Shown here one piece after another: positions 1 to 62,057 of a DNA stretch of 62,057 bases. Under the pieces are notes generated by a model. The model saw only the letters and a list, made by a program, of their open reading frames with translations, was not told where the DNA came from and searched no databases. Numbering within the stretch: the first letter of the stretch is position 1; every line of letters begins with the position of its first letter. Where the stretch lies: IMG/VR virus record IMGVR_UViG_3300032285_002448, positions 1 through 62,057 of that record; one strand, 5' to 3'. This stretch comes from a virus. The position numbers and the translations under genes are program-made.

Positions 1-676
1 CAAAGTGTACTTCATATTCCCAAGCAAATGCTCCGGGATCTCCGCTATGGCGTACTGGAAGCAGAAGCGCAGTGAATATTTTAGGTAATAGTAGAGGAGT
101 GTGTAATGTACCGCTCGAATCTAGACTTACAACCTGTGTGCTTGATGTTAGTTTGAATGGCGTTGCTGTATAGTTGGTTAAGCTGTTTGCTATCAACGCC
201 GTAACTGTAGCAGTAGATATTCCACTACCACCTAGCGTTGCAGTAGTCCAGCCAATGGTTCCATTACTGTTATATAGAACACCTACTGTGTTTGAATTTA
301 GCCACGCAGGTTTATTAACTACATCACTCCAGTTACCACTAGAAGCAATTGCCGCAAAGCCTGGCTTGCTACTTAGATTGTTCCAAGTAAATGCAGACTG
401 AGTAACGTATTGAGAATCATTAGTAAACGAACTAACGTTTGTGGGAATAGATGGGATTGTTGGTTTGTTTGCGATGTCTTGCCATAAGCCACTGAACGCT
501 ACTGTAGCAAATGATGGTTTACCTGTTATGCTACTCCAGGTAGGTGTCGGTGCTATCGCTAATCTAAGAGTGTTTAAACTGATTTGATAGTTCGTTCCGC
601 TCGATACTACTGGAAATATAGTATCGCCTGGGGGATTTGCTAGAGTTTGTAGTTGACTAAATTTTATTGATGACAT
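1..676 (-). CDS. Tail-fibre-like structural protein, 3' end cut by window edge
   Basis: The frame is open from an ATG at 676 to the left edge of the window, so the C-terminus is missing; about 225 residues are visible. The N-terminus (MSSIKFSQLQTL, then a GDT..PVVSSGT stretch) resembles the N-terminus of the 1296-residue fibre protein at 2246-6136 (KISQLPSL...GDTMPIVNTSTGG). This suggests a shared virion-attachment domain. The rest is low-complexity, rich in Ser, Thr, Asn and Gly, with repeated W..I..KP segments (WSSITGKPSF, WQDIANKPTI, WNNLSSKPGF, WSDVVNKPAW), a pattern familiar from phage tail fibres. It lies 2 bases after the subtilase stop codon in the same operon. The fibre assignment rests on composition, repeats and neighbours. 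Confidence 0.75.
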   Translation of the reverse strand, partial: MSSIKFSQLQTLANPPGDTIFPVVSSGTNYQISLNTLRLAIAPTPTWSSITGKPSFATVAFSGLWQDIANKPTIPSIPTNVSSFTNDSQYVTQSAFTWNNLSSKPGFAAIASSGNWSDVVNKPAWLNSNTVGVLYNSNGTIGWTTATLGGSGISTATVTALIANSLTNYTATPFKLTSSTQVVSLDSSGTLHTPLLLPKIFTALLLPVRHSGDPGAFAWEYEVHF

Positions 677-678
677 TG

Positions 679-2244
679 TTAGAATCCAGATGTAATTGAC
701 CAAGGGTACGGATTATTGAACGGCTGATAAAGCTGTTTATTTGCCGCACCTTGTAATCCAGCAAATTGCACATATCCGGCACCGCCATAATATGTTTCTG
801 ATAGCGTATTTACTAGAGCGTTGTCGTTAATCCATTGTAAGACCTGCCAAGGCTTATACCATGGTCGACTTTCTAGAAGGCATGCAACTACTCCTGTAAC
901 CTGAGGGCATGATTGACTTGTTCCATCTATCTTGTTTAGATAAAATGTTGCTGTAGTACTTGTTGAAATATTTCCACTTCTTTTATCAACGACCGCAGGG
1001 TCTGCATAGGCCTTGTTAAGGTACGCACCCATGATAGCCGCGCCAGGAGCAAATATATCTATCCTAGGGCCAGTGTTTGAAAAACTTATCTTATGTTCAG
1101 GCAGTGAATAGCTGGTAGCTCCAACACAGATAACTCCTGTAGCCGCTCCTGGTGTTGTACCTCTATGATAATAATACTTGGCATTAGTATTATCTATCCA
1201 ATAGTTGTTGTAGTCAGTACCTCCAGGCACATCGCACTTCATAGCTTGATTACCTGCGGCACCTGTAAAAATTATTCCTGCATTTTGACATGCCAGTATT
1301 TCTGCTTCGATAGCAGTGATACGTGCTCCAAACACAGTAGTAGAAGTATTTGCGGCAGGCACACTACCGTCTGAGCTAACTTGTCCGTAGATAGCTTTAG
1401 GGCCAGTTTCTGGATATAGTGTTCCTTGCCAGAATGTACCTGTCATGTTTGCGTACTGTATATCATAACCCCAACTGTTACTACATACTGTTGGACGCTT
1501 GTAACCAGTAGATGTTGTAGGTTTGGAATTGTGCCAGAGACGCATTGTTTGTAGCGCAGATATAGGATCTGTATAAGTCGGTAGTGTAGGATCGATGATA
1601 TTAAAACTATATATACTGGCCTTGCGAGCCCATCCTTGAGTATTGCCGCAAGCTATGCTGGCCACATTAGAACCGTGTCCGTCATTGTCTCCTACCCAAG
1701 ATGTAACACCATTACCTGGTATTACTCCATAGGTTGACCAATTGGTTTCAACTACACGAGTACCACCTGTGCCATCGGGATTTACAGCAAACTCTGGATG
1801 ATATTTTATTATACCTGAATCCATAAACACAACATCAACTCCTGCGCCATCTAGATTAAAAGTAAAAGCCGCATTAGTAGCAGTAGCACCTTGGAAAGGT
1901 TCTGTTTTGCTGATAGTTCTTAATAATCCCCAGTTAACGTCGGTATTGGTATTAGCATATCCGTATTTGGCAAACGTACCTGTTGTAAGTGTAGTTGGTT
2001 TAGGTAATATTCCTAGGTCAGCAGGATCTCTATGTACATCCCATACCCGTGGGTCATTTTTTAATACTTCGGCTTCTTCCGGATATAGATAATAGATACC
2101 ATTATGTAAGCTGTGCTGTAAAGGTCGATCACAGACAATAGGACGATCAGGAACATATTCTGTTCCCCACGATGCAGTTAGATCCTGATGGATACTGGGT
2201 TTATCGTCTGGATCTCGAACAACAACATAATATCTATACTGCAT
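679..2244 (-). CDS. Virion-associated subtilisin-like serine protease (S8)
   Basis: A 521-residue S8 family protease with all catalytic residues visible: Asp142 (VVFMDSGI), His190 (DNDGHGSNVAS), oxyanion Asn332 (TGAAGNQ) and Ser443 (IDGTSQSCPQ). The first ~75 residues form a propeptide-like domain (VWDVHRDPADLG) shared with the much larger subtilase at 16381-20733. I chose the ATG at 2244, one base past the stop of the upstream fibre gene. A GTG at 2256 would add four residues and overlap that gene, and the ATG start aligns better with the paralogue. No signal peptide is seen. Its place between tail-fibre genes suggests it is carried on the virion to cut host surface proteins or to process fibres; that role is inferred. 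Confidence 0.88.
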   Translation of the reverse strand: MQYRYYVVVRDPDDKPSIHQDLTASWGTEYVPDRPIVCDRPLQHSLHNGIYYLYPEEAEVLKNDPRVWDVHRDPADLGILPKPTTLTTGTFAKYGYANTNTDVNWGLLRTISKTEPFQGATATNAAFTFNLDGAGVDVVFMDSGIIKYHPEFAVNPDGTGGTRVVETNWSTYGVIPGNGVTSWVGDNDGHGSNVASIACGNTQGWARKASIYSFNIIDPTLPTYTDPISALQTMRLWHNSKPTTSTGYKRPTVCSNSWGYDIQYANMTGTFWQGTLYPETGPKAIYGQVSSDGSVPAANTSTTVFGARITAIEAEILACQNAGIIFTGAAGNQAMKCDVPGGTDYNNYWIDNTNAKYYYHRGTTPGAATGVICVGATSYSLPEHKISFSNTGPRIDIFAPGAAIMGAYLNKAYADPAVVDKRSGNISTSTTATFYLNKIDGTSQSCPQVTGVVACLLESRPWYKPWQVLQWINDNALVNTLSETYYGGAGYVQFAGLQGAANKQLYQPFNNPYPWSITSGF

Positions 2245-2245
2245 C

Positions 2246-5200
2246 TTATAGTCCACGTAAGAACGTTGCTTGGAAGTAAGTGGCTGTTGTACTTACTGGT
2301 AATGTCATTGCCCCTCCAGTGGTTTGGAAGAACCATACTTCAATAAAGTCACTGGATCCATTACATTGTACAATAGCATCAGCTGTACATATTACTCCGC
2401 CGGCGTTATTAGCAAATTTATTACCAGCTTTGTATGCTCCACCGTTTTTGTATATTGAAGTTCCTACTAATCCTGTACCACTGGCAGCTGGTTGAACACT
2501 TGCTGACACTTGATAGAAACCAGGAGTAGTCGGTGTGAATCTAAAGTTTGAAGTATTATCATAGTTGGTAGCAGTGTCATATTCCTTTGACTGAAATTGA
2601 ACTTTTGTTGCAACACCAGAAGCTACGGAACCTTGAGTAGAACTTAGATACGCACTCATTATTGGACCATATCCTAACGGTACAGGAGTTGTACCTGTAG
2701 CTGTTGTGATGTAGAAACTGGTAGCGTTAATTCGACCACCTACACCAAGTCCGCCGTTAGTAACTAACAATGCACCAGAACTTGTTGAAGCACTGGCACT
2801 TGCGTTATTAACAGTTAGTGCGTTAGTAACAATACCACCGTTAAAAATAGTACTTGTTGATAGCTGGATACCATTAACATACACTTTACCTGCTACGTTA
2901 ATATCCTGAGCAACCGATAAACCGCCTGCTACAGAAACAGCACCGTTGAGGTTAGTACCAATGTTAGTACTGGTTGATCCTGTAGCATTGTTAACAAATA
3001 GAGGAGCAGTAATTGTACCGCCGTTGAAAATAGTTGCGGTTGATAAACTGGTACCATTAAGTGTGATACTACCATTAATGTTTACTGGCCCTGTAATACC
3101 CATACCACCTAGCACAACTAAACCGCCTGAACTTGTACCTGTTGAGATTGTACTTGTGGTTAAAATTCTTATTGGGACATAAGCATCACCGCCACGTTTT
3201 GTTGTTGTATCTAAGTTACTTGTAACGTTAATAGTAACAGTTCCTGTTGCGCTAACTGCCGCTGTACCGTTCTGTAACAATGAAGTATCAACACCTTGCG
3301 CAATATTCAATACACCTAAGTTCTTAACAGAATAGGCCATTACTGTTGCAGTATTACTCGATGTTGTAATATCAATTCCAAGATTTGGAATTAGTATTGC
3401 TTCTGTCAATACACGACGACCACGATCAAATAATCCAACGTTAGTTGCTGTGGAAGTTAATGTGCTGTCTGCACCTGCGTTTAAGATAGATCCAACGTTT
3501 ACGGAACCAGCAATACCAACGCCGCCGTCAACTACTAAAGCACCTGTACTTGTACCTGTTGAACCAGAAAGTGCTGTAATATGAACTACGTTAGTTGTGC
3601 TGTTACCTCTGTTAGTAATAGACTGGAATGTACTTGTGTTCCATATAGCATACACACCAGCACTAACTAACGCTACTCGAGTATCTGTACCGCCTTGTAA
3701 TCCAGTTAATGGAGTACCTAAATTTGCTTGAGTAACAACTTGTGATCCGCCTACATACAAGTTTGTACCTACCCACAAGCTCTTAGAAATACCCATGCCG
3801 CCTGCAACAATCACAGCACCCGAGCTGGTTGAATCTACTGCATCTTGCGTTGCGTAGAATGTAGCTGTGTTATATTGTGTAAGTTGTCCTTTACCATCCC
3901 ACTGTGCATACAAGTTGCCTGCACCATCTGACAAGCTGACATAGTTTGATAACGTAGCAATAGCATTACCGTTATATCCACCAATGATAACCTGATTGCT
4001 GGCTGTAGTTAGATTACTACCAGCACCATAACCAATCATAGTGTTATAAGAACCGGTGTTGTTCTGATGAGTATTATTACCAACTACTGTGTTGTAAGAT
4101 CCAGGACGAACTGTACCGTTCTGGATATTGTAACCAATTAACACGTTGTTAGACTGTGCTACTATAGTCTGCTGATTGATGTAACCGCCTAAGATAGTAT
4201 TGTAACTACTTGCACCAACGCCTGGGTATGTTGCTTGACCAAATGCGGCATTATATGTTCCTGATACTACACCAAGACCTGAACCAATACCAACAAATGT
4301 ATTGTTGCCGCCGCTTTGTAAGCTAACACCTGCGTTGTAACCATAAGCAGTATTTTGATCAGCATTAACATTAATCAATGCATTAAATCCTACTGCTGTA
4401 ATATATTTTGCACCATTATTGTTTTGTAGTGCGCCTGCACCAATAGCAATGTTATATGGCTGTGCAGAACCACCAGCACCAATCAACACTCCGTTGATTG
4501 TACTTGGCTCACCTGTAATAATATTCTTACCAACTCCAATGCCGCCCCATACTTGCAAAGCACCTGTTGAAGTTGAAGTTGCAGGCGTTGATGTGTTTAC
4601 GTATAAAGTTGTGTTGGTAATTACTTGACCAACTGCACGTAGTTGCAAATCGTTAGCACTTGAAATAATTGTAACTGCTGTGCCTGTTGTGAATATGTTA
4701 GTTGCTGAGATAACACCATTAACACTTAGGTTACCTGTAATAGTAAAGTTACCATCAACACCTAAGTTCAGTGCTCCATCTTGTGTTACACTCAATCCGT
4801 ATCCAGGACGAACAACACCGTTAGTTGCTGTAGTTGCTGGAGGAATATTTGCCGCGTTAACATCAATAGTACCGTCAACTGCCGCGGCAATTGAGTTACC
4901 AATCTTAACACCGCCAACTAAGAATTTAGTAGCTGTTGTTAATACTTGACTTGGAACACTAACAGTACCTGTTTTGTCAATCTGTAGACCGTAACCAATA
5001 ATGATACCGCCTAGTGTTGCTGTTGTTGCTGTGTTAAGAGTAAATTGTGCCGCTGAACTTAGTGTGCCATCACCTGTAATTGATAGACCGCTACCAATTT
5101 TAATTCCACCAACTGTACTTGTTGTAGCTGTTGTTAGTGCTGTTGCTAGACTGCTTAGAATACCGTTTTGGTCAATGGCCAAGCCCGAACCAACAATAAC

Positions 5201-6136
5201 ACCACCAATACTTGATGTGCTGGCCGGTAACAACTGGAATGATAGTGTGTTGTTAACTGCGATAGTAACTGTCTTAGTACCAGGGTTAGTACTCAATGTA
5301 ACGTTGTTACCTGCAATAAAGTTTAAACTGTCAGTACCACTGGTCGCGCTAATTAAACCTTGACCAGGTACAGAAACTTTACCAAATGCTTTAGAACTTG
5401 CATTATCAACGTAACCTTTAGTTGCCGCATCGGTTGAACCAATTGGTGCTGACAAGTTTGTAATACGCTTACCAGTAACGCTAACGTTACCGCCTGGTGC
5501 TAGGATCAAATCAGCGGCAGGTGTTACAATGTTTGTAGCTGTAAGATAACCTGTTACAACACCAAGTGAATTGAATATGCCAGGAATGGTCATGTTCTGA
5601 CCATCATATGTTATGTTTGTTCCTGTAACTGTAGCTGTATTAAAATAAACAGCAATAGTACCAGTGTTTCCTTTTCCTACATTACCAGATCCACCACCGC
5701 CACCGCCAGTAGAGTCAATTGTAATATTATTTGTTACTGGATCGGCAGTAAGGATAATGTTGTTACCTGCAATCAAGTTGAAACTGCTCATGCCACTCAT
5801 GGCCATGATCTGTGTATTACCAACGTTGATAGTACTAAATGCTGGACCCATGTCCAAAGTACCATCTTGACTTATTGTCAAGTTCTGGCCAACCTTAATT
5901 CCGCCTAATGAATTAGCTGTAGCAATAGCTACAGGGAATGTTGAAGGTAAACCTTGTATATCTGTGTAGGCCGCCGAGTATGCTAAACTGCTTAATCCAG
6001 CTGTAGAGTAAATCTTAATATCGTTGATTGATATCTTGTTAGTACCACCTGTGGAGGTATTAACGATTGGCATTGTATCTCCGGGTCTAATATTTGCCTG
6101 ACTCAGTGATGGAAGCTGTGAAATTTTAATTCCCAT
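2246..6136 (-). CDS. Large repeat tail-fibre protein with C-terminal C1q-like domain
   Basis: A 1296-residue protein built from repeats. Residues 1-45 match the N-terminus of the partial fibre at 1-676. A Gly-rich linker lies near 143-155 and a typical fibre motif (DAATKGYVDN) near 236-245. Residues 303-458 hold five ~32-residue repeats of the form STVGGIKIGSGLSITGDGTL. Residues ~560-735 carry GxxN/IGxGA-type repeats like adhesin beta-roll heads (GSYNTMIGYGAG). Six copies of a STSSGALxVxGGxGI motif are spread over 519-1135. Residues ~1157-1296 look like a trimeric C1q/TNF-like domain (YDNTSNFRFTPTTPGFYQVS), probably the receptor-binding tip. AGGA before the ATG supports the start. The next gene's GTG option overlaps its stop, so the two are coupled. 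Confidence 0.85.
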   Translation of the reverse strand: MGIKISQLPSLSQANIRPGDTMPIVNTSTGGTNKISINDIKIYSTAGLSSLAYSAAYTDIQGLPSTFPVAIATANSLGGIKVGQNLTISQDGTLDMGPAFSTINVGNTQIMAMSGMSSFNLIAGNNIILTADPVTNNITIDSTGGGGGGSGNVGKGNTGTIAVYFNTATVTGTNITYDGQNMTIPGIFNSLGVVTGYLTATNIVTPAADLILAPGGNVSVTGKRITNLSAPIGSTDAATKGYVDNASSKAFGKVSVPGQGLISATSGTDSLNFIAGNNVTLSTNPGTKTVTIAVNNTLSFQLLPASTSSIGGVIVGSGLAIDQNGILSSLATALTTATTSTVGGIKIGSGLSITGDGTLSSAAQFTLNTATTATLGGIIIGYGLQIDKTGTVSVPSQVLTTATKFLVGGVKIGNSIAAAVDGTIDVNAANIPPATTATNGVVRPGYGLSVTQDGALNLGVDGNFTITGNLSVNGVISATNIFTTGTAVTIISSANDLQLRAVGQVITNTTLYVNTSTPATSTSTGALQVWGGIGVGKNIITGEPSTINGVLIGAGGSAQPYNIAIGAGALQNNNGAKYITAVGFNALINVNADQNTAYGYNAGVSLQSGGNNTFVGIGSGLGVVSGTYNAAFGQATYPGVGASSYNTILGGYINQQTIVAQSNNVLIGYNIQNGTVRPGSYNTVVGNNTHQNNTGSYNTMIGYGAGSNLTTASNQVIIGGYNGNAIATLSNYVSLSDGAGNLYAQWDGKGQLTQYNTATFYATQDAVDSTSSGAVIVAGGMGISKSLWVGTNLYVGGSQVVTQANLGTPLTGLQGGTDTRVALVSAGVYAIWNTSTFQSITNRGNSTTNVVHITALSGSTGTSTGALVVDGGVGIAGSVNVGSILNAGADSTLTSTATNVGLFDRGRRVLTEAILIPNLGIDITTSSNTATVMAYSVKNLGVLNIAQGVDTSLLQNGTAAVSATGTVTINVTSNLDTTTKRGGDAYVPIRILTTSTISTGTSSGGLVVLGGMGITGPVNINGSITLNGTSLSTATIFNGGTITAPLFVNNATGSTSTNIGTNLNGAVSVAGGLSVAQDINVAGKVYVNGIQLSTSTIFNGGIVTNALTVNNASASASTSSGALLVTNGGLGVGGRINATSFYITTATGTTPVPLGYGPIMSAYLSSTQGSVASGVATKVQFQSKEYDTATNYDNTSNFRFTPTTPGFYQVSASVQPAASGTGLVGTSIYKNGGAYKAGNKFANNAGGVICTADAIVQCNGSSDFIEVWFFQTTGGAMTLPVSTTATYFQATFLRGL
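2732..4582 (-). repeat. Interspersed coding repeat type 2 (six ~20-residue copies)
   Basis: Within the large fibre gene, six degenerate copies of a STSxGALxVxGGxGI unit begin near residues 519, 768, 861, 1000, 1058 and 1116. Spacing is irregular (58-249 residues). Copies 1000, 1058 and 1116 also share a following LSTATIFNGG/LSTSTIFNGG segment, which suggests recent local duplication of a ~60-residue block. This is a feature of the protein and of the DNA, not a mobile element. Confidence 0.75.
4763..5230 (-). repeat. Tandem coding repeat type 1 (five ~32-residue units)
   Basis: Five near-tandem copies of a unit of the form TTATxxxVGGIKIGxGLxI..DGTL occupy residues 303-458 of the large fibre protein with a period of about 32 residues. 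A lone earlier copy sits near residue 73. The same unit recurs several times in the neighbouring 579-residue fibre protein (6157-7896), so both genes draw on one repeat family and could exchange segments by recombination. Confidence 0.8.
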
Positions 6137-6156
6137 TTTATTATCCTAAAATTCTA

Positions 6157-7896
6157 TTACCATGTACCTGGTGCATCACCGTTAGCAATAGGTATTCTTA
6201 CCCAGCTATTGGTTGCAACACAAAGGTAAAAATATGATCCGTCGTATGTTACTTCGCCTGGATTACCAGCATCTGTGCTTGATCCAAGTGTCGATGGACC
6301 TCGGCTGGTTATTCTTCCTCCAGTTGTTCCTGCTGTTGCACTTAATACACCACTACCATCTATTGCTAAACCATTACCAACAATGATACCACCAACTGTG
6401 GAGTTTGTAGCAGTAGTAATAACTGCGGCTGTTGTTTGTGAACTACCATCAGGGAATGTAATACCCCCTGCTCCATTAACTTGTAAATTACCTGCAATCG
6501 TTAAGTTGCCATTCTTACGCAACAGCATTTTACTTGACCAACCAGTAGTTGCGATTGGGCTGTTATATACACCAGCATCAAATAAATTTGAACCTACGTT
6601 ACTATCGCCGACGATACGTAAACTAAAGTTAGTTGCATCAGTTGCAAGACCTGCGTTCAAGAACGGGTTAGTTCTTAATATTAATGCGTTGTTTCCAACT
6701 TGGCTTAGGATTGTATTATAAACACGAACTACACCGCTGGTTGGGCGTAGAACTAAATCTTCATTTGGATTTAATGTACCTAATTCATTAATGTTAAAAG
6801 TAATGTCTTGGATACCGTTGTTCACGTTAGCAGTAACAGTACCATCGCCACTGGCTGTTAGTCCAGGCCCAATTTTAATAAGACCTAGTGTACTGGTAGT
6901 AGCAGTAGATACCGCACGAGTATCAACACTAATAGTGCCATCACTGCTGGCCTGTATACCTGCACCAATCTTAACAACACCAAGCGCAACGTTAGTTGCT
7001 GTAACTGTTGCACTGAATGTGCTACGTTGTGTAATTTGTCCTTGTAGATCTGAATAGTTTAAAACAACATCGCCAGTTCGTCCTGCAACACTAACAACTT
7101 CAGAAACTAGACCGTCAATCTTATCCCAATTGCCACCGTTGAACAACGCAAGGTCGCCAACGTTCCAAACTGCTATGCCATCTAGATTAGTTGTTCCCGC
7201 AAAACTAACTTTATAGTAACTGCCTTTAGTTCCTGTAGAAGCAGTTAGCACTGGACGGTTTGTGCTTGCGTTCCAAGTACCTGCATAATTTAATGCACCT
7301 AACACAGCGTCTGATAATTGTGTTAAAGGAATATGGCCCTGTGCATCTAATGTGGCAATACCGTTTGGCTGTCCTTCTAAGAATGCGTTAGCCGGAGTAT
7401 ATCCTAATGCTGTTTCTATATCTGTAGTAGAAAGAGTTACTTGGCCACTTCTGTTGTTGAATAAAGTCACACCTGCATTGCTAAGGATGCCAAGTTGATT
7501 TATAGATAAACCGTTACCTACACGAACACCACCGATAACAGTTGGACTGGCAGTTGGCAAGACATAAGCGGCAGCGGCTGAAATTACTCCGTTTCTATCA
7601 ATAGAAATGCCAGCACCAATCTTAACGCCACCAATTGTTGCAGTTGTAGCAGTTGTTAAACTGGCACTAATAATGTGTGTACTTGAGTTGTAAAAATATT
7701 GTATTCCGTAATCAGTATTAGATTGTGTAAAGGCAGGCGCTACAACATCGATAATAGCATTGGTATTAAATCCAGATGTGGCTCCTAAAATTTGGAAGTT
7801 TTGATTAACTTTCCAAAATGCTGTTCTTAGACTGTCGCCGTCCCCTTTATTAGCAGATGTTCCAGTGTTAATTACGAGTATTGTTGCTGTTGTCAT
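6157..7896 (-). CDS. Tail-fibre-like repeat protein
   Basis: A 579-residue structural protein upstream of the large fibre in the same minus-strand operon. It carries several copies of the type 1 repeat (for example TTATTATIGGVKIGAGISI near residue 78), a collagen/fibre-like central block (GHIPLTQLSDAVLGALNYAG) and a KINGxxW-like segment (FNGGNWDKIDGLV) common in phage tail and adhesin proteins. The C-terminus (DAGNPGEVTYDGSYFYLCV...WVRIPI) resembles a short tip domain. Its ATG directly abuts the stop of the upstream 83-residue gene. A role in the virion is well supported; the exact fibre or baseplate position is not visible. Confidence 0.8.
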   Translation of the reverse strand: MTTATILVINTGTSANKGDGDSLRTAFWKVNQNFQILGATSGFNTNAIIDVVAPAFTQSNTDYGIQYFYNSSTHIISASLTTATTATIGGVKIGAGISIDRNGVISAAAAYVLPTASPTVIGGVRVGNGLSINQLGILSNAGVTLFNNRSGQVTLSTTDIETALGYTPANAFLEGQPNGIATLDAQGHIPLTQLSDAVLGALNYAGTWNASTNRPVLTASTGTKGSYYKVSFAGTTNLDGIAVWNVGDLALFNGGNWDKIDGLVSEVVSVAGRTGDVVLNYSDLQGQITQRSTFSATVTATNVALGVVKIGAGIQASSDGTISVDTRAVSTATTSTLGLIKIGPGLTASGDGTVTANVNNGIQDITFNINELGTLNPNEDLVLRPTSGVVRVYNTILSQVGNNALILRTNPFLNAGLATDATNFSLRIVGDSNVGSNLFDAGVYNSPIATTGWSSKMLLRKNGNLTIAGNLQVNGAGGITFPDGSSQTTAAVITTATNSTVGGIIVGNGLAIDGSGVLSATAGTTGGRITSRGPSTLGSSTDAGNPGEVTYDGSYFYLCVATNSWVRIPIANGDAPGTW

Positions 7897-8148
7897 TTAT
7901 TTTAATCCTGCTAATCGTTTCATAGTGTCCAAATCCTGTTGTTCAACTGAAACTTCTGTATTTTCTTGCACTACCTGTGTTTCAGTATCTACATATCCGC
8001 CAGTCTGCATAGGAATATCCAAAACAAAACTACGTAAAAAGCTCATACTGCGGTCTACAGTAGGCTGAGGAATTGGTACTGAGCGACTTTCTTTTATCGC
8101 TTTGGCGTCTGTAGCTATTTCTTGTAAAATGGTCTTTTGGCGGTTCAT
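7897..8148 (-). CDS. Small hypothetical protein heading the tail-fibre operon
   Basis: An 83-residue, charged protein (NRQKTILQEIATDAKAIKES at the start, DTMKRLAGLK at the end). I recognise no domain. Its stop codon directly abuts the ATG of the 579-residue fibre gene, and it is the first gene of the operon, next to an AATAAATA octamer 6 bases before its ATG. A C-terminal basic MKRLAGL tail is common in small phage proteins. A virion or assembly role is a guess from position. Confidence 0.65.
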   Translation of the reverse strand: MNRQKTILQEIATDAKAIKESRSVPIPQPTVDRSMSFLRSFVLDIPMQTGGYVDTETQVVQENTEVSVEQQDLDTMKRLAGLK

Positions 8149-8154
8149 ACATGG

Positions 8155-8162
8155 TATTTATT
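8155..8162 (-). promoter_or_regulatory. Late-promoter-like octamer AATAAATA
   Basis: On the minus strand the octamer AATAAATA (one mismatch to the T4 late promoter TATAAATA) ends 6 bases before the ATG at 8148 of the tail-fibre operon. The same start-proximal layout recurs at other operon heads in the window. No clear Shine-Dalgarno sequence separates it from the ATG. Confidence 0.5.
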
Positions 8163-8173
8163 GGTTTGAGCTC

Positions 8174-8203
8174 TTGATTAAACCATTGTGAATGTGCTAT
8201 AAT
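8174..8203 (+). promoter_or_regulatory. Sigma70-like promoter for the HNH nuclease gene
   Basis: TTGATT (8174-8179), an 18-base spacer and TATAAT (8198-8203), with a TG one base before the -10 (extended -10: TGCTATAAT). It lies about 37 bases before the HNH start at 8240 and points towards it. It looks like a host-polymerase early promoter, in contrast to the late-type octamers at the structural operons. Confidence 0.7.
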
Positions 8204-8239
8204 AGAGCTGTAATCAAGCACCCAATAAATAGTTTTATC

Positions 8240-8758
8240 ATGGATACTCTAGTTTTAAACACGGACGGAAGCCCAGTGTCAATGCTTCCACTTAGCGCAA
8301 TCAATTGGCAAGAAGCCATAAAATACATGGTCTTAGACAAGGCCCATGTGTTAGAGTGGCACGAAGATTGGATTGTGAGATCAGCTCGCTGGGAAACTCG
8401 CGTGCCTGCCGTAATTATGGTAAAAGAATACATGAAGAAGAAATCTGGCATTCGTTATTCAAAACAGAATGTATTTCTTCGCGATGGGTACACATGTCAA
8501 TACTGCGGCACCGATGTAAACCGCCGTACTGCTACTCTAGACCATTTGATCCCTGTTTCTAAGGGCGGAAAGTCAGTGTGGGAAAACGCTGTTTGTGCTT
8601 GTTCTAAGTGTAACAGTCACAAAGGCAATAAATCTGGGTTCAAGCCAAGAAAAATGCCTCACAAGCCTAGCTATTATGAATTAGTGGAAAGACGCAAGCA
8701 GTTTGAATTCCACTTGGCACATCCTAGCTGGGGTCCTTACCTAGGTTTAGAGAGCTAA
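8240..8758 (+). CDS. HNH endonuclease
   Basis: A 172-residue protein from the ATG at 8240 (MDTLVLNTDGSP). An earlier in-frame ATG at 8192 lies inside the promoter and is rejected. The HNH fold is clear: a CQYCG zinc knuckle, then DHLIPVSKGG with the catalytic His, WENAVCACSKCN with the Asn and second Cys pair, and a final His in SHKGNK. The N-terminal half (INWQEAIKYMVLDKAHVLEW) matches the common bacterial/phage HNH family related to McrA-type nucleases. It could be a free-standing homing nuclease or a nuclease used in DNA metabolism. Its 3' end overlaps the convergent epimerase gene by 35 bases. Confidence 0.9.
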   Translation: MDTLVLNTDGSPVSMLPLSAINWQEAIKYMVLDKAHVLEWHEDWIVRSARWETRVPAVIMVKEYMKKKSGIRYSKQNVFLRDGYTCQYCGTDVNRRTATLDHLIPVSKGGKSVWENAVCACSKCNSHKGNKSGFKPRKMPHKPSYYELVERRKQFEFHLAHPSWGPYLGLES

Positions 8759-9554
8759 TCCAATCTGGAAGTAGCGTTGTAGCAGACCATCCAAGTAATT
8801 CTTTTGCTTGGGTGGTATCCGCACAAGTTTCTTTAGCATAGCCCAATAACTCTTGCTCTGTAATAATTGGGCAGTTAAACAAGGGTGCAATTTCAGCCAG
8901 GCTCCAACTTTGACCTGTGCCTAGATCTATAGTAGTGTAAGGCGGAGCTTTATCTACTGCTAGAATTAATGCTCGGGCAACATCATCAACGTGAACAAAG
9001 TCCCTACGCTGTTGTCCATTACCACGAACTAAGATTGGTTTGCCGTTTAAGGCTGAGTGTAGCCAATTGCCTATTACTAATCCGTTGTCTCCGTATGGAG
9101 CATCTTCTCCATAGCAGGTAAAGATACGACAAATAGTATAACGTAGACCCATTGAACGACTATAGGCTTCTATCACTTGCTCGCCAGACTGCTTTGTCCA
9201 GCTGTAGGGATTGAGCGGACCTGTGCCATCACCGTAGACTGAGCTAGAACTGGCAAACACTAGGTGTACTCCAAATGTAGCACATGACTGAGCAATGTAT
9301 TCAGTTAATTCAATATTGTCTTTGATATAAGCTGAAGGCGATCCCCAACTTGTAGGAATTCTAGGACGAGCCGCAAGATGTATAACTGCATCAGCATCAG
9401 TTAAGGCGTATTGGAACTCCCGTCTGCCCTCTGGACTATTAAGGTCGTAGTTGCTTCTACGATCAAAGCCGTAGTATCCAATATCTGATTTATCAAGCTG
9501 TTGGCAAACATGTCGCCCAATCCAGCCATCGCTTCCTGTTACTATTATATTCAT
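8724..9554 (-). CDS. NAD-dependent sugar epimerase/dehydratase
   Basis: A 276-residue extended short-chain dehydrogenase. It has an N-terminal Rossmann motif (TGSDGWIG, residues 6-13), an IHLAARP strand, Ser residues at 102-105 (SSSSVYG) and the catalytic YxxxK pair Tyr117/Lys121 (YSWTK). [11 protein letters not shown] is typical of UDP-glucose 4-epimerase/dTDP-glucose dehydratase-like enzymes. It probably makes a nucleotide sugar in the host cytoplasm for the window's glycosyltransferases; the sugar is unknown. It overlaps the IF-1 gene by 4 bases (ATGA), so it is co-translated with it. Confidence 0.88.
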
Positions 9555-9766
9555 TGTCTGTATACAATCCTGCCTTTAGTCAGGTCATACGCACTCATTT
9601 CTACTTTAACATTGTCACCTAACAATATTTGAATGCGGTTTTGTCTAATCTTCCCAGATACATGGGCTAGAATTAGAATCCCATTATCTAGCAATACTCT
9701 AAACATTGCATTGGGTAGTACTTCTTCTACTTTACCTATTACGGTAATAACATCATCTTTTGCCAC
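9551..9766 (-). CDS. infA: Phage-encoded translation initiation factor IF-1
   Basis: A full-length 71-residue IF-1 (the E. coli protein is 72). The family hallmarks are present in order: [51 protein letters not shown]. It would bind the 30S A site during initiation, as an OB-fold protein. The start is GTG (9764-9766) with AGGAG about 11 bases upstream. It sits between an oxygenase gene and the epimerase gene and overlaps the latter by 4 bases. A phage copy could bias initiation towards phage messages, many of which here have very short leaders. That link is inference. Confidence 0.95.
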
Positions 9767-9782
9767 GGGGCCACTTTCTCCT

Positions 9783-10391
9783 TTATAAAACTATTTTTCC
9801 TGATATTTTAAAATCCAAATTGAATACAGTTCTTGTATCGTTATCAATTGGATTTGAACTTGCGTGAAAATACTTACCTGGAAATAAAACAGCTCTGCCC
9901 ATTTTGGGAGATATGCGCTGTTTTTCTGTTAATTTTGTAAAGTTGGACCCTAGTGTTTCATTAAAAATGACGGTGTCTCCGTCTGAGTCGTTTACATAGT
10001 AAACAACTACCATATGGCTATAAGAACCATCCACATGGGCAGGGTTATATTTTCCCTTAGAAAACTTGCGATTGTTAACCAGCATGTTTGCTTTCATCCG
10101 ATAAAGATCTGACTTTTGCAAACCAAATTTATCTTGTAACGCATATACCAACGGGCGTACAAAGTTAAAATGTTTATCAACACCGTCAACTACATCATGA
10201 TAAAATAGATGAGTGTGTTGATAGCTGTCTATTGTATTATCATCTAAAAAGATTTCTGGATACGCTGTTTTGTTTTCGTGAATATTGCTTGGCCCAAAAT
10301 GCCAATCAAAGCTGTAGTCCCTAGTCATATCGTTTAAATGAAACTGATATGTAGGACTAACAATATCGTCGAGAACAATTACATCATTCAT
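9783..10391 (-). CDS. 2OG-Fe(II) oxygenase-like protein
   Basis: A 202-residue double-stranded beta-helix protein. The metal-binding triad is visible as HxD (His119-Asp121, NPAHVDGS) and a distal His176 (YFHASSNP). Arg187 (TRTVF) is in the usual place to bind the 2-oxoglutarate carboxylate. The fold resembles prolyl-hydroxylase-like phage oxygenases. The substrate is unknown. It overlaps the DNA ligase gene by one base and is followed by the IF-1 ribosome site, so it is in the ligase operon. Confidence 0.85.
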
Positions 10392-11686
10392 TAGATCTTT
10401 TCGCCAGCTGTAAAGCCACGGAAGCGTAAGAAGCGTGGGAAACGCAAACTATATGTACCATCCTGATTTTGGGTGATAGCATCTGCACGGACTTCAACAA
10501 CTTGTCCATCTACTTTGCATGACCAAAACTCATCCCGATCTTCGTCTGTAAATCCAGAACCTACATTGACCTTGATCAACTTGCCGTCCTCGGTACCTTC
10601 GCAAACTAATGCACCCATTTTACCTACGTTACGGCCAGTACCTTCTTCTGTTTCTAGCACAGTAAGACTAACTTCGATAAATGGCTTTTGTTTTAACCAG
10701 CTGGTACTGCGTTTGCACTCATAAGGAGCATTAGGATCTTTGATCATAATACCTTCAAAGCCTTTGGCAATAGCTTCTTTGTTAAATTCTTTGAACTGCA
10801 TTTCACCGACATAGCCATCTAAGTCTACTTCTGTTTGCTCAATAACATCAATGCTACCGCATTTGTCAAAAGTAGGTTTAAGAGTTTTGAGCAAGGCAGA
10901 GCGTCGGCGCTGACCCATTACTGATTTGCCTTTTTGGAATTCTGAAAGCGGCACAATGTCAAACAACATAAGACGTGCGTCTTGTGCCTGTACGTCATCT
11001 TTGCGATGAACTTGCTTCATTAGGTCTTGAAAGCTCTTGCTTACAACTTCTCCGTCGAGTACATAGCTTCTACCCAAATCATCGATGTTAGCCAGAAGGC
11101 TATCTGATATGTGGCTAAAGTTTTCCAGCACTTTACCATTTCTTGTGTACTGAACAACGGTTCGAGCTTCATAGTTGACAACGGTGATACATCGTACTCC
11201 GTCCAACTTTGGTTCGAGCAGTTTAACACCCGTAATTTTCTTCTCATGATTCGCTCCGTCATGGGCAAGCATACATTCGAATACAGGGATAGGATCAATG
11301 CTTGTTCCTTTTACTGCCTTATTTACAGTCTTTTCGCTCACACCGCAACGTAAGTCTTTGATAAGAATACGGCGGTACCAGTAGTTCCACTGATCACCTG
11401 TACTTGCGGCTAGGGCAAGTTCAATAGCATTTTTAGCATCGTTACCTGTAAGCTGACGTGTGTAAAGCAAATGTGCTAACTCTTGGAATGCCTGATAAGG
11501 CAAGCCCTGACCGTCAGGACCTGAGTGCGTAGGTACCTTCTTAACACCAAAGGTAATGTAATTGTTTAGTGCAAGATGTACTCCTGCAAAGAATTCTGTG
11601 TTGCCTGCTTTAGCTTCACGTTCAATAATGGCTTCTTTAGCCAAACGACTGTTATCGGATTCAAGCTCTTTGATGATATTATGCAT
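10391..11686 (-). CDS. ATP-dependent DNA ligase
   Basis: A 431-residue nucleotidyltransferase of the ligase superfamily. Motif I is EPKLDGVR with the AMP-accepting Lys160. Motif III is near RNGKVL, IIIa is VLDGEVV, IV is GFEGIMIK, and V is WLKQKP. A C-terminal OB domain follows (VLETEEGTGRNVGKMGAL). It seals nicks in phage DNA replication and repair. It is intermediate in length between T7 (359) and T4 (487) ligase. AAAGGT precedes the ATG, and a near-perfect sigma70 promoter lies 28-56 bases upstream, so it probably starts an early operon. Confidence 0.93.
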   Translation of the reverse strand: MHNIIKELESDNSRLAKEAIIEREAKAGNTEFFAGVHLALNNYITFGVKKVPTHSGPDGQGLPYQAFQELAHLLYTRQLTGNDAKNAIELALAASTGDQWNYWYRRILIKDLRCGVSEKTVNKAVKGTSIDPIPVFECMLAHDGANHEKKITGVKLLEPKLDGVRCITVVNYEARTVVQYTRNGKVLENFSHISDSLLANIDDLGRSYVLDGEVVSKSFQDLMKQVHRKDDVQAQDARLMLFDIVPLSEFQKGKSVMGQRRRSALLKTLKPTFDKCGSIDVIEQTEVDLDGYVGEMQFKEFNKEAIAKGFEGIMIKDPNAPYECKRSTSWLKQKPFIEVSLTVLETEEGTGRNVGKMGALVCEGTEDGKLIKVNVGSGFTDEDRDEFWSCKVDGQVVEVRADAITQNQDGTYSLRFPRFLRFRGFTAGEKI

Positions 11687-11713
11687 GGTTACCTTTCTAA
11701 CTGTATAAGCTAT

Positions 11714-11742
11714 ATTATAGCGTATTTTTACCAGTTTGTCAA
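11714..11742 (-). promoter_or_regulatory. Consensus sigma70 promoter for the DNA ligase operon
   Basis: On the minus strand TTGACA (11737-11742) is followed by a 17-base spacer and TATAAT (11714-11719), a perfect match to the sigma70 consensus. The ATG of the ligase is 28 bases downstream of the -10. The -35 box lies inside the last codons of the upstream 83-residue gene. It probably drives ligase, oxygenase, IF-1 and epimerase as an early unit. Confidence 0.85.
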
Positions 11743-11979
11743 GACCTGTATGGTTAATTCGGTGTTTAAACCGTTGGTTATACGCACTTTACCACTTACT
11801 TTGGTAGCATAAGTCATTGTAAAAGTTGAACGAATATTGCCTTTTTCGGTTAACCAATGCAGGAAAACCTTGCAATTTGGGCTAGGAACTAGGATAGCTT
11901 CTGAGCCAAAATCCTGCTCTAAAACTGCATTTCCACCCATTTGTATCTGTCTAGTGTGTAGTTGTTTATACAAACTCAT
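11728..11979 (-). CDS. Small hypothetical protein
   Basis: An 83-residue protein from the ATG at 11979, which overlaps the stop of the upstream oxygenase gene in an ATGA. A longer form starting at 12006 is less likely, as it would overlap by 31 bases. The sequence has alternating beta-strand character (RSTFTMTYATKVSGKVRITN) and no motif I can name. It shares the operon of the oxygenase, Fe-S carrier and halogenase-like genes. Confidence 0.6.
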   Translation of the reverse strand: MSLYKQLHTRQIQMGGNAVLEQDFGSEAILVPSPNCKVFLHWLTEKGNIRSTFTMTYATKVSGKVRITNGLNTELTIQVLTNW

Positions 11980-12701
11980 AGTAACGGAATCCAATGATTT
12001 TCCCATACACGATTGTCAATAAACTCACCGGGGACAATATCAAACGCAATAGTGATCCTTGGTCTATCTTTGATCTTCCAAGGAATGTTTCTGTGTAGGT
12101 CGTTACTGCTTAGGCCCATGACCAGCATGTTGTCGCGCCCTACTACATCGATTAATTCGTATTCGTCATTGTGTTCTAACACACCTTTGTATTGATCCGC
12201 AACATCTCTGCTTTGTTTGTAATAGTGTGGCTGTAGAGCGTAGGTAGTTTTGCTTACGTCAACATCTAAACAGAAGTAGCCGTGATAGGCCTGCATGTGT
12301 TCGGGCCAGTGGTGATGCCATCCTATACTTTCTGCACCTTCCTCATAGATATTAATCCATGCCTGCATATAATGTATTTTATCAGTAGTTTTGACTGATT
12401 GCCAGAATAGGCTTATCTCTTTAAACAGTTCCCATAGAGGCTGTGCAGAAAACATAAACACATTATATTTTTCAAATGTCTTTGTTGTGCCTTTGAATCC
12501 GTTAGTATCAACAGAGTCTTCTGGGTAGCGCATCTTAACAGTATTTGCGGCCATCATTGTACTGGCCATCAAATTTTTAAGGTTAAGATTAAGTTGCTTT
12601 ATTTTGAAATAGCCCGCAGTCCATTCATTCTGGGCTGAAGGAGCTCCCGCATCCGCAGGTTGTAACCGCGTTGGGGTTTTTAATACTAAATTGGGATCCA
12701 T
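11976..12701 (-). CDS. Putative 2OG-Fe(II) oxygenase (HHH motif)
   Basis: A 241-residue protein with the layout of a double-stranded beta-helix oxygenase. [20 protein letters not shown] stretch holds His129-His131. Asp146/Asp148 follow on the next strand, then His203 (DLHRN) and Arg215 (DRPRITIAF), the probable 2-oxoglutarate anchor. The proximal site is H-x-H rather than H-x-D, as in some hydroxylase families with a WHxH motif, so metal use needs testing. The first 26 codons overlap the Fe-S carrier gene by 77 bases in another frame. A start at Met45 is possible, but the upstream AAAGAAGA favours 12701. Confidence 0.65.
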
Positions 12702-12933
12702 TAATGTCTTCTTTATAATCTATTGTAGCATCTGTTAGATACTGCATGCTCATAGAATCTACCAAAACATTATCAAATTGAAAATCATCTTCGTTGACTG
12801 TGTCGTCTATGGTAAATCCATATTGCATACCACTGCAACCGCCACCTTGCACAAATGCACGGACGTACTTGCTACCATCTTCTAATAAGATGTCTGCTAT
12901 TTTGATCTTTGCAGATTCTGTAATGGTAATCAT
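12625..12933 (-). CDS. A-type iron-sulfur carrier protein (ErpA/IscA family)
   Basis: A 102-residue HesB/IscA family protein. The three cluster-binding cysteines are present: Cys33 ([11 protein letters not shown]) and Cys93/Cys95 (TCGCGSSF). These proteins carry and insert Fe-S clusters into apo-enzymes in the cytoplasm. It overlaps the halogenase-like gene by 4 bases (ATGA), so the two are co-translated. A second, divergent copy lies only 1.3 kb away. With nine radical SAM proteins in the window, cluster supply to those enzymes is an obvious possible role (inference). Confidence 0.93.
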
Positions 12934-14186
12934 AATATCATTCTTCCACCAGTATTTAAGTTGCGTTCTACGGCCTCGAGTGTTTTCTTGTTCTTTTCAG
13001 GATCTGTAAAATAGTTATAGCCAAACTTTTTATCTATCAAGTGTAAGTGATAACCGCTAAACACCCAACTTTCAGCAAAGTGCGGTAACCCATCTTGTCC
13101 TTTACGGAAGCAATCAACCAATGCTCTTTTAAAGTGCGGGCTGTTCATTATAGTCTTAGTTGAGCGTTCTTTTGCCATACGCCAGAACGGAGTATCAAAC
13201 GTACTTCCACCGTGATAGAAGAAACAGATCAAGTGCTCTAGTTGGACAGCATAGTCAATAAATCGTTCATTGACATCTTCTATTTTTAAATTGCCTTTTA
13301 AGAATTCTACAAACAAATAGTTTACATATATGTAGAAATAGATTCCTGTAGCTGTAATAGGTTCAAAGAAAATAGCACGGTTGCCGTTTTTAAGAACGTT
13401 GCCTTCAAATACAGTTTTTGCGTAGTAGCTATTAAAATGATAGTCAACTGGCGCACCTTTGCGTCCGATCTTATCCGGAGTTGTATTGAATATTTGAGCC
13501 ATGTCTTCTAGAGCTTCTTCTCTAGTAGTTACAGTATCATTATACATATAACCGTGTGTATGTCTAGTAGTCAGCGGTACTCCAAACATCCAGCCATTTT
13601 TTGTAGCCATATGTTCAGTGTACTGCCAGTTGCCAGGTTCTTCTACAGTATGTATGATTCCACTGTTAATGCTAATGCCTTCTGCAATATTATACTGATC
13701 CCAATCTGTAGGGCTTCCTCTAGTATCAACTACGAAGTCAAAGTACTCAACGCGGCCGTCAATAGTTATATTAACTCCGCGGGCTAGATTTTCTAAGCTA
13801 GAAACTGTGCCTTGCATTAGACTAAACTTGTTAGGCCAACGCTCTAGACATTTTTTAAACACATATTCTTTTAACTTAAAGTTATTGATATGTATAGCTA
13901 CACCACCATCTAGCAGTGGATTAAACCAATCCTTCTCACGCCAGTTGATAAACTTATTACCAAACTTTAGTGTGCTGTCCATTTCATGAAGATCTTCCAT
14001 GAATTCAAACCCGCATGCCTGTTCCAATACTGTAATAAATCCAGAATTAGTACTTTCACCTATTTGAAACATAGGAATGTTAGGGTCATGTATGTTTACA
14101 ATCTTTATCCTGTTGGGAACGTTTGCACAGAGTTGTGCAGATGTAATTACCCCGGCTGATCCTGCTCCTAATACGGCTATTCTCAT
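12930..14186 (-). CDS. Flavin-dependent tryptophan-halogenase-like protein with altered active site
   Basis: A 418-residue protein of the PF04820 type. FAD-binding GAGSAG (residues 8-13), QIGEST (41-46) and [10 protein letters not shown] (275-284) are in the expected order. Lys74 ([13 protein letters not shown]) aligns with the catalytic Lys79 of PrnA/RebH. Two hallmarks differ. The second Glu of the usual EPLESTGI motif (PrnA Glu346) is Thr278 here. The WxWxIP motif reads WMFGVP (199-204). Phage halogenase-like proteins may therefore be monooxygenases or unusual halogenases. It heads the operon with the Fe-S carrier, oxygenase and 83-residue genes. Confidence 0.85.
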
Positions 14187-14227
14187 ATTGTTTTTCTTTA
14201 TAGTTTTATGCGCTAAATATAGGTAGA

Positions 14228-14235
14228 TATTTATT
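14228..14235 (-). promoter_or_regulatory. Late-promoter-like octamer upstream of the halogenase operon
   Basis: AATAAATA on the minus strand, one mismatch from TATAAATA, 41 bases before the halogenase-like ATG at 14186. A second AT-rich TATAAAGA lies 8 bases before the ATG. Either could serve the operon. The 60-base gap also holds the 5' side of the divergent Fe-S carrier gene. Confidence 0.35.
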
Positions 14236-14246
14236 ATACTGCTATT

Positions 14247-14573
14247 ATGATCAATCTAACAACTGAAGCCTCCCGAAAAGTAAGCGAAAACCTTAAAAAG
14301 CGCGGCAAAGGAGTAGGGATTAGGATAGGAATAAGAACAACAGGTTGTTCCGGTTTGGCTTACGTGCTAGAGTATGTAGACAAGTACGAAGCTGAAGAAG
14401 GAGTAATAAATTATGCCCAGCAGGATTTTGTGATATTGGTTAGTCAAAAGGACGATCCTTATCTAAGCGGCCTAACAATGGATTGGGTGCGCAATGGTCT
14501 TAACGAAGGATTTGATTTTAAAAACCCTAACGAAAGAGATCGATGTGGGTGCGGCGAAAGTTTTAGAGTTTAA
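14247..14573 (+). CDS. Second A-type iron-sulfur carrier (IscA-like)
   Basis: A 108-residue IscA family protein with Cys34 (TTGCSGLAYV) and Cys100/Cys102 (RCGCGESF). It is closer in form to IscA (TTGCSG, KNPNERDRCGCGESF) than the carrier at 12625-12933, so the pair is not a simple recent duplication. It is divergent from the halogenase-like gene and stands 11 bases before a virion-type gene, so it may be transcribed with the late genes. It could supply clusters to the radical SAM proteins; this is inferred. TATACT stands 6 bases before the ATG, and I see no ribosome site. Confidence 0.93.
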   Translation: MINLTTEASRKVSENLKKRGKGVGIRIGIRTTGCSGLAYVLEYVDKYEAEEGVINYAQQDFVILVSQKDDPYLSGLTMDWVRNGLNEGFDFKNPNERDRCGCGESFRV

Positions 14574-14584
14574 TAGGAAAACAA

Positions 14585-15499
14585 ATGGCATCGAGCAAAA
14601 TTACCAAAGATACCTTTAACGGAATACAAGCAAAACTTGCTTCTATCCTAGGTGCTCCTGATCAATCAACTGTAGACTTGGGGTATAATCTAACCTTTAA
14701 TAGTTCACAAGTACAAACTAATGCAATAGTTTACGGCGATGATGTGAATAAGGCCATTGGTGACCTTAATACTATTATACAACATCAGACTGGTTTTCCA
14801 ACAAACTTATCTTTATTTTCCCCTGGTCAATTAATTACAGCAACTGATTTAAATCAACTTTCTTCTATTACTACTTCTGCCGTTGCATCTCGTAATAATG
14901 TAGGAGCTTCGCTGTTGGCTGTAAAGACTTCGGATTCCTACAGTGACGGCAGTACTTGGAATACCATTAGGCAACATTCAGTAACATTAGATTGGGGAAC
15001 TAATAATAATTTTAGAGGTTGGACCAATGCAGGTGGCTTTATATCAGTATCTGCCAGCTTCTCAGGAGGTAGCGGTACTCCACAGACAGGTGCATGGGCA
15101 ACATTGTTGACTTCAGCAGGAACACTTGTATTTTCTGGAAACGCTACTTTTCAGAGCAATAATAATAGAGCAGGTAGTATCCCTAACGGAGGATTATATA
15201 ACATAATTCAAAACGGACAAATTGCAGGGCACGATGGCATTGCATTTAGAATGCTGTCTACTGAAAATCATTATACTTCAAATGCCTATACTCTAGTTGT
15301 AAATCCTTATCCGACTGGCACTGGTATGTTTAACTGTACCGGATTTACACTAACGGCATCAATGACTGACCCCCATACTGCTCCTGCTAGAACAACTGAC
15401 GACTATATTGATTCTTTATTTTCTTGGTCGGTTAATACTTACTATGCATATCAACAACAAGTTCCGACAGTTGTTGCTACATCTAACAATATATCATAA
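14585..15499 (+). CDS. Virion-type structural protein, paralogue 1 of 3
   Basis: A 304-residue protein. Residues 8-70 form a helical domain with a conserved pattern (FNGIQAKLASILG, SSQV, INTIIQHQTG-like IQHQTG) shared by the next gene and by the C-terminus of the 1450-residue protein. A Ser/Gly/Thr-rich beta region follows (FRGWTNAGGFISVSASFSGG), also shared (FNAFFNAGGSVNFSISRSGG in the next gene). I recall such proteins from marine T4-like phage structural regions, but I cannot search for it here. AGGAAA precedes the ATG. A tail or baseplate component is likely. Confidence 0.65.
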   Translation: MASSKITKDTFNGIQAKLASILGAPDQSTVDLGYNLTFNSSQVQTNAIVYGDDVNKAIGDLNTIIQHQTGFPTNLSLFSPGQLITATDLNQLSSITTSAVASRNNVGASLLAVKTSDSYSDGSTWNTIRQHSVTLDWGTNNNFRGWTNAGGFISVSASFSGGSGTPQTGAWATLLTSAGTLVFSGNATFQSNNNRAGSIPNGGLYNIIQNGQIAGHDGIAFRMLSTENHYTSNAYTLVVNPYPTGTGMFNCTGFTLTASMTDPHTAPARTTDDYIDSLFSWSVNTYYAYQQQVPTVVATSNNIS

Positions 15500-15511
15500 G
15501 AGAAATAATCT

Positions 15512-16372
15512 ATGGCACAAATACAAGCAAGCGACTGGAATCCGTTGCAAACCACTGTTGCTAATATTATGGCAGGCTGGGGTCAGTCGGCCAGTGTTAC
15601 CAGTGCGCAGGTTAACAACACATTAAAGATTAATCATAATCATTATAATGCTCTTAAAGATGATATAAATTTTTGTTATACACATATTACTGGTTCAAAT
15701 TCTGCTCTACCTATTAGAAATGCTGGAACGCAGATTACACAAGCCGACCTTACTAACGTGTCAGCCGCTGTTACATATATTAATACCAACAAAGCAACAG
15801 CGTCATCATCAAAACTTACCAGCCAATCGCTGGCTATTAGCACTACACAGGCGTATACTTGGTCTTCTCAATTGGGCGCATCTTATTCAATGACTTGGGC
15901 CAGTGCTTCTGATTTTAATGCGTTCTTTAACGCAGGCGGTTCAGTTAATTTCAGCATATCTAGATCTGGTGGTGCCGCAACATCCCAAAATCAAAGCTGG
16001 ACTAATGTTTTAAGCGGCATGGGCAACGTGTATATGACATTAAATTCTAGCGGAAATAGTGGAACTATACCTGGCGCAGTAAGCATAACAACTGGTATAA
16101 ATGGCCTTTCATCGTCAAACCAACAATTTATAAAAGTTACTGATCAAGATGCAAACTATACTGCAAACTACATTAACATAACTGCTTATCTTGACGCGGC
16201 ACCAGGTTCCGCTAGAGTATTAACTTACGTAGTACTATTAGTTGATGCGCACGTAGGAACAGCAGGAGGCCCGGATACTGTAGACGGTAATTTTACAACG
16301 TCTTTCACGGCCAAGTATCCATATACATTCTCAGTATCAGCTACATCAAGTTTTAACGGGGTCCTAATCTAA
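15512..16372 (+). CDS. Virion-type structural protein, paralogue 2 of 3
   Basis: A 286-residue paralogue of its neighbours: an N-terminal helical domain (SDWNPLQTTVANIMAGWGQS, INHNHYNALKDDINFCYTHI) and a beta region with FNAGGSVNFSISRSGG. It stands 12 bases after the first paralogue and 8 bases before the giant subtilase, so the three are one late operon. The shared domains suggest the three proteins dock to the same site on the virion. No enzyme motif is present. Confidence 0.65.
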   Translation: MAQIQASDWNPLQTTVANIMAGWGQSASVTSAQVNNTLKINHNHYNALKDDINFCYTHITGSNSALPIRNAGTQITQADLTNVSAAVTYINTNKATASSSKLTSQSLAISTTQAYTWSSQLGASYSMTWASASDFNAFFNAGGSVNFSISRSGGAATSQNQSWTNVLSGMGNVYMTLNSSGNSGTIPGAVSITTGINGLSSSNQQFIKVTDQDANYTANYINITAYLDAAPGSARVLTYVVLLVDAHVGTAGGPDTVDGNFTTSFTAKYPYTFSVSATSSFNGVLI

Positions 16373-16380
16373 GGAATAAT

Positions 16381-19300
16381 ATGAGTGATTTAATCGAATA
16401 CATTGTAATTGTACACAACATCGAAGACAAGCAGGCCTTGCATGATGAAATTATTAATCTAGGCGGAAGCGAATGTGTGCCCGACAGGGAAGTTGATTGC
16501 TGTCTTAATCCAACGACCAGTCGCAATACTCATTATATGATGACCGAGGCCGAGGCCGAGCTTATTAAACAAGATCCAAGAGTGTGGGACGTTAGCAGAA
16601 CATGGCAAGACCTAGGACTATCAGTAGGCCACTTCAATGTTAGCTATTCTCAAATTAGCAATCACTTCAGCAAAGGTAACACACAAGCATCAACAGACGT
16701 TAACTGGGCGTTACTTCAGGTATTAGAAGGACAGAATAGATTCCAGTGGGGTAACGACAGTCCTATACAACTATTTGATGTAGCCGCTTCTATCACCGTT
16801 CCTTTCAGTGGAAAGAACGTAGACATAGTAGTTGTAGATGGCCATGCTGATCCAGCACACCCAGAATTTGCAGTTAACGCAGACGGAACAGGTGGATCCA
16901 GATATAATCAGATCAATTGGTTAGCATATACTAATGCAATTTTTAATGGAACTAACGGCACGTATGTTTATACTCCGTATGGCGGAACTGCCGCGTCGGC
17001 AATAGATTCTTTATTAGAAGCTAATAACAATCACGGAACTCACGTAGCGTCTAGCTGTGCAGGAAATCAACAAGGTTGGGCTCGAAGCGCAAACATATAC
17101 AATATTGGTTTTGGTTTTCCTGACAGCAATCCAACTAATTCTACAACCAATGCTTATATTAACAGCTACTTTTTTCAGTATGTAAAGTACTGGCATCAAA
17201 ATAAAACTGTTAATCCTAGCACAGGAACACGTAATCCTACAATCTGTACCAACAGCTGGGGATATACTTCTACAGTACCTAGAACAGATATTCTTGCAGT
17301 AAATTATCAAGGCACACTTTACCAAGCGCCGGCGGGAGGTTTTAGTGCGGCTCAACTGGCTACTTACGGTATTCCTTGTTTTGATGGTACTAACTGCTCG
17401 GTACCTGCTAGATATACTCCTATGGAATCTCAAATAACTGATCTCATCAATGCCGGAGTTATTATGATAGGAGCCGCAGGTAACAACGGAGCTTATATTG
17501 CAAGAGATACAGCATCCAGTACTGATAATAATTATTTCAACAGTTTCCTTGCCTCTGGGGGGAATACATACTATTATTGCAGAGGTTCAACACCTAGCGC
17601 AGTTACAGGTGTTATTAACGTAGGAGCATTAGATGCATCATATACTACAGCTAAGACATATTTTAGTAATTGCGGCCCTAGGGTCGATGTATATTCTCCA
17701 GGTTATAACATAACAGGTGCATTTAGCACATTTGCTGGACTATCATACGAAGGATATCCGCAGGGCGTAGCTGACCCAAGGAACTCAGGTTATTCTATTG
17801 GTAAAGTACCAGGTACCAGTCAAGCGACTCCGCAAGTTGCAGGGTTAGTTGCGTGTTTGCTAGAAGCGTTCCCTACAGCTGGTCCAGCAGACGCACTTAG
17901 CTACATAACTGCTACAGCAAAAACTGGTCAAATGGTTAGTGGTCAATTTATATATAACGGGTTTGATTACAGTAGCATACAAGGCGGGAACAATCGAGTC
18001 CTGTACGCAAGTTTTCCAAATTCACCCGTAGCATCAGTCGCACTATCTACAGTATCTGTTAAGACAGGAAGTCAAGTAAAATTTACACCTGTGATAGGTT
18101 CAGGTGGTGTTGGACAACTAACCTACACTATATCTCCAAATCTTCCTACTGGTACTACGTTCCAAGGATGGATTGAATCTATACCTGGAAATACATCTTA
18201 CTCATTTTTCCATGTAACGTCTAGTAATAGCAGTTCAATTCAACAAGGTGATTCTATCAGCGGGTCTGGTGTTACTCAAGGATCTTTTTTAGAATGGCCA
18301 ACAGATGCTTCTAAAACTACTTGGACTATCCGTCCTGGCTACAGCGCCAATGTAGGTTCAGCAGGTAGTCCTATTTCTATTAATAACGGATTTCATATTA
18401 ATTCTCTTACAGGAGAAATTACTGGAAGAGTTTCCAACGTATTAGGATTAACAACATATTCTGTTACAGTTACAGGCAATAACATATCAACATCTGCGTC
18501 ATTTAATCTAAGAGTTAACACAGAAGCTTCTCCTACTGTAACTACCGAAGTACCATACGGAACTGATCTATTACAACGTTGTGATATCTATCAACAAACT
18601 GGTGTTACTCCGCAAGGAGTTATTATATGGGTACACGGCGGTGGATGGTCAGGTGGAGCAAAATCTCCTTATGGATTTAACTCTAGCCAAGGCGGTTATT
18701 GGATCAACGATTACGATCAGATTAATCAATTAGCCAAGCAAGGTTATATTGTTGTTAACTGTAACTATCGATTAGCTACTGCTGGCACTGACTACATACC
18801 TTCTGGTGGTACTACTAACAACTACCATCCAGCAGGAGCGGCTGATATTGAAACAATAATACAATTCTGTACTGTTGCAAATGCTGGTTCTTCTTACAGT
18901 GCGTTATGGAATCAGATCGTAAATGCAGTTAACACGTATGGATTGATAATTTCAGGAGCAAGTGCGGGCGGACATCTAGTTGCGTTTGCAGGAATGAAAT
19001 ATATTAATGACTACGGCAATAACAAAATTACTGCAATATGTCCTATTGTAGGACCAACTGACCTTGATTGGGTAACATTAAATGATACATCAATAACACA
19101 AACTGCAAAAGATATTGTTGACAATTATGTAAACAGTGCCAGTCCAGTTGCCCTACAGGCAGCGAGTCCTAGATACATATACGGATCAGATAGCTCTCCA
19201 GGCTATGTACACAATGCGGTAAAAAATTCTACTGTAAAATGGATTTTTATCAATAACCTTAACGATACATTAGTACCGCCAGCATTGACTGATAATTTTA

Positions 19301-20733
19301 TTAATACCTTACAAGCTGAATTAGGAAACAATAGAGTTACCTCAATTAAACTTAACGAAGGAAGCAAGGCATATACTGAAATAAATCACAATCTAGCATC
19401 GCCAATTTCTGTATTAGTTGAAACTGCGGCAAATCTAGCTTTTGGAATTGTAGCCACGATTGCAATATCATCTAAACAAGTTTCAGTAGGATCGTCTACA
19501 ACATTTACACCTGTAACATTTACAGGCGGTAGTGGTGTTAAGACATACAGCATTTCACCAGGTTTACCAGGCGGCTTAAATTTTAATACTTCTACAGGAA
19601 CAATATCAGGAACTCCTACATTAAGTTCTCAAACTACAGCTTATGCAGTTACAGCTACAGACGCTGCCGGTAAGAGTGTTTCTGCCATATTTACTTTAGC
19701 TGTGTTAGCAGTTGGCGGTGGAAGTGGTGCTGTAGTCAATCACAATGATTGGAACCTATTACAAACTAAGGTAGCTACAGTTTTAGGAGCACCAAGTGGT
19801 AGCACTGTAGATGCAGGGTGGGGACAGCAATCGAGTATTGTTAGTAGTCAAATTTCTGCTTATCAGGAAATTACTGGAGTAGAGTTTAATCAAATAGCAA
19901 CAGATGTCGATACATGCTATCAACACATCAACAATACTCGATATCAACCTTATTCTAGATCACCTACGCCTCCAATTTATTATCTAGTAACTCAAGCAGA
20001 CTATACAGAATTATCAGGCAAAGTTGATTATGTATATTCAAACAGAACGACAGTTTCTCCAACTAAACTAACAAATTCTTCATGGACTGCACAAACAGGT
20101 TCTGTTGCATTTAATCAAATACTTGGTTATGCTTATCAGGTTGAATTTGCAAACAACGCCGCCTTTAGAAGTTTTTGGAATGCAGGTGGATCAATAAATT
20201 GGAAATTTGCATTTGGTAATACCGCCGGTAATCCAATTAGTCAAGGTTGGACAGACTTACTAGGTAACATGGGGTCATTTACTCTTACTAAAGATGCGTT
20301 TTATCAATCCGGACAAGCTATATCTTATCCTGCAACTATAGGGTTCACAGGTGGAGTTTACGGTGGAAACATGTTAGTAGCCCCAAATCCTATTGCTAAT
20401 CCGGGAATTACAAAATCAGCTATAGTATATGAAGCTGATGCACATTACACAAGCAGTTTCTTTTCTATGTGGGTTGGGCTAGACAATGGCGACTTATTCC
20501 AAGCAAAATCAATCTATGTGATAATGGCATTAGCTAATCAGTACTCAGGCACTGGTGGTTCTAACAGCACATCATCTGGTAATGCTATGATACGCCAAAT
20601 TTTAACATATCCTTTCAATAATCAGCCTATTGGTCAGACCCATGCGTATAATTACATAGACGGTACTACAAATTATTCTGCATACTATAACGGTATTGAG
20701 CCGAATAATCCTTTTGTAACAGGACCGTTCTAA
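16381..20733 (+). CDS. Giant subtilase/Ig-like/alpha-beta hydrolase fusion virion protein
   Basis: A 1450-residue multidomain protein. Residues 1-80: propeptide-like domain shared with the subtilase at 679-2244. Residues ~140-545: S8 protease with Asp153 (VVDGHADP), His218 (NNHGTHVAS), oxyanion Asn368 (GAAGNN) and Ser480 (GTSQATPQ). Residues ~550-715: putative Ig (He_PIG)-like repeat. Residues ~725-1015: alpha/beta hydrolase with HGGGW (752-756), Ser861 (GASAGGH), Asp962 and His1003, so a complete esterase triad. Residues ~1020-1110: second He_PIG-like domain. Residues ~1115-1450: virion domain shared with the two upstream genes. AAGGA precedes the ATG. It is probably a surface-degrading tail protein. 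Confidence 0.85.
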   Translation: MSDLIEYIVIVHNIEDKQALHDEIINLGGSECVPDREVDCCLNPTTSRNTHYMMTEAEAELIKQDPRVWDVSRTWQDLGLSVGHFNVSYSQISNHFSKGNTQASTDVNWALLQVLEGQNRFQWGNDSPIQLFDVAASITVPFSGKNVDIVVVDGHADPAHPEFAVNADGTGGSRYNQINWLAYTNAIFNGTNGTYVYTPYGGTAASAIDSLLEANNNHGTHVASSCAGNQQGWARSANIYNIGFGFPDSNPTNSTTNAYINSYFFQYVKYWHQNKTVNPSTGTRNPTICTNSWGYTSTVPRTDILAVNYQGTLYQAPAGGFSAAQLATYGIPCFDGTNCSVPARYTPMESQITDLINAGVIMIGAAGNNGAYIARDTASSTDNNYFNSFLASGGNTYYYCRGSTPSAVTGVINVGALDASYTTAKTYFSNCGPRVDVYSPGYNITGAFSTFAGLSYEGYPQGVADPRNSGYSIGKVPGTSQATPQVAGLVACLLEAFPTAGPADALSYITATAKTGQMVSGQFIYNGFDYSSIQGGNNRVLYASFPNSPVASVALSTVSVKTGSQVKFTPVIGSGGVGQLTYTISPNLPTGTTFQGWIESIPGNTSYSFFHVTSSNSSSIQQGDSISGSGVTQGSFLEWPTDASKTTWTIRPGYSANVGSAGSPISINNGFHINSLTGEITGRVSNVLGLTTYSVTVTGNNISTSASFNLRVNTEASPTVTTEVPYGTDLLQRCDIYQQTGVTPQGVIIWVHGGGWSGGAKSPYGFNSSQGGYWINDYDQINQLAKQGYIVVNCNYRLATAGTDYIPSGGTTNNYHPAGAADIETIIQFCTVANAGSSYSALWNQIVNAVNTYGLIISGASAGGHLVAFAGMKYINDYGNNKITAICPIVGPTDLDWVTLNDTSITQTAKDIVDNYVNSASPVALQAASPRYIYGSDSSPGYVHNAVKNSTVKWIFINNLNDTLVPPALTDNFINTLQAELGNNRVTSIKLNEGSKAYTEINHNLASPISVLVETAANLAFGIVATIAISSKQVSVGSSTTFTPVTFTGGSGVKTYSISPGLPGGLNFNTSTGTISGTPTLSSQTTAYAVTATDAAGKSVSAIFTLAVLAVGGGSGAVVNHNDWNLLQTKVATVLGAPSGSTVDAGWGQQSSIVSSQISAYQEITGVEFNQIATDVDTCYQHINNTRYQPYSRSPTPPIYYLVTQADYTELSGKVDYVYSNRTTVSPTKLTNSSWTAQTGSVAFNQILGYAYQVEFANNAAFRSFWNAGGSINWKFAFGNTAGNPISQGWTDLLGNMGSFTLTKDAFYQSGQAISYPATIGFTGGVYGGNMLVAPNPIANPGITKSAIVYEADAHYTSSFFSMWVGLDNGDLFQAKSIYVIMALANQYSGTGGSNSTSSGNAMIRQILTYPFNNQPIGQTHAYNYIDGTTNYSAYYNGIEPNNPFVTGPF

Positions 20734-20742
20734 AGGTGACTA

Positions 20743-21084
20743 ATGGATGAAAGACTGGTAAAAGCATTAGAGCATGCTGAGTATAGGCAAACTCTAGGAA
20801 TCGAAAGACAACGACTAAAAGACAAAGCACATGCAGAACTTGTTATAGGTTATAGCGGTGGCATGTTTACTGTTGATCGTACTTTGATTGGTTTTATAAA
20901 CTCTATCAAAGAATACGGTTCCGCTGTTATATTAGACGACAACGGATATCCTGTACAAATCGACGACCTGGAAGAATTCCAGTCTCGAGTAGTCAGTACA
21001 TATTTTGAAGTTACCAATAGATATCTCACAGACTACAACGAAATCAAACAAAAAAGAACAGCGGCCAAACTGGTAGATCTATGA
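20743..21084 (+). CDS. Hypothetical protein, possible virion assembly factor
   Basis: A 113-residue, mostly helical charged protein (ALEHAEYRQTLGIERQRLKD at the start, KQKRTAAKLVDL at the end) with a short beta centre (GGMFTVDRTLIGFI). It follows the giant subtilase by 9 bases with AAAGGTG before its ATG and overlaps the first glycosyltransferase-like gene by 4 bases (ATGA). I recognise no family. Its place suggests a chaperone or connector for the tail proteins. Confidence 0.6.
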   Translation: MDERLVKALEHAEYRQTLGIERQRLKDKAHAELVIGYSGGMFTVDRTLIGFINSIKEYGSAVILDDNGYPVQIDDLEEFQSRVVSTYFEVTNRYLTDYNEIKQKRTAAKLVDL

Positions 21085-21887
21085 ATCAAGGATGCTGTAT
21101 CTTTGCCTTTGATGGCGACATTGCATATGGCCCACAAGCAGTTCTAGCGGCCACTCTAGTTAAAAAGTATCTCAACATACCTGTAACTCTTATTACAGAC
21201 AAACTAACTTCAAGCAATACTAACTGCACTATTTTTGATCAAGTTATTATTATTGAGATAGAAGATACAGATAACTCACGTGTGTTATCTGGCAGAAACA
21301 TTTCATTTAAAAACATCAATAGAAATAGAATTTACGATATTACTCCGTACGATAGGACATTACTAATTGATAGCGACTTTCTAGTATTCAGTGACCGATT
21401 AAAACCTTACTTGGATAGTGATAACGATTTCATGATATGTGAAAGCATGAAAGATTTATGCCCAAGAAGACCTGGGGGCGATGTTTGGTTCAGCCCATCA
21501 AGTCTTCATATGCTATGGGCAACAAATATTATATTCAACAAAACACCTGAAAACAAAATACTGTTTGATCTAGTAGAACACGTTAGAGAGAATTGGCAAT
21601 GGTATGGGACACTTTATCAGTTTGATACTAGAAGATTTAGAAACGACTATGCATTTACAGTTGCATGTCATATAATGAGCGGGTTTGGCTGTGAAAAATA
21701 TCATGTGGCGTTACCTAGTCCTATCTTAATCACTGATAGAGACTCTTTAGTAAAAATAACCAACACAAGCATGACATGGGTACTGGGCGAACAAAATACG
21801 CTTGTCAAAACAACCAATCAAGATATTCATATGATGAATAAAATTGAATTGTTAGAAAAAATAGATACCTTTACATTATATGATTGA
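21081..21887 (+). CDS. GT-A-type glycosyltransferase-like protein 1
   Basis: A 268-residue protein with a nucleotide-sugar-transferase layout. The N-terminal strand is CCIFAFDGD. The region YDRTLLIDSDFLVF has a DxD motif (Asp97-Ser-Asp99) of the kind that binds a metal and the sugar nucleotide. A long C-terminal acceptor-like half follows. It overlaps the next, similar gene by 8 bases. A paralogous pair of transferases after virion genes suggests glycosylation of a phage or host surface molecule. The donor and acceptor are unknown. Confidence 0.65.
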   Translation: MNQGCCIFAFDGDIAYGPQAVLAATLVKKYLNIPVTLITDKLTSSNTNCTIFDQVIIIEIEDTDNSRVLSGRNISFKNINRNRIYDITPYDRTLLIDSDFLVFSDRLKPYLDSDNDFMICESMKDLCPRRPGGDVWFSPSSLHMLWATNIIFNKTPENKILFDLVEHVRENWQWYGTLYQFDTRRFRNDYAFTVACHIMSGFGCEKYHVALPSPILITDRDSLVKITNTSMTWVLGEQNTLVKTTNQDIHMMNKIELLEKIDTFTLYD

Positions 21888-22743
21888 AAAGCTATTAGAC
21901 AAAGGCTATTTTATGATAGCTAACAGTACTAAAGAAACAAACTATCTTAAGTTAGCGTATATAACTGCACTGACTATAAAATTAACACAGCCCGAAGGGT
22001 TTAACAATGTAAGCATTGCTACAACAAAGGTAAAGAACGCACAGGCTTTAAAGTTATCTTGGGTATTTGATCAAATTATAGACTACGAAGGCCCTAAAGG
22101 AATGAATGCTAGATCAAGAGCATACGAGCATACTCCTTATAAAGAAACAGTATTCATTGACGGAGATTTCTTATTCCTTAATGATGTTAGCCACTGGTGG
22201 ACTCATATGCAGAAACACGACCTGTGGTGTGCAACTCGCCCTATGACGTTTCGTAATGAAACAATGACCAGCAAGTACTATCGAAAAGTCTTTCTTGACA
22301 ACAACTTGCCAGACTTTTATTCTGGTTGGTTGTACTTTAAACAAAGCAGAGAAACATCTAAGTTCTGGGATATGATGCGAGCCTTAACTGATTATCCAGA
22401 GACATGGAAATCACAATTAATTAACTACAACTTTGAAAGTATTCCTACTGACGAAGCATGTGCGCTGGCCGCAAAGATGTTAGACATGGTTGAGGACATG
22501 AGTGATCCAAATTTACCATTTCCTAGATTCACTCATATGAAATCTAAATCGCAAGGGTTTGGTGATCATGCAACTAACTGGACTGATTACATAGCATTTC
22601 ATTACAACAAAGACTTTAATGTAAAAGTTGGTCCTTATTTCCAGCAAGACATTTTACATTATACACAGAAAGATCTAATTAGTGAAAACTTTATTAATAT
22701 GTTAGAGGACAAGGTATGGAACAAGTACAAAGACATTATGTAA
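21880..22743 (+). CDS. GT-A-type glycosyltransferase-like protein 2
   Basis: A 287-residue relative of the preceding gene. YKETVFIDGDFLFLND carries the DxD motif (Asp94-Gly-Asp96), and the region before it (NSTKETNYLKLAYITALTIK) looks like the nucleotide-binding N-terminus. FYSGWLYFKQS and IPTDEACALAAK are typical of glycosyltransferase acceptor loops. It overlaps the genes on both sides and is in the same operon. The substrate is unknown. Confidence 0.7.
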   Translation: MIEKLLDKGYFMIANSTKETNYLKLAYITALTIKLTQPEGFNNVSIATTKVKNAQALKLSWVFDQIIDYEGPKGMNARSRAYEHTPYKETVFIDGDFLFLNDVSHWWTHMQKHDLWCATRPMTFRNETMTSKYYRKVFLDNNLPDFYSGWLYFKQSRETSKFWDMMRALTDYPETWKSQLINYNFESIPTDEACALAAKMLDMVEDMSDPNLPFPRFTHMKSKSQGFGDHATNWTDYIAFHYNKDFNVKVGPYFQQDILHYTQKDLISENFINMLEDKVWNKYKDIM

Positions 22744-23276
22744 AATTTAATTCTTCTACATTAGATATCCAGTCCATGGGCGTTCATTACACAGAAGAAC
22801 CAGAGTTTAGCGTATTAGAAGTAGAATGGAAATTAATAGAACCGTTTTTTGTTGATTTAAAAAATATACACGAGTACTATCCTTTAATTGAAAATAATTC
22901 AATTGTAGGTTTTAGACGTAAAAGGATGTTTAATAGTAGCGTTGTTAAGAATGACGATCTCGAAACAGTTAAGTCTATCAGACCTTATGAAAATTTCATA
23001 GCAGACTGTGCTATACTTGCACAACTAACTGGTAAAACTCTAAAGCTGACTTACGATCAATATCATTTTGATAATATTACCAATCAAGAGAATATCGAAA
23101 GATTGACTTTAGTTAAGGAAAAAGTATATAATATACACATTACAGAAAAGGGTAATCCCTACAATCTATACGACACCAAAGAGATTCAAGTAACTAACTT
23201 TATCAGTGGTGTGCCTGTAGAATTGCCCTACGAAGGTCCAAGCCCAATATCAGTTTATGTCGTTGCTAAAAATTAG
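22716..23276 (+). CDS. Hypothetical protein between glycosyltransferase-like genes
   Basis: A 186-residue protein with no motif I recognise. It begins inside the 3' end of the preceding transferase gene (28 bases overlap) with AAGG just before the ATG. The next gene starts inside its own 3' end. The sequence looks like an alpha/beta or beta-rich fold (EPEFSVLEVEWKLIEP; PVELPYEGPSPISVYVV). It may be a structural partner of the flanking transferases. Confidence 0.6.
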   Translation: MEQVQRHYVKFNSSTLDIQSMGVHYTEEPEFSVLEVEWKLIEPFFVDLKNIHEYYPLIENNSIVGFRRKRMFNSSVVKNDDLETVKSIRPYENFIADCAILAQLTGKTLKLTYDQYHFDNITNQENIERLTLVKEKVYNIHITEKGNPYNLYDTKEIQVTNFISGVPVELPYEGPSPISVYVVAKN

Positions 23277-24132
23277 TGAGCTAGATTGCATATTCATCTC
23301 ATACGATGAACCAAATGCAGAATTAAACTATGCAAGACTATTGCAGGAGGCACCTTGGGCAAAACGTGTACACGGTGTTAAAGGTAGTGATGCGTGTCAT
23401 AAGGCTGCGGCTAATCTAAGCGATACTGATTGGTTTGTTACTGTTGATGCAGATAACATCGTTAATCCTAAATTTTGGGATTTGGAAATTGATTTAGACA
23501 AGTACCCAAACGCACAAGCATTTAACTGGCCAGGGCGTAACAATATTAACGGACTGCGTTATGGTAACGGCAGTCTTAAAGCATGGCGCAAAGAATTTGT
23601 GTTGAACATGCGAACACACGAAGCCGCAGAAGAAGATAAAGGTCAAGTAGACTTTTGTTGGGAGGCAGGATACTATCCTCTCACTGTTAGCTATTCAGAT
23701 ACTATCATAAACACTACTCCTTTGCAAGCATGGAGAGCAGGTTTCCGTGAAGGAGTCAAAATGTGTTTAGATCGTGGCATCCGCCTTGAGCAAGGTAAAC
23801 CTGCAAAAGATGTCATATGGTGGGAAAACCTACATAGATTGAAACAGTGGCTTACATTAGGTATACATGTTGACCAGGGTGCATGGGCAATCGTTGGAGC
23901 ATGGCAAGGTGTTTATCTTACTATGTGTACTGATTGGGACATTACCAATGTTCGAGACTTTGAAATTCTAAATGAAATGTTTGATAAGATATTTGGAACA
24001 GATCCATTAGAACTAATTCAAATGTATCAACTAAAGGCAAAAGATTTTATTAGTGTTCCTGTTCTTAATGCAGATACAAGCGCATACGTAGTGAACACAT
24101 TTGACGAGTTTTACAGGCTTAATCGTGTATGA
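23257..24132 (+). CDS. Glycosyltransferase-like protein 3 (FISYDEPNAE family)
   Basis: A 291-residue protein with an N-terminal strand/loop CIFISYDEPNAELNY and a DxD-like motif in DWFVTVDADNIVN (Asp64-Ala-Asp66), consistent with a GT-A fold. The motif GRNNINGLRYGNGSLKAW is shared with the next gene (SRNPLNNLEYGYGGVKLL), so the two are paralogues. It overlaps both neighbours. Phage members of this type are usually annotated as hypothetical, and no sugar is known. Confidence 0.6.
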   Translation: MSLLKISELDCIFISYDEPNAELNYARLLQEAPWAKRVHGVKGSDACHKAAANLSDTDWFVTVDADNIVNPKFWDLEIDLDKYPNAQAFNWPGRNNINGLRYGNGSLKAWRKEFVLNMRTHEAAEEDKGQVDFCWEAGYYPLTVSYSDTIINTTPLQAWRAGFREGVKMCLDRGIRLEQGKPAKDVIWWENLHRLKQWLTLGIHVDQGAWAIVGAWQGVYLTMCTDWDITNVRDFEILNEMFDKIFGTDPLELIQMYQLKAKDFISVPVLNADTSAYVVNTFDEFYRLNRV

Positions 24133-24826
24133 TTTAATTTTTATCAGTTACGGAGAACCAAACGCTGAAGAAAACTATCAGCGTGTTAAATCAAGGTTTC
24201 CTCTTACTAAGCGTGTTAAGGATGTTAAAGGTATACATCAAGCACACATTAAAGCCGCACGTATGAGCTTTACTGAAATGTTTTGGGTCGTCGACGGCGA
24301 TGCACAAATACTAGATTCATTCAGCTTTGATTACAAAGTACCAGAATGGGATTTAGAATGTGTGCATGTGTGGCGCAGTCGCAACCCGCTTAATAACTTA
24401 GAGTACGGCTACGGTGGCGTTAAACTACTACCTAAGAAGCTTACTATCAATATGGATTTAACCAAGCCTGATATGACTACCAGTATTAGCACCAAGTTTA
24501 AAGCAATGCCAGAAGTCAGCAATATTACTGCATTTAATACAGATGCGTTTAGTACATGGCGTTCAGCATTTAGAGAATGTGCTAAGTTGTCTAGCAAAAT
24601 TATTGACGGTCAAGTAGATACTGAAACTGAAGATAGGCTAGATACATGGTGTCATCTTAATACTGATATACCATTTGGCGCACACGGATATGCAGGAGCA
24701 TTAGCCGGAAAGAAATTTGGTCTTGAGCATGTTGCAGAAATAAGTAAAATTAACGATTACAGCTGGCTAAGAGAACAATATGAAAAAACTTTTAAAAATA
24801 CTAATGACTCCGTGGCAGTGGTATAA
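24125..24826 (+). CDS. Glycosyltransferase-like protein 4 (FISYGEPNAE family)
   Basis: A 233-residue paralogue of the preceding gene. It has LIFISYGEPNAEENYQRV at the start and a DxD-like motif in MFWVVDGDAQI (Asp57-Gly-Asp59). I chose the GTG at 24125, which aligns with the paralogue and follows an AGG. A TTG at 24101 would give a longer overlap. With the previous gene it may form a heteromeric or sequential transferase pair. The 3' end overlaps a 33-codon ORF. Confidence 0.6.
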   Translation: MYDLIFISYGEPNAEENYQRVKSRFPLTKRVKDVKGIHQAHIKAARMSFTEMFWVVDGDAQILDSFSFDYKVPEWDLECVHVWRSRNPLNNLEYGYGGVKLLPKKLTINMDLTKPDMTTSISTKFKAMPEVSNITAFNTDAFSTWRSAFRECAKLSSKIIDGQVDTETEDRLDTWCHLNTDIPFGAHGYAGALAGKKFGLEHVAEISKINDYSWLREQYEKTFKNTNDSVAVV

Positions 24827-24881
24827 GTCACAAAAGCGTCTTAAAGCGTTAGCAAAACAAGATCCATTTATATACAAATGA
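24780..24881 (+). CDS. 33-residue basic small ORF coupled to the carbamoyltransferase
   Basis: An ATG at 24780 opens a 33-codon frame that ends in an ATGA overlap with the carbamoyltransferase start at 24878. The peptide is strongly basic and aromatic: KKLLKILMTPWQWYKSQKRL, then KALAKQDPFIYK. The first 46 bases overlap the preceding gene in another frame. The basic amphipathic character and translational coupling suggest a real micro-protein rather than chance, but I cannot name a function. It could also be a leader peptide. Confidence 0.5.
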   Translation: MKKLLKILMTPWQWYKSQKRLKALAKQDPFIYK

Positions 24882-26368
24882 TTACTTGGGGGATATCAGC
24901 TAACAGTCATAATGCGGCCGTTGCCGTGTTTGCTGACGAACATCTGATATTTGCTTCAGAGACAGAACGCTGGAGCGGAATTAAAAACGATCCTAATCTT
25001 AATAAAGATCTAATCTACTATCTAAACTCTCGCAACCTTACTCCTGATCGTGTAGTTTGGTACGAAAAGCCTTTGCTGAAAACATTTAGACAACTTGAAG
25101 CAGGCCAAGGCTGGCGCTATCGAGAAAACAATATCAAAAAATATTTAAAAGAGTATCTACCAAGTACACCTATAAAGTATATAAGCCATCACAAAAGCCA
25201 TGCGGCTGGTGGGTACTGTACCAGCGGGTTTGATCAAGCCTGCATACTTGTAATAGATGCTATTGGAGAATACGAAACACTTACCATATGGAGTGGGGAA
25301 GGTAGTAAGTTAACTAAACTATACAGCTTAGAGTATCCAAACAGCATAGGACTTTGGTATAGCGCAATGACACAGCGATGTGGGTTGGCGCCAAACGAAG
25401 AAGAGTATATCCTAATGGGCATGGCCGCATACGGCGACCCTAAGAAATACTTTAATAGAATATTATCAGACTTCTTTAGTTTCCCCGATGATGAATGGAA
25501 TCATATTTTTCGTTTGAAAGAAAACCTACATCGTGGATGCAGGTCATGGGCACTGGAACTTAGCACAGAGCAAGATTTATTTGACATCGCAGCCGCAACA
25601 CAAGCAGTGTACGAAACAGTATTTGAACGTGTTCTACAGTACGCTACAAAATTATCATCAAGCCGTAATTTAGTATTCATGGGCGGATGTGCGTTAAACT
25701 GTGTAGCAAACAAACTAACTGGCAAGTATTTTGATAATACATGGATAATGCCAGCGCCGGGCGATAGTGGTAGTGCTATTGGTGCGGTATATGCATCAAA
25801 GCCGCATTGGCGAATGCAACCGTATGAATTCACTCCATTGCTTGGATACGAGATGCGTGGAAATGCAAACAACTACGAAATTGTATCTTATCTAGAAAAG
25901 AATCAGATATGCGGCGTTGCTAGAGGTCAAGCAGAATTTGGGCCACGTGCATTAGGTAACAGAAGCCTGCTTGCAGATCCACGTGGTAATGATATAAAGG
26001 AAAAAGTAAATGCAATTAAACAACGACAACAATTTAGACCATTCGCTCCCGCAATTTTGGAGGAGTTATGTGACACTTACTTTGATATGCCTAGCGGTTG
26101 GAATAACAGTAGGTATATGCAAGTCGTCGCTCGTTGTAGGGTTCCTTACTTATTTCCTGCTATCGTTCATGCTGACGGGACTTCTCGTGTTCAAACTGTC
26201 CCAAAAGATGGAAGCAAGTTTAGAGAACTCTTAGAACTATGGTATGCTCGGACAGGATGTCCTATGTTGCTGAATACCAGCTTGAACATTAAAGGCAAGC
26301 CAATGGTAAACAGTAGGGATGATGCGTTAGATTTTCAAAACACTTACAATATTAAAGTGTTTACGTAG
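24878..26368 (+). CDS. NodU/CmcH-family carbamoyltransferase
   Basis: A 496-residue O-carbamoyltransferase. The N-terminal Kae1-like domain has SANSHNAAVAVF, HHKSHAAGG (metal/adenylate site) and MGGCALNCVAN. The C-terminal YrdC-like domain has AEFGPRALGNRSLLADPRG and LNTSLN. These enzymes transfer a carbamoyl group from carbamoyl phosphate to a hydroxyl of a sugar, antibiotic or other small molecule, using ATP. The ATG overlaps the small-ORF stop. It follows four glycosyltransferase-like genes, so a carbamoylated sugar is a reasonable inference. The end overlaps the convergent gene by 8 bases. Confidence 0.93.
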   Translation: MITWGISANSHNAAVAVFADEHLIFASETERWSGIKNDPNLNKDLIYYLNSRNLTPDRVVWYEKPLLKTFRQLEAGQGWRYRENNIKKYLKEYLPSTPIKYISHHKSHAAGGYCTSGFDQACILVIDAIGEYETLTIWSGEGSKLTKLYSLEYPNSIGLWYSAMTQRCGLAPNEEEYILMGMAAYGDPKKYFNRILSDFFSFPDDEWNHIFRLKENLHRGCRSWALELSTEQDLFDIAAATQAVYETVFERVLQYATKLSSSRNLVFMGGCALNCVANKLTGKYFDNTWIMPAPGDSGSAIGAVYASKPHWRMQPYEFTPLLGYEMRGNANNYEIVSYLEKNQICGVARGQAEFGPRALGNRSLLADPRGNDIKEKVNAIKQRQQFRPFAPAILEELCDTYFDMPSGWNNSRYMQVVARCRVPYLFPAIVHADGTSRVQTVPKDGSKFRELLELWYARTGCPMLLNTSLNIKGKPMVNSRDDALDFQNTYNIKVFT

Positions 26369-27122
26369 CCCAGCCAAAACCTTTTAGCATTATTTTTAAA
26401 CTACTATTATCTGGTAGTTTATCTGAAACCAGTTGCGCAAATTCACGGTCTTCAGTACATTGTGAACCAATCACAGCCATAACTTCATAACTAGACATCC
26501 AGTATGTAGATGAAGTCTGTACTACCAGTTTAGATATATTGATGTCAGCTTCCATTACTGCCGCTACTTGTCTGCGTATATCCCCGTTCTGGCCAAATTC
26601 ACTTGCAAGAGCCCCGGGCGCTGTAGTAGGATCTAATGCAATTCCTCTTACTAATGCTATACGATTTTCATCTTGTCTTAACTGCTCAGCTTGCATAGCA
26701 TCTGCTTGATCTTGTGTTAATTGATTCTGCGCAACTAACATTTCTTTATATTGATTAAATGCATCTATAGCTTGAGCTTGTAAATGATTAGATTCGTTGT
26801 TTGTTTTTTCAATGTCTAATTGTTGTTGCCATAATCTCATAGCTTCAGCATCTTGCAGGGCTTGTGCATTTAAGATTTCATAATCGACAATAGCTTGGTA
26901 TGCTGAGGCTGATTGATCTAATCCTAACGGGTATCCTACAGGATTTAATGTAAACCAATTGCCGTCTATATTAAATTTTAACGTTCTTGTTTCTGATGTA
27001 GGAGTTTCTGTTAATGTCCATACCTGGCCTAGTAAGTCGTAAGGGCAATTGCCAGAACAAATTATCTGATCGTTGCTATCGAATATTTGATATAGTATTA
27101 GGCTGGTTGAAAGGTTAGGCAT
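26361..27122 (-). CDS. Hypothetical coiled-coil protein
   Basis: A 253-residue protein with an N-terminal beta-rich part (SLILYQIFDSNDQIICSG) and a long Gln/Ala-rich coiled coil at about residues 75-155 (LWQQQLDIEKTNNESNHLQA). It begins inside the 3' end of the preceding gene on the same strand (25 bases) and overlaps the convergent carbamoyltransferase. The build resembles phage tail or neck accessory proteins, but I see no diagnostic motif. Confidence 0.6.
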   Translation of the reverse strand: MPNLSTSLILYQIFDSNDQIICSGNCPYDLLGQVWTLTETPTSETRTLKFNIDGNWFTLNPVGYPLGLDQSASAYQAIVDYEILNAQALQDAEAMRLWQQQLDIEKTNNESNHLQAQAIDAFNQYKEMLVAQNQLTQDQADAMQAEQLRQDENRIALVRGIALDPTTAPGALASEFGQNGDIRRQVAAVMEADINISKLVVQTSSTYWMSSYEVMAVIGSQCTEDREFAQLVSDKLPDNSSLKIMLKGFGWAT

Positions 27123-27829
27123 AATTTCATTAGGTCTTGGTATTTTGATGTTAAATCAATTTGAGTTCCAAATAGCTTACTCAATAGCTGTGATATTGCT
27201 GAAGGACTATTAATTAGACGTTGTGCCTTTTCAACATACTCATCACGAGTAATTTCTCCTTTTATGTCACCAATAAGAAAATAGCGTTGAGTTCCTGGAT
27301 CATAGTACAATCTTTTTAATGTATCAAGTGACTCAGGGTATACTGGTTCTGTTGGAGTTGCAATTACTGTATCTATTAAACCTATAAGGCTTTGTTCAGC
27401 TTTTATTGATTCAGCTACATATATATCAACAATGTCTGCTGGGTTAGAAGTTTGAATTAGATTCAATACATTAATACCCATAGTATTAAAAGGTCTAACT
27501 TGCTCAACGTATGTATAAACTATTCCCCACAATGTAACAGCTTCTATTACAGTTGGCTTTTCTATCGCTATACTGTTATTAGTATCTGCCGCATTGCTTA
27601 ACAGTTGTTTTCTTGTGTAGTCAGCAGTATGATCACCTGCTACTAATATATAAGATTGTCCGTTATAATCAAAATAGCCACAATATGTAGGATCGTATAA
27701 GAAATATCCAGTAGGAGCTGTTTCCCAAATTCTACTTGAATCTGGGTGAAATCTTGGTAGATTGATATGAAACTCGTCAGCTCTAGACGGAGTCCATGAA
27801 AGTATTTTTTGTTGCAGGATATCTAGCAT
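27098..27829 (-). CDS. Hypothetical protein
   Basis: A 243-residue protein from the ATG at 27829. A TTG at 27844 is an alternative start. The sequence has short beta-type segments (GYFLYDPTYCGYFDYNGQSY, YYDPGTQRYFLIGD) that look like paired repeats, and a mostly helical C-terminus. It is followed by the coiled-coil gene with overlap and preceded by the kinase-like gene 17 bases upstream. I recognise no domain. Confidence 0.55.
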   Translation of the reverse strand: MLDILQQKILSWTPSRADEFHINLPRFHPDSSRIWETAPTGYFLYDPTYCGYFDYNGQSYILVAGDHTADYTRKQLLSNAADTNNSIAIEKPTVIEAVTLWGIVYTYVEQVRPFNTMGINVLNLIQTSNPADIVDIYVAESIKAEQSLIGLIDTVIATPTEPVYPESLDTLKRLYYDPGTQRYFLIGDIKGEITRDEYVEKAQRLINSPSAISQLLSKLFGTQIDLTSKYQDLMKLCLTFQPA

Positions 27830-27846
27830 ATCTTTATTTACCAATT

Positions 27847-28497
27847 TTATGTTTGGGTGTCTTCATCATTAACTGCGTACATTTTTGTGTAAATTTCTTC
27901 AAGTGCATTGTCAGGCCAAGAAGAATTTTTGTAAACATGTTCTTCTAGATATTTAAAATCAAACCTGCCTTGCTCTGTTTTAGCTCGTATAATTTGAGAT
28001 TCTTCTGGACTAAACGCTGGCATCATTATCTCCATACCAACTGGCTGTTCCCCGTATGTAAAACAATTAAAAAATCCAAATGTTTTGAGATTTTTATCTT
28101 CATCTATAAAGAAATATTCTGGATCCATAGTGACTTTGTATACTTTTTCTTGTCTAAAATCCATGCACATCTGTGTCAGCTGATCTTTCCAATCAGGGCA
28201 ATACTGATCTAATGTTTCGCCTCTATCAAGGATGTCTTTACAGAAGTGTCCTCCAAATCTTAGATAGACTCTCCATCCATCTCTGTTTTCTTGTCCAAAC
28301 TGTGGGCACCATTTGTATTTAGATAACGGTCCTGTTACATGATTAAGGTCCCGCACAAAGCATGATCTTACAAATAGTAAAGAGCATGTTGGGCGTTCTA
28401 CGTATGCTGTGCAAATGTAACTGTTATCTTTGGCCTTATAAAGATGAAAAATTCCTTCTTTGATAAATTCCCAATTTTCGCTCATCGGTTCTCTCAT
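27847..28497 (-). CDS. Kinase-fold-like protein, copy 1
   Basis: A 216-residue protein from the ATG at 28497, which overlaps the upstream stop (ATGA). A longer frame from 28641 is rejected. It is a paralogue of the genes at 35457-36173 and 40582-41259. The shared C-lobe pattern is CPDWKDQL...YKVTMDPEYFFID...LKTFGFF. This matches the spacing of a kinase catalytic loop (HxDxxxxN) followed by a DFG-like site, but the key residues are replaced, so it may be an inactive or divergent kinase. It is in a cassette with an oxygenase and a zinc-ribbon radical SAM gene. Confidence 0.55.
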   Translation of the reverse strand: MREPMSENWEFIKEGIFHLYKAKDNSYICTAYVERPTCSLLFVRSCFVRDLNHVTGPLSKYKWCPQFGQENRDGWRVYLRFGGHFCKDILDRGETLDQYCPDWKDQLTQMCMDFRQEKVYKVTMDPEYFFIDEDKNLKTFGFFNCFTYGEQPVGMEIMMPAFSPEESQIIRAKTEQGRFDFKYLEEHVYKNSSWPDNALEEIYTKMYAVNDEDTQT

Positions 28498-29270
28498 ATT
28501 ACCTCCGTAATTACTAAATGAACTCGTGGAGTATCTCCATAGTTTATAACGGTATGTTCTATAGCTGTGGGGAAAAATTGCCAAGCCGTTCCTGCTGGCA
28601 TGTGCATTTTTACAGTTTCTGAAGTTGTTTTGAACAACCAATAAACGTTAGAGTTTGTTACTACAGGTATGTGATATCGCACAGGAGTTCTAGAGCTATC
28701 AATGTGGAAATTGTATCCTTCTTTAGAGTTGATCCACATGAATGCGGCTCTTCCTTTAAATGGCTGTCCATATGTAACTTTGTGAAAATCAAATATATCT
28801 TGTATTATCTTTTCAAGGTACGTGCCGTTTAGTTCTTCTAATAACTCTGTATAATCAGCAGGATTCACATCTTGAGCAAATATATGCTCAAATTGTCCTT
28901 TGTATTTTTTCCATCTATCCGGACCCGTTAGACCCGGCAAATGATTAAGATTCATATCCCATGCTATAGCTTTTATGTCAGGATCTATTTGTTTGTTTTT
29001 AAAATCTTCTGTCTTGATAAAATCTAAAAAGGTCATATTGGATTGTGAGAACAAAGTTGCTAACCTAGCTGACTCTTTAGCTTCTTCTTCAATGAATTGA
29101 TTATAATCTAAACCTAAATTAGAAAACAATTCATAAAAACTTTGTTCTAACAATGCTTGATCAACTGAAACGTCTATAGGAAATAGATAAGGTTTCATAA
29201 CATCAACTTCTCTGTAAGAGTTTAGCTGATCAATAGCATCTGCGTTTTGTCTTATTCCGTAGATTGTCAT
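28494..29270 (-). CDS. Aspartyl/asparaginyl beta-hydroxylase-like oxygenase
   Basis: A 258-residue protein. The C-terminal half matches the PF05118-type beta-helix: FHIDSSRTPVRYHIPVVTN (His189, Asp191), MHMPAGTAW, EHTVINYGD with His239, and PRVHL with Arg249. This fits a 2-oxoglutarate/Fe(II) hydroxylase. The N-terminal half is helical and unassigned. Its stop and the kinase-like start overlap, and it stands 1 base after the radical SAM gene, so all three are one operon. The target is unknown. Confidence 0.8.
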   Translation of the reverse strand: MTIYGIRQNADAIDQLNSYREVDVMKPYLFPIDVSVDQALLEQSFYELFSNLGLDYNQFIEEEAKESARLATLFSQSNMTFLDFIKTEDFKNKQIDPDIKAIAWDMNLNHLPGLTGPDRWKKYKGQFEHIFAQDVNPADYTELLEELNGTYLEKIIQDIFDFHKVTYGQPFKGRAAFMWINSKEGYNFHIDSSRTPVRYHIPVVTNSNVYWLFKTTSETVKMHMPAGTAWQFFPTAIEHTVINYGDTPRVHLVITEVI

Positions 29271-29271
29271 A

Positions 29272-30426
29272 TTAATATAATTTACTAAAATCTAGTTCGC
29301 TAACATCATTAGAATATAATTGGTATCGAACTGGCGGATGATCTGGTAAGGTCATCTTTTTATTTGTTTCTATATCTCTTCTTATAACTTGATGTAAGAA
29401 ATTTGTTAGACCGTCGCTTGTAAAGTTACAATAAGGGCCACTACGCAACTCCTCCATGTGTATATCTGTTTCATCACACCATTGAATTAATCTAAATAAT
29501 TGCCCATCTATCTTCACCATTACATGATATATGTTATCGTCCCAGTTAGCTAACTCGAATGTTTTGTTATGTTTGGCGCACCAATCTTTAGTAATTTTAT
29601 AAATGTCACTCACGTACATACGCTCTTGTTCAGGATATCGTCCAATATCGCTTCCGTATCGTATTCTAAACATTACTGGGTTCCAATTACTTGATGTCGT
29701 TTCTTCAAGTATATCTTCTAACTCGCTAATGCTACTCATTGTGTAACTGATGTAGGCCAATGGCATGCCAAGTGTGTTTGCGTTTTCAATTGCAGTTATT
29801 TGTTTATTCCTAATAGTCTTATTGTCTAGGTAACTTGGATGATTCAATCCTATGCATAGCCCATATAATCCTGCTTGCTTACAACTTGATAAAAAATCTA
29901 TATCTGCAAACCTAATACCGTTAGTCATAACCAATAGCTCGTGCCACTTAAATGTATCTACTATTTGTTTAATTAACAAAATAAAATCTTTATGTAAACT
30001 TGCTTCTGCTCCTGCAAGCATTAATCCTGTTCCAGGACGATACCATTTTGCAATTTGATTGACTATTTCATCTACACTCTTATCAACAATTTTATTATCT
30101 GGCATATGATAGCAATGTGGGCAATCAGCATTGCATTTATCGCTAACTTCAAATAGTACACAGTTAGTTTCAAATTTGCTTTTATCTGGATTTAGCGTAG
30201 TTAAAAAATTATAGTCACGCTCTATCATATGATGACTAACTCCGTGAAGAACACAACTCTTTGATAACCACAGTTGATTATCTTTATGATATGTGTATGC
30301 AGGAATGTGTTGATGGCATTGATGGCACAAACTTACTGTAGGTGTTAATACTGTACCATCTATATTTGTCAATGCAACATCACAGTTGTTACTTGCAAAT
30401 TGATTGAATTTGGTTATAACATTCAT
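29272..30426 (-). CDS. Radical SAM protein with N-terminal zinc-ribbon (Tes/MJ0619-like), copy 1
   Basis: A 384-residue radical SAM enzyme. Cys98, Cys102 and Cys105 (CNADCPHC) bind the 4Fe-4S cluster, and LAGAEASLH is a variant of the GGEP motif. Before it stands a CxxC...C.HG module (Cys34, Cys37, Cys58; CHQCHQHIPAY...SCVLHG). That module is characteristic of the archaeal MJ0619/tetraether-lipid-synthase-like radical SAM proteins. The copy at 36172-37215 has the same design. The reaction is unknown; C-C bond formation or methylation on a lipid or pterin would be speculation. It overlaps the upstream oxygenase by 4 bases. Confidence 0.87.
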   Translation of the reverse strand: MNVITKFNQFASNNCDVALTNIDGTVLTPTVSLCHQCHQHIPAYTYHKDNQLWLSKSCVLHGVSHHMIERDYNFLTTLNPDKSKFETNCVLFEVSDKCNADCPHCYHMPDNKIVDKSVDEIVNQIAKWYRPGTGLMLAGAEASLHKDFILLIKQIVDTFKWHELLVMTNGIRFADIDFLSSCKQAGLYGLCIGLNHPSYLDNKTIRNKQITAIENANTLGMPLAYISYTMSSISELEDILEETTSSNWNPVMFRIRYGSDIGRYPEQERMYVSDIYKITKDWCAKHNKTFELANWDDNIYHVMVKIDGQLFRLIQWCDETDIHMEELRSGPYCNFTSDGLTNFLHQVIRRDIETNKKMTLPDHPPVRYQLYSNDVSELDFSKLY

Positions 30427-31004
30427 ATTACTAATTCTTTAGTTAGAATATTATCTACAGAGCTTAACGGTACTTTAAAAATTAAATGAGCTCGTTCAGT
30501 AGTACCTTTGTTAATAGTCCCATGCGGAACAGTAGTGTTTACAAGATAAACGCTACCACATTCTAGTACAACTTCTTCGTCTTCGAATTGAAAATAACTG
30601 CTATCATTAGTTTCTATAGGAATATGTATCTTAACATGCTCTTCATCATTGTATAGTTCTTTATCAATGTGAAATTCTATTTGCGCACCAGGGCCGTGTG
30701 TAGTAATAACCATTTGCTTTGCGTAAGGGAAAGCGTCTAATAGTTTCTTAGCAAAACCAAACATCAAAGGAGTAGGTGTATCAAATTTATAATTAGATGC
30801 TTCTTCGCCGGGCGCATCATACGGAAAGCAAGGTTGGGTAGGATCAGCTAACTTAGTTTGCATTGCATAACTGTAACCATTTGGAAAAACCTTAGATCTA
30901 TATTCCATAGACTGGTAATCTTTCTTGATTGTCTTGTAAAAAGAAGTCAATTCATCAAAAGAAAATTTAATATTGGACAGTTTTTCAACGTTAAATGTCA
31001 GCAT
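30423..31004 (-). CDS. Asp/Asn hydroxylase-like oxygenase
   Basis: A 193-residue beta-helix protein from the ATG at 31004, which lies 4 bases after a perfect TATAAATA. A longer frame would run through that promoter and is rejected. Motifs are EFHIDKE (His112, Asp114), HIPIETNDSSYFQF, VPHGTINKG (His161) and TERAHLIF (Arg171). These are the expected Fe(II) and 2-oxoglutarate ligands. It leads the operon that continues with the zinc-ribbon radical SAM, the next hydroxylase and the kinase-like protein. Confidence 0.8.
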   Translation of the reverse strand: MLTFNVEKLSNIKFSFDELTSFYKTIKKDYQSMEYRSKVFPNGYSYAMQTKLADPTQPCFPYDAPGEEASNYKFDTPTPLMFGFAKKLLDAFPYAKQMVITTHGPGAQIEFHIDKELYNDEEHVKIHIPIETNDSSYFQFEDEEVVLECGSVYLVNTTVPHGTINKGTTERAHLIFKVPLSSVDNILTKELVI

Positions 31005-31017
31005 GAAATATTTATAT
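30997..31017. repeat. 21-bp repeat A, copy 1 (start-codon/promoter element)
   Basis: These 21 bases are identical to 41914-41934. They contain the first codons (ATG CTG AC) of the oxygenase gene, a 4-base spacer (TTTC) and the TATAAATA octamer, read on the minus strand. Both flanks continue with TACTTTA a few bases later. The proteins differ after the first three residues, so the conservation is in the regulatory DNA. Confidence 0.85.
31009..31016 (-). promoter_or_regulatory. T4-late-type promoter octamer TATAAATA
   Basis: A perfect match to the T4 late promoter element, on the minus strand, ending 4 bases before the ATG at 31004. If transcription starts about 6 bases downstream, as in T4, the message would begin inside or at the start codon. 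The true start site or start codon therefore deserves mapping. Confidence 0.6.
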
Positions 31018-31022
31018 AAGTA
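31015..31022 (+). promoter_or_regulatory. Late-promoter-like octamer TATAAGTA
   Basis: TATAAGTA, one mismatch to TATAAATA, lies 7 bases before the ATG at 31030 of the Rossmann-fold gene. It overlaps the opposite-strand octamer, so the 25-base gap holds a compact divergent promoter pair. The same octamer precedes the oxygenase gene at 32853. Confidence 0.5.
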
Positions 31023-31029
31023 CTTTACT

Positions 31030-31560
31030 ATGAAAATATTATGCACAGGCAATCCATCTAAGGGCATTGCACAATCTATACATAAATTATATCCAGACAC
31101 TACCTTTTTATCTAGGTCAAACGGATACGATTTAACTACACAAGACGGTATTGATAAATTTAAATCTATGTTGCCCGACTACGATGTGTTTATTAATCAT
31201 AGTCAACTAACAGGCCAAACACAACGCGACTTACTGACTTATGCAAGCGAAGCATGGTCTGAAGGATATGTTATTAATATAGGTAGTGTAATAGAATTTA
31301 AACGTTGGGAATGGTTAGAACCGACTGCCGCAGAAGAAAAAAGGCAACTAAGAGAACTTAGCTTAGAATTAAGCAGTCAGCATTTTAAAACTACTCATCT
31401 TATTGTTGGTGGACTGCAAAGCTGTAACGAAGATCCATTACGCATTCATACAGATCGTGTTGCAGAAACTATTAAATGGATTTTAGAAAATGAAAACCAC
31501 ATACCGTTAATATATGTGGATCATGTCAATGACGAATTGATAAAACGTTATCTCAAATAA
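31030..31560 (+). CDS. Short Rossmann-fold (SDR-like) protein
   Basis: A 176-residue protein from the ATG at 31030 (MKILCTGNPSKGIAQSI). A longer frame from 30973 overlaps the divergent gene and is rejected. The TGNPSKG loop after the first strand, then DVFINHSQ and VINIGSV, look like a reduced short-chain dehydrogenase fold with a dinucleotide-binding start. The Tyr-x-x-x-Lys pair is not obvious. It overlaps the convergent 110-residue gene by 13 bases. The substrate is unknown. Confidence 0.6.
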   Translation: MKILCTGNPSKGIAQSIHKLYPDTTFLSRSNGYDLTTQDGIDKFKSMLPDYDVFINHSQLTGQTQRDLLTYASEAWSEGYVINIGSVIEFKRWEWLEPTAAEEKRQLRELSLELSSQHFKTTHLIVGGLQSCNEDPLRIHTDRVAETIKWILENENHIPLIYVDHVNDELIKRYLK

Positions 31561-31880
31561 AGATTATAAAGATCTTTAGTAACTGTTATTTCTTCAGTGT
31601 TAACTGATACAGCTATTTTATTATATTGATTGTATCTAACTTTAATAGGTTCTTGATAAGCAATAACAGGATCTTTTATATAGTGTTGAAATGCTTCTTT
31701 ATTTTCAAACATCATTTCACAATATTCAGTCATCCTATCATCCGATAATGAAACTTGTAGTGCTATTAGATGTCCAGGGTCAACATGTTCTTCTTCTATA
31801 TAATCATACATGTCAGCATCGTATCTAAAAAACTCAATGTCTTTATTAAGACGCACTGACGTTGTAACTACTTTATACAT
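31548..31880 (-). CDS. Hypothetical small protein
   Basis: A 110-residue acidic protein from the ATG at 31880. The longer frame uses a TTG at 31889. It overlaps the stop of the nitroreductase-like gene by 8 bases, so the two are co-translated. EFFRYDADMYDYIEEEHVDP and QVSLSDDRMTEYCEMMFEN suggest an alpha/beta fold such as a ferredoxin-like or monooxygenase-like sheet, but no motif is firm. Confidence 0.55.
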   Translation of the reverse strand: MYKVVTTSVRLNKDIEFFRYDADMYDYIEEEHVDPGHLIALQVSLSDDRMTEYCEMMFENKEAFQHYIKDPVIAYQEPIKVRYNQYNKIAVSVNTEEITVTKDLYNLYLR

Positions 31881-32802
31881 TCTCTTCAACAGTAACGTAA
31901 TCTTTAGTTGTTAAAATACAAGTAACCATCATGTCATCGTTGTAGCGATTTTCAATTCCAACCCAGTTGTGAGGTTTGGTAGGATCTAATGCTTTGCCAA
32001 TACAGATCCAAGGACGTGGAACAAAGTTTTCTTTAGTATAGGTGCCGTACTTGACATGTAGAGTATCTTCTACACGAGCAACACGAGGATCAAACATATT
32101 AAAAGCATTACAGTATGCTACCTGGTAACCTTGAGCCAATGCAGTTAGACCAATTCGAGCATACAAATCGCCCATGTCAAACCAGTAACTTGTATCATAT
32201 TGCTCAGGCGGTACGCTAATCATCATAGGTGTTGTAACCATCTGTGGAGGGCGAATGTGTCCGTTAACATCACCAGCTGATCCCCAATAGATAGCCAATG
32301 CCGCTAATTTTTTACGGACATCTGCATCAGTTACAATGATCTTATATCCTGCACGTTTAGATAAAAACTCATCAATTAAACTGTTAATTTTATCAGTAGT
32401 AACTGGATCAACTGCTACTTCTGAATTAAATGTACGATGTGCATGTTTTAGTTTTTCTTGCTTTTCCTCGCCAACATATTCTTCTAGATCAACACGTTCC
32501 ATTAGAACTTCAGCGCCATCTGCTGAGTTCTTCCATGCATACGCAATATTGTTTTCATGTAGGAAGTATCGTAAACTACCAACTGCTAATCCAATATGTT
32601 GCCATTTCTCAAAAGTATGCACATGCTCGGGCATAAATGCTTCATTTTCTCTACGGGGATCTAACATTAAAAATTCGTCTGTTAACGTGAATTTAACGCT
32701 AATCTTATCAGCAGTTTGGTTAATGTCAACAGCATAAAATGTGCGGCCACAACGAACTGGGGCAAGATAGACAAGTTTTTTAACTGTTTTTAATAGGCTC
32801 AT
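31873..32802 (-). CDS. Nitroreductase-like protein (putative)
   Basis: A 309-residue protein. The C-terminal third has a layout seen in FMN-dependent nitroreductases: MISVPPEQYD, a DMGDLYARIGLTALAQGYQ helix, then VPRPWICIGKAL near the end. The N-terminal part is a charged region of unknown fold. FMN-binding residues cannot be confirmed by eye. GGAG stands before the ATG, and the late-like octamer TATAAATT ends 13 bases upstream. It is co-transcribed with the 110-residue gene. Confidence 0.5.
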   Translation of the reverse strand: MSLLKTVKKLVYLAPVRCGRTFYAVDINQTADKISVKFTLTDEFLMLDPRRENEAFMPEHVHTFEKWQHIGLAVGSLRYFLHENNIAYAWKNSADGAEVLMERVDLEEYVGEEKQEKLKHAHRTFNSEVAVDPVTTDKINSLIDEFLSKRAGYKIIVTDADVRKKLAALAIYWGSAGDVNGHIRPPQMVTTPMMISVPPEQYDTSYWFDMGDLYARIGLTALAQGYQVAYCNAFNMFDPRVARVEDTLHVKYGTYTKENFVPRPWICIGKALDPTKPHNWVGIENRYNDDMMVTCILTTKDYVTVEENV

Positions 32803-32815
32803 ATTGAACTCCGGT

Positions 32816-32823
32816 AATTTATA
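32816..32823 (-). promoter_or_regulatory. Late-promoter-like octamer TATAAATT
   Basis: One mismatch to TATAAATA, ending 13 bases before the ATG at 32802. Here the leader is long enough to hold the GGAG ribosome site. It stands next to the 22-base palindrome at 32820-32841. Confidence 0.45.
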
Positions 32824-32841
32824 GTGATATTTATCACTATA
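32820..32841. promoter_or_regulatory. 22-bp palindrome between divergent operons
   Basis: Two 10-base arms (TATAGTGATA and TATCACTATA) flank a 2-base centre (TT), a perfect inverted repeat in the 50-base gap between divergent genes. Both late-like octamers overlap its ends. The size and place fit an operator for a dimeric repressor or activator. No regulator gene is seen nearby. Confidence 0.55.
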
Positions 32842-32847
32842 TAAGTA
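32840..32847 (+). promoter_or_regulatory. Late-promoter-like octamer TATAAGTA
   Basis: TATAAGTA lies 5 bases before the ATG at 32853 and partly inside the palindrome. It is the same octamer as at 31015-31022, in the same start-proximal position. Confidence 0.5.
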
Positions 32848-32852
32848 GTAGT

Positions 32853-33506
32853 ATGGACCACAAAGATTACTATGTTTCAGACGCTAAATTCTTAAAACTA
32901 GGAATAGATGTTCCTTACGAATCTATGCTTAAAGAAGCACAAGCACTAAAACACAGGTTTACAGATCATAGAGGTGGTGAGGATGTACATAAAGGCTGGA
33001 AGTCCCTAGCATTATACGGACTAGGAGAGGATTTGCACGAAAGCTGGCAAGACTATGGATACTCTAGTGCTGTTGAGGCCGCCAAGGATTTTAAATGGAC
33101 TCCGGCTGCTACAGAATGTCCTACTATCATGCATTTTTTGCATAACACGTTTCCTTGTAAGCGATACGGAAGGGTTAGGCTTATGCTTGTAGAAGCAGGC
33201 GGTTGGATTGGTCCGCACAGTGATACCAAACACAGATTATTAGAAAACATCAATATATCATTAAGCAATCCCAAAGGTTGCATTTGGCGTTGGGAGGACG
33301 GTGAGGAACTGTTCATGGAACCTGGGGGCGCCTATGCTATGAATATTAGCTATGAGCATAGCATATACAATCGTAGTACCGAAGATCGATTTCATTTAAT
33401 TGTAGCAAGACACGATTCTACTGACGATTGGAAAGCATTAATTGATCAGGCGGCGTCTAATTCTAATGTCAAAGGACATTACATTCAACACGAAATCGCT
33501 GTTTAA
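32853..33506 (+). CDS. Asp/Asn hydroxylase-like oxygenase
   Basis: A 217-residue protein. The C-terminal beta-helix has IGPHSDTKHRLL (His122, Asp124), ISLSNPKGC, YEHSIYNRS with His169, and DRFHLIV with Arg179. It fits a 2OG-Fe(II) hydroxylase. The N-terminal region (YYVSDAKFLKLGI) is unassigned. Start-proximal TATAAGTA suggests late expression. It overlaps the convergent gene's stop by 4 bases. The target is unknown. Confidence 0.8.
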   Translation: MDHKDYYVSDAKFLKLGIDVPYESMLKEAQALKHRFTDHRGGEDVHKGWKSLALYGLGEDLHESWQDYGYSSAVEAAKDFKWTPAATECPTIMHFLHNTFPCKRYGRVRLMLVEAGGWIGPHSDTKHRLLENINISLSNPKGCIWRWEDGEELFMEPGGAYAMNISYEHSIYNRSTEDRFHLIVARHDSTDDWKALIDQAASNSNVKGHYIQHEIAV

Positions 33507-34927
33507 CCTAACATCCTAGGACTGTGCCAATCAGTACTGTGCCAAGGAGTTTTCTTTAGCAAATTAATATCAGTTAAATCAAAACTACTAATTGGTCCAT
33601 TTGACACTTGTTGTACAGGATAGTATCCATCTGCAGATCGTGAAGTCATCATAACATTAATGTTAGGATCTATTTGTTTTAGCTTGTTAATTAATTTGTT
33701 TTCGCAAGTTACACGATACTTTAGACTCTGCGTAGCGGTATAAGGACTGTGTGTAAAAACATCACTTAGATTTAAAAGTGTGCGCTTGTTGGGTTCAATC
33801 CAATTAAGATCATATGTTGACATGTAATCAATTAAAACATATTCAAACTTTAAAGATTTAATCTTAGCCCATAACTCTTGCCAGTTGTCATGTTTGCTAA
33901 TAAAACTTTCCCATTCTTTCTTAGTATATTCTATGTAAGCATCGATGTCGTTGTATGTGCCAACAGGAATTATAGGTAAGTGTGCCCGATAAAATTCAGC
34001 GTAGTTAGTACCGTCCCATTCCTCAACCATAGCTTTCATAAATTGAAGCGTATTGTGATTAATGTCAGTAAAGATGACTTTTGTATTTGGAGTAATTCCT
34101 ATGCGTTCTAAATAGGTAATCCAGTAGACTCCAATACCTACAGTAATATATTGTTCTACAGGACCATCAAAGGGAATATGGTCTTTGAACTGATCACTAT
34201 TCCAACTGGCATAAAAATTATTGCAAAAGAATTGATTATGATATATGTCGCTCATCATTCTAAGAAAAACATGATCGTGTTCGTAATACAAATATTTCTT
34301 GTTGTTACGAATATCTTCCCCTAGATCTATGATTGTTTTATTGTGTGCTAATGCTGTTGATATAATGTTCCAACCGTGGCATTTCATTGCGTATTCTTTA
34401 TTAGTAGTTCCGGGCTTAATCCAAGCCGCTACTTCATGATCGTTGTACAAGCATTCTGTACTGCGTAATGGTTCTGTTTGAATATGTGGAATGTCTTGTT
34501 GTTTGCCTATACTAGGAAATCCTAATTGTTTATAATCTTCTAGCTGTACAATGTAAAACTGATGATGCAATTCATAATAACCATTCTTCCAGTAAGACTG
34601 TTCGTTTCTTTCTAATATGTGTCCTGCAACAAAGAAATCTTGTTTACATATTTTTTCTATAGCCGGAAATATTCTGTCACTTAATCCTAGGCTCATTCCC
34701 ATTGCAATGACTACGGCATGTGAGTACTCTTGAGAACTCGCAAAAGTCAATAGTTCATCTTCATCTTTGCCTATAAAAATATCATATCCTTTAGTAGCAA
34801 ATCTATGTACAAGGAAGTCGCTAATATTAATTGATACTTCAGTTGCCCAGCCGCTTTGGTATAGATCTCTATTATCTATAATGCAGATTACAATAGGGTT
34901 AGTGTTTGTCTGATTGAATACTACCAT
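33503..34927 (-). CDS. Two-domain hypothetical protein, C-terminal part methyltransferase-like
   Basis: A 474-residue protein. The first ~170 residues hold an alpha/beta region with HAVVIAMGMSLGL, AGHILERNEQSYW and YELHHQFYIVQ, possibly a divergent transferase domain. Around residues 255-320, EQYITVGIGVYWITYL, NTKVIFTDINHNTL and MKAMVEEWDG resemble motifs I-II of a class I methyltransferase, but a Gly-rich loop is weak. I cannot name the family. It overlaps the upstream gene by 7 bases and the convergent oxygenase by 4. Confidence 0.5.
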   Translation of the reverse strand: MVVFNQTNTNPIVICIIDNRDLYQSGWATEVSINISDFLVHRFATKGYDIFIGKDEDELLTFASSQEYSHAVVIAMGMSLGLSDRIFPAIEKICKQDFFVAGHILERNEQSYWKNGYYELHHQFYIVQLEDYKQLGFPSIGKQQDIPHIQTEPLRSTECLYNDHEVAAWIKPGTTNKEYAMKCHGWNIISTALAHNKTIIDLGEDIRNNKKYLYYEHDHVFLRMMSDIYHNQFFCNNFYASWNSDQFKDHIPFDGPVEQYITVGIGVYWITYLERIGITPNTKVIFTDINHNTLQFMKAMVEEWDGTNYAEFYRAHLPIIPVGTYNDIDAYIEYTKKEWESFISKHDNWQELWAKIKSLKFEYVLIDYMSTYDLNWIEPNKRTLLNLSDVFTHSPYTATQSLKYRVTCENKLINKLKQIDPNINVMMTSRSADGYYPVQQVSNGPISSFDLTDINLLKKTPWHSTDWHSPRMLG

Positions 34928-35460
34928 TTCTTAACTTTATCTAGTTGATCCAAGAACACATCTTTGTTTAGTTTCCAAAAGGTCTGTACATGTCCTCTAT
35001 ATTCTTTGCTAACTGCTAATGTCAAGCAACCTGTTAGTGCTAACGAAGGACCCCATACTGTATGAACTAATCGTTGTGTTCCTATTTCGCTAGGGTGTGT
35101 TGTTATATACATATCGCCTTCCCCTACCCACTCAATACATTGAGGGATAAAGAACTGTGCAGTTACGTTTTGATGTGATGTTATACCTTCTCTAGTGCGT
35201 AAATGATCTATGGGCATCATATCAGTAAACGCACAGGTCCTTGCACATATACGGTATGCGTTATCTCCTAGCTCAGGTAGTGAATGGGCGCCTACTGTGC
35301 CTACGGCGGTATTATTGTAGTAAAGAACCCACACGCACCATTTGTCTTCCTTTGCTAAACTATCAACAAGCATCTTTTGTGTAGCGTTATTAACAAAGCC
35401 TCTGCGCTCTGCCTCAGCATAAAAATCAGAAAGATCTAAGTCTTCTGACCAAGGCATCAT
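34921..35460 (-). CDS. Hypothetical protein, possible GNAT acetyltransferase
   Basis: A 179-residue protein from the ATG at 35460, which overlaps the upstream kinase-like stop in an ATGA; a start at 35469 is possible. DKWCVWVLYYNNTAVGTVGA looks like strands 2-3 of a GNAT acyltransferase, and TLAVSKEYRGHVQTFW later could be the region before the acetyl-CoA pyrophosphate loop. The usual RxxGxG/A motif is not clear. Gene order suggests the same operon as the kinase-like and methyltransferase-like genes. Confidence 0.5.
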   Translation of the reverse strand: MMPWSEDLDLSDFYAEAERRGFVNNATQKMLVDSLAKEDKWCVWVLYYNNTAVGTVGAHSLPELGDNAYRICARTCAFTDMMPIDHLRTREGITSHQNVTAQFFIPQCIEWVGEGDMYITTHPSEIGTQRLVHTVWGPSLALTGCLTLAVSKEYRGHVQTFWKLNKDVFLDQLDKVKKW

Positions 35461-36173
35461 TTTATACATCTTGCTTGCTCAATAAAGTCTGCAGGATACA
35501 TATTGCTAAAGCTATCCCAGCACAGTTGCTCTAAAACATCTAGCGGTTGCTTTTCATTCCAATCAATACCTTTTGATTCTGTGTACTTTTTCATTTCTTG
35601 CTGTCTATTAGAATGTATATGACTTGAATGATCAGCAATACTAATAGGACCTTCATCACTGCTATAGGTAAAAAAATAATTAATACTTTTTAGTTTACCA
35701 TCTACTACAAAGTAACTACTAGGGTGCATACTATACTTGTACCACCCTCTAGCCTTATGTGCTCCAATAATAGCAAACATTTGCTCTTGCCAATCAGGTA
35801 ACACAGCATCATACCCGCCTTCATCTATACTACGTTGCCAAAAGTCTGGACCGTCTATTTCTAAATAGATTTTACGATCCGGAATGTTTACCTCTTTAAT
35901 TTTAGGAACCATATCTGGATTATGCCAAGCCATATTGCTGAGGAAGTGTAATTCTCTTTGGAACTTTGCTTTCATTAATTGTGGATCTACAACTTCGTTT
36001 TGACCTTGATGGTATTCAGTATCATTGTTGTACCATTGTACAAATGTCTTTTTATCATCAGATATCAAGCTGGTGTAGATTAAATTATTACGACAAAGAC
36101 CTTTGCCAGGCACATTATTATAGTAGTAGTTTAATTTTAGGTCCATACTGTAATTATCATAAATATTTTCCAT
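35457..36173 (-). CDS. Kinase-fold-like protein, copy 2
   Basis: A 238-residue paralogue of 27847-28497 and 40582-41259. An alpha-C-like FQRELHFLSNM, a hinge-like RKIYLEIDGPDFW, then DWQEQMFAIIGAHKARGWYK and MHPSSYFVVDGKLKSINYFF give a kinase C-lobe layout without the catalytic HRD and DFG residues. It faces the zinc-ribbon radical SAM gene head to head: their start codons share the bases CATG at 36171-36174. A start at 36146 is an alternative. A scaffold or pseudokinase role is inferred. Confidence 0.55.
   Translation of the reverse strand: MENIYDNYSMDLKLNYYYNNVPGKGLCRNNLIYTSLISDDKKTFVQWYNNDTEYHQGQNEVVDPQLMKAKFQRELHFLSNMAWHNPDMVPKIKEVNIPDRKIYLEIDGPDFWQRSIDEGGYDAVLPDWQEQMFAIIGAHKARGWYKYSMHPSSYFVVDGKLKSINYFFTYSSDEGPISIADHSSHIHSNRQQEMKKYTESKGIDWNEKQPLDVLEQLCWDSFSNMYPADFIEQARCIK
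36158..36165 (+). promoter_or_regulatory. Late-promoter-like octamer CATAAATA
   Basis: One mismatch to TATAAATA, 6 bases before the ATG at 36172. It lies inside the divergent kinase-like coding region, so expression of the two genes must be arranged around one overlapping element. Confidence 0.45.
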
Positions 36174-37215
36174 GAATAAGATATCCGATACTGTATCACT
36201 ATGTGAACATTGTTATAGGCATATACCTGCTGTAACATTTCAAAAAGACGGATCAGTATGGATAGGTAAAACCTGTAAAGAGCATGGCTACTTGGAACAC
36301 CTAGTTGAACCAGATGCTAACTTTTATATTAACTATCAATATACAAAAAAGACACATACTGCATACTTTATTGAAGTTACTAACAAATGCAATTTAGCAT
36401 GCCCTCATTGTTATCAACTACCAGATAACACAAGTGCTGACCCAGACATCGATTATATATTAACGCAAATTAAGTCATGGCCAGATGATGGTTATGTTAT
36501 ATCATTAGCAGGGGCAGAACCTACTACACGAAAAGACTTAGACGTATTGATTAGGCGCATACAATCATTGCCTGGAAAGCCGCGCACTATTATTGTGTTG
36601 ACAAATGCAGTGAACATGTCTAAAATTGAATATGCACAAAAGTTTGTAGGACTTGAAAACGTGTTTTGGACGATAGGTCTGAACCATCCTGATTATCAAG
36701 GACACACAGTTCGTGCTAAACAAATGCAGGGCATTAAAAACTGTGTTGACTTAGGACTATCGATTAAGAATATTAGTTACACACTTGAAGGACTACATCA
36801 GCTAGAAGATTGCCTAGTTGAAATACAAGAGTTTTACCCAACAACATGTGAACGATTTAGAATACGAGTTGGCGCTGACATTGGTCGTAATCCAGAAGGT
36901 GATCAAATATATCTAAGTCAATTGGTTAGTGCAGTTAAAGACACATGTACTAAACGCAACTGGTCGTACAGTGAAGATATGGCAAACGGAATCAGAGCGC
37001 ACTTCCCTGTTTATGTAAACGGCGTTAATATAAAATTAATACAATGGCCAGACGCTACTACTATAGATTTAGAGGAAACTCAAACAGAAACTTGGGCTGA
37101 TATAATTCCCGGAAAACCTATTAGTCCGTTAGTGCATCAAGTTATGCTCAGGGATCATTTGATCAATAATAAAAATATATTGCTAGATACCGTACCAGAA
37201 AAATACAGAAGATGA
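36172..37215 (+). CDS. Radical SAM protein with N-terminal zinc-ribbon (Tes/MJ0619-like), copy 2
   Basis: A 347-residue paralogue of 29272-30426. Cys73, Cys77 and Cys80 (CNLACPHC) form the radical SAM site, and LAGAEPTTR is the GGEP-like motif. The N-terminal CxxC...C.HG module is Cys11, Cys14 and Cys35 (CEHCYRHIPA, TCKEHGY). Both copies share a DIGR.PE and IQWxDxTxI tail (KLIQWPDATTIDLEE). It overlaps the following oxygenase by 4 bases (ATGA), repeating the cassette of copy 1. The substrate is unknown. Confidence 0.87.
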   Translation: MNKISDTVSLCEHCYRHIPAVTFQKDGSVWIGKTCKEHGYLEHLVEPDANFYINYQYTKKTHTAYFIEVTNKCNLACPHCYQLPDNTSADPDIDYILTQIKSWPDDGYVISLAGAEPTTRKDLDVLIRRIQSLPGKPRTIIVLTNAVNMSKIEYAQKFVGLENVFWTIGLNHPDYQGHTVRAKQMQGIKNCVDLGLSIKNISYTLEGLHQLEDCLVEIQEFYPTTCERFRIRVGADIGRNPEGDQIYLSQLVSAVKDTCTKRNWSYSEDMANGIRAHFPVYVNGVNIKLIQWPDATTIDLEETQTETWADIIPGKPISPLVHQVMLRDHLINNKNILLDTVPEKYRR

Positions 37216-38012
37216 TAAAAGGAATTAACAATCAACCATACATTGATATGGCTTCATATCTCAATATGGCAGAGTTTGATAAACTACAGCCAGAGATTAT
37301 CCGCGGATTTGCAGAAGCAAGAGAATTTGCTAAAGAAGGTACATGGATGAAGCCTGGCTTCACATTCAACGATATGAGCTACAAACTACATTGGAAGCCT
37401 ATATATCAAGCTATGGAGGAATTCATGGAATTGCCTAAAGACGATCCTATCTACGCTGGCGGCATAGATATGTTTAAAGACTTTAATGACTATAAACAGC
37501 GTAACAAATTTACACGCTATTTAAAAATGGCTATGGGCGCATACGATCCTTACATATACTATTTCCTATGGGAAGAAGGTTCTTGGGATGACCGGACTGC
37601 TCCACGTAAACTTACTGAAGAAGCCGCATACTTTCCTAATGTTGTTAAATGGGTTGAGCAGTTGCAAGGAACTATATTTGAACACATTGGCCGTGTAATA
37701 TTCTTTCATTGTGAAGCAGACGGCATTCCATTTGAACACAGAGATTTAGACGCTAAGAACGGTATTGATGTAGTTAAGCCACATCGTAACGAATTTATAC
37801 ACATTCGCCCTAACACAAAGAAAGCATTTTATATTTGGGATCCAGAGTCTAAAAACAAAGTGTATCTTAATACTCGTGCCGCTTGGTGGAATGATGTCGA
37901 CTGGCACGGTGGTGAACAGATTATGGAACAAAGTTATAGTCTACGCATTGACGGCAAATTTACAGACGCTTTCCGTAAGCAGTTGGGTGTTGATCATATA
38001 GAGAGTTACTAA
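37212..38012 (+). CDS. Putative 2OG-Fe(II) oxygenase with HRD site
   Basis: A 266-residue protein. The probable metal site is His176-x-Asp178 (PFEHRDLDA) and His232 (DWHGGEQ), with Arg245 (SYSLRIDG) as the 2-oxoglutarate ligand. The N-terminal half is mostly helical and unassigned. It starts in the ATGA of the radical SAM gene and ends with one base shared with the next gene. It may act on the product of that radical SAM protein (inference). Confidence 0.65.
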   Translation: MIKGINNQPYIDMASYLNMAEFDKLQPEIIRGFAEAREFAKEGTWMKPGFTFNDMSYKLHWKPIYQAMEEFMELPKDDPIYAGGIDMFKDFNDYKQRNKFTRYLKMAMGAYDPYIYYFLWEEGSWDDRTAPRKLTEEAAYFPNVVKWVEQLQGTIFEHIGRVIFFHCEADGIPFEHRDLDAKNGIDVVKPHRNEFIHIRPNTKKAFYIWDPESKNKVYLNTRAAWWNDVDWHGGEQIMEQSYSLRIDGKFTDAFRKQLGVDHIESY

Positions 38013-38506
38013 TGGAATACATAGGAAACTACTCAGACTGGATACAGCCCGAGTGGGTTGATTATTTGTTAACTGATCCTGGCTATCCACGCCCGGGAGA
38101 TAAAGTATTAGAAAATAGCTTTGAAGAAAGCCAAAACAATTCTGTTGCTAATCACGGATACGAACAACGAGTATATTGGCATAAGTTTATTCCGGAAAAC
38201 TTTCCGTTTGATATAACAATGCCAACAGGAGAACAGCCAATCTTATGGTGGTTTGTTAAGCTACTTCCAGGTAATTTAATACCCATGCACACTGACCAAG
38301 AAGAAGAAATTGGTAACCAAACTAATCTATACTGGATGAGCCTTACAGACTATGAGCCAGGCCATATATTTGTATGCAAAGACCAGCTGTTAACAAATTA
38401 CAAAAAAGGCGATCTATTTAAATTGGATCATGCAAACGACTTACACGGATCTTGTAATATAGGTTTTACTCCACGTGTTATTTTTAATTTTACTACACAA
38501 AAATGA
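38012..38506 (+). CDS. Small 2OG-Fe(II)-type oxygenase, tandem copy 1
   Basis: A 164-residue protein of a family that is tandemly triplicated here. It starts MEYIGNYSDWI and has MHTDQ (His93, Asp95), DYEPGHIFVCK, KKGDLFKLD, NDLHGSCNIG (His145) and PRVIFNF (Arg155). The whole protein is one beta-helix, so it is close to a minimal oxygenase. It shares an ATGA with copy 2. The substrate is unknown. Confidence 0.75.
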   Translation: MEYIGNYSDWIQPEWVDYLLTDPGYPRPGDKVLENSFEESQNNSVANHGYEQRVYWHKFIPENFPFDITMPTGEQPILWWFVKLLPGNLIPMHTDQEEEIGNQTNLYWMSLTDYEPGHIFVCKDQLLTNYKKGDLFKLDHANDLHGSCNIGFTPRVIFNFTTQK

Positions 38507-39003
38507 TAGACTATATCGGAAACTATAAAGATTTAATCAAGCAGGATTGGATAGATTTTCTAGCCGCGAACGACGGACAGCTTCTACCAGATACTAGAGA
38601 ATGCTTACTGCCTGAGTTTGACGAGCAGAATAAAAAAATTAGAGGAGCTTGGAAACAGGAGTATCCTCCATTTTGGTTTAAGTTTGAAATACAAGATCTT
38701 CCATTTAATATTCCTTGGCCTGTGCCGCTAACTGATAATATTGATTGGTGGGTTATAAAACAGTATCCAGGACAGATGGTTCCCATGCACGTTGATCAAA
38801 ATCCTCCAGAAACTACAGAACGATATATAATGATGCTACAAGATTATATACCGGGTCATGTATTGATATGGGACGGCAAACTAATTGACGACTATAAACA
38901 AGGCGATCTATTTAAAGTACATGATGTTAATGCGCTTCATGGAGGATGCAACATTAGCAATGACATTAGACTATTAGCATATCTAACAGTATGGAATACA
39001 TAG
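38503..39003 (+). CDS. Small 2OG-Fe(II)-type oxygenase, tandem copy 2
   Basis: A 166-residue paralogue (IDYIGNYKDLI). It has MHVDQ (His96, Asp98), DYIPGHVLIWDGK, NALHGGCNIS (His146) and DIRLLAY (Arg156). It overlaps copy 1 by 4 bases and copy 3 by 13 bases. The copies have diverged in sequence but all keep the metal triad, so all are probably active and may have different substrates. Confidence 0.75.
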   Translation: MIDYIGNYKDLIKQDWIDFLAANDGQLLPDTRECLLPEFDEQNKKIRGAWKQEYPPFWFKFEIQDLPFNIPWPVPLTDNIDWWVIKQYPGQMVPMHVDQNPPETTERYIMMLQDYIPGHVLIWDGKLIDDYKQGDLFKVHDVNALHGGCNISNDIRLLAYLTVWNT

Positions 39004-39506
39004 GAAATTACGCAAGCTGGATTCCTCCAGAATTGATGCATCATATTAAAACGCACGACGGTGATACCGTACCAGTGTGGCAACCTGATCGTTGGCAAGG
39101 ACACCCTATGCTGGACGAAGCTCGTGAACGAGCACGTGAAGGATATAGTAATAACAAACATAACTTTCAGCAGTTTAATAGTACTACAAAAGATATGATA
39201 TCATTTGAATTGCCAACTATTCCTAATGACAATAGGCGTATGCTTTGGTGGGTAGTTAAATTGTATCCTGGACAGATGCAGGCAATGCACTTTGATCCCC
39301 ATCTGCTCAACGAAACTAATCCTGGTAGATATACTATGTTTTTAGAAGACTGGAAACCTGGACACATTTTTACCTGGGGCGATAAAATATTAACTAACTA
39401 TCAAGCAGGCGATTTATATCGATGGATTGACCCTATGTGTTATCATGGAGTAGTCAACATTGGATATGAACCTAGATATACATTACAAATTACTACAATA
39501 GATTAA
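38991..39506 (+). CDS. Small 2OG-Fe(II)-type oxygenase, tandem copy 3
   Basis: A 171-residue paralogue (MEYIGNYASWI, the same opening as copy 1). It has AMHFDPH (His100, Asp102), DWKPGHIFTWGDK, CYHGVVNIG (His152) and PRYTLQI (Arg162). It is followed one base later by the sulfotransferase gene, so the triplet and the sulfotransferase are one operon. Confidence 0.75.
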   Translation: MEYIGNYASWIPPELMHHIKTHDGDTVPVWQPDRWQGHPMLDEARERAREGYSNNKHNFQQFNSTTKDMISFELPTIPNDNRRMLWWVVKLYPGQMQAMHFDPHLLNETNPGRYTMFLEDWKPGHIFTWGDKILTNYQAGDLYRWIDPMCYHGVVNIGYEPRYTLQITTID

Positions 39507-39507
39507 T

Positions 39508-40101
39508 ATGTCAGTTTACATTACCGGTGAAAAGAATATCACGTATCTTCACATTCCTAAAACAGCAGGCACCAGTTTGCTGGATTGGTTGATTTCAAAC
39601 AGAGGAAATAGCGAGTATGTTAGTTGGGATACCCATCCTAAACTTTCTACTGTTCTAAAAGATAAAATACCCAATACTACGTTTACTGTAGTTAGAAACC
39701 CGTGGGATAGAATGGTAAGCATGTATTTCTATATGAAAAACATAGCAATCAACGAAGGCAGTAAGTGGCTTGCGTTAAACAATATCACTCAAGAAAACTT
39801 TCCTTCGTTTGATGACTGGTTATATAGAACTGAAGATAGTTTGATTCCAAGCGACTATTGGTTTAAAGGATCGACTCCGCAATTAGAGTGGATCGACGGA
39901 CCTGTTGATATTGTTATACGATATGAAAATCTAGCAGAAGATTTTGTTAAGATTCAAGAAGCGTTTAATTGTAATATACCGTTGCCACATCTATATTCTT
40001 CAGGTCGCGGTAATTATGCTGATTATTATAACGACAACACTAGAAAGTTTATTGAAAAAATATGTCAAGCAGACATAGATAATTGGAAATACAGCTTTTA
40101 G
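39508..40101 (+). CDS. PAPS-dependent sulfotransferase
   Basis: A 197-residue Sulfotransfer_2-type enzyme. The 5'-phosphosulfate-binding loop is HIPKTAGTSL (residues 15-24), and the 3'-phosphate-binding motif is VVRNPWDRMVSMYFY (61-75). YENLAEDF and YADYYND are also family hallmarks. It transfers sulfate from PAPS to a hydroxyl, often on a carbohydrate. The window also encodes an APS kinase (48939-49730) that could make PAPS, so a phage sulfation route is plausible. The 3' end overlaps the convergent oxygenase by 4 bases. Confidence 0.9.
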   Translation: MSVYITGEKNITYLHIPKTAGTSLLDWLISNRGNSEYVSWDTHPKLSTVLKDKIPNTTFTVVRNPWDRMVSMYFYMKNIAINEGSKWLALNNITQENFPSFDDWLYRTEDSLIPSDYWFKGSTPQLEWIDGPVDIVIRYENLAEDFVKIQEAFNCNIPLPHLYSSGRGNYADYYNDNTRKFIEKICQADIDNWKYSF

Positions 40102-40589
40102 TAACCAAGTATGTGAAACATATACTTGTTTGATAACCCACCATTAATGCCGTTATGCCATTCTCTATGGCTACCCCATTTTAACATTGTACCTTGCAAC
40201 TTGTTAAAGTAATAATCTTTTCCTAATATAAACAAATGCCCAACATCGGACTTGCCTATGAATATAGTGTATCTCTTTAAAAGTCCGTGCGCTAGATACT
40301 CTTGTTCATTATCATCAATATCATAATGATAGCCTGTCATGTATCCGGGCTCAACACAGCTAATCCAACTACGCAACGGAACTATATTTAAATTTGTTGC
40401 TATCTCAGCTTCGATGTCTTTAGTATTATAATAGTTTGTCCACTTAACACTATCTGTATTAAAGTTGTTGTCTTTCCATAGTTTTAAGATTTCTGAGTAT
40501 TCTGGATTTGACATGTTCCACCGTGCAGGATCAACTGTAACTACTTGTCCGTCTTTTAAATTTGCAATTACTGAATCCCAATTAATCAT
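40098..40589 (-). CDS. Divergent 2OG-Fe(II)-type oxygenase-like protein
   Basis: A 163-residue relative of the tandem oxygenase triplet, on the opposite strand. GYHYDIDD gives His88 and Asp90, SDVGHLFILGKDY matches the central strands, and EWHNGING gives His145. The usual C-terminal Arg is a Lys (Lys155, SNKYMF), so co-substrate binding may differ. It overlaps the kinase-like gene by 8 bases and is the last gene of that operon. Confidence 0.65.
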   Translation of the reverse strand: MINWDSVIANLKDGQVVTVDPARWNMSNPEYSEILKLWKDNNFNTDSVKWTNYYNTKDIEAEIATNLNIVPLRSWISCVEPGYMTGYHYDIDDNEQEYLAHGLLKRYTIFIGKSDVGHLFILGKDYYFNKLQGTMLKWGSHREWHNGINGGLSNKYMFHILGY

Positions 40590-41259
40590 ATAGTCTCTTA
40601 TATATCTCTGGAAAAGGATTATCAGGCCACGATTTTTCTAAATGATTTGATATTGTCCTTTTAAAGAAAAACTCAAAATTTACCATTCCATTATCTGTTG
40701 CTTCATCAAATCGGCCGCCACTATCGGGCCCTATCATACCTGCTATTTTATCTCTTGATAAAAAAGGATAACTTGATTCAATACAACTATAAAAGTCAAA
40801 TGTTTTAATTTTATTGTTGCTGTCTAGATAAAAACAATGCGGGTACAGCGCCATTTTATAATATCCTAGACTCACAATATCTGTTAGTATTACAGATATT
40901 TGTTCTTTCCAATCCGGGCAAAGTTCATCCAAATTATTGTCATCAAAAATAATCTGATTTAAACTTTTGTTATTCCATTCAATGAATACTTGTTTTGAGC
41001 TCTTGCTAAATCCTATTAGTTTAGGAGCCCACGGTCTTCCTTGAAAATTTATTAGATTAGATATTTCTCTTTCAAAGAAAAAATCAACAAGCTCGTCTGT
41101 TAGTTCTCTATCTTTTTGATATTCACTCTTTGCATCCCATAACATGCATAATATAGTTTTATCATGATTCAACAGAGGAGTATACAACAGATTAGTAGTG
41201 CATTCTTTATTGCCGTTTACTGTCTTGTATAGATAAGTCCAACCAGTGGTATCAATCAT
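40582..41259 (-). CDS. Kinase-fold-like protein, copy 3
   Basis: A 225-residue paralogue of the two other kinase-like proteins. A possible alpha-C helix is FEREISNLINF, followed by PKLIGFSKSSKQVFIEW (strands 4-5 and hinge), CPDWKEQISVI and a catalytic-loop-like YKMALYPHCFYLD, then KIKTFDFYSC at the DFG position. PFLSRDKIAGMIGPDSGG and FFKRTISNHL follow. HRD and DFG are not intact. It stands between two oxygenase genes with ATGA overlap upstream, repeating the kinase/oxygenase pairing. Confidence 0.6.
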   Translation of the reverse strand: MIDTTGWTYLYKTVNGNKECTTNLLYTPLLNHDKTILCMLWDAKSEYQKDRELTDELVDFFFEREISNLINFQGRPWAPKLIGFSKSSKQVFIEWNNKSLNQIIFDDNNLDELCPDWKEQISVILTDIVSLGYYKMALYPHCFYLDSNNKIKTFDFYSCIESSYPFLSRDKIAGMIGPDSGGRFDEATDNGMVNFEFFFKRTISNHLEKSWPDNPFPEIYKRLYD

Positions 41260-41921
41260 GCTAATACAAGTCCTTCTGGTAGTATCTTCTTAAGCTCTTG
41301 TAAACGAGACTCTGATGTCTTAAACTTTACCTGTGTTGCAGAATATTCAAAATCAGATATATGACTGTTTTTGTTTGCAGAGTTTAGCCAAGGACTTACA
41401 TAGTTGTCAAACAAAAATCTTGAATCATCTATACTATCTAATTTAGATATTATTGTAACTGTTAAAGGATTTTTTATAGTATTTCTTTTTAATAATTTTC
41501 TAACTACTAATTGTATTCTAAACAGTCTGCCAAAGTTAGTAGCAGTATGGTGCTGTCCAGCATCCATTTCATACCATATGCCGTCTTGTTCTAATTTGTA
41601 CATCTGCTCGCGAATTAGATCGATTAAAAAACATTCCTCTCCTTGAATGTTTAAATGATATCGATCATCTATATCTGCGTGTGTTTGATAGCACTTAGCA
41701 GGATCCAACACAATTATTCTTGCTTCACCTTTATCAACAGGTAAAGAATTATAAAGTGTTTCCCAGACTGTGCCTTTGTATTCTTCTTTTAGAATCCAAG
41801 GGTCGTAGAAAAAATTACCTGTAGGCTGATTAATGGCTGTTTTCATCGTATCGCTAGAAAAGGATTTACCAGCTTCTTGAACTAATTCTCTATCTATAGT
41901 ATAATTGGTTTTAGTCAGCAT
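41256..41921 (-). CDS. Asp/Asn hydroxylase-like oxygenase
   Basis: A 221-residue protein from the ATG at 41921, within 21-bp repeat A. A longer frame from 42008 would cross the promoter and the divergent gene. The core is QTHADIDDRYHLN (His81, Asp83), WYEMDAGQHHTATNFG (His124/125), then RLFRIQLVVR with Arg132/135. The metal and 2-oxoglutarate sites are thus plausible. The C-terminal ~80 residues are unassigned. TATAAATA ends 4 bases before the ATG. Confidence 0.7.
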   Translation of the reverse strand: MLTKTNYTIDRELVQEAGKSFSSDTMKTAINQPTGNFFYDPWILKEEYKGTVWETLYNSLPVDKGEARIIVLDPAKCYQTHADIDDRYHLNIQGEECFLIDLIREQMYKLEQDGIWYEMDAGQHHTATNFGRLFRIQLVVRKLLKRNTIKNPLTVTIISKLDSIDDSRFLFDNYVSPWLNSANKNSHISDFEYSATQVKFKTSESRLQELKKILPEGLVLA

Positions 41922-41934
41922 GAAATATTTATAT
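41914..41934. repeat. 21-bp repeat A, copy 2 (start-codon/promoter element)
   Basis: Identical to 30997-31017. It covers the first codons (MLT) of this oxygenase gene and the TATAAATA octamer on the minus strand. The genes behind the two copies are both beta-helix oxygenases with unrelated N-termini beyond residue 3. Confidence 0.85.
41926..41933 (-). promoter_or_regulatory. T4-late-type promoter octamer TATAAATA
   Basis: A perfect TATAAATA on the minus strand, 4 bases before the ATG at 41921, in the same arrangement as 31009-31016. The divergent PP-loop gene has a separate AAGGA ribosome site and a weaker GTTAAATAT upstream. Confidence 0.6.
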
Positions 41935-41980
41935 GCTACTTTAATGCGGTTAAATATTTCACATATTAAGGAACTCAGCA

Positions 41981-42703
41981 ATGCAACTAGATGATATAGA
42001 TATTCCATTTAATGGAAATTGGAACAGTATAGCGATTAGCCTTAGTGGCGGTGCTGATTCTGCATTGTTAGCGTATGTATTATGCGAACAAGCTGAACGT
42101 TACGGAGTCAACGTACATGTCATTAATCATATTAGAATGTGGAAGACACGCCCTTGGCAACAAGAGGATGCTCGTAAAGTTTATGAATATCTAACAAAGA
42201 AATTTTCTAAAGTATCATTCACGTTTCATCAAAACTTTATTGCACCAGACATAGAATACGGAAATATTGGGCCTACTATAAAAGACGAGTACGATAAACT
42301 GGTCAGTGGAGACAATATACAGATAAGAGCATTTGCAGAATTTGTGTGTCACAAACACGATGTTGATGCCTACTACAATGCTGTAACTCGAAACCCTAGA
42401 GAAATAGACTTAGGCGGAATGAAAGAACGAGACATTGAACTAGACAAGACTAATGCACACTTACAATTAATGACTCACATGGGTAGGTTAGTAAGTCATC
42501 CTTTTAGATTTGTAGATAAAGGATGGATTGTTAGCCAATACAAACAATTAGATATAATGGATCTGTTTAATATTACTCGCAGTTGCGAAGGTGAATTTGA
42601 CGGATGCGATTACACAAACTATTATGCAGGACAACGTGTTCCGGCATGCGGCGAGTGCTTCTGGTGCAAAGAAAGAGCTTGGGCAATTGAACAAAACAAG
42701 TAA
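41981..42703 (+). CDS. PP-loop ATP pyrophosphatase, QueC-like
   Basis: A 240-residue PP-loop enzyme with the ATP-binding SGGADS motif (residues 22-27, ISLSGGADSALLAY). A C-terminal cluster of cysteines (SCEGEFDGCDY, PACGECFWCKERAWAI) resembles the zinc site of QueC, the 7-cyano-7-deazaguanine synthase. No QueD, QueE or FolE partner is recognised in the window. It may therefore act on another carboxylate, or partners may lie outside. AAGGA precedes the ATG, and the next radical SAM gene begins inside its 3' end. Confidence 0.72.
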   Translation: MQLDDIDIPFNGNWNSIAISLSGGADSALLAYVLCEQAERYGVNVHVINHIRMWKTRPWQQEDARKVYEYLTKKFSKVSFTFHQNFIAPDIEYGNIGPTIKDEYDKLVSGDNIQIRAFAEFVCHKHDVDAYYNAVTRNPREIDLGGMKERDIELDKTNAHLQLMTHMGRLVSHPFRFVDKGWIVSQYKQLDIMDLFNITRSCEGEFDGCDYTNYYAGQRVPACGECFWCKERAWAIEQNK

Positions 42704-43940
42704 AACATTTTGTATGCATCCTTTTACAGGATTGGCTACTAGAGAAGATGGGGCTGTTAAAGCCTGCTGTCGTAGCCACCCTGTTGGTTATATACAGGAT
42801 AGTTCATTAGAAGAAATCTGGAATAATAGTACAATGCAACGTATACGCAAGCAGGTGCTCAACGATGACCGTCCTCCGGAGTGCGCTCCGTGCTTTGCAT
42901 TAGAAGATCAAGGTGTTGAAAGTCTGCGCCAAAGACATATCAAAGGTGAAATACCAGAAGCACGTATAAATCTATATCCTAACACACCTTTGCAAGAAGT
43001 AATGCCATTTGAGTTTCCTACAATGGAAATTAAACTCAATAACCTTTGCAATCTTAAATGCCGCATGTGCAATCCAACAGATAGTACAAGTTGGAATGAT
43101 TGGGAACAAGTAGAAGAGTTTTACGATAAAGAAAATAATTTTATTGCAGATAATGTTCGTAAACTTAATCTAGTTAGAAAACCCTACTTAGATAAGTTTG
43201 AAGATAATCCTAACTGGTGGGCAAGTTTTGAAAAGCTATTGCCTTACTTCCGTCGTGTAGAATTTGCTGGTGGTGAACCTTTAATGGACCCTCAACATTT
43301 TCGCATACTAGATATGCTTAAACCCTACGGACATCAAATAGAATTAAAGTATGCTACTAATGGCACAACATTAGGAATTTCAAAAGGAAGAACTGTACAT
43401 GAATACTGGCCTCATTTTAGAAGCGTTGCCGTTAACGTCAGCATTGACGGCCTTGGCGATGTTTACGACTACATTCGTGGTAACAGCAATTGGAGTCAGG
43501 TTGTTGCAAATATTAAAGAAATACAAACAATCCCAAACGTTACAAGAATAGTAGGAGCAGTTGCTGTTCAAGTTAGTAATGTATTGATATTAGATAAAAT
43601 GATAGAATACTTTTTAAACGAGTTGGGTATTGTATTTTATACCAACATGGTAAACTATCCAAATGTATTGTCAATACAAGTATTACCGCAAAAACTTAAA
43701 ATGGATGCTATTATAAAACTTGCAGGTGTTTATAATAGAATAGGAGATTTTGAATTAGTTAAGAAACATCCTATGCTGTTAAACCTTACACAGAATCAAA
43801 TAATGGGTGTGCTTAACTATCTAAAAGCAAACGATCAAAGCGACAAGTGGCAAGACTGCGTAGAGTTTAATCGTAGATTAGATACTACTCGTGATCAAAG
43901 TTTTATAGACGTAACTCCAGAGTTTAAAAAATATGTTTAA
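42687..43940 (+). CDS. Twitch-type radical SAM protein B1
   Basis: A ~417-residue radical SAM enzyme with Cys121, Cys125 and Cys128 (CNLKCRMC) and FAGGEPLMD. The N-terminal module (KTFCMHPFTGLATREDG, then CC at 27-28 and CAPC) is shared with 46575-47873 and 53590-54948 and probably binds a further metal cluster or zinc. The start is unsure. The family usually opens MSKTFC; here TSKTFC is preceded by a TTG at 42687, while the upstream ATG at 42591 overlaps the PP-loop gene by 113 bases. The substrate is unknown; it is followed by a partner-like gene. Confidence 0.82.
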   Translation: MNKTSKTFCMHPFTGLATREDGAVKACCRSHPVGYIQDSSLEEIWNNSTMQRIRKQVLNDDRPPECAPCFALEDQGVESLRQRHIKGEIPEARINLYPNTPLQEVMPFEFPTMEIKLNNLCNLKCRMCNPTDSTSWNDWEQVEEFYDKENNFIADNVRKLNLVRKPYLDKFEDNPNWWASFEKLLPYFRRVEFAGGEPLMDPQHFRILDMLKPYGHQIELKYATNGTTLGISKGRTVHEYWPHFRSVAVNVSIDGLGDVYDYIRGNSNWSQVVANIKEIQTIPNVTRIVGAVAVQVSNVLILDKMIEYFLNELGIVFYTNMVNYPNVLSIQVLPQKLKMDAIIKLAGVYNRIGDFELVKKHPMLLNLTQNQIMGVLNYLKANDQSDKWQDCVEFNRRLDTTRDQSFIDVTPEFKKYV

Positions 43941-44733
43941 TCTAGTATTAACAAACGGACTAGACGATCTTTCTTTAGAGTTTAAATTAAGAGATACTGC
44001 TATTTCAAGAAAGTGGTTTGCAGAGCTTTCTAAAAATTATCCTCTTTACGAAATTGATAGATTTACCAATTGGGGTAAGCAAAACTTTATCGATCAATTA
44101 AATGAGCAGATAGATATCATTAATTCTTATCAACAAATAATAGATAAGAAAGTTTCAGAAACAACAAATCAACAGGACCTTAACTACCTTCATAAATTCT
44201 TTGAAGATCTAAGAGGAGAAGCATCTATAGGAACAGAATGGTTCCATGCGGCGCCTGCTAAAGTACAAACTGCTTTAGAAAAATTTAATATATTGATTCA
44301 CGATTTAGAATCTGAAATTAGGACAGGAAACAAACATCCAACATTGGTAGTAACATTTAAAGGAAATCCACGTCTTGCGTTATCAAAAGATGATATGAAG
44401 CACTTTACATATAAATGGCAATCAGGAACAGTTTATATAAATTACTGTCACGTAGGAAAAACTGTGCTTGACATATATACAAATCGTGACAGTATATCAG
44501 AAGCAGTTCGTCCGCAAACACACTACTGCGCAGATTTTATGATTAAGTTTGGGCCGTCCTCTAATACTGTATTACATTTTTTAAGATCAGTTATGATAAA
44601 TGTTTGGTTATTGTTTAAAAATTACAATATTGAAAATTATAATATTGGAATGATTCCTGTAGCAGATCTAGTTACGCCAGTAGATAAGAAAACATTAATT
44701 AATTTTAACAAGGTTAAATCTGTAAATGTATAA
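43933..44733 (+). CDS. Hypothetical protein between two radical SAM genes
   Basis: A 266-residue protein overlapped at both ends by radical SAM genes (8 bases each). The first half is helical and may bind or present a substrate (FIDQLNEQIDIINSYQQIID). The second half looks like an alpha/beta domain (TLVVTFKGNPRLALSKDD, WQSGTVYINYCHVGKTVLDI). I know no name for this family. Tight overlap with radical SAM genes suggests it is a substrate, scaffold or adaptor for them. Confidence 0.6.
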   Translation: MFNLVLTNGLDDLSLEFKLRDTAISRKWFAELSKNYPLYEIDRFTNWGKQNFIDQLNEQIDIINSYQQIIDKKVSETTNQQDLNYLHKFFEDLRGEASIGTEWFHAAPAKVQTALEKFNILIHDLESEIRTGNKHPTLVVTFKGNPRLALSKDDMKHFTYKWQSGTVYINYCHVGKTVLDIYTNRDSISEAVRPQTHYCADFMIKFGPSSNTVLHFLRSVMINVWLLFKNYNIENYNIGMIPVADLVTPVDKKTLINFNKVKSVNV

Positions 44734-45640
44734 AGTAGCACATAGGAATAGAGATGATTCTATTCATGTTGAATGGAATCTTGGTAAACGCTGTAACTTT
44801 GATTGCAGTTATTGTCCTGCGGCTATACACGACAACACCAGCGAGCATACAGATATTGAGATACTCAAAGCAACTGTAGACAAGCTGATGACGTTAGGAA
44901 AACCAGTTCAGTTAAGTTTTACAGGAGGAGAGCCGTGTGTGCATCCAAAGTTTTCAGAATTAGTAATGTATGCCAAACACGTGGGCATACAGAAAATCAG
45001 TGTAACTACTAACGGTTCTAGGAAAGCAGTTTGGTATGAAAATTTACCAGTAGATCAATATGTGTTTAGTATTCATATGGAACATGATCCTATGCGTATA
45101 TTAAACACAATCGTTAACGTTCATATGAACAATCCTAAGATATACTTAGTTGCTCAAATTATGGCGTTACATTCGCATATGAAAACTGTTAAGGTAGTAG
45201 CCGATGCTTGCAAGGCACATGGCATATCCTATAACATACGTAGAATACGATGGACTGAAGGCGATCATAATATATTTGATGACATGCGATATGATGCAGA
45301 TGACTATAAATGGATACTTGAAAACTCGTCAACAGTATATGCAAACTGTGTAGTAGATGACGATCACAATCAATTATATCATGCCAACGATATAATCAAA
45401 TTGCACATGAACAAATATAAAGACTGGAAATGTAACGCAGGTCTTGAAAGTCTAATGATTAATTGGGATGGTGAAGTGCATCGTGCTACCTGTAGAGTAG
45501 GAGGTAGTCTAGGTAACATTTATGAAGGTAGTTTTACTATACCAACCGAACCTATTATATGTACTCGTGACTACTGCACCTGCGCCGCAGATATACCATT
45601 AACTAAAGTTTTAGTCAATAAGGTTTCGGGTGTACAATAA
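44726..45640 (+). CDS. Radical SAM protein C1 with SPASM-like cysteines
   Basis: A 304-residue radical SAM enzyme with Cys23, Cys27 and Cys30 (CNFDCSYC) and FTGGEPCVH. The C-terminal region has a Cys series (WKCNAGLES, ATCRVGG, ICTRDYCTCAAD) in the place of SPASM/twitch auxiliary clusters. It is similar in layout to 45571-46578 and 50480-51436. The last codons overlap the convergent gene over 70 bases, where both strands encode an LTKxLVN sequence. Confidence 0.85.
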   Translation: MYKVAHRNRDDSIHVEWNLGKRCNFDCSYCPAAIHDNTSEHTDIEILKATVDKLMTLGKPVQLSFTGGEPCVHPKFSELVMYAKHVGIQKISVTTNGSRKAVWYENLPVDQYVFSIHMEHDPMRILNTIVNVHMNNPKIYLVAQIMALHSHMKTVKVVADACKAHGISYNIRRIRWTEGDHNIFDDMRYDADDYKWILENSSTVYANCVVDDDHNQLYHANDIIKLHMNKYKDWKCNAGLESLMINWDGEVHRATCRVGGSLGNIYEGSFTIPTEPIICTRDYCTCAADIPLTKVLVNKVSGVQ

Positions 45641-46578
45641 CACCCTTGTAGTTTACAAATAGTAGGCTGTATTTTAGGATTAAATGTTGTTTTAAAATCC
45701 TGATCGTATATGTTGAACTTAGTGTCCAAACCATATAACGATTGTCCGCAAGATCCAGATAGTTCACCAGTTGGATTAATATAAAACATATCAATACCTA
45801 CATTACACTTCCAACCGTAAAAGTGGTTCCAATCATTTAGTTGTACTTGATTGTGTTTTACCTTTTTACTTTTACCGTTATCAAACTGTACAACACTACG
45901 ATTAATATTAAAGTTTTTTCGTTGATTAAACGCATACCATATACTTGGATATCGTTTTATAGAATTAGACAAGAACTCCAATTGCTCAGGAGTATATAAG
46001 TTTGCTCCATCTGCTTCCTCAATTTTTTGTGTGCCTATGTACCATTTACGTCTGCTGTTTGATTTAAAATAATCAATCATAGACGCACATTCATCCCATG
46101 CAAACGGATCCATACATACACTCACATCTACGTAAACACCTGTGTCGTATAATGTATCTGCAACTAACGTAAAATGGGGAAGATCAATCTGTTTATAATG
46201 TGCGGATAGATTTACCTTATCAAATACTTGTGCGTTCTCTTGCCACCATCGGATTGTTCTGGATCCGTTAGATTGTACACTGGCAATAAAATTGTATCTA
46301 TCCTTCAGTTGAGAAATAAACTTATCTAGCTCTGGCCACAATGTTGGTTCGCCGCCAAGTATCTGTAATTCAATTTGATCTTTACCAGATTTTATATACT
46401 GATCGAACAGGTGTGAAAAGTTATCTACAACTAACTTTAGGTCTTTTGGCCAACTGTATCTTCCTGCATTTGAACCAGGAAAACAATATCTGCATTTATA
46501 GTTACAAACATCAGTAGGACTATAACTTATTTTTACAAAATTGCTAGGCTGATTTGATACTACAGCTATTGGAATCAT
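45571..46578 (-). CDS. Radical SAM protein C2 with SPASM-like cysteines
   Basis: A 335-residue enzyme with Cys25, Cys29 and Cys32 (CNYKCRYC) and LGGEPTLW. The C-terminal Cys series (WKCNVGIDM, GSCGQS, ICKLQGCYC) is like that of C1 and C3. It ends LLTKTLVNGISAAQVQ, very similar to the C1 tail LTKVLVNKVSGVQ on the opposite strand. It overlaps the B2 gene by 4 bases (ATGA). The reaction is unknown. Confidence 0.85.
   Translation of the reverse strand: MIPIAVVSNQPSNFVKISYSPTDVCNYKCRYCFPGSNAGRYSWPKDLKLVVDNFSHLFDQYIKSGKDQIELQILGGEPTLWPELDKFISQLKDRYNFIASVQSNGSRTIRWWQENAQVFDKVNLSAHYKQIDLPHFTLVADTLYDTGVYVDVSVCMDPFAWDECASMIDYFKSNSRRKWYIGTQKIEEADGANLYTPEQLEFLSNSIKRYPSIWYAFNQRKNFNINRSVVQFDNGKSKKVKHNQVQLNDWNHFYGWKCNVGIDMFYINPTGELSGSCGQSLYGLDTKFNIYDQDFKTTFNPKIQPTICKLQGCYCTPETLLTKTLVNGISAAQVQ
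45599..45618. other. Near-palindrome coding for LTKxLVN on both strands
   Basis: A 20-base inverted repeat with one mismatch in nine arm pairs (arms TTAACTAAA and TTTAGTCAA) lies in the overlap of two convergent radical SAM genes. Read on either strand it encodes part of the conserved C-terminal LTKxLVN. It could also act as a bidirectional termination or pausing hairpin, but there is no clean U-run on either side. Confidence 0.6.
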
Positions 46579-47873
46579 AAGTCTTTTAACTCCGGAAACA
46601 CTTGTCTAAAGTCTGTACCGCGCTGTTCATCGGTAACAGTTAGATAGTCATACAATAAAGGTAGTTTATTGGACCAATCTTCTGCCATCATATATTGCAC
46701 TAATCCTTGCCAGCGTTTGTATCCATAGGGGTTCTGCATAAATTCTGTATCATTGCTTCTTCTAGAACAGAAGTACTCTATGCTCTTTATTACTTTTGCT
46801 TTTAGATGCTGAGGCAGTACTCTAACATTTAGATAGCTTGGCAAGTATACAAGATGTGTGCCAACAAGTCCTGCGCCATAAGGAGGTAGATTAATCTTTT
46901 TAAAGTTTTTACTTTCCTTCCAATGCACAAGTTCTGGTACATTCATTACGTTTAATAACTGTACGGCACATGCAATATTAACTGTAATGTTATTAGGTGT
47001 ATCATCAAGGCGCTCTAAGTTGGCAACAACATCTGCCCATTTACTAGGGTAGCGTATGTAATCATTGCGTGTACCCACAGCGTCAACACTAAAGTTAAAT
47101 TTAACTTCTTTGAAATGCTTCCATAGTTCAAATAACTTTTCTGGCAATTCTAGGCCGTTGCTGTTGTAACGTAAAATACAAGACTTTGCCGCACCTGTTT
47201 CTACCATAAACTCTAATATCTTATAGTGCTCGGGTATCAATAATGGTTCGCCGCCTGCAAAGTATAGCTCACGAATATTATATGATTGACTACGCATATC
47301 ATTTAAGAAACTACCTTTCTTATACCACGTATAATCAAAGTCACTATTCCATTGTTGATCTTGTTGCAGTTCAATAGTCTTATACTTAGGATACTGTAGT
47401 TTCCATTCCTTGATCCAACTGCTACTGTCATGCGGGCTACACATAACGCATTTGAGTTGACACAGATTACCTAAGCGTAAATCAAAGTACGGAATGTCTA
47501 CAGGCAAACTACCATCCTCACCTGTAGCATCAACAATGGTTGCAACGTCTAAACGCTCGTTCCATACTGCTGATTCCCACTGGCGCTTGCTCACAATACC
47601 TTTAGACTCTTCTTCAAAGCATTTGGTACAGCTAGGAGGGATCTTGCCTTCTAACATTTGTAAGCGCACGGTCCGCATGTAATTACTATTCCACACTTCA
47701 GCAATAGAATGTGTTTGTAGATTCATTACTTGCCCATTTTGTTTTACTAACCCAACTTCTTTGCTATCTTCATCGCCTGCACCGCTGGCATTGGCAGTAC
47801 AACACACACGCACATCGCCGTTAGGACGAGTCGCTAGATGTATCCACGGTAATGGGCAGAATGTTTTACTCAT
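46575..47873 (-). CDS. Twitch-type radical SAM protein B2
   Basis: A 432-residue protein with Cys138, Cys142 and Cys145 (CQLKCVMC) and FAGGEPLLI. The N-terminal module has Cys6 (SKTFCPLPWIHLATRPNG), Cys24/25 and Cys82/85 (SCTKC). It is a paralogue of B1 and B3. The module is reminiscent of the extra metal site in twitch-domain radical SAM proteins of phages, whose substrates are unknown. It overlaps genes on both sides by 4 and 8 bases. Confidence 0.87.
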   Translation of the reverse strand: MSKTFCPLPWIHLATRPNGDVRVCCTANASGAGDEDSKEVGLVKQNGQVMNLQTHSIAEVWNSNYMRTVRLQMLEGKIPPSCTKCFEEESKGIVSKRQWESAVWNERLDVATIVDATGEDGSLPVDIPYFDLRLGNLCQLKCVMCSPHDSSSWIKEWKLQYPKYKTIELQQDQQWNSDFDYTWYKKGSFLNDMRSQSYNIRELYFAGGEPLLIPEHYKILEFMVETGAAKSCILRYNSNGLELPEKLFELWKHFKEVKFNFSVDAVGTRNDYIRYPSKWADVVANLERLDDTPNNITVNIACAVQLLNVMNVPELVHWKESKNFKKINLPPYGAGLVGTHLVYLPSYLNVRVLPQHLKAKVIKSIEYFCSRRSNDTEFMQNPYGYKRWQGLVQYMMAEDWSNKLPLLYDYLTVTDEQRGTDFRQVFPELKDL

Positions 47874-48939
47874 TGACTACTTGATCTCTTGATTTTGCAA
47901 AGTTACTTGTAGGAGCTCTGCCACACATCCTAGCACAAGTTATTAAACTACGTTCATTCCAGTAATTAAACCATAACTGTTGATAGCTATCTGAATCAAC
48001 AATATCCTTTACTGTATTTGTTACAGCATTTAATTTGTCAATACCACCAAATGATTCTACAATATCGTGATACTGTGATAGCATTTCATATCTTACAGAA
48101 GCCGCATCATTTTCATCTATGTATGTATAAGGAGAACTTGCTATCCAGCAACAAGGAAATACATTTTTAAATGCATCTATATAGATTTCTTTTTGATTTA
48201 ATGCTTGACAATCAATAACCGATTCAGCCATTATCTTTTTATAAGAATTGATTACCTGTTTGTCAATAAATTTCAAGGGAGTATCTGTTGCTGGTTCTAT
48301 TATATGTGTAACGTTTCCGGACTTATCCAATACATCAACTTTAGGTTCTAGCATAAATCTTGAACTATTTTTCATAACAAAAGTTGCAAATCCTAATTCT
48401 TTACTCAACTGTCTAGCTTGTTCTACTTGATCTTGATTGTGTTTGAATCTAATAAAACACCACTCAGCAGTTCCGCCTGCTTCTATAAATGCTTTGGCAT
48501 TTTTTAAGATAGTATTAAAGTTAGTACCTATACGATATATGCTATGAGTGTCGTCAAGACCATCTAGAGCAAATACTACATTATGTGTTTTAGGTAATGC
48601 TCCTGCTAATTCTTTCCACCAGCTGACGGGTCTTGCACTTCCGTTAGTGTGTACACGAATATTAAGAGAAGGATTAACTTCAGTAGAATACCTACACATA
48701 TCAATCAAATCTTTGTTGAGTATAGGGTCTCCAAAATTGCCACAAAAGAAAAATCCGTCAAGCTGATTCAGAACTTCTGGACTCATGATAGTTTTGTATT
48801 CTTCTAGAGTCCAATCGTTCAAACGTATCAACGGATTTTCTAAGCCGCCATTTCGATTCCGCGCACACATAGGACAACTGGCTTGACAGTTATTTGTAAT
48901 TTCTAAATGCGCTTGCTGAAGCTGATCAAATTTAAACAC
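47866..48939 (-). CDS. Radical SAM protein D
   Basis: A 357-residue enzyme with Cys18, Cys22 and Cys25 (CQASCPMC), near the N-terminus as in the common SPASM family. CGNFGDP stands where GGEP is expected. The C-terminal Cys residues (FPCCWIAS, CARMCGR) resemble an auxiliary-cluster site. The start is GTG at 48939, sharing one base with the stop of the APS kinase gene (TAGTG), so translation is coupled. Of the nine radical SAM proteins its layout is the most like known peptide-modifying SPASM enzymes, but that is inference. Confidence 0.83.
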   Translation of the reverse strand: MFKFDQLQQAHLEITNNCQASCPMCARNRNGGLENPLIRLNDWTLEEYKTIMSPEVLNQLDGFFFCGNFGDPILNKDLIDMCRYSTEVNPSLNIRVHTNGSARPVSWWKELAGALPKTHNVVFALDGLDDTHSIYRIGTNFNTILKNAKAFIEAGGTAEWCFIRFKHNQDQVEQARQLSKELGFATFVMKNSSRFMLEPKVDVLDKSGNVTHIIEPATDTPLKFIDKQVINSYKKIMAESVIDCQALNQKEIYIDAFKNVFPCCWIASSPYTYIDENDAASVRYEMLSQYHDIVESFGGIDKLNAVTNTVKDIVDSDSYQQLWFNYWNERSLITCARMCGRAPTSNFAKSRDQVVNE

Positions 48940-49730
48940 TATTTTAATCCTAGCTCTTTACGGATCTTAGTAGCACTTATATCAGTAATTGTTTCGTCAA
49001 ACGTTTCTTCGCCAGCAGTATAGCCTACACCACGTCCCCAACCAATATGCACAATGTTAGGAACAACTTGTATTTCATACTGTCCTTGATACAACGGATC
49101 CAAATCACGCTTGATAAAGCTCTTTACTTTTTCTACTTCAAACGGGTTACTACCTTGCCATCCTTGTACATCACGCACTTGAATAATAACTTGTCCAGTC
49201 TTGGATAGAAGTCTTTCAAACAATGCCCGATGTCCATCATGCCATGGTTGCCACCGCCCTAACATTTGTACAGTTTCTTTCTTCCAATCAAATGTAGGAC
49301 GTCTACGATTATCAATAATATGGTCAGCAATAAAGTCTGCCCATTTTTCAGCATCTTGTTCTGTGATACGGAAGTCGTACAGTTCAGGCTCTTGGAACAT
49401 AGCATTAGTATCAGCATATCGACCTTCACGAATAGTATCTACCCAGATAGTCCAGTCTGCTTTAAAGTTGTTACGCATTTCAACTAAGGGAGCAACAAAG
49501 TCAGCAATGGCATAGTCGCACTCTAATCTATCTGCAAGCTCACGCATACGCTTACTTTGGCGAATACGTCCTGCTTCACTAAAGTCCCAGTCATCATACT
49601 CTGCACGAACACGATCAGCATTGAGCCACACAAGTTTTTTATCGTGTGCTTCTAGTCTATTCTTCAATGCTTCTGCTAGAGTTGTTTTGCCAGAGCCCGG
49701 CAATCCCATAATTAAAATACGCTGTGTCAT
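48939..49730 (-). CDS. APS kinase fused to a nucleotidyltransferase-like domain
   Basis: A 263-residue fusion from the ATG at 49730, which shares an ATGA with the DUF2061 gene and follows GGGAG. Residues 1-145 are an APS kinase/P-loop domain: GLPGSGKT (9-16), LNADRVR and TIWVDT. Residues 153-263 are a HxGH-type nucleotidyltransferase (His164-His167 in WHDGH, ISATKIR near the end), like ATP sulfurylase, NadR-type or cytidylyltransferase domains. APS kinase makes PAPS, the donor for the sulfotransferase at 39508-40101. A sugar-nucleotide or sulfate-activation role is inferred. Confidence 0.82.
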   Translation of the reverse strand: MTQRILIMGLPGSGKTTLAEALKNRLEAHDKKLVWLNADRVRAEYDDWDFSEAGRIRQSKRMRELADRLECDYAIADFVAPLVEMRNNFKADWTIWVDTIREGRYADTNAMFQEPELYDFRITEQDAEKWADFIADHIIDNRRRPTFDWKKETVQMLGRWQPWHDGHRALFERLLSKTGQVIIQVRDVQGWQGSNPFEVEKVKSFIKRDLDPLYQGQYEIQVVPNIVHIGWGRGVGYTAGEETFDETITDISATKIRKELGLK

Positions 49731-49903
49731 GTTTTCTCCCAAAATTTTTCATGTATATAATATAAGATAGTATTAGCTATCATTTGTACTATAGCGATTC
49801 CGCTAGATGCTACCAGTTGGCCTGTTATAGCATAACTGATAATAAAAGTTGATAGTGACCCAATCAACCTCCATGTTAACGTTTTAATGATTATCCTAGG
49901 CAT
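49727..49903 (-). CDS. DUF2061 small membrane protein
   Basis: A 58-residue protein. KTLTWRLIGSLSTFIISYAI, VQMIANTILYYIHE and KFW match the DUF2061 family, which has two transmembrane helices with a TWR motif near the N-terminus. It overlaps the methyltransferase-like gene by 8 bases and the APS kinase fusion by 4 (ATGA). AGGA precedes the ATG. DUF2061 proteins often stand beside sulfate-activation or sulfur genes, which supports the fusion's assignment. The role is not known. Confidence 0.85.
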   Translation of the reverse strand: MPRIIIKTLTWRLIGSLSTFIISYAITGQLVASSGIAIVQMIANTILYYIHEKFWEKT

Positions 49904-50489
49904 TTTTTCCTATAATCATCCAACGTGTATACAAGGGCAATTCTAACTCGCCTGCCCATATAATATCAACACCGCATTGTGTTTTAAATTCTTCTAGATC
50001 TTTAGCTGTTCTAACGTGTTCAGGTATATCATAATTGTTGCTCTGGAGAACTAATAAACTATTATGAGGCATGCCTGATTTCCAAAGATCGAATTGATCT
50101 TGAGTAATATGTTCACAACTTGTGTTAATAATAACATCAGCATCACTGCAGATAGCACACATATCGGCAGTTACTGCTTTGAACTTTCCCTGTATTTCTT
50201 CTTGCTTGTTCATCATAGTAGCAATAGGCTCACAGCTAGGATCAATATCAATACTGCGAATACTATTGATATAGATATCGCTTTGAAATAACATACTGGC
50301 TAACACACCAACCCACCCGCCATGAATATCTATGCTGACAAACTTGTTTACATTTTTACGTAAATTCTTAATCAACCATTCTTTACTTTTAAGTTGCCCA
50401 GACCAGAAGGCATCCATAGTCCGCATAGGATCTGGACTTTGACGGATGGCTTGCATCCAGTAGTGTAAATGTTCTGTGTCTATTTGCAT
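49896..50489 (-). CDS. SAM-dependent methyltransferase-like protein
   Basis: A 197-residue class I methyltransferase-like protein. FVSIDIHGGWVGVLASMLF is motif I (with GGWVG in place of the usual GxGxG), SIDIDPSCEPIA is motif II, and DVIINTSCEHI is the motif after the fourth strand. No substrate-recognition domain is seen, so it may act on a small molecule, a sugar or a peptide. It overlaps the radical SAM C3 gene by 10 bases upstream. Confidence 0.75.
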   Translation of the reverse strand: MQIDTEHLHYWMQAIRQSPDPMRTMDAFWSGQLKSKEWLIKNLRKNVNKFVSIDIHGGWVGVLASMLFQSDIYINSIRSIDIDPSCEPIATMMNKQEEIQGKFKAVTADMCAICSDADVIINTSCEHITQDQFDLWKSGMPHNSLLVLQSNNYDIPEHVRTAKDLEEFKTQCGVDIIWAGELELPLYTRWMIIGKNA

Positions 50490-51436
50490 TTTGGTATCTT
50501 GCTGTCTGCCGAACTAACGCAACGATCAGTTATACATATCTTAGGAGCAGAAAACAAAGTAAAGTTATCTATTGTTCCTAAACTTTCTTCCTTGCAACTA
50601 TATGCTCGTTTTACCTCAGCACCTTTTATTATAACACTTTGGTACCCACTATTACAAGTCCAATTAGTAAATTGGTTAAATCCTAACGCATTAAACCTTT
50701 CTGCTTGATCTATAAAATAGTTTTGTTTACCATCTGTTAATCTAACTTGCGGTTCGGTTTGTTGTTCAAAGTCATCCTGCATGATTTTTATCATGTCGCT
50801 GGTATATCCATCTACAACAGCAGTAGCAGTATCATTGCTTTGAGGTTTAAGTGTTACATTGATTCCACGACTACGCAACCGATTGCATCGTTCTAAAGTT
50901 TCATAAAACTTTTCAGGAACCATAACTTGGTTAACCGTTACATGTACAAGCTCGTACATTAGCTGTAAACATTTGTCACCAAACTCTTGCTCTTTGGCAA
51001 ATTCAGCATGGAAGCTGGCTGTAATACTTTTACGTTGCAATGGTGCAGTGATGTTACACCAATTTTTCCACCAGTTAGATCCAGGAGATAAATTTGTAGT
51101 CATGTGTATACTTTGATACGGACTTTCTAATTCATCAATGTGTTTAATTAAGTTAGGAAGCTCTTTGTATGCTGTTGGTTCCCCACCCGAGAAGCTCCAA
51201 TGAAATTGTGTAAATCCGTTCAGCCGTGCTTGCCTCTTGATTTCATCTACGGTGTTTTTATAAACATCAAGCGATTGGTAATCTAATCTATCACTGCGAG
51301 CATATGGCCAACAATAACTGCATTTGTAATTACAAAATCTGCCTAGTATCCAACTAACATTGAATAACGGACGATCCAACATTGTCTGTTGTCCAAATTT
51401 AGATATACTATCAAATGGTATCAAAGAATATTGCAT
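50480..51436 (-). CDS. Radical SAM protein C3 with SPASM-like cysteines
   Basis: A 318-residue enzyme with Cys35, Cys39 and Cys42 (CNYKCSYC) and FSGGEPTAY. The C-terminal Cys series (WTCNSGYQS, YSCKEESLG, ICITDRCVSS) resembles C1 and C2 in spacing. It stands between the methyltransferase-like and SGNH hydrolase-like genes, in the same operon direction. With C1 and C2 it makes a three-member subfamily, which suggests three related steps or three targets. Confidence 0.85.
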   Translation of the reverse strand: MQYSLIPFDSISKFGQQTMLDRPLFNVSWILGRFCNYKCSYCWPYARSDRLDYQSLDVYKNTVDEIKRQARLNGFTQFHWSFSGGEPTAYKELPNLIKHIDELESPYQSIHMTTNLSPGSNWWKNWCNITAPLQRKSITASFHAEFAKEQEFGDKCLQLMYELVHVTVNQVMVPEKFYETLERCNRLRSRGINVTLKPQSNDTATAVVDGYTSDMIKIMQDDFEQQTEPQVRLTDGKQNYFIDQAERFNALGFNQFTNWTCNSGYQSVIIKGAEVKRAYSCKEESLGTIDNFTLFSAPKICITDRCVSSADSKIPKCK

Positions 51437-51445
51437 TATATGTAA

Positions 51446-52339
51446 TTATTTTCTTTCGTTGATGCTGTCATACAATAACTTTGCTATCACTGCATGCCCT
51501 TTTCTTGTAGGATGACAACAGTTGGTTATGTACTCTGAAGGTTTATCTAAATTGATATAGTGCTTCCACCAACCTCCAAAAATAAGATCTGGGTTATTTT
51601 CTAATTTCAAAAGCTCTTGTAGGAACGTTTCAGATCCATTAGGGTATATATAGTTAGACCAATCTACTCTATCGATTAAATTTTTGTTGTCTTTTTCTAG
51701 GGCAGGAATTAAACCGCATAAGGTCCTCATTAGCCAAGTTCTATTGGCTCGTAAATCAAATGCGCTTGCAAGGAAAAATTTATATCCGTGCGCTTTGCAG
51801 TACGTTTGAACTTCTAATATAGATAACAAAAGTTCTACAGCAATAAATCGTTCTGAGTAAATGTGGGTAGCATAGGCTTTCCATAGCTCGTAATTAGTAG
51901 CAGTTGGATCATTATAGTTAGGCCACATGGCTTCAAAGCTATAGTGTCCTGACTTATCTTTAGCACCCCAGTCTTTGTTAACAAAATCAAACCTTTCTAA
52001 TCCAGTCATCAAGAATACAACAATCACTTCGTTAGATTCATCTATTGTTAGTCTATTGTTAAGATACAGTTGTTTAACACAACCTCTATTGCCTATTCCT
52101 GCGTGTCCCATATTAACGGGAACATAATCTGTTAGATAATTATCACACAGTTGTTTTACCCAACTGCCTTCATATTGCTCGGCTATTAGTTTTTTATCGA
52201 ATGTAAACCCATCAATCTTGTTGTTATATTTTTTCCAAATAGCGTCTGTATATGCTCCTACACCTTGTGTGAAACTATCGCCTAATCCAATAAGAACTTT
52301 GTCGCCTTTTTTAATTTTAGGAACGTGTTCATGAAACAT
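51446..52339 (-). CDS. SGNH/GDSL hydrolase-like protein
   Basis: A 297-residue protein. GLGDSFTQG (Ser22) is the nucleophile block I, GHAGIGNRG gives a Gly and Asn of blocks II-III, and HPTRKGHAVIA is the C-terminal His block. It would act as an esterase, lipase or acetyl-esterase on a carbohydrate or lipid. No signal peptide is seen, so it works in the cytoplasm, or on the virion. It overlaps the upstream glycosyltransferase-like gene by 11 bases. Confidence 0.8.
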   Translation of the reverse strand: MFHEHVPKIKKGDKVLIGLGDSFTQGVGAYTDAIWKKYNNKIDGFTFDKKLIAEQYEGSWVKQLCDNYLTDYVPVNMGHAGIGNRGCVKQLYLNNRLTIDESNEVIVVFLMTGLERFDFVNKDWGAKDKSGHYSFEAMWPNYNDPTATNYELWKAYATHIYSERFIAVELLLSILEVQTYCKAHGYKFFLASAFDLRANRTWLMRTLCGLIPALEKDNKNLIDRVDWSNYIYPNGSETFLQELLKLENNPDLIFGGWWKHYINLDKPSEYITNCCHPTRKGHAVIAKLLYDSINERK

Positions 52340-53597
52340 TAAAATAATCCTTACAGTAATTTAACAACTCAACAGATCCTAAAGTCCTAATATCTTTTCT
52401 AGAATGAAAATGATTATAGTTGTGTTCTAGTATTTCACGCATACCCATAAACCACTCTAATTTATTTTCTATTGAATCTATTCTTTTTAATTCGTTTATG
52501 ATAGCTGTCATTCTATCATGTGATGACATGCTATCGTATCTTTCATCAATAAACCCCTCAAATGTGCGGTATCCCATATCTCGTAGTGCTTGTAGGCTGT
52601 GTCGTCCTCCTAATATAATAAAAGGATGCATACAAGCAATAGATTTAAAAGTTTTTTCGCTAATAAACACAGCACGGTCTTCGTCATTAAAGATAGGCTC
52701 ACTTACAACGCTTACCCAGCTGTCTTTATACACTTGTTCGTATATTCTGTCTATATAATATCCGTCGCCAAATTGTGTATTTGATTGTCCGTATATTTCT
52801 AAAGGCAGTATAGATCTTGCTTGTTGTAACAAGTCGTTATCTGGCATTCTTCCGTCAATCATACCAACGTGCATATCTCCCCAATCATTTGTACTAATCA
52901 GTCCCTTATCTATTAAGTTAGATTTATACATCTGACCAAGAAACCATATCCTATGAGTTCTTAATCTTTTCTGTAGGCAACTAAACGTTTTAATCTCGTT
53001 GTTCTTTTTATATTCAATATTAGTATTCCAATCTTGGAACAACTGAGTATCTCGTGCTATTTGCATCACTGCAAACTCAAAGTGCGCATAGCCAATAGTT
53101 TTTAATTTGTCAGTGATGCCATTTTGATTAGCCCAACTATCGTAGTCTGCGCCTGTATTCCAATTGCCTGTTACATACACTACAGATTTAGGAGGAATAC
53201 TGTACTTGATAAACTGTTCATGAAACCATTCCCACAACCAAGAAATATGATATCCTTCCAGTCCTTGATCTAATAATAGTAATGCACGACCTTCTTGTAA
53301 ATCTTTTAGATAGATAGGACTAATCCAATCAAACAGGTTAGATCGACCTCTGCCTCGTGTCCAATCAACTGGATGGTGCCTTACTCCTACAGGTATTACA
53401 TAATTGTCTGGTCTATTTTTTACACTAAAGATATTGGTAGGACATATTACATAATTTTTAGAATCATAATGTCTAGTTGTTTCAGCCAGTACACTAGGAT
53501 GAAAGCGACTAAGACCAGATGGATTGTTCTCTTTGCATTCAATAAAGTTTAACTTATCATCTAATGTATGGCTTTGCTCATATACCCAATTAATCAT
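52329..53597 (-). CDS. Conserved glycosyltransferase-like protein (EKTFKSIA family), copy 1
   Basis: A ~422-residue protein from the ATG at 53597. A start at 53732 would overlap the radical SAM gene by 143 bases. The C-terminal block EKTFKSIACMHPFIILGG followed by RDMGYRTFEGFIDERYD is shared with 57898-59082 (EKTFKAIACNRPFISYG, RRMGFKTFEGLIDESYD). The E-K-T-(x)-K-P pattern looks like the donor-binding region of some GT-B enzymes such as exostosin-like proteins. The substrate is unknown. Confidence 0.6.
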   Translation of the reverse strand: MINWVYEQSHTLDDKLNFIECKENNPSGLSRFHPSVLAETTRHYDSKNYVICPTNIFSVKNRPDNYVIPVGVRHHPVDWTRGRGRSNLFDWISPIYLKDLQEGRALLLLDQGLEGYHISWLWEWFHEQFIKYSIPPKSVVYVTGNWNTGADYDSWANQNGITDKLKTIGYAHFEFAVMQIARDTQLFQDWNTNIEYKKNNEIKTFSCLQKRLRTHRIWFLGQMYKSNLIDKGLISTNDWGDMHVGMIDGRMPDNDLLQQARSILPLEIYGQSNTQFGDGYYIDRIYEQVYKDSWVSVVSEPIFNDEDRAVFISEKTFKSIACMHPFIILGGRHSLQALRDMGYRTFEGFIDERYDSMSSHDRMTAIINELKRIDSIENKLEWFMGMREILEHNYNHFHSRKDIRTLGSVELLNYCKDYFNVS

Positions 53598-54948
53598 GTA
53601 GCGATCGGCAATCTTCGAAGAATTTAATGAGCTCTGGGAAAGTATTATAGAATGACGTACGGCGTCTTTTATCATATTCCGTAAACCAACTATAAAAATC
53701 TTTACGACCCTCAATAAGTCTATCTTGATCATAATTTGTGTTCCTCATATATTCAACAACACGACTAAACTTTTCACACTCTAGCGCAGAGAATTTATTT
53801 TTGTGCATATACTCTAAAGAGGTCTCCATGTAAGGCATAAAATCTTCCTTAGGTAGCAAATTCATATCGTATTGCAATGGTTCTTTTAGATAGGGTGTAT
53901 CAAATCTTATACGTTGTTTTGTACTAAACCAGCCGTTATATTTTCTACGCCATTGTTTTATCTTAACTAATAATGAACTAAAATTTGTAACTGTTAAGAT
54001 GTTAAATGTACACATGAAAGTTATAGGCTGTTTAGTTTTAGTTAGATACGTGTGCAAGTTCTTTTCCCAAACTGCAATATCTAATCCTGTGCGTATATAC
54101 TCTGCAGGTTCTCCCCACGTGTCAATGCTGGTAAACAATTTAAAGTGTTTGATCTTGTTTTCTTTTAACAGTCTGTTGACTTTTTCCACAAGCCTTTCAA
54201 TAAGGATTGGTTTGACTCCAAGATTGCTATTAAGATTAAGCTCGAGATTAGGTTTAGGATTATCGTACAGATCATCTAACAGTTTCCATGTTGATTGTTG
54301 CAATAACGGTTCTCCGCCTGTAATGCGTAAGATGTTTAGAGTCTTACTAACTTCAGGCCACCACTTCCACCATGCTTCAACATATGGATTAGTTTCTTCT
54401 TCGTATAGATGCAGATAGTCGATATCATTACGATGATTCTTAACCATTGTATAAGGACCAAAGTCTTTGATCTCTTTGTAGTATGCAGAGCTGTGCTTTG
54501 GATGGCAATATCCGCATTTAAAATTACATTCATTACCAAAACTGATCTCAATGTATTCTGGATTGACAGGAGCTAGAGGATTGGTCTTTATAGCTCCTAG
54601 ACGTTCTTCGTTATATATGCTGGCATTGCGTTCGTGACGATCGCTAATATGCTCGCCTGGCAATGCTTCAATGTTCCAGCAGTATTGGCAACCGCCAGGC
54701 TTTTGTCCATCTAGCATCTGTTGACGCTCTGCTGTCTTTTGTGGAGTATTGTGTAATACGCTAGGATCTTCCTTTAACAAGTCCAAAGGAATAGCATGCG
54801 GCCGTGGATGATAGCAACTGTGTGTTTGACCACTCTGTAGATATATTGTAGTATGATGCCACTTAGCCAAACAGAACGTAGGACTTATTTCATTGACTAT
54901 CGGTATTACTTTTTGAATACGACTAATTTCGCTCAATGTCTGCCTCAC
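53590..54948 (-). CDS. Twitch-type radical SAM protein B3
   Basis: A 452-residue protein with Cys141, Cys145 and Cys148 (CNFKCGYC) and ITGGEPLLQ. The N-terminal module has Cys26 (SPTFCLAKW), Cys45 and Cys87/90 (GCQYC), as in B1 and B2. The start is not certain: a GTG at 54948, a TTG at 54963 and a TTG at 54936 are all in frame. I chose the GTG. It overlaps the cytidylyltransferase-like gene by 26 bases. Together with B1 and B2 it defines one radical SAM type with a variable C-terminus. Confidence 0.85.
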   Translation of the reverse strand: MRQTLSEISRIQKVIPIVNEISPTFCLAKWHHTTIYLQSGQTHSCYHPRPHAIPLDLLKEDPSVLHNTPQKTAERQQMLDGQKPGGCQYCWNIEALPGEHISDRHERNASIYNEERLGAIKTNPLAPVNPEYIEISFGNECNFKCGYCHPKHSSAYYKEIKDFGPYTMVKNHRNDIDYLHLYEEETNPYVEAWWKWWPEVSKTLNILRITGGEPLLQQSTWKLLDDLYDNPKPNLELNLNSNLGVKPILIERLVEKVNRLLKENKIKHFKLFTSIDTWGEPAEYIRTGLDIAVWEKNLHTYLTKTKQPITFMCTFNILTVTNFSSLLVKIKQWRRKYNGWFSTKQRIRFDTPYLKEPLQYDMNLLPKEDFMPYMETSLEYMHKNKFSALECEKFSRVVEYMRNTNYDQDRLIEGRKDFYSWFTEYDKRRRTSFYNTFPELIKFFEDCRSLHD

Positions 54949-55672
54949 TACAGTTAGTTCCAAACTGTATTTCTACAATGCGGCATGACACATCAAAGGG
55001 GTTGTGTAACTGATGCCATTGGTTGACTGATATCTCAATACCGTCATGTTTGTTTAACGTTAGATTATGCATGTCTAGTCTTTTAACTTCGCATGCGCCT
55101 TCTGTAACTAACCAAAACTCTGTTCTATGCTGATGTCTTTGCATTGATAAAGATTGCTTTGGTTCAATTGTTAATTCCTTTACCTTAGTGCCCGGTACTT
55201 CGTGTAGCACTCGATAATATCCCCAAGGGCGTTCTGTCTTAGGTGCCTTCCACTCATCAAGTATCCAACTAGAACTATTAACTTTGTTATCCCCGCCTAC
55301 TCCAAAGACAAACTCTAAATTCAAATACTTTTTTAGTAGATCCATTTCTGGGATATTGTCTTTGGTTCTATCACCACCGTTAGCAAATACAATATCGTGA
55401 TTAGGAAATATTTCTCTAGCTTTACGAATAGCATCTTTAGCAGAGTTGTCATCGTCATTAAAACTAATAACACGATCAACTACATGCATAGCACTGATGA
55501 TAGTTGCACGTTCTTCCCAAGGCATAAATGCACGGCCTTTTTTACGCTCTAGCCAACTATCACTATTAAGGCCAACAACCAGTTTATCTCCTAGCTCTCG
55601 AGCAGAGTTAAAGTATGCAATGTGTCCGGAATGGAGAGGGTCAAAACCCCCAGTAACTAAAACTATTTTCAT
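54923..55672 (-). CDS. Nucleotidyltransferase (RfaE2-like)/cupin fusion
   Basis: A 249-residue fusion. Residues 1-140: HxGH nucleotidyltransferase with GGFDPLHSGHIAY (His14-His17) and the RTKDNIPE block of RfaE2/cytidylyltransferases. Residues 145-249: cupin of the mannose-6-phosphate isomerase type II kind, with ERPWGYYRVL, LSMQRHQHRTEFWLVTEG and its metal-binding His pair, and WHQLHNP. The two domains could couple activation and isomerisation of a sugar phosphate in the cytoplasm. It ends overlapping B3. It probably supplies sugars for the glycosyltransferases. Confidence 0.85.
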   Translation of the reverse strand: MKIVLVTGGFDPLHSGHIAYFNSARELGDKLVVGLNSDSWLERKKGRAFMPWEERATIISAMHVVDRVISFNDDDNSAKDAIRKAREIFPNHDIVFANGGDRTKDNIPEMDLLKKYLNLEFVFGVGGDNKVNSSSWILDEWKAPKTERPWGYYRVLHEVPGTKVKELTIEPKQSLSMQRHQHRTEFWLVTEGACEVKRLDMHNLTLNKHDGIEISVNQWHQLHNPFDVSCRIVEIQFGTNCSEADIERN

Positions 55673-55710
55673 ACTCTTAATTATCTGGGGGTTATGTGTT
55701 GCTGAGTCTG

Positions 55711-55821
55711 TTATGAGTTGATATCTATCTTTAGAATCTTAACAAGCAAAATGTGGAATGTTTCCATTATTGATTGTTGAACTCGCATGACTTCTGCAAG
55801 GTATGCGTCTATTAAGACCAT
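55711..55821 (-). CDS. 36-residue small ORF with strong ribosome site
   Basis: An ATG at 55821 with AAGGAG in the proper place opens a 36-codon frame: MVLIDAYLAEVMRVQQSIME, then TFHILLVKILKIDINS. It fills a 160-base gap between the sugar nucleotidyltransferase and the 83-residue gene. A helical amphipathic peptide is likely. No homologue is known to me. The remainder of the gap (55673-55710) shows nothing I can name. Confidence 0.5.
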   Translation of the reverse strand: MVLIDAYLAEVMRVQQSIMETFHILLVKILKIDINS

Positions 55822-55831
55822 TTGAATCTCC

Positions 55832-56083
55832 TTATTTGCCGCTGTAGTCCTTGACTACGCCGCCGTGACGTTCGCTTTGTCCTTTACTTCCGGATTTACC
55901 ACGTAGGCTTTTACCGGAACCTTTCTCGCCTTGTTTTCCAGTACCATCTGTGTGGTCTGAATCATGTGCAAGATACCCTAAGCTAACGCATTGATTGTAA
56001 CGGACACGACTTTTGGTGTTTCCGCTCTTGCATTGGCTACGGGTTGGATTGGCGATTTCTGATATGAATTCAATTGCTCTCAT
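55832..56083 (-). CDS. Small basic conserved phage protein
   Basis: An 83-residue protein from the ATG at 56083, one base beyond the endolysin stop; a start at 56104 overlaps the endolysin gene. It starts MRAIEFISEIANPTRSQCKS, then has a Gly/Lys/Ser-rich tail (TGKQGEKGSGKSLRGKSGSK). The MRAIEFI opening is common in small proteins of large marine phages, as far as I recall. It may be DNA- or virion-associated. The function is unknown. Confidence 0.6.
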   Translation of the reverse strand: MRAIEFISEIANPTRSQCKSGNTKSRVRYNQCVSLGYLAHDSDHTDGTGKQGEKGSGKSLRGKSGSKGQSERHGGVVKDYSGK

Positions 56084-56084
56084 A

Positions 56085-56783
56085 TCAGTATTTAGCGTGT
56101 TCACGTTCCTTATAGAAAACGTGGCCGCCTACCCTTGTTACTCTCTCTTTACTGTGTGCCCAGGGTGGTCTAATACCTGTTGCATGGAAATACAATGCAT
56201 CAGAATATTTTGATCTGAGGTCCTCATAATTCTCAGAGTCACTAAGTAGACGAAGAGCTACATGTTGGCTTTGAACCCAACGCTCATCATTACTCTTAGG
56301 GTTTTTGACAAACATACAACGCCAGCTAAACTGACAGATGCTGATCTTGGACCATACTGTTTGTTCGGTAGTTTCAACTTCCTTTTTGCCGTACCAATTG
56401 GTTTTGGTAGTTTTTAGGATTTGATTTTTAGGAATGTCCTTAGTCAGTTTCTGGTCAACGACACCACAAATGGTATCTTTGAATCTGCCATCTTGTGTAC
56501 GATTGATCGTAACAATACCTACGGCTACTTTACCTTCTTCGGGTTCACTGCCTGCTTCAAAGAATATGTTCCTTGCTAGACAGTTGAGTTCCTTCATGTT
56601 GATTACAGGGTTAGTCATTGCTTTCGCAACTGCCTGTATCTTGTCGCTTGTCATATCATAGATGTCTCTAGTGAATGACGAGTTACTTGCTACTTGATAA
56701 GACTGTAAGTCTTCTGCATGACCGGGTGCCATTACGGTCAGGGCGTATACTGCTACTAACACTAAAAAACGTGTTATTGACAT
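56085..56783 (-). CDS. SleB-type cell wall hydrolase with signal peptide (endolysin)
   Basis: A 232-residue protein of PF07486. Residues 1-23 are a signal peptide (FLVLVAVYALTVMAPGHA, cleaved near HAED), so it is exported to the periplasm. The SleB core has LNCLARNIFFEAGSEPEEGK with the catalytic Glu, VGIVTINR, QFSWRCM, and YFHATGIRPPWA to GGHVFY at the end. It probably degrades peptidoglycan for lysis. AGGAGG stands ahead of the ATG, a much stronger site than in neighbouring genes, and a weak sigma70-like promoter lies upstream. Confidence 0.92.
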   Translation of the reverse strand: MSITRFLVLVAVYALTVMAPGHAEDLQSYQVASNSSFTRDIYDMTSDKIQAVAKAMTNPVINMKELNCLARNIFFEAGSEPEEGKVAVGIVTINRTQDGRFKDTICGVVDQKLTKDIPKNQILKTTKTNWYGKKEVETTEQTVWSKISICQFSWRCMFVKNPKSNDERWVQSQHVALRLLSDSENYEDLRSKYSDALYFHATGIRPPWAHSKERVTRVGGHVFYKEREHAKY

Positions 56784-56801
56784 AATCGTGTCCTCCTATT
56801 T

Positions 56802-56831
56802 TGTATACTTTACTGTATATGTGTGTGTAAA
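56802..56831 (-). promoter_or_regulatory. Weak sigma70-like promoter for the endolysin gene
   Basis: TTTACA (56826-56831), an 18-base spacer and TATACA (56802-56807) on the minus strand, 18 bases before the endolysin ATG. It matches the consensus at four of six positions in the -10 and five of six in the -35. AGGAGG at 56792-56797 lies between it and the ATG. Confidence 0.35.
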
Positions 56832-56871
56832 TCCTTAACGGGTAAGTTTAGTTACTCAAATTTGTCAGATC

Positions 56872-56888
56872 GGCCCAATAATAGGGCC
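56872..56888. other. GC-rich hairpin in the largest intergenic gap
   Basis: GGCCC and GGGCC arms with a 7-base loop (AATAATA), within the 139-base gap 56784-56922. It could end transcription from the small gene to its right, but no immediate T-run follows on either strand, so a terminator is not proved. Apart from this, the palindrome and the weak promoter, I see nothing in the gap. Confidence 0.45.
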
Positions 56889-56908
56889 AAAATGACTCTT
56901 TTTGAGCT

Positions 56909-56926
56909 ATAAAGTAGGTACTTTAT
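56909..56926. other. 18-bp palindrome over a gene end
   Basis: A perfect inverted repeat with 8-base arms (ATAAAGTA and TACTTTAT) and a 2-base centre (GG), overlapping the stop codon of the 69-residue gene. It could be part of a terminator or an operator-like site. Its build (long arms, 2-base centre) is like the palindrome at 32820-32841, but the arm sequence differs. Confidence 0.45.
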
Positions 56927-57132
56927 TCTGTACCAGCAACTACGTCAGTTAAAGGAGTATTAGTTCCTCTATACTCACGCTTTTCTTTCTTTGGAGCAAT
57001 AGCGGCATACAATTCCGCTTGAATCATTGCTCGCTTCCACTGACCCTTTAAATGTGGGTCTTGCATCTTGCTCAAAGCCAATGATGTTTTGAGTGGTTTG
57101 CTCATCTTATAGTTTGCTGTTGGTTTTAACAT
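56923..57132 (-). CDS. Small basic hypothetical protein
   Basis: A 69-residue protein from the ATG at 57132, which has AGGAGAT before it. An earlier in-frame ATG at 57201 overlaps the oxygenase gene and is rejected. MLKPTANYKMSKPLKTSLAL, then HLKGQWKRAMIQAELYAAIA and PKKEKREYRGTN, give a basic helical protein with a disordered C-terminus. It may bind nucleic acid. I know no family. Confidence 0.6.
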   Translation of the reverse strand: MLKPTANYKMSKPLKTSLALSKMQDPHLKGQWKRAMIQAELYAAIAPKKEKREYRGTNTPLTDVVAGTE

Positions 57133-57157
57133 TTTATCTCCTGATATGAATAGTATA

Positions 57158-57901
57158 TTATCTTTCGTTGCGATTGTCAAACGGCATTTTGGTTTGTTCA
57201 TCCCACCAATATAAACTGCGGTGTGGATTACTTATAGGTGTAGAGTTACTGCTGTAATAAAACAGTCGCAAGTTTTCTCGTTGCTGATCTGTAGGGCATG
57301 CTAACGGAGTAGGGTATCCGTGTATAAGTCGTTCGTCATAGTCCCATATGATTAGTCTATTAGGTATAGGGTACGTTTTTACCAAACACTCTGTGCGTTC
57401 AAAGTCCCAAAACTCTAGTGCGCCATTCCATTGTTCATCCCATTTGGGATTCAAATATAGGATAGCACTACAACTGCGATTTAGATGTAGTTGTTCGTTC
57501 CAATTAAAGTCTGTGTGCAGATTAAGAAAGTGTCCATTACTGCATGTTGATAAACCTGCTCCTACTAATTTAGGATCGCTTATGATACGATCTTTTCCAG
57601 TTAGTGCTTCCAGCCAATTAAGGAACACTCCGCTATTAAAACAATGTGTCAGTGTTTGTATTGTAGGAGCAGATGAGAATATCTTACACTCACGCATAAG
57701 ACTGCCCTTGCGTGTAAAGTTAGTCCATTGATAATCCGGTATCTGTGCAATTTCACTTTGAGCTTGTGTTAGAATATCTTTAGGCAAAAAGTCATCTATT
57801 ACCAAATAAGGCACAGGCTCTTTTTGAATGTAGTCTAAGTGATACTCTTTTGGATTATACTTTAGATACAGATTGTTAAAGTAATCATACAAAGATTTCA
57901 T
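57158..57901 (-). CDS. Prolyl-4-hydroxylase-like 2OG-Fe(II) oxygenase
   Basis: A 247-residue protein of the P4Hc type. LNLHTDFNW gives His129 and Asp131, RLIIWDYDERLIHGYPTPL gives His194, and NLRLFYYS gives Arg212, all in the usual order. GHFL before the HxD and LYLNP...WNGALEFW complete the fold. This is the clearest 2OG oxygenase of the window. It overlaps the upstream transferase-like gene in an ATGA, so the two may act in one pathway. The target is unknown. Confidence 0.9.
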   Translation of the reverse strand: MKSLYDYFNNLYLKYNPKEYHLDYIQKEPVPYLVIDDFLPKDILTQAQSEIAQIPDYQWTNFTRKGSLMRECKIFSSAPTIQTLTHCFNSGVFLNWLEALTGKDRIISDPKLVGAGLSTCSNGHFLNLHTDFNWNEQLHLNRSCSAILYLNPKWDEQWNGALEFWDFERTECLVKTYPIPNRLIIWDYDERLIHGYPTPLACPTDQQRENLRLFYYSSNSTPISNPHRSLYWWDEQTKMPFDNRNER

Positions 57902-59082
57902 CGCTGTGTCTCTAGTTCAAATGCATCTGATAGCCACGTAAACTTAGGAAAGTTATTGTTAGTCCATTCTGCATTAGTTTGCAGGGTTTTTAGCATTGAC
58001 AAGTTGTATTCAGCAATCTCTTTACAGTCAGCAATTAAACTGTCATAAGCATCTTTGTCCAATGCGGCAATACGTGTTATCTCAGCGATCACTGCCCTAT
58101 GTCTTGTTTCGTTATCTACGATAGTGTCGTAACTTTCATCTATTAATCCCTCAAATGTTTTAAAGCCCATTCTTCTAATACATGCAAGGGTATAAGGAAC
58201 ACCATATGAAATAAACGGCCTATTACAAGCTATGGCCTTAAATGTTTTTTCAGTTAAGAATATAGGTTGAAACTTGGAATCATATGCTCGGCTACGAACA
58301 TATTCGTTTGGGTTGAACTGACTTTCTATTATAATGTTAATGTCTGCTTGTTGTATAGCCCTGTAGGTTGCCATATGGAATTTTAAATCCACTCGTGCAT
58401 CTAGATCGTAAGGTATTCCATTAATCCAAGAGTTTAATGGTTCCTGTGCAGTATCTATACCGTAGTTGAATAGATCCATACGCAATTCTGATAAAGGAAA
58501 TTTCTTAATAATGCCGTATGGAAATATATTGTGAAATGTAAACACAAAGTCTTTGATCAAATTATCATTTACTAAATTGGCAAAGAATCTAAGACGCCAG
58601 GGCCTGTAATTACGGCTAAGGCAACTGAACTTGTGTGTAGTTGCGGTATCTTCTTTAGGTATGTTAGTAGCTATCACGCTGTAGTAAGTAGAAGCAATGT
58701 TAACACCGGTTATACCTAGCTCAGCCAATCCATTACGCAAAAATTCTGCGTGTTCGTCATCTACTACAATTACAAACACTCTGTCTAAATCTAGATCTAG
58801 TGATACAATGCATGATGCTAGACTGTTGACAAATCTTTTGTCAAATGTTTCGTTACAATTCTCATAAACAAAACGGGTAGTTTTATCCAATTTAAAATGA
58901 TGCCAGTGTTCTTCTTCAAGACACCTAGCCATTGATACTTGCCCATTTAGCAAATCGTATAGTTGATAGTAGTAAACAGTATTGGGCTCAAACTTACACT
59001 CTCTTAAGGGTCTAATGTGTCTTAGGTTAAATTTGGAGTGCGGTATCTTGCCCGTTTTAGAATATATTTTGAGTTGGCTCAT
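57898..59082 (-). CDS. Conserved glycosyltransferase-like protein (EKTFKSIA family), copy 2
   Basis: A 394-residue paralogue of 52329-53597. It shares EKTFKAIACNRPFISYG, RRMGFKTFEGLIDESYD and the HRAVIAEITRIA region after it. The N-terminal half differs, so the acceptor may differ. The domain looks like a GT-B donor-binding half, but the assignment is tentative. It overlaps the oxygenase gene by 4 bases. A TTTAAATA octamer lies 7 bases before the ATG. Confidence 0.6.
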   Translation of the reverse strand: MSQLKIYSKTGKIPHSKFNLRHIRPLRECKFEPNTVYYYQLYDLLNGQVSMARCLEEEHWHHFKLDKTTRFVYENCNETFDKRFVNSLASCIVSLDLDLDRVFVIVVDDEHAEFLRNGLAELGITGVNIASTYYSVIATNIPKEDTATTHKFSCLSRNYRPWRLRFFANLVNDNLIKDFVFTFHNIFPYGIIKKFPLSELRMDLFNYGIDTAQEPLNSWINGIPYDLDARVDLKFHMATYRAIQQADINIIIESQFNPNEYVRSRAYDSKFQPIFLTEKTFKAIACNRPFISYGVPYTLACIRRMGFKTFEGLIDESYDTIVDNETRHRAVIAEITRIAALDKDAYDSLIADCKEIAEYNLSMLKTLQTNAEWTNNNFPKFTWLSDAFELETQR

Positions 59083-59089
59083 ACTTGAC

Positions 59090-59097
59090 TATTTAAA
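59090..59097 (-). promoter_or_regulatory. Late-promoter-like octamer TTTAAATA
   Basis: One mismatch to TATAAATA, 7 bases before the ATG at 59082. The divergent gene at 59144 has a related CTTAAATA 5 bases before its ATG. The 61-base gap thus has start-proximal elements on both strands. Confidence 0.45.
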
Positions 59098-59143
59098 GTT
59101 CAGAATGTACAATGTGTAGTAATAGTGATACTTAAATAAAATC

Positions 59144-59965
59144 ATGCAAACACAAATCGATCACACAACAAACCCAAATTTCAACCCAGATTCCCTTCCA
59201 CAGGAACAGACATTTAAGATTTCTGGAACACCCTTAGAAGTTATTCAAGCCCTAGCTTATGTTAGAGCACTAGGTGGTGGTCACGTATACATTGCTAAGG
59301 GTCTACTTGCGGCCAAGCATCGGTACTACTTAGGACACCCAGGGCCTGTAGATCTTACAGGACGTCTTAATGATGAAGACATTGAGATCATCCAAAGCCT
59401 AGCCCAAAACTGTTCTTACATTAGTGGTATTACAGAATGGGCTGGCCAGATCGTCGATTGGGATTTGGACAAGATTGATTATACTGTTGACATGGACAAT
59501 CGTTTCAATCGTCACCCTATGGATCGTTTTGGTAAAGTATGTAATGTCCATTGGACACAATGGAACATGATCAAGATGGCCAGCTGGTTAGATATTCCTG
59601 CTAACGTAGGACGTCCAACAGGCAAGGGTATTGTTGTTACTGGCTCAGGCTGGGAAGATCGTGAAGTATACAAAGCATGGGCTCAACAGGGCCTAGGCAA
59701 CATGAGCACTTTCTTGGGCTCAGAAGCAGATTACAAAGAGTGGGTGGCCGCAACGGGTATCAAAATGACTCGCGTAGGTTACAAGCACGTAGCGGAATTA
59801 GCACAGTGGATTAGTGGTGCTCAACAAGTCATCTGCACTCCAGGTTGGGGTGCGGCCATAGCGCAAGCTATCAACCAACGCTATCTAGTGCAGAGCCTGC
59901 CGGGCATTGAACTATGGCGTAACCCATGGGTAATCGGCGAACGTGGAAACAACGGACCATTCTAA
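59144..59965 (+). CDS. GT-B-like (heptosyltransferase-like) protein
   Basis: A 273-residue protein. The N-terminal part has GGGHVYIAKGLLAAK and YLGHPG. The C-terminal half (VVTGSGWEDREVYKAW, FLGSEADYKEW, GYKHVAELAQWISGAQQVIC, TPGWGAAIAQAINQ) resembles the donor half of glycosyltransferase family 9/ADP-heptose transferases. The assignment is by pattern, and a non-transferase fold is possible. The gene overlaps the next by 23 bases. Base composition is richer in G and C than in the oxygenase region. Confidence 0.55.
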   Translation: MQTQIDHTTNPNFNPDSLPQEQTFKISGTPLEVIQALAYVRALGGGHVYIAKGLLAAKHRYYLGHPGPVDLTGRLNDEDIEIIQSLAQNCSYISGITEWAGQIVDWDLDKIDYTVDMDNRFNRHPMDRFGKVCNVHWTQWNMIKMASWLDIPANVGRPTGKGIVVTGSGWEDREVYKAWAQQGLGNMSTFLGSEADYKEWVAATGIKMTRVGYKHVAELAQWISGAQQVICTPGWGAAIAQAINQRYLVQSLPGIELWRNPWVIGERGNNGPF

Positions 59966-60659
59966 ACAACAAGCACTCCTAGCAGAAGCTAGGGCAGTAT
60001 TAACACAACTCCAAGCAGTACGCAAAAAGATAGGGTCCAGCTCTGAATACTATGAGCTGTCCTATCCTGACATGTGGGTTATCTACAACACCCTATCAGG
60101 CAAACAAGCTGAAAAGTACATTGAGGGGTGGGTAGCACACTTACTCAAGGGTGCTAAACTACAAAGCCAAGACATTCCAGAACAAGACCGTGGGCATGAC
60201 TACGGCGACATTTGGGTAGGCCCTAATAAGACTCTAGGCTATAATAATGCAGAGCTCAAAGTTATCCTACGTGATGGGGGTAGTATTGGGGGCAAGCAGT
60301 TCCGTTTTTACGAGAACGTACCCTACTATGTGTTCTTCAAAGCATGGAGCCCAGAAAGCTACGAGCTGTTTGTATTGTCCAAACAAGAACTTGTAGCCGA
60401 AATCAAATACAGGGGCCGCAAGTATACCCAATTACGAGCATTTGGTGCAAGCCAGGGCACGGGTTGGATGACACGCACTACACCCTTAGAGGACAAGCTG
60501 GCTCGTTTGGACGAGAATTTGAGCAAGTCCAGTAGGGACCTTATCACATGGGAATTCAATGCCCTAACTGAAACAGAGTATTATGATCGTTTCCGAAAAC
60601 TCTACTCTGTTAGCTCAGAACAAGCCCTAAAACGAATTTACCAAAATGCCTTGACATAA
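59943..60659 (+). CDS. Possible PD-(D/E)XK nuclease-like protein
   Basis: A 238-residue protein with a GTG start inside the upstream gene. YGDIWVGPNKTLGYNNAELK has the D...ExK spacing of PD-(D/E)XK nucleases, and a basic region follows. I see no restriction or resolvase subfamily motif. The 3' end runs into the -35 of the promoter for the next gene. A role in DNA processing would fit, as the next gene is ParB/Srx-like. Confidence 0.45.
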   Translation: METTDHSKQQALLAEARAVLTQLQAVRKKIGSSSEYYELSYPDMWVIYNTLSGKQAEKYIEGWVAHLLKGAKLQSQDIPEQDRGHDYGDIWVGPNKTLGYNNAELKVILRDGGSIGGKQFRFYENVPYYVFFKAWSPESYELFVLSKQELVAEIKYRGRKYTQLRAFGASQGTGWMTRTTPLEDKLARLDENLSKSSRDLITWEFNALTETEYYDRFRKLYSVSSEQALKRIYQNALT

Positions 60660-60679
60660 AACCACTTTTGCTGTACAAT
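60651..60679 (+). promoter_or_regulatory. Sigma70 promoter for the ParB-like gene
   Basis: TTGACA (60651-60656), a 17-base spacer and TACAAT (60674-60679); a perfect -35 and five of six in the -10. The ATG of the ParB-like gene is at 60709, and AAAGG precedes it. The -35 overlaps the stop region of the upstream gene. It probably drives an early operon continuing beyond the window. Confidence 0.8.
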
Positions 60680-60708
60680 ATACACATATTAACAGCAAAG
60701 GCAACATC

Positions 60709-61836
60709 ATGGCATTCAAACTCAAATACGAAGAAGTTGTTCGGGTTCCTAACCCAATGACTACTCTGAACCCGCTCAAGCGGACTAAGGGCAAAACAGT
60801 TAGTCTACAAGATCGTGTGGACAAGTTGAACAAGAGTTCTGCTTGGAAAAAGACTGTTAAGAAATGGACAGGTGAGCAAAAACTGTTTGACCTTAATCGC
60901 ATGCCCAAGTTCAGCATGGAAAAGCTGGGCGTATTAGATATTGAAGAGCTTATTCAGCGTGAGCTAGATGACAAACATTGCTCTAACAAGATCGCCAATG
61001 TAGACTTGTTTGACCCTGCTCTACTGCAACCTGTTATCTGTATTAAAACCAGCAAGGGCAAGTTTATCAGCATTGACGCACAACATACTGCGGCAACTGT
61101 AGCGGCTCTAATTGATGCTGGCTTTATGCCCGGCGTAACAGACTGGAAAGAGTTTGAATATGCTTTCTGGTACATTGAAACAGACAATTTGGCCTATGCT
61201 CGCAAGGCATTTGGCATCCTTAACGGCAAGGGCAAAAAAGCACAAAGCCAATATCAGCAACTGCGTACCAGTGTGTTTGTTGTACGCATTGACAAAGACC
61301 GCACTGACCCAGAAGATGTAGAAGCAGAGCGTATGGTTAGTATTGCTGAAAAGCACAACTGTTTCCCTGTAGAAGAAAACAGTGACTTGCTCAAGCACCC
61401 AGGCACGTTTTCGAACGTTAGTATCTTTAAGACACTGACCTCCACAGAGCTAGATGTAGCATGTGAGTGGCACAACAAGTATTTCCATTACGAGGGTGTT
61501 CACGTTAACTTGTTCTTTATCTATCAACACCTGTGCCGAGAGTTTGGTGCGGCTCATATGCCCATTACAGACAAGTTTAAAGAAGAACTGGCCGCGCTTA
61601 TCCAAAGCCTGTTTGGCAACTTGTCACAGTTTGCAGAAAGCTGTAAAGAAGCTTATCGCCTGTACACTACCAAACAACATGGCTACCCAGGCAACTGGCG
61701 TGATGAAGCTTATGCTTGTGCCCTAGTGCAACTGTACCAAAAGTTTGGGGGTAAAGAAAAGATTGCACCCACCCTGTTGGATCGCTTTGATGATCTAGTT
61801 GAGTTCTTTGACGAGGACATTGTGAGCCTAGCATGA
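60709..61836 (+). CDS. ParB/sulfiredoxin-like (DGQHR-type) protein
   Basis: A 375-residue protein. Residues ~95-135 have the ParB/Srx pattern: VDLFDPALLQPVICI, then FISIDAQHTAATVAALI in the place of the DGQHR motif. A long helical C-terminal region follows (YQHLCREFGA, ALVQLYQKFGG). Such phage proteins may be ParB-like nucleases or nucleotide-binding regulators. It overlaps the truncated GIY-YIG-like gene by 4 bases (ATGA). It is under a clear sigma70 promoter, so early expression is likely. Confidence 0.65.
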   Translation: MAFKLKYEEVVRVPNPMTTLNPLKRTKGKTVSLQDRVDKLNKSSAWKKTVKKWTGEQKLFDLNRMPKFSMEKLGVLDIEELIQRELDDKHCSNKIANVDLFDPALLQPVICIKTSKGKFISIDAQHTAATVAALIDAGFMPGVTDWKEFEYAFWYIETDNLAYARKAFGILNGKGKKAQSQYQQLRTSVFVVRIDKDRTDPEDVEAERMVSIAEKHNCFPVEENSDLLKHPGTFSNVSIFKTLTSTELDVACEWHNKYFHYEGVHVNLFFIYQHLCREFGAAHMPITDKFKEELAALIQSLFGNLSQFAESCKEAYRLYTTKQHGYPGNWRDEAYACALVQLYQKFGGKEKIAPTLLDRFDDLVEFFDEDIVSLA

Positions 61837-62057
61837 GCTACTACCTGTATCTAGTGACCAGTGTTGGGGGCAGGGCTGGGTTTGGCATTGCTGAAGACTA
61901 TAGAGAGCGTAACAAACACTATGCCAGCCACTCAGGTGACATAGTCAAGTTCAGCTATATCTATACGGGCATACGTGCCAAAGCCAAAGCCCTAGAGCGT
62001 ACTATCAAACGTCAGTACGTGGACAATATCTGGATGGTAGATGACTGGAAGACCGAA
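61833..62057 (+). CDS. GIY-YIG-like nuclease, 3' end cut by window edge
   Basis: The first 75 codons of an open frame. MSYYLYLVTSVGGRAGFGIA looks like the GIY-YIG start strands (YLYLVTS...GFGIAEDYRERNKHY), and ALERTIKRQY carries a Glu that could be the catalytic one. The stop lies beyond the window. It starts in an ATGA overlap with the ParB-like gene. A homing or repair nuclease is likely, by fold only. Confidence 0.65.
   Translation, partial: MSYYLYLVTSVGGRAGFGIAEDYRERNKHYASHSGDIVKFSYIYTGIRAKAKALERTIKRQYVDNIWMVDDWKTE

What the first reader, a model, noticed from the sequence alone, without database searches (positions are those of the whole stretch)
54923..55672. RfaE2-like nucleotidyltransferase fused to a type II mannose-6-phosphate isomerase cupin
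Seen: HSGH and a cupin with PWGYYRVL, HQHRTEF in one 249-residue protein. Inference: a compact sugar-nucleotide synthesis unit for the glycosyltransferases at 21-25 and 52-60 kb. I know the domains as separate enzymes or joined in GDP-mannose pyrophosphorylases, but not in this pairing.
Basis: partly seen in the sequence, partly recalled or inferred. Interest (0 to 1): 0.55.

Follow-up and report, generated by a model that had tools for sequence, protein, structure and literature searches.

The report
Phage sugar-activating isomerase-nucleotidyltransferase fusion
This phage gene joins a sugar-phosphate isomerase to a nucleotide-attaching enzyme, a pairing that turns out to be common in uncultured phages and in the ocean bacteria SAR11 and SAR86, where it may be the enzyme that makes activated mannose.

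Summary
In detail: one 249-aa minus-strand ORF (54923-55672) holds a HIGH-family nucleotidyltransferase (NT) and a type II mannose-6-phosphate isomerase (PMI) cupin. The pairing is not peculiar to this phage: the 80 best IMG/VR relatives kept by the search (60-71% identical) all carry it in one frame, as do 41 of 43 bacterial loci (48-53%), mostly SAR86 and SAR11. No annotated phage or plasmid record matches it whole. Key residues of both halves are invariant in 121 aligned rows; the cupin keeps residues of E. coli ManC and folds like Thermococcus PMI. Of 40 fusion-bearing genomes, 0 show a type I PMI and 2 a ManC-type guanylyltransferase, yet 18 encode GDP-mannose 4,6-dehydratase; in 17 of these no other PMI-cupin match exceeds 26 bits. 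Against this, 2 of 4 SAR11 genomes without a detected fusion also carry the dehydratase; both also lack polA, the fusion's neighbour, so assembly gaps are likely. Best reading: a working counterpart of ManC/AlgA whose NT half comes from an unrelated superfamily, GDP-mannose being the likeliest product. In phages it probably feeds glycan synthesis; a GT8-like gene follows it in 27 of 80 loci. Substrate and nucleotide are unproved.

The parts
54923..55672 (-). CDS of the NT-cupin fusion protein, 249 aa
55247..55672 (-). HIGH-family nucleotidyltransferase domain, residues about 1-142
   Evidence: Pfam PF01467, PHROG 7878, TIGR02199 below cut-off; fold like 1coz and HldC 5xf2
55622..55633 (-). HSGH motif, residues 14-17 (H14 and H17 identical in 121 of 121 rows)
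55265..55279 (-). NSSSW motif, residues 132-136, identical in 121 of 121 rows; sits about where the STT motif of RfaE2/TagD would be (placed by eye, motif recalled)
54926..55246 (-). type II mannose-6-phosphate isomerase cupin, residues about 143-249; ends right after D-I-E-R, without the tail of ManC and of the SAR11 copies
   Evidence: PF01050 3e-23; Thermococcus PMI Z 17.2; tails
55112..55141 (-). QxHxxRxExW motif, residues 178-187; Q178, H180, R183, E185, W187 invariant and shared with E. coli ManC
55013..55015 (-). H220, invariant histidine of the cupin, also in E. coli ManC
53590..54963 (-). radical SAM-like gene downstream of the fusion (context); relatives at E<1e-30 in 11 of the 80 viral loci
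   Evidence: PF04055 25.4 bits, below its cut-off of 29.5; PHROG 14086 1e-9
52329..53732 (-). GT-B-like glycosyltransferase candidate (context), paralogue of 57898-59082
   Evidence: model pLDDT 63.9; top fold matches mostly GT-B enzymes; no Pfam match
57898..59082 (-). paralogue of the GT-B-like candidate (context)
   Evidence: no Pfam match
8724..9554 (-). NAD-dependent sugar epimerase/dehydratase (context)
   Evidence: PF01370 9e-48

Best explanation
A bifunctional sugar-nucleotide enzyme that works like ManC/AlgA. The C-terminal cupin isomerises fructose-6-phosphate to mannose-6-phosphate, a host phosphomannomutase makes mannose-1-phosphate, and the N-terminal HIGH-family domain transfers a nucleotide to it, most likely giving GDP-mannose. 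As in ManC, first and last steps of one pathway sit in one chain with the NT first and the PMI last, but the NT domain belongs to a superfamily unrelated to that of ManC. The phage would use the product for glycans made by its own or host glycosyltransferases. Shown: family and fold of both halves, invariance of key residues, distribution, and gaps in host genomes. Inferred: both activities, the sugar, the nucleotide and the phage use.
For: Cupin: PF01050 matched in 66 of 66 members of A1; best structural matches are Thermococcus phosphomannose isomerases, Z 17.2, rmsd 1.4-1.5, next CapF at 16.0; Q, H, R, E, W, H, N, E, G, E, D and R positions shared with E. coli ManC and invariant in 121 rows. 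NT: fold of TagD 1coz (Z 15.9, 30% identity) and HldC 5xf2 (Z 14.6, 26%). Missing-enzyme argument over 40 fusion-bearing genomes: type I PMI 0 of 40; ManC-type guanylyltransferase domain 2 of 40, G036 and G010; gmd over cut-off 18 of 40, G036 among them; in the other 17 no PF01050 match besides the fusion exceeds 26 bits. A strong GDP-fucose synthase match lies in the same fetched stretch as gmd in 8 of 20 stretches. In two gmd-bearing genomes, G040 and G026, each of the 3 PF00483 matches is GalU or RmlA-like, GlmU or MurU-like. In SAR86 G040 and G037 the fusion lies about 13 kb from gmd. The four genomes with a strong heptose kinase keep a separate RfaE2. Phage context: gene of the GT8-like cluster directly downstream in 27 of 80 loci; GT25 and GT8-like domains fused in L009.
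Against: No activity was measured. HIGH-family NTs that I know use ATP or CTP, not GTP (recalled). 22 of 40 fusion-bearing genomes show no gmd over the cut-off. In the SAR11 sample gmd over the cut-off is no commoner with the fusion (8 of 13) than without (2 of 4); one more without it scores 370 of 415 bits. In the two examined, polA and its neighbours are missing too, which points to assembly gaps; the third was not examined. One fusion-bearing genome (G022) has a second, stand-alone 116-aa PMI-type cupin (44 bits), and G008, G040 and G023 have weak partial PF01050 matches just over the cut-off. A MurU-like NT far below its cut-offs (110 of 370 bits in SAR11) could be the guanylyltransferase, and other genomes carry further PF00483 proteins that I did not classify. 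The second cupin histidine (H182) is not conserved. Phage copies lack the tail after D-I-E-R. Other PMI types (for example bifunctional PGI/PMI) and phosphomannomutase were not searched in the 40 genomes; some proteins scoring as gmd may use GDP-heptoses (recalled).
Confidence: 0.4

Rival explanations
1. NDP-manno-heptose enzyme. The NT acts on D-glycero-D-manno-heptose-1-phosphate, as its RfaE2/HldC kin do, and the cupin makes the heptose-7-phosphate from sedoheptulose-7-phosphate or supplies mannose-6-phosphate separately.
For: The NT scores best against rfaE_dom_II among NCBIfam models. In SAR86 G040 the fusion lies in a locus with GmhA-like (158.7 of 209 bits), HddA-like (NF049969 273 of 600 bits) and GmhB (TIGR00213 166.6, over its cut-off of 149.6) genes, and the genome's three PF00483 proteins are not best explained as HddC.
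Against: Heptose kinase TIGR02198 is strong (E<1e-90) in only 4 of 40 fusion-bearing genomes and gmhA (E<1e-25) in 11 of 40; the 4 have their own RfaE2. The TIGR02199 score is under half the cut-off.
Confidence: 0.2
2. The cupin is the PMI, but the NT serves another substrate (polyol phosphate, glycerol phosphate or other sugar phosphate); GDP-mannose is made by a MurU-like or unknown guanylyltransferase.
For: PMI evidence as above; the NT fold is as near to glycerol-3-phosphate cytidylyltransferase; matches to the NT half alone, 53-57% identical, occur in 8 phage records, and in S-SSM7 the gene is shown to lack the cupin; SAR11 carries a MurU-like NT about 8 kb from the fusion in G012 and G026.
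Against: The halves stay fused across phages and two bacterial phyla with the key residues invariant, which favours one pathway.
Confidence: 0.25
3. The cupin is a sugar-binding or regulatory domain without isomerase activity, and the protein is an ordinary nucleotidyltransferase.
For: H182 variable and C-terminal tail lost in phage copies.
Against: The other residues shared with ManC are invariant; in 38 of 40 genomes it is the only full PMI-type cupin and no type I PMI is found.
Confidence: 0.1

Closest known systems
ManC/AlgA/CpsB, mannose-1-phosphate guanylyltransferase/mannose-6-phosphate isomerase (TIGR01479)
   Same: PMI cupin at the C-terminus behind an NT domain; cupin residues conserved; likely same pathway
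   Different: NT half is a HIGH-family domain of ~140 aa, not the GT-A-like NT of ~350 aa; TIGR01479 matches only positions 359-460
HldE C-terminal domain / HldC (RfaE2), heptose-1-phosphate adenylyltransferase
   Same: NT fold, HxGH motif, Z 14.6 to 5xf2
   Different: below the family cut-off, NSSSW in place of STT (recalled motif), fused to a cupin, no strong heptose-kinase match in 36 of 40 fusion-bearing genomes
TagD glycerol-3-phosphate cytidylyltransferase
   Same: NT fold, Z 15.9, 30% identity to 1coz
   Different: TIGR01518 51.5 bits against a cut-off of 165.4; fused cupin
Archaeal phosphomannose isomerase (7zvm, 7zvy)
   Same: cupin fold, best structural match by VIA-align
   Different: stand-alone protein; only 16-17% identity
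NT gene SSSM7_186 of Synechococcus phage S-SSM7
   Same: 57% identical NT half with an NSSSW motif
   Different: no cupin in the same protein

Membership tests
ManC/AlgA bifunctional GMP-PMI (TIGR01479) | score over the curated cut-off, with both NT and PMI parts of the model matched | tested here: not met
   75.1 of 372.95 bits, only positions 359-460 matched
ManC/AlgA bifunctional GMP-PMI (TIGR01479) | type II PMI cupin at the C-terminus with the conserved QxHxxRxExW motif | tested here: met
ManC/AlgA bifunctional GMP-PMI (TIGR01479) | guanylyltransferase and isomerase activity | not testable with these tools
   needs enzyme assay
RfaE2/HldC heptose-1-phosphate adenylyltransferase (TIGR02199) | score over the curated cut-off | tested here: not met
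   78.7 of 181.5 bits
RfaE2/HldC heptose-1-phosphate adenylyltransferase (TIGR02199) | heptose kinase partner in the genomes that carry the fusion | tested here: not met
   strong TIGR02198 match in 4 of 40 fusion-bearing bacterial genomes, each with its own RfaE2; the host of this phage is unknown
Glycerol-3-phosphate cytidylyltransferase TagD (TIGR01518) | score over the curated cut-off | tested here: not met
   51.5 of 165.4 bits
HIGH nucleotidyltransferase superfamily (PF01467) | Pfam match over cut-off and HxGH motif | tested here: met
   49.5 bits, cut-off 21; H14 and H17 invariant
Type II PMI cupin (PF01050) | Pfam match over cut-off | tested here: met
   82.7 bits, cut-off 23.6; 66 of 66 members of A1 match at E<=0.001

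The most novel reading that the evidence does not exclude
A second, independently assembled GDP-mannose enzyme: a HIGH-superfamily nucleotidyltransferase that uses GTP and mannose-1-phosphate, fused to the same PMI cupin as ManC, has replaced both PMI and ManC in SAR11 and SAR86, and has been carried or exchanged on a large scale by aquatic phages.
Probability: 0.28. Interest if true: 0.75.

Novelty: new variant of a known kind. Interest (0 to 1): 0.5.

Why it matters
If right, it fills a gap in the metabolism of SAR11 and SAR86, which are among the most abundant ocean bacteria (general knowledge): they would make activated mannose with an enzyme that family models recognise only as two halves with other names. 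It would be a case of an NT domain swapped for an unrelated one beside the same isomerase, and would name part of the sugar chemistry that many uncultured phages bring to their hosts. It is testable with one purified protein.

Tried and rejected
ADP-heptose enzyme as the general role: rejected because 36 of 40 fusion-bearing genomes have no strong heptose-kinase match and the other 4 keep their own RfaE2. 38 of 40 do have some match at E<=0.001, which I take to be other sugar kinases.

The idea that the cupin replaces GmhA (heptose analogue of ManC): kept only as a rival; gmhA is strong (E<1e-25) in 11 of 40 genomes without an exclusive pattern.

Counter-test: SAR11 genomes without the fusion should lack gmd. 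It failed at face value: of 4 such genomes, 2 have gmd over the cut-off, 1 below it (370 of 415 bits), 1 none; of 13 with the fusion (one a contig-edge piece), 8 have it over the cut-off. Reading 1,057,267 bases of G043 (contigs C1-C18 but for about 3 kb) and 988,028 + 49,766 bases of G055 (contigs C1-C20) gave no tblastn hit at E 1e-4 to a SAR11 polA, the MFS gene or pckA, and no hit to E. coli ManC; in G055 the fusion query gave only two weak partial hits. So the fusion region seems missing from these assemblies. G052 was not examined; further contigs, if any, were not fetched.

Folds: Foldseek by E-value puts CapF of Staphylococcus aureus first, over poor whole-length superpositions (rmsd 16-20); its cupin alone scores Z 16.0 against 17.2 for the Thermococcus PMIs. 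For the neighbour 52329-53732 the GT-B matches are tied and the model is weak, so no donor sugar is claimed.

Rows dropped: L125 (frame broken, 14 stops in the matched stretch), L126 (cupin only) and L096 (second contig of G010, the genome of L093) from the genome counts, leaving 40 genomes; L122, L126 and L096 from the tree; L122 and L126 from the residue counts. Alignment A1 holds 66 rows: the window, 46 of the 80 viral and 19 of the 41 two-half bacterial loci. In the viral neighbour clustering 885 of 1226 ORFs were kept after removing overlaps.

Literature: searches showed no paper on this fusion (one search listed only 20 of 740 papers). Of PMC7993394 (HldC) I saw passages only; of all others only search listings. 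The library lacks most subscription journals, so the fusion may be described elsewhere.

Tree: the 19 SAR11 copies and the 18 SAR86-type copies (one of them labelled Porticoccaceae) each form one group on a long stem (100/100), with viral L053 beside the Neomarinimicrobiota and Rhodobacteraceae copies; the window has no starred near group; deep forks are weak and long branches meet, so no direction of transfer is claimed.

Full report
What is there. The ORF at 54923-55672 on the minus strand encodes 249 aa. Residues 6-106 match CTP_transf_like (6e-13) and 146-248 match MannoseP_isomer (3e-23), both over cut-off. Among named NCBIfam models the NT half scores best with RfaE domain II (78.7 bits, cut-off 181.5), then with HldE and TagD (51.5, cut-off 165.4); the cupin half matches only the PMI end of GMP_PMI (75.1 of 372.95). 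The window is a 62,057-base virus record.

How widespread. The scan of species genomes gave 43 loci: 41 hold both halves (one cut by a contig end), one is frame-broken, one is cupin only; most are labelled SAR86 or Pelagibacteraceae, with Neomarinimicrobiota, Rhodobacteraceae and Porticoccaceae. In a SAR11 family sample, 20 of 25 genomes have the full fusion and one a piece at a contig edge. In annotated collections no record holds 80% of it: 41 of 50,697 phage records and 398 of 72,556 plasmid records match part of it. A predicted viral protein, A0A218MKF4 (432 aa, 35% identity over 218 columns), probably holds both domains. The pairing is therefore common, but in uncultured phages and marine bacteria.

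Anatomy. In 121 aligned rows (window, 80 viral, 40 bacterial; not all distinct) D11, H14, H17, D38, K44, K45, E54, R55, GGDR 99-102, K130, NSSSW 132-136 of the NT and Q178, H180, R183, E185, W187, H220, N224, E234, G238, E243, D245, I246, R248 of the cupin are identical throughout. Cupin residues R, W, G, Q, H, R, E, W, H, N, E, G, E, D, R are shared with E. coli CpsB/ManC in a seven-row alignment. SAR11 copies keep a ManC-like tail after D-I-E-R; viral copies stop at or soon after it, except L009 and L048, which run on to 710 and 711 aa (GT25 over cut-off and a GT8 match below cut-off in L009). The AlphaFold model has mean pLDDT 91.9 and pTM 0.63, so domain folds are good and their mutual placement is not. 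The cupin's best structural matches are Thermococcus phosphomannose isomerases (Z 17.2, rmsd 1.4-1.5), then CapF (16.0); the NT's are TagD 1coz (15.9), 3glv (15.4), 2b7l (15.2) and HldC 5xf2 (14.6).

Context. Directly downstream on the same strand, a gene of a cluster whose representative L030 matches GT8 (31 bits, cut-off 24.3) is found in 27 of 80 viral loci, 72 of which have at least 700 bases there; a methyltransferase-like gene lies directly upstream in 17 and an epimerase-like gene in 8. In the window the neighbours are a radical SAM-like gene and an SGNH-like gene (both below Pfam cut-offs) and two paralogues (52329-53732, 57898-59082) without Pfam match. The first of these models at pLDDT 63.9 as GT-B-like; the best-ranked rows are nearly all GT-B enzymes and tied, fucosyltransferases among them. 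In the 19 SAR11 loci the fusion directly follows polA and precedes an MFS gene; in several SAR86 loci it lies between a transhydrogenase-like gene and gyrA (these neighbours named by my reading of the sequences); in SAR86 G040 and G037 it lies in a surface-sugar locus.

Function by elimination. Forty fusion-bearing genomes were searched. Type I PMI: 0 of 40, control genomes 7 of 14. ManC-type guanylyltransferase domain: 2 of 40, G036 and G010, control 12 of 14. PMI-type cupin other than the fusion: a full one in G036 (ManC) and a stand-alone 116-aa one in G022 (44 bits), with weak partial matches over the cut-off in G008, G040 and G023 (24-26 bits). GDP-mannose 4,6-dehydratase over cut-off: 18 of 40, G036 among them; the copy in G037 is interrupted by a stop. 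Thus 17 genomes encode an enzyme that, as known, consumes GDP-mannose, but show no type I PMI, no other PMI-cupin match above 26 bits and no ManC-type guanylyltransferase. BLAST of 20 gmd stretches (18 over the cut-off, 2 at about 392 of 415 bits) found ManC only in G036, besides a hit to the fusion itself in G037, and strong fcl-like genes in 8. In G040 and G026 all three PF00483 matches of each are GalU or RmlA-like, GlmU and MurU-like, the RmlA-like and MurU-like ones below their cut-offs; the PF00483 proteins of the other genomes were not classified. Genome completeness was not reported by the tool, and these are mostly single-cell or metagenome assemblies by title.

Tests that went against it. 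Fusion-lacking SAR11 genomes still carry gmd over the cut-off in 2 of 4, against 8 of 13 with the fusion. In those two, G043 and G055, nearly all contigs were read and polA, the MFS gene and pckA gave no hit either, so the simplest account is a gap; but this is a rescue, not a prediction met. 22 of 40 fusion-bearing genomes lack gmd over the cut-off. In G040/G037 the nearby GmhA-like, HddA-like and GmhB genes leave a manno-heptose nucleotide as an alternative product. The MurU-like protein is not excluded as a guanylyltransferase.

Conclusion. By membership it is neither ManC nor RfaE2 (defining scores not met); by likely working it resembles ManC. New variant of a known kind; no paper on it was found in the searches listed under Tried and rejected.

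Noticed in passing
window 12930-14186 (-): Tryptophan halogenase-like gene (PF04820, 1.4e-29) in the phage record.
   Followed up: no
window 29272-54963: About nine genes that look by eye like radical SAM proteins; 53590-54963 is related to 46575-47873 and 42591-43940. Purpose unknown.
   Followed up: partly
window 48939-49742 (-): A 267-aa protein with an APS-kinase/AAA-like N-terminus and a C-terminal stretch that looks by eye like a second HIGH-type nucleotidyltransferase.
   Followed up: no
window 24878-26368 (+): Carbamoyltransferase (PF16861, PF02543) beside unassigned genes that resemble each other in pairs.
   Followed up: no
L009 6001-8133, L048 4047-6182: Viral copies in which the fusion runs on to 710 and 711 aa; in L009 the extension matches GT25 and, below cut-off, GT8.
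   Followed up: partly
L093 7992-10280: Neomarinimicrobiota copy followed directly by a GT8-like gene (21.4 bits, below the cut-off of 24.3), as in phages; in the tree it groups with viral L053.
   Followed up: partly
L194 3415-4629: SAR11 404-aa protein that matches both PF00483 and a GmhB query: a likely HddC-GmhB type fusion.
   Followed up: no
L214, L215: SAR86 surface-sugar locus with PseF-like, HddA-like, GmhA-like and GmhB genes and the NT-cupin fusion; the HddA-like gene in L215 is in two pieces.
   Followed up: partly
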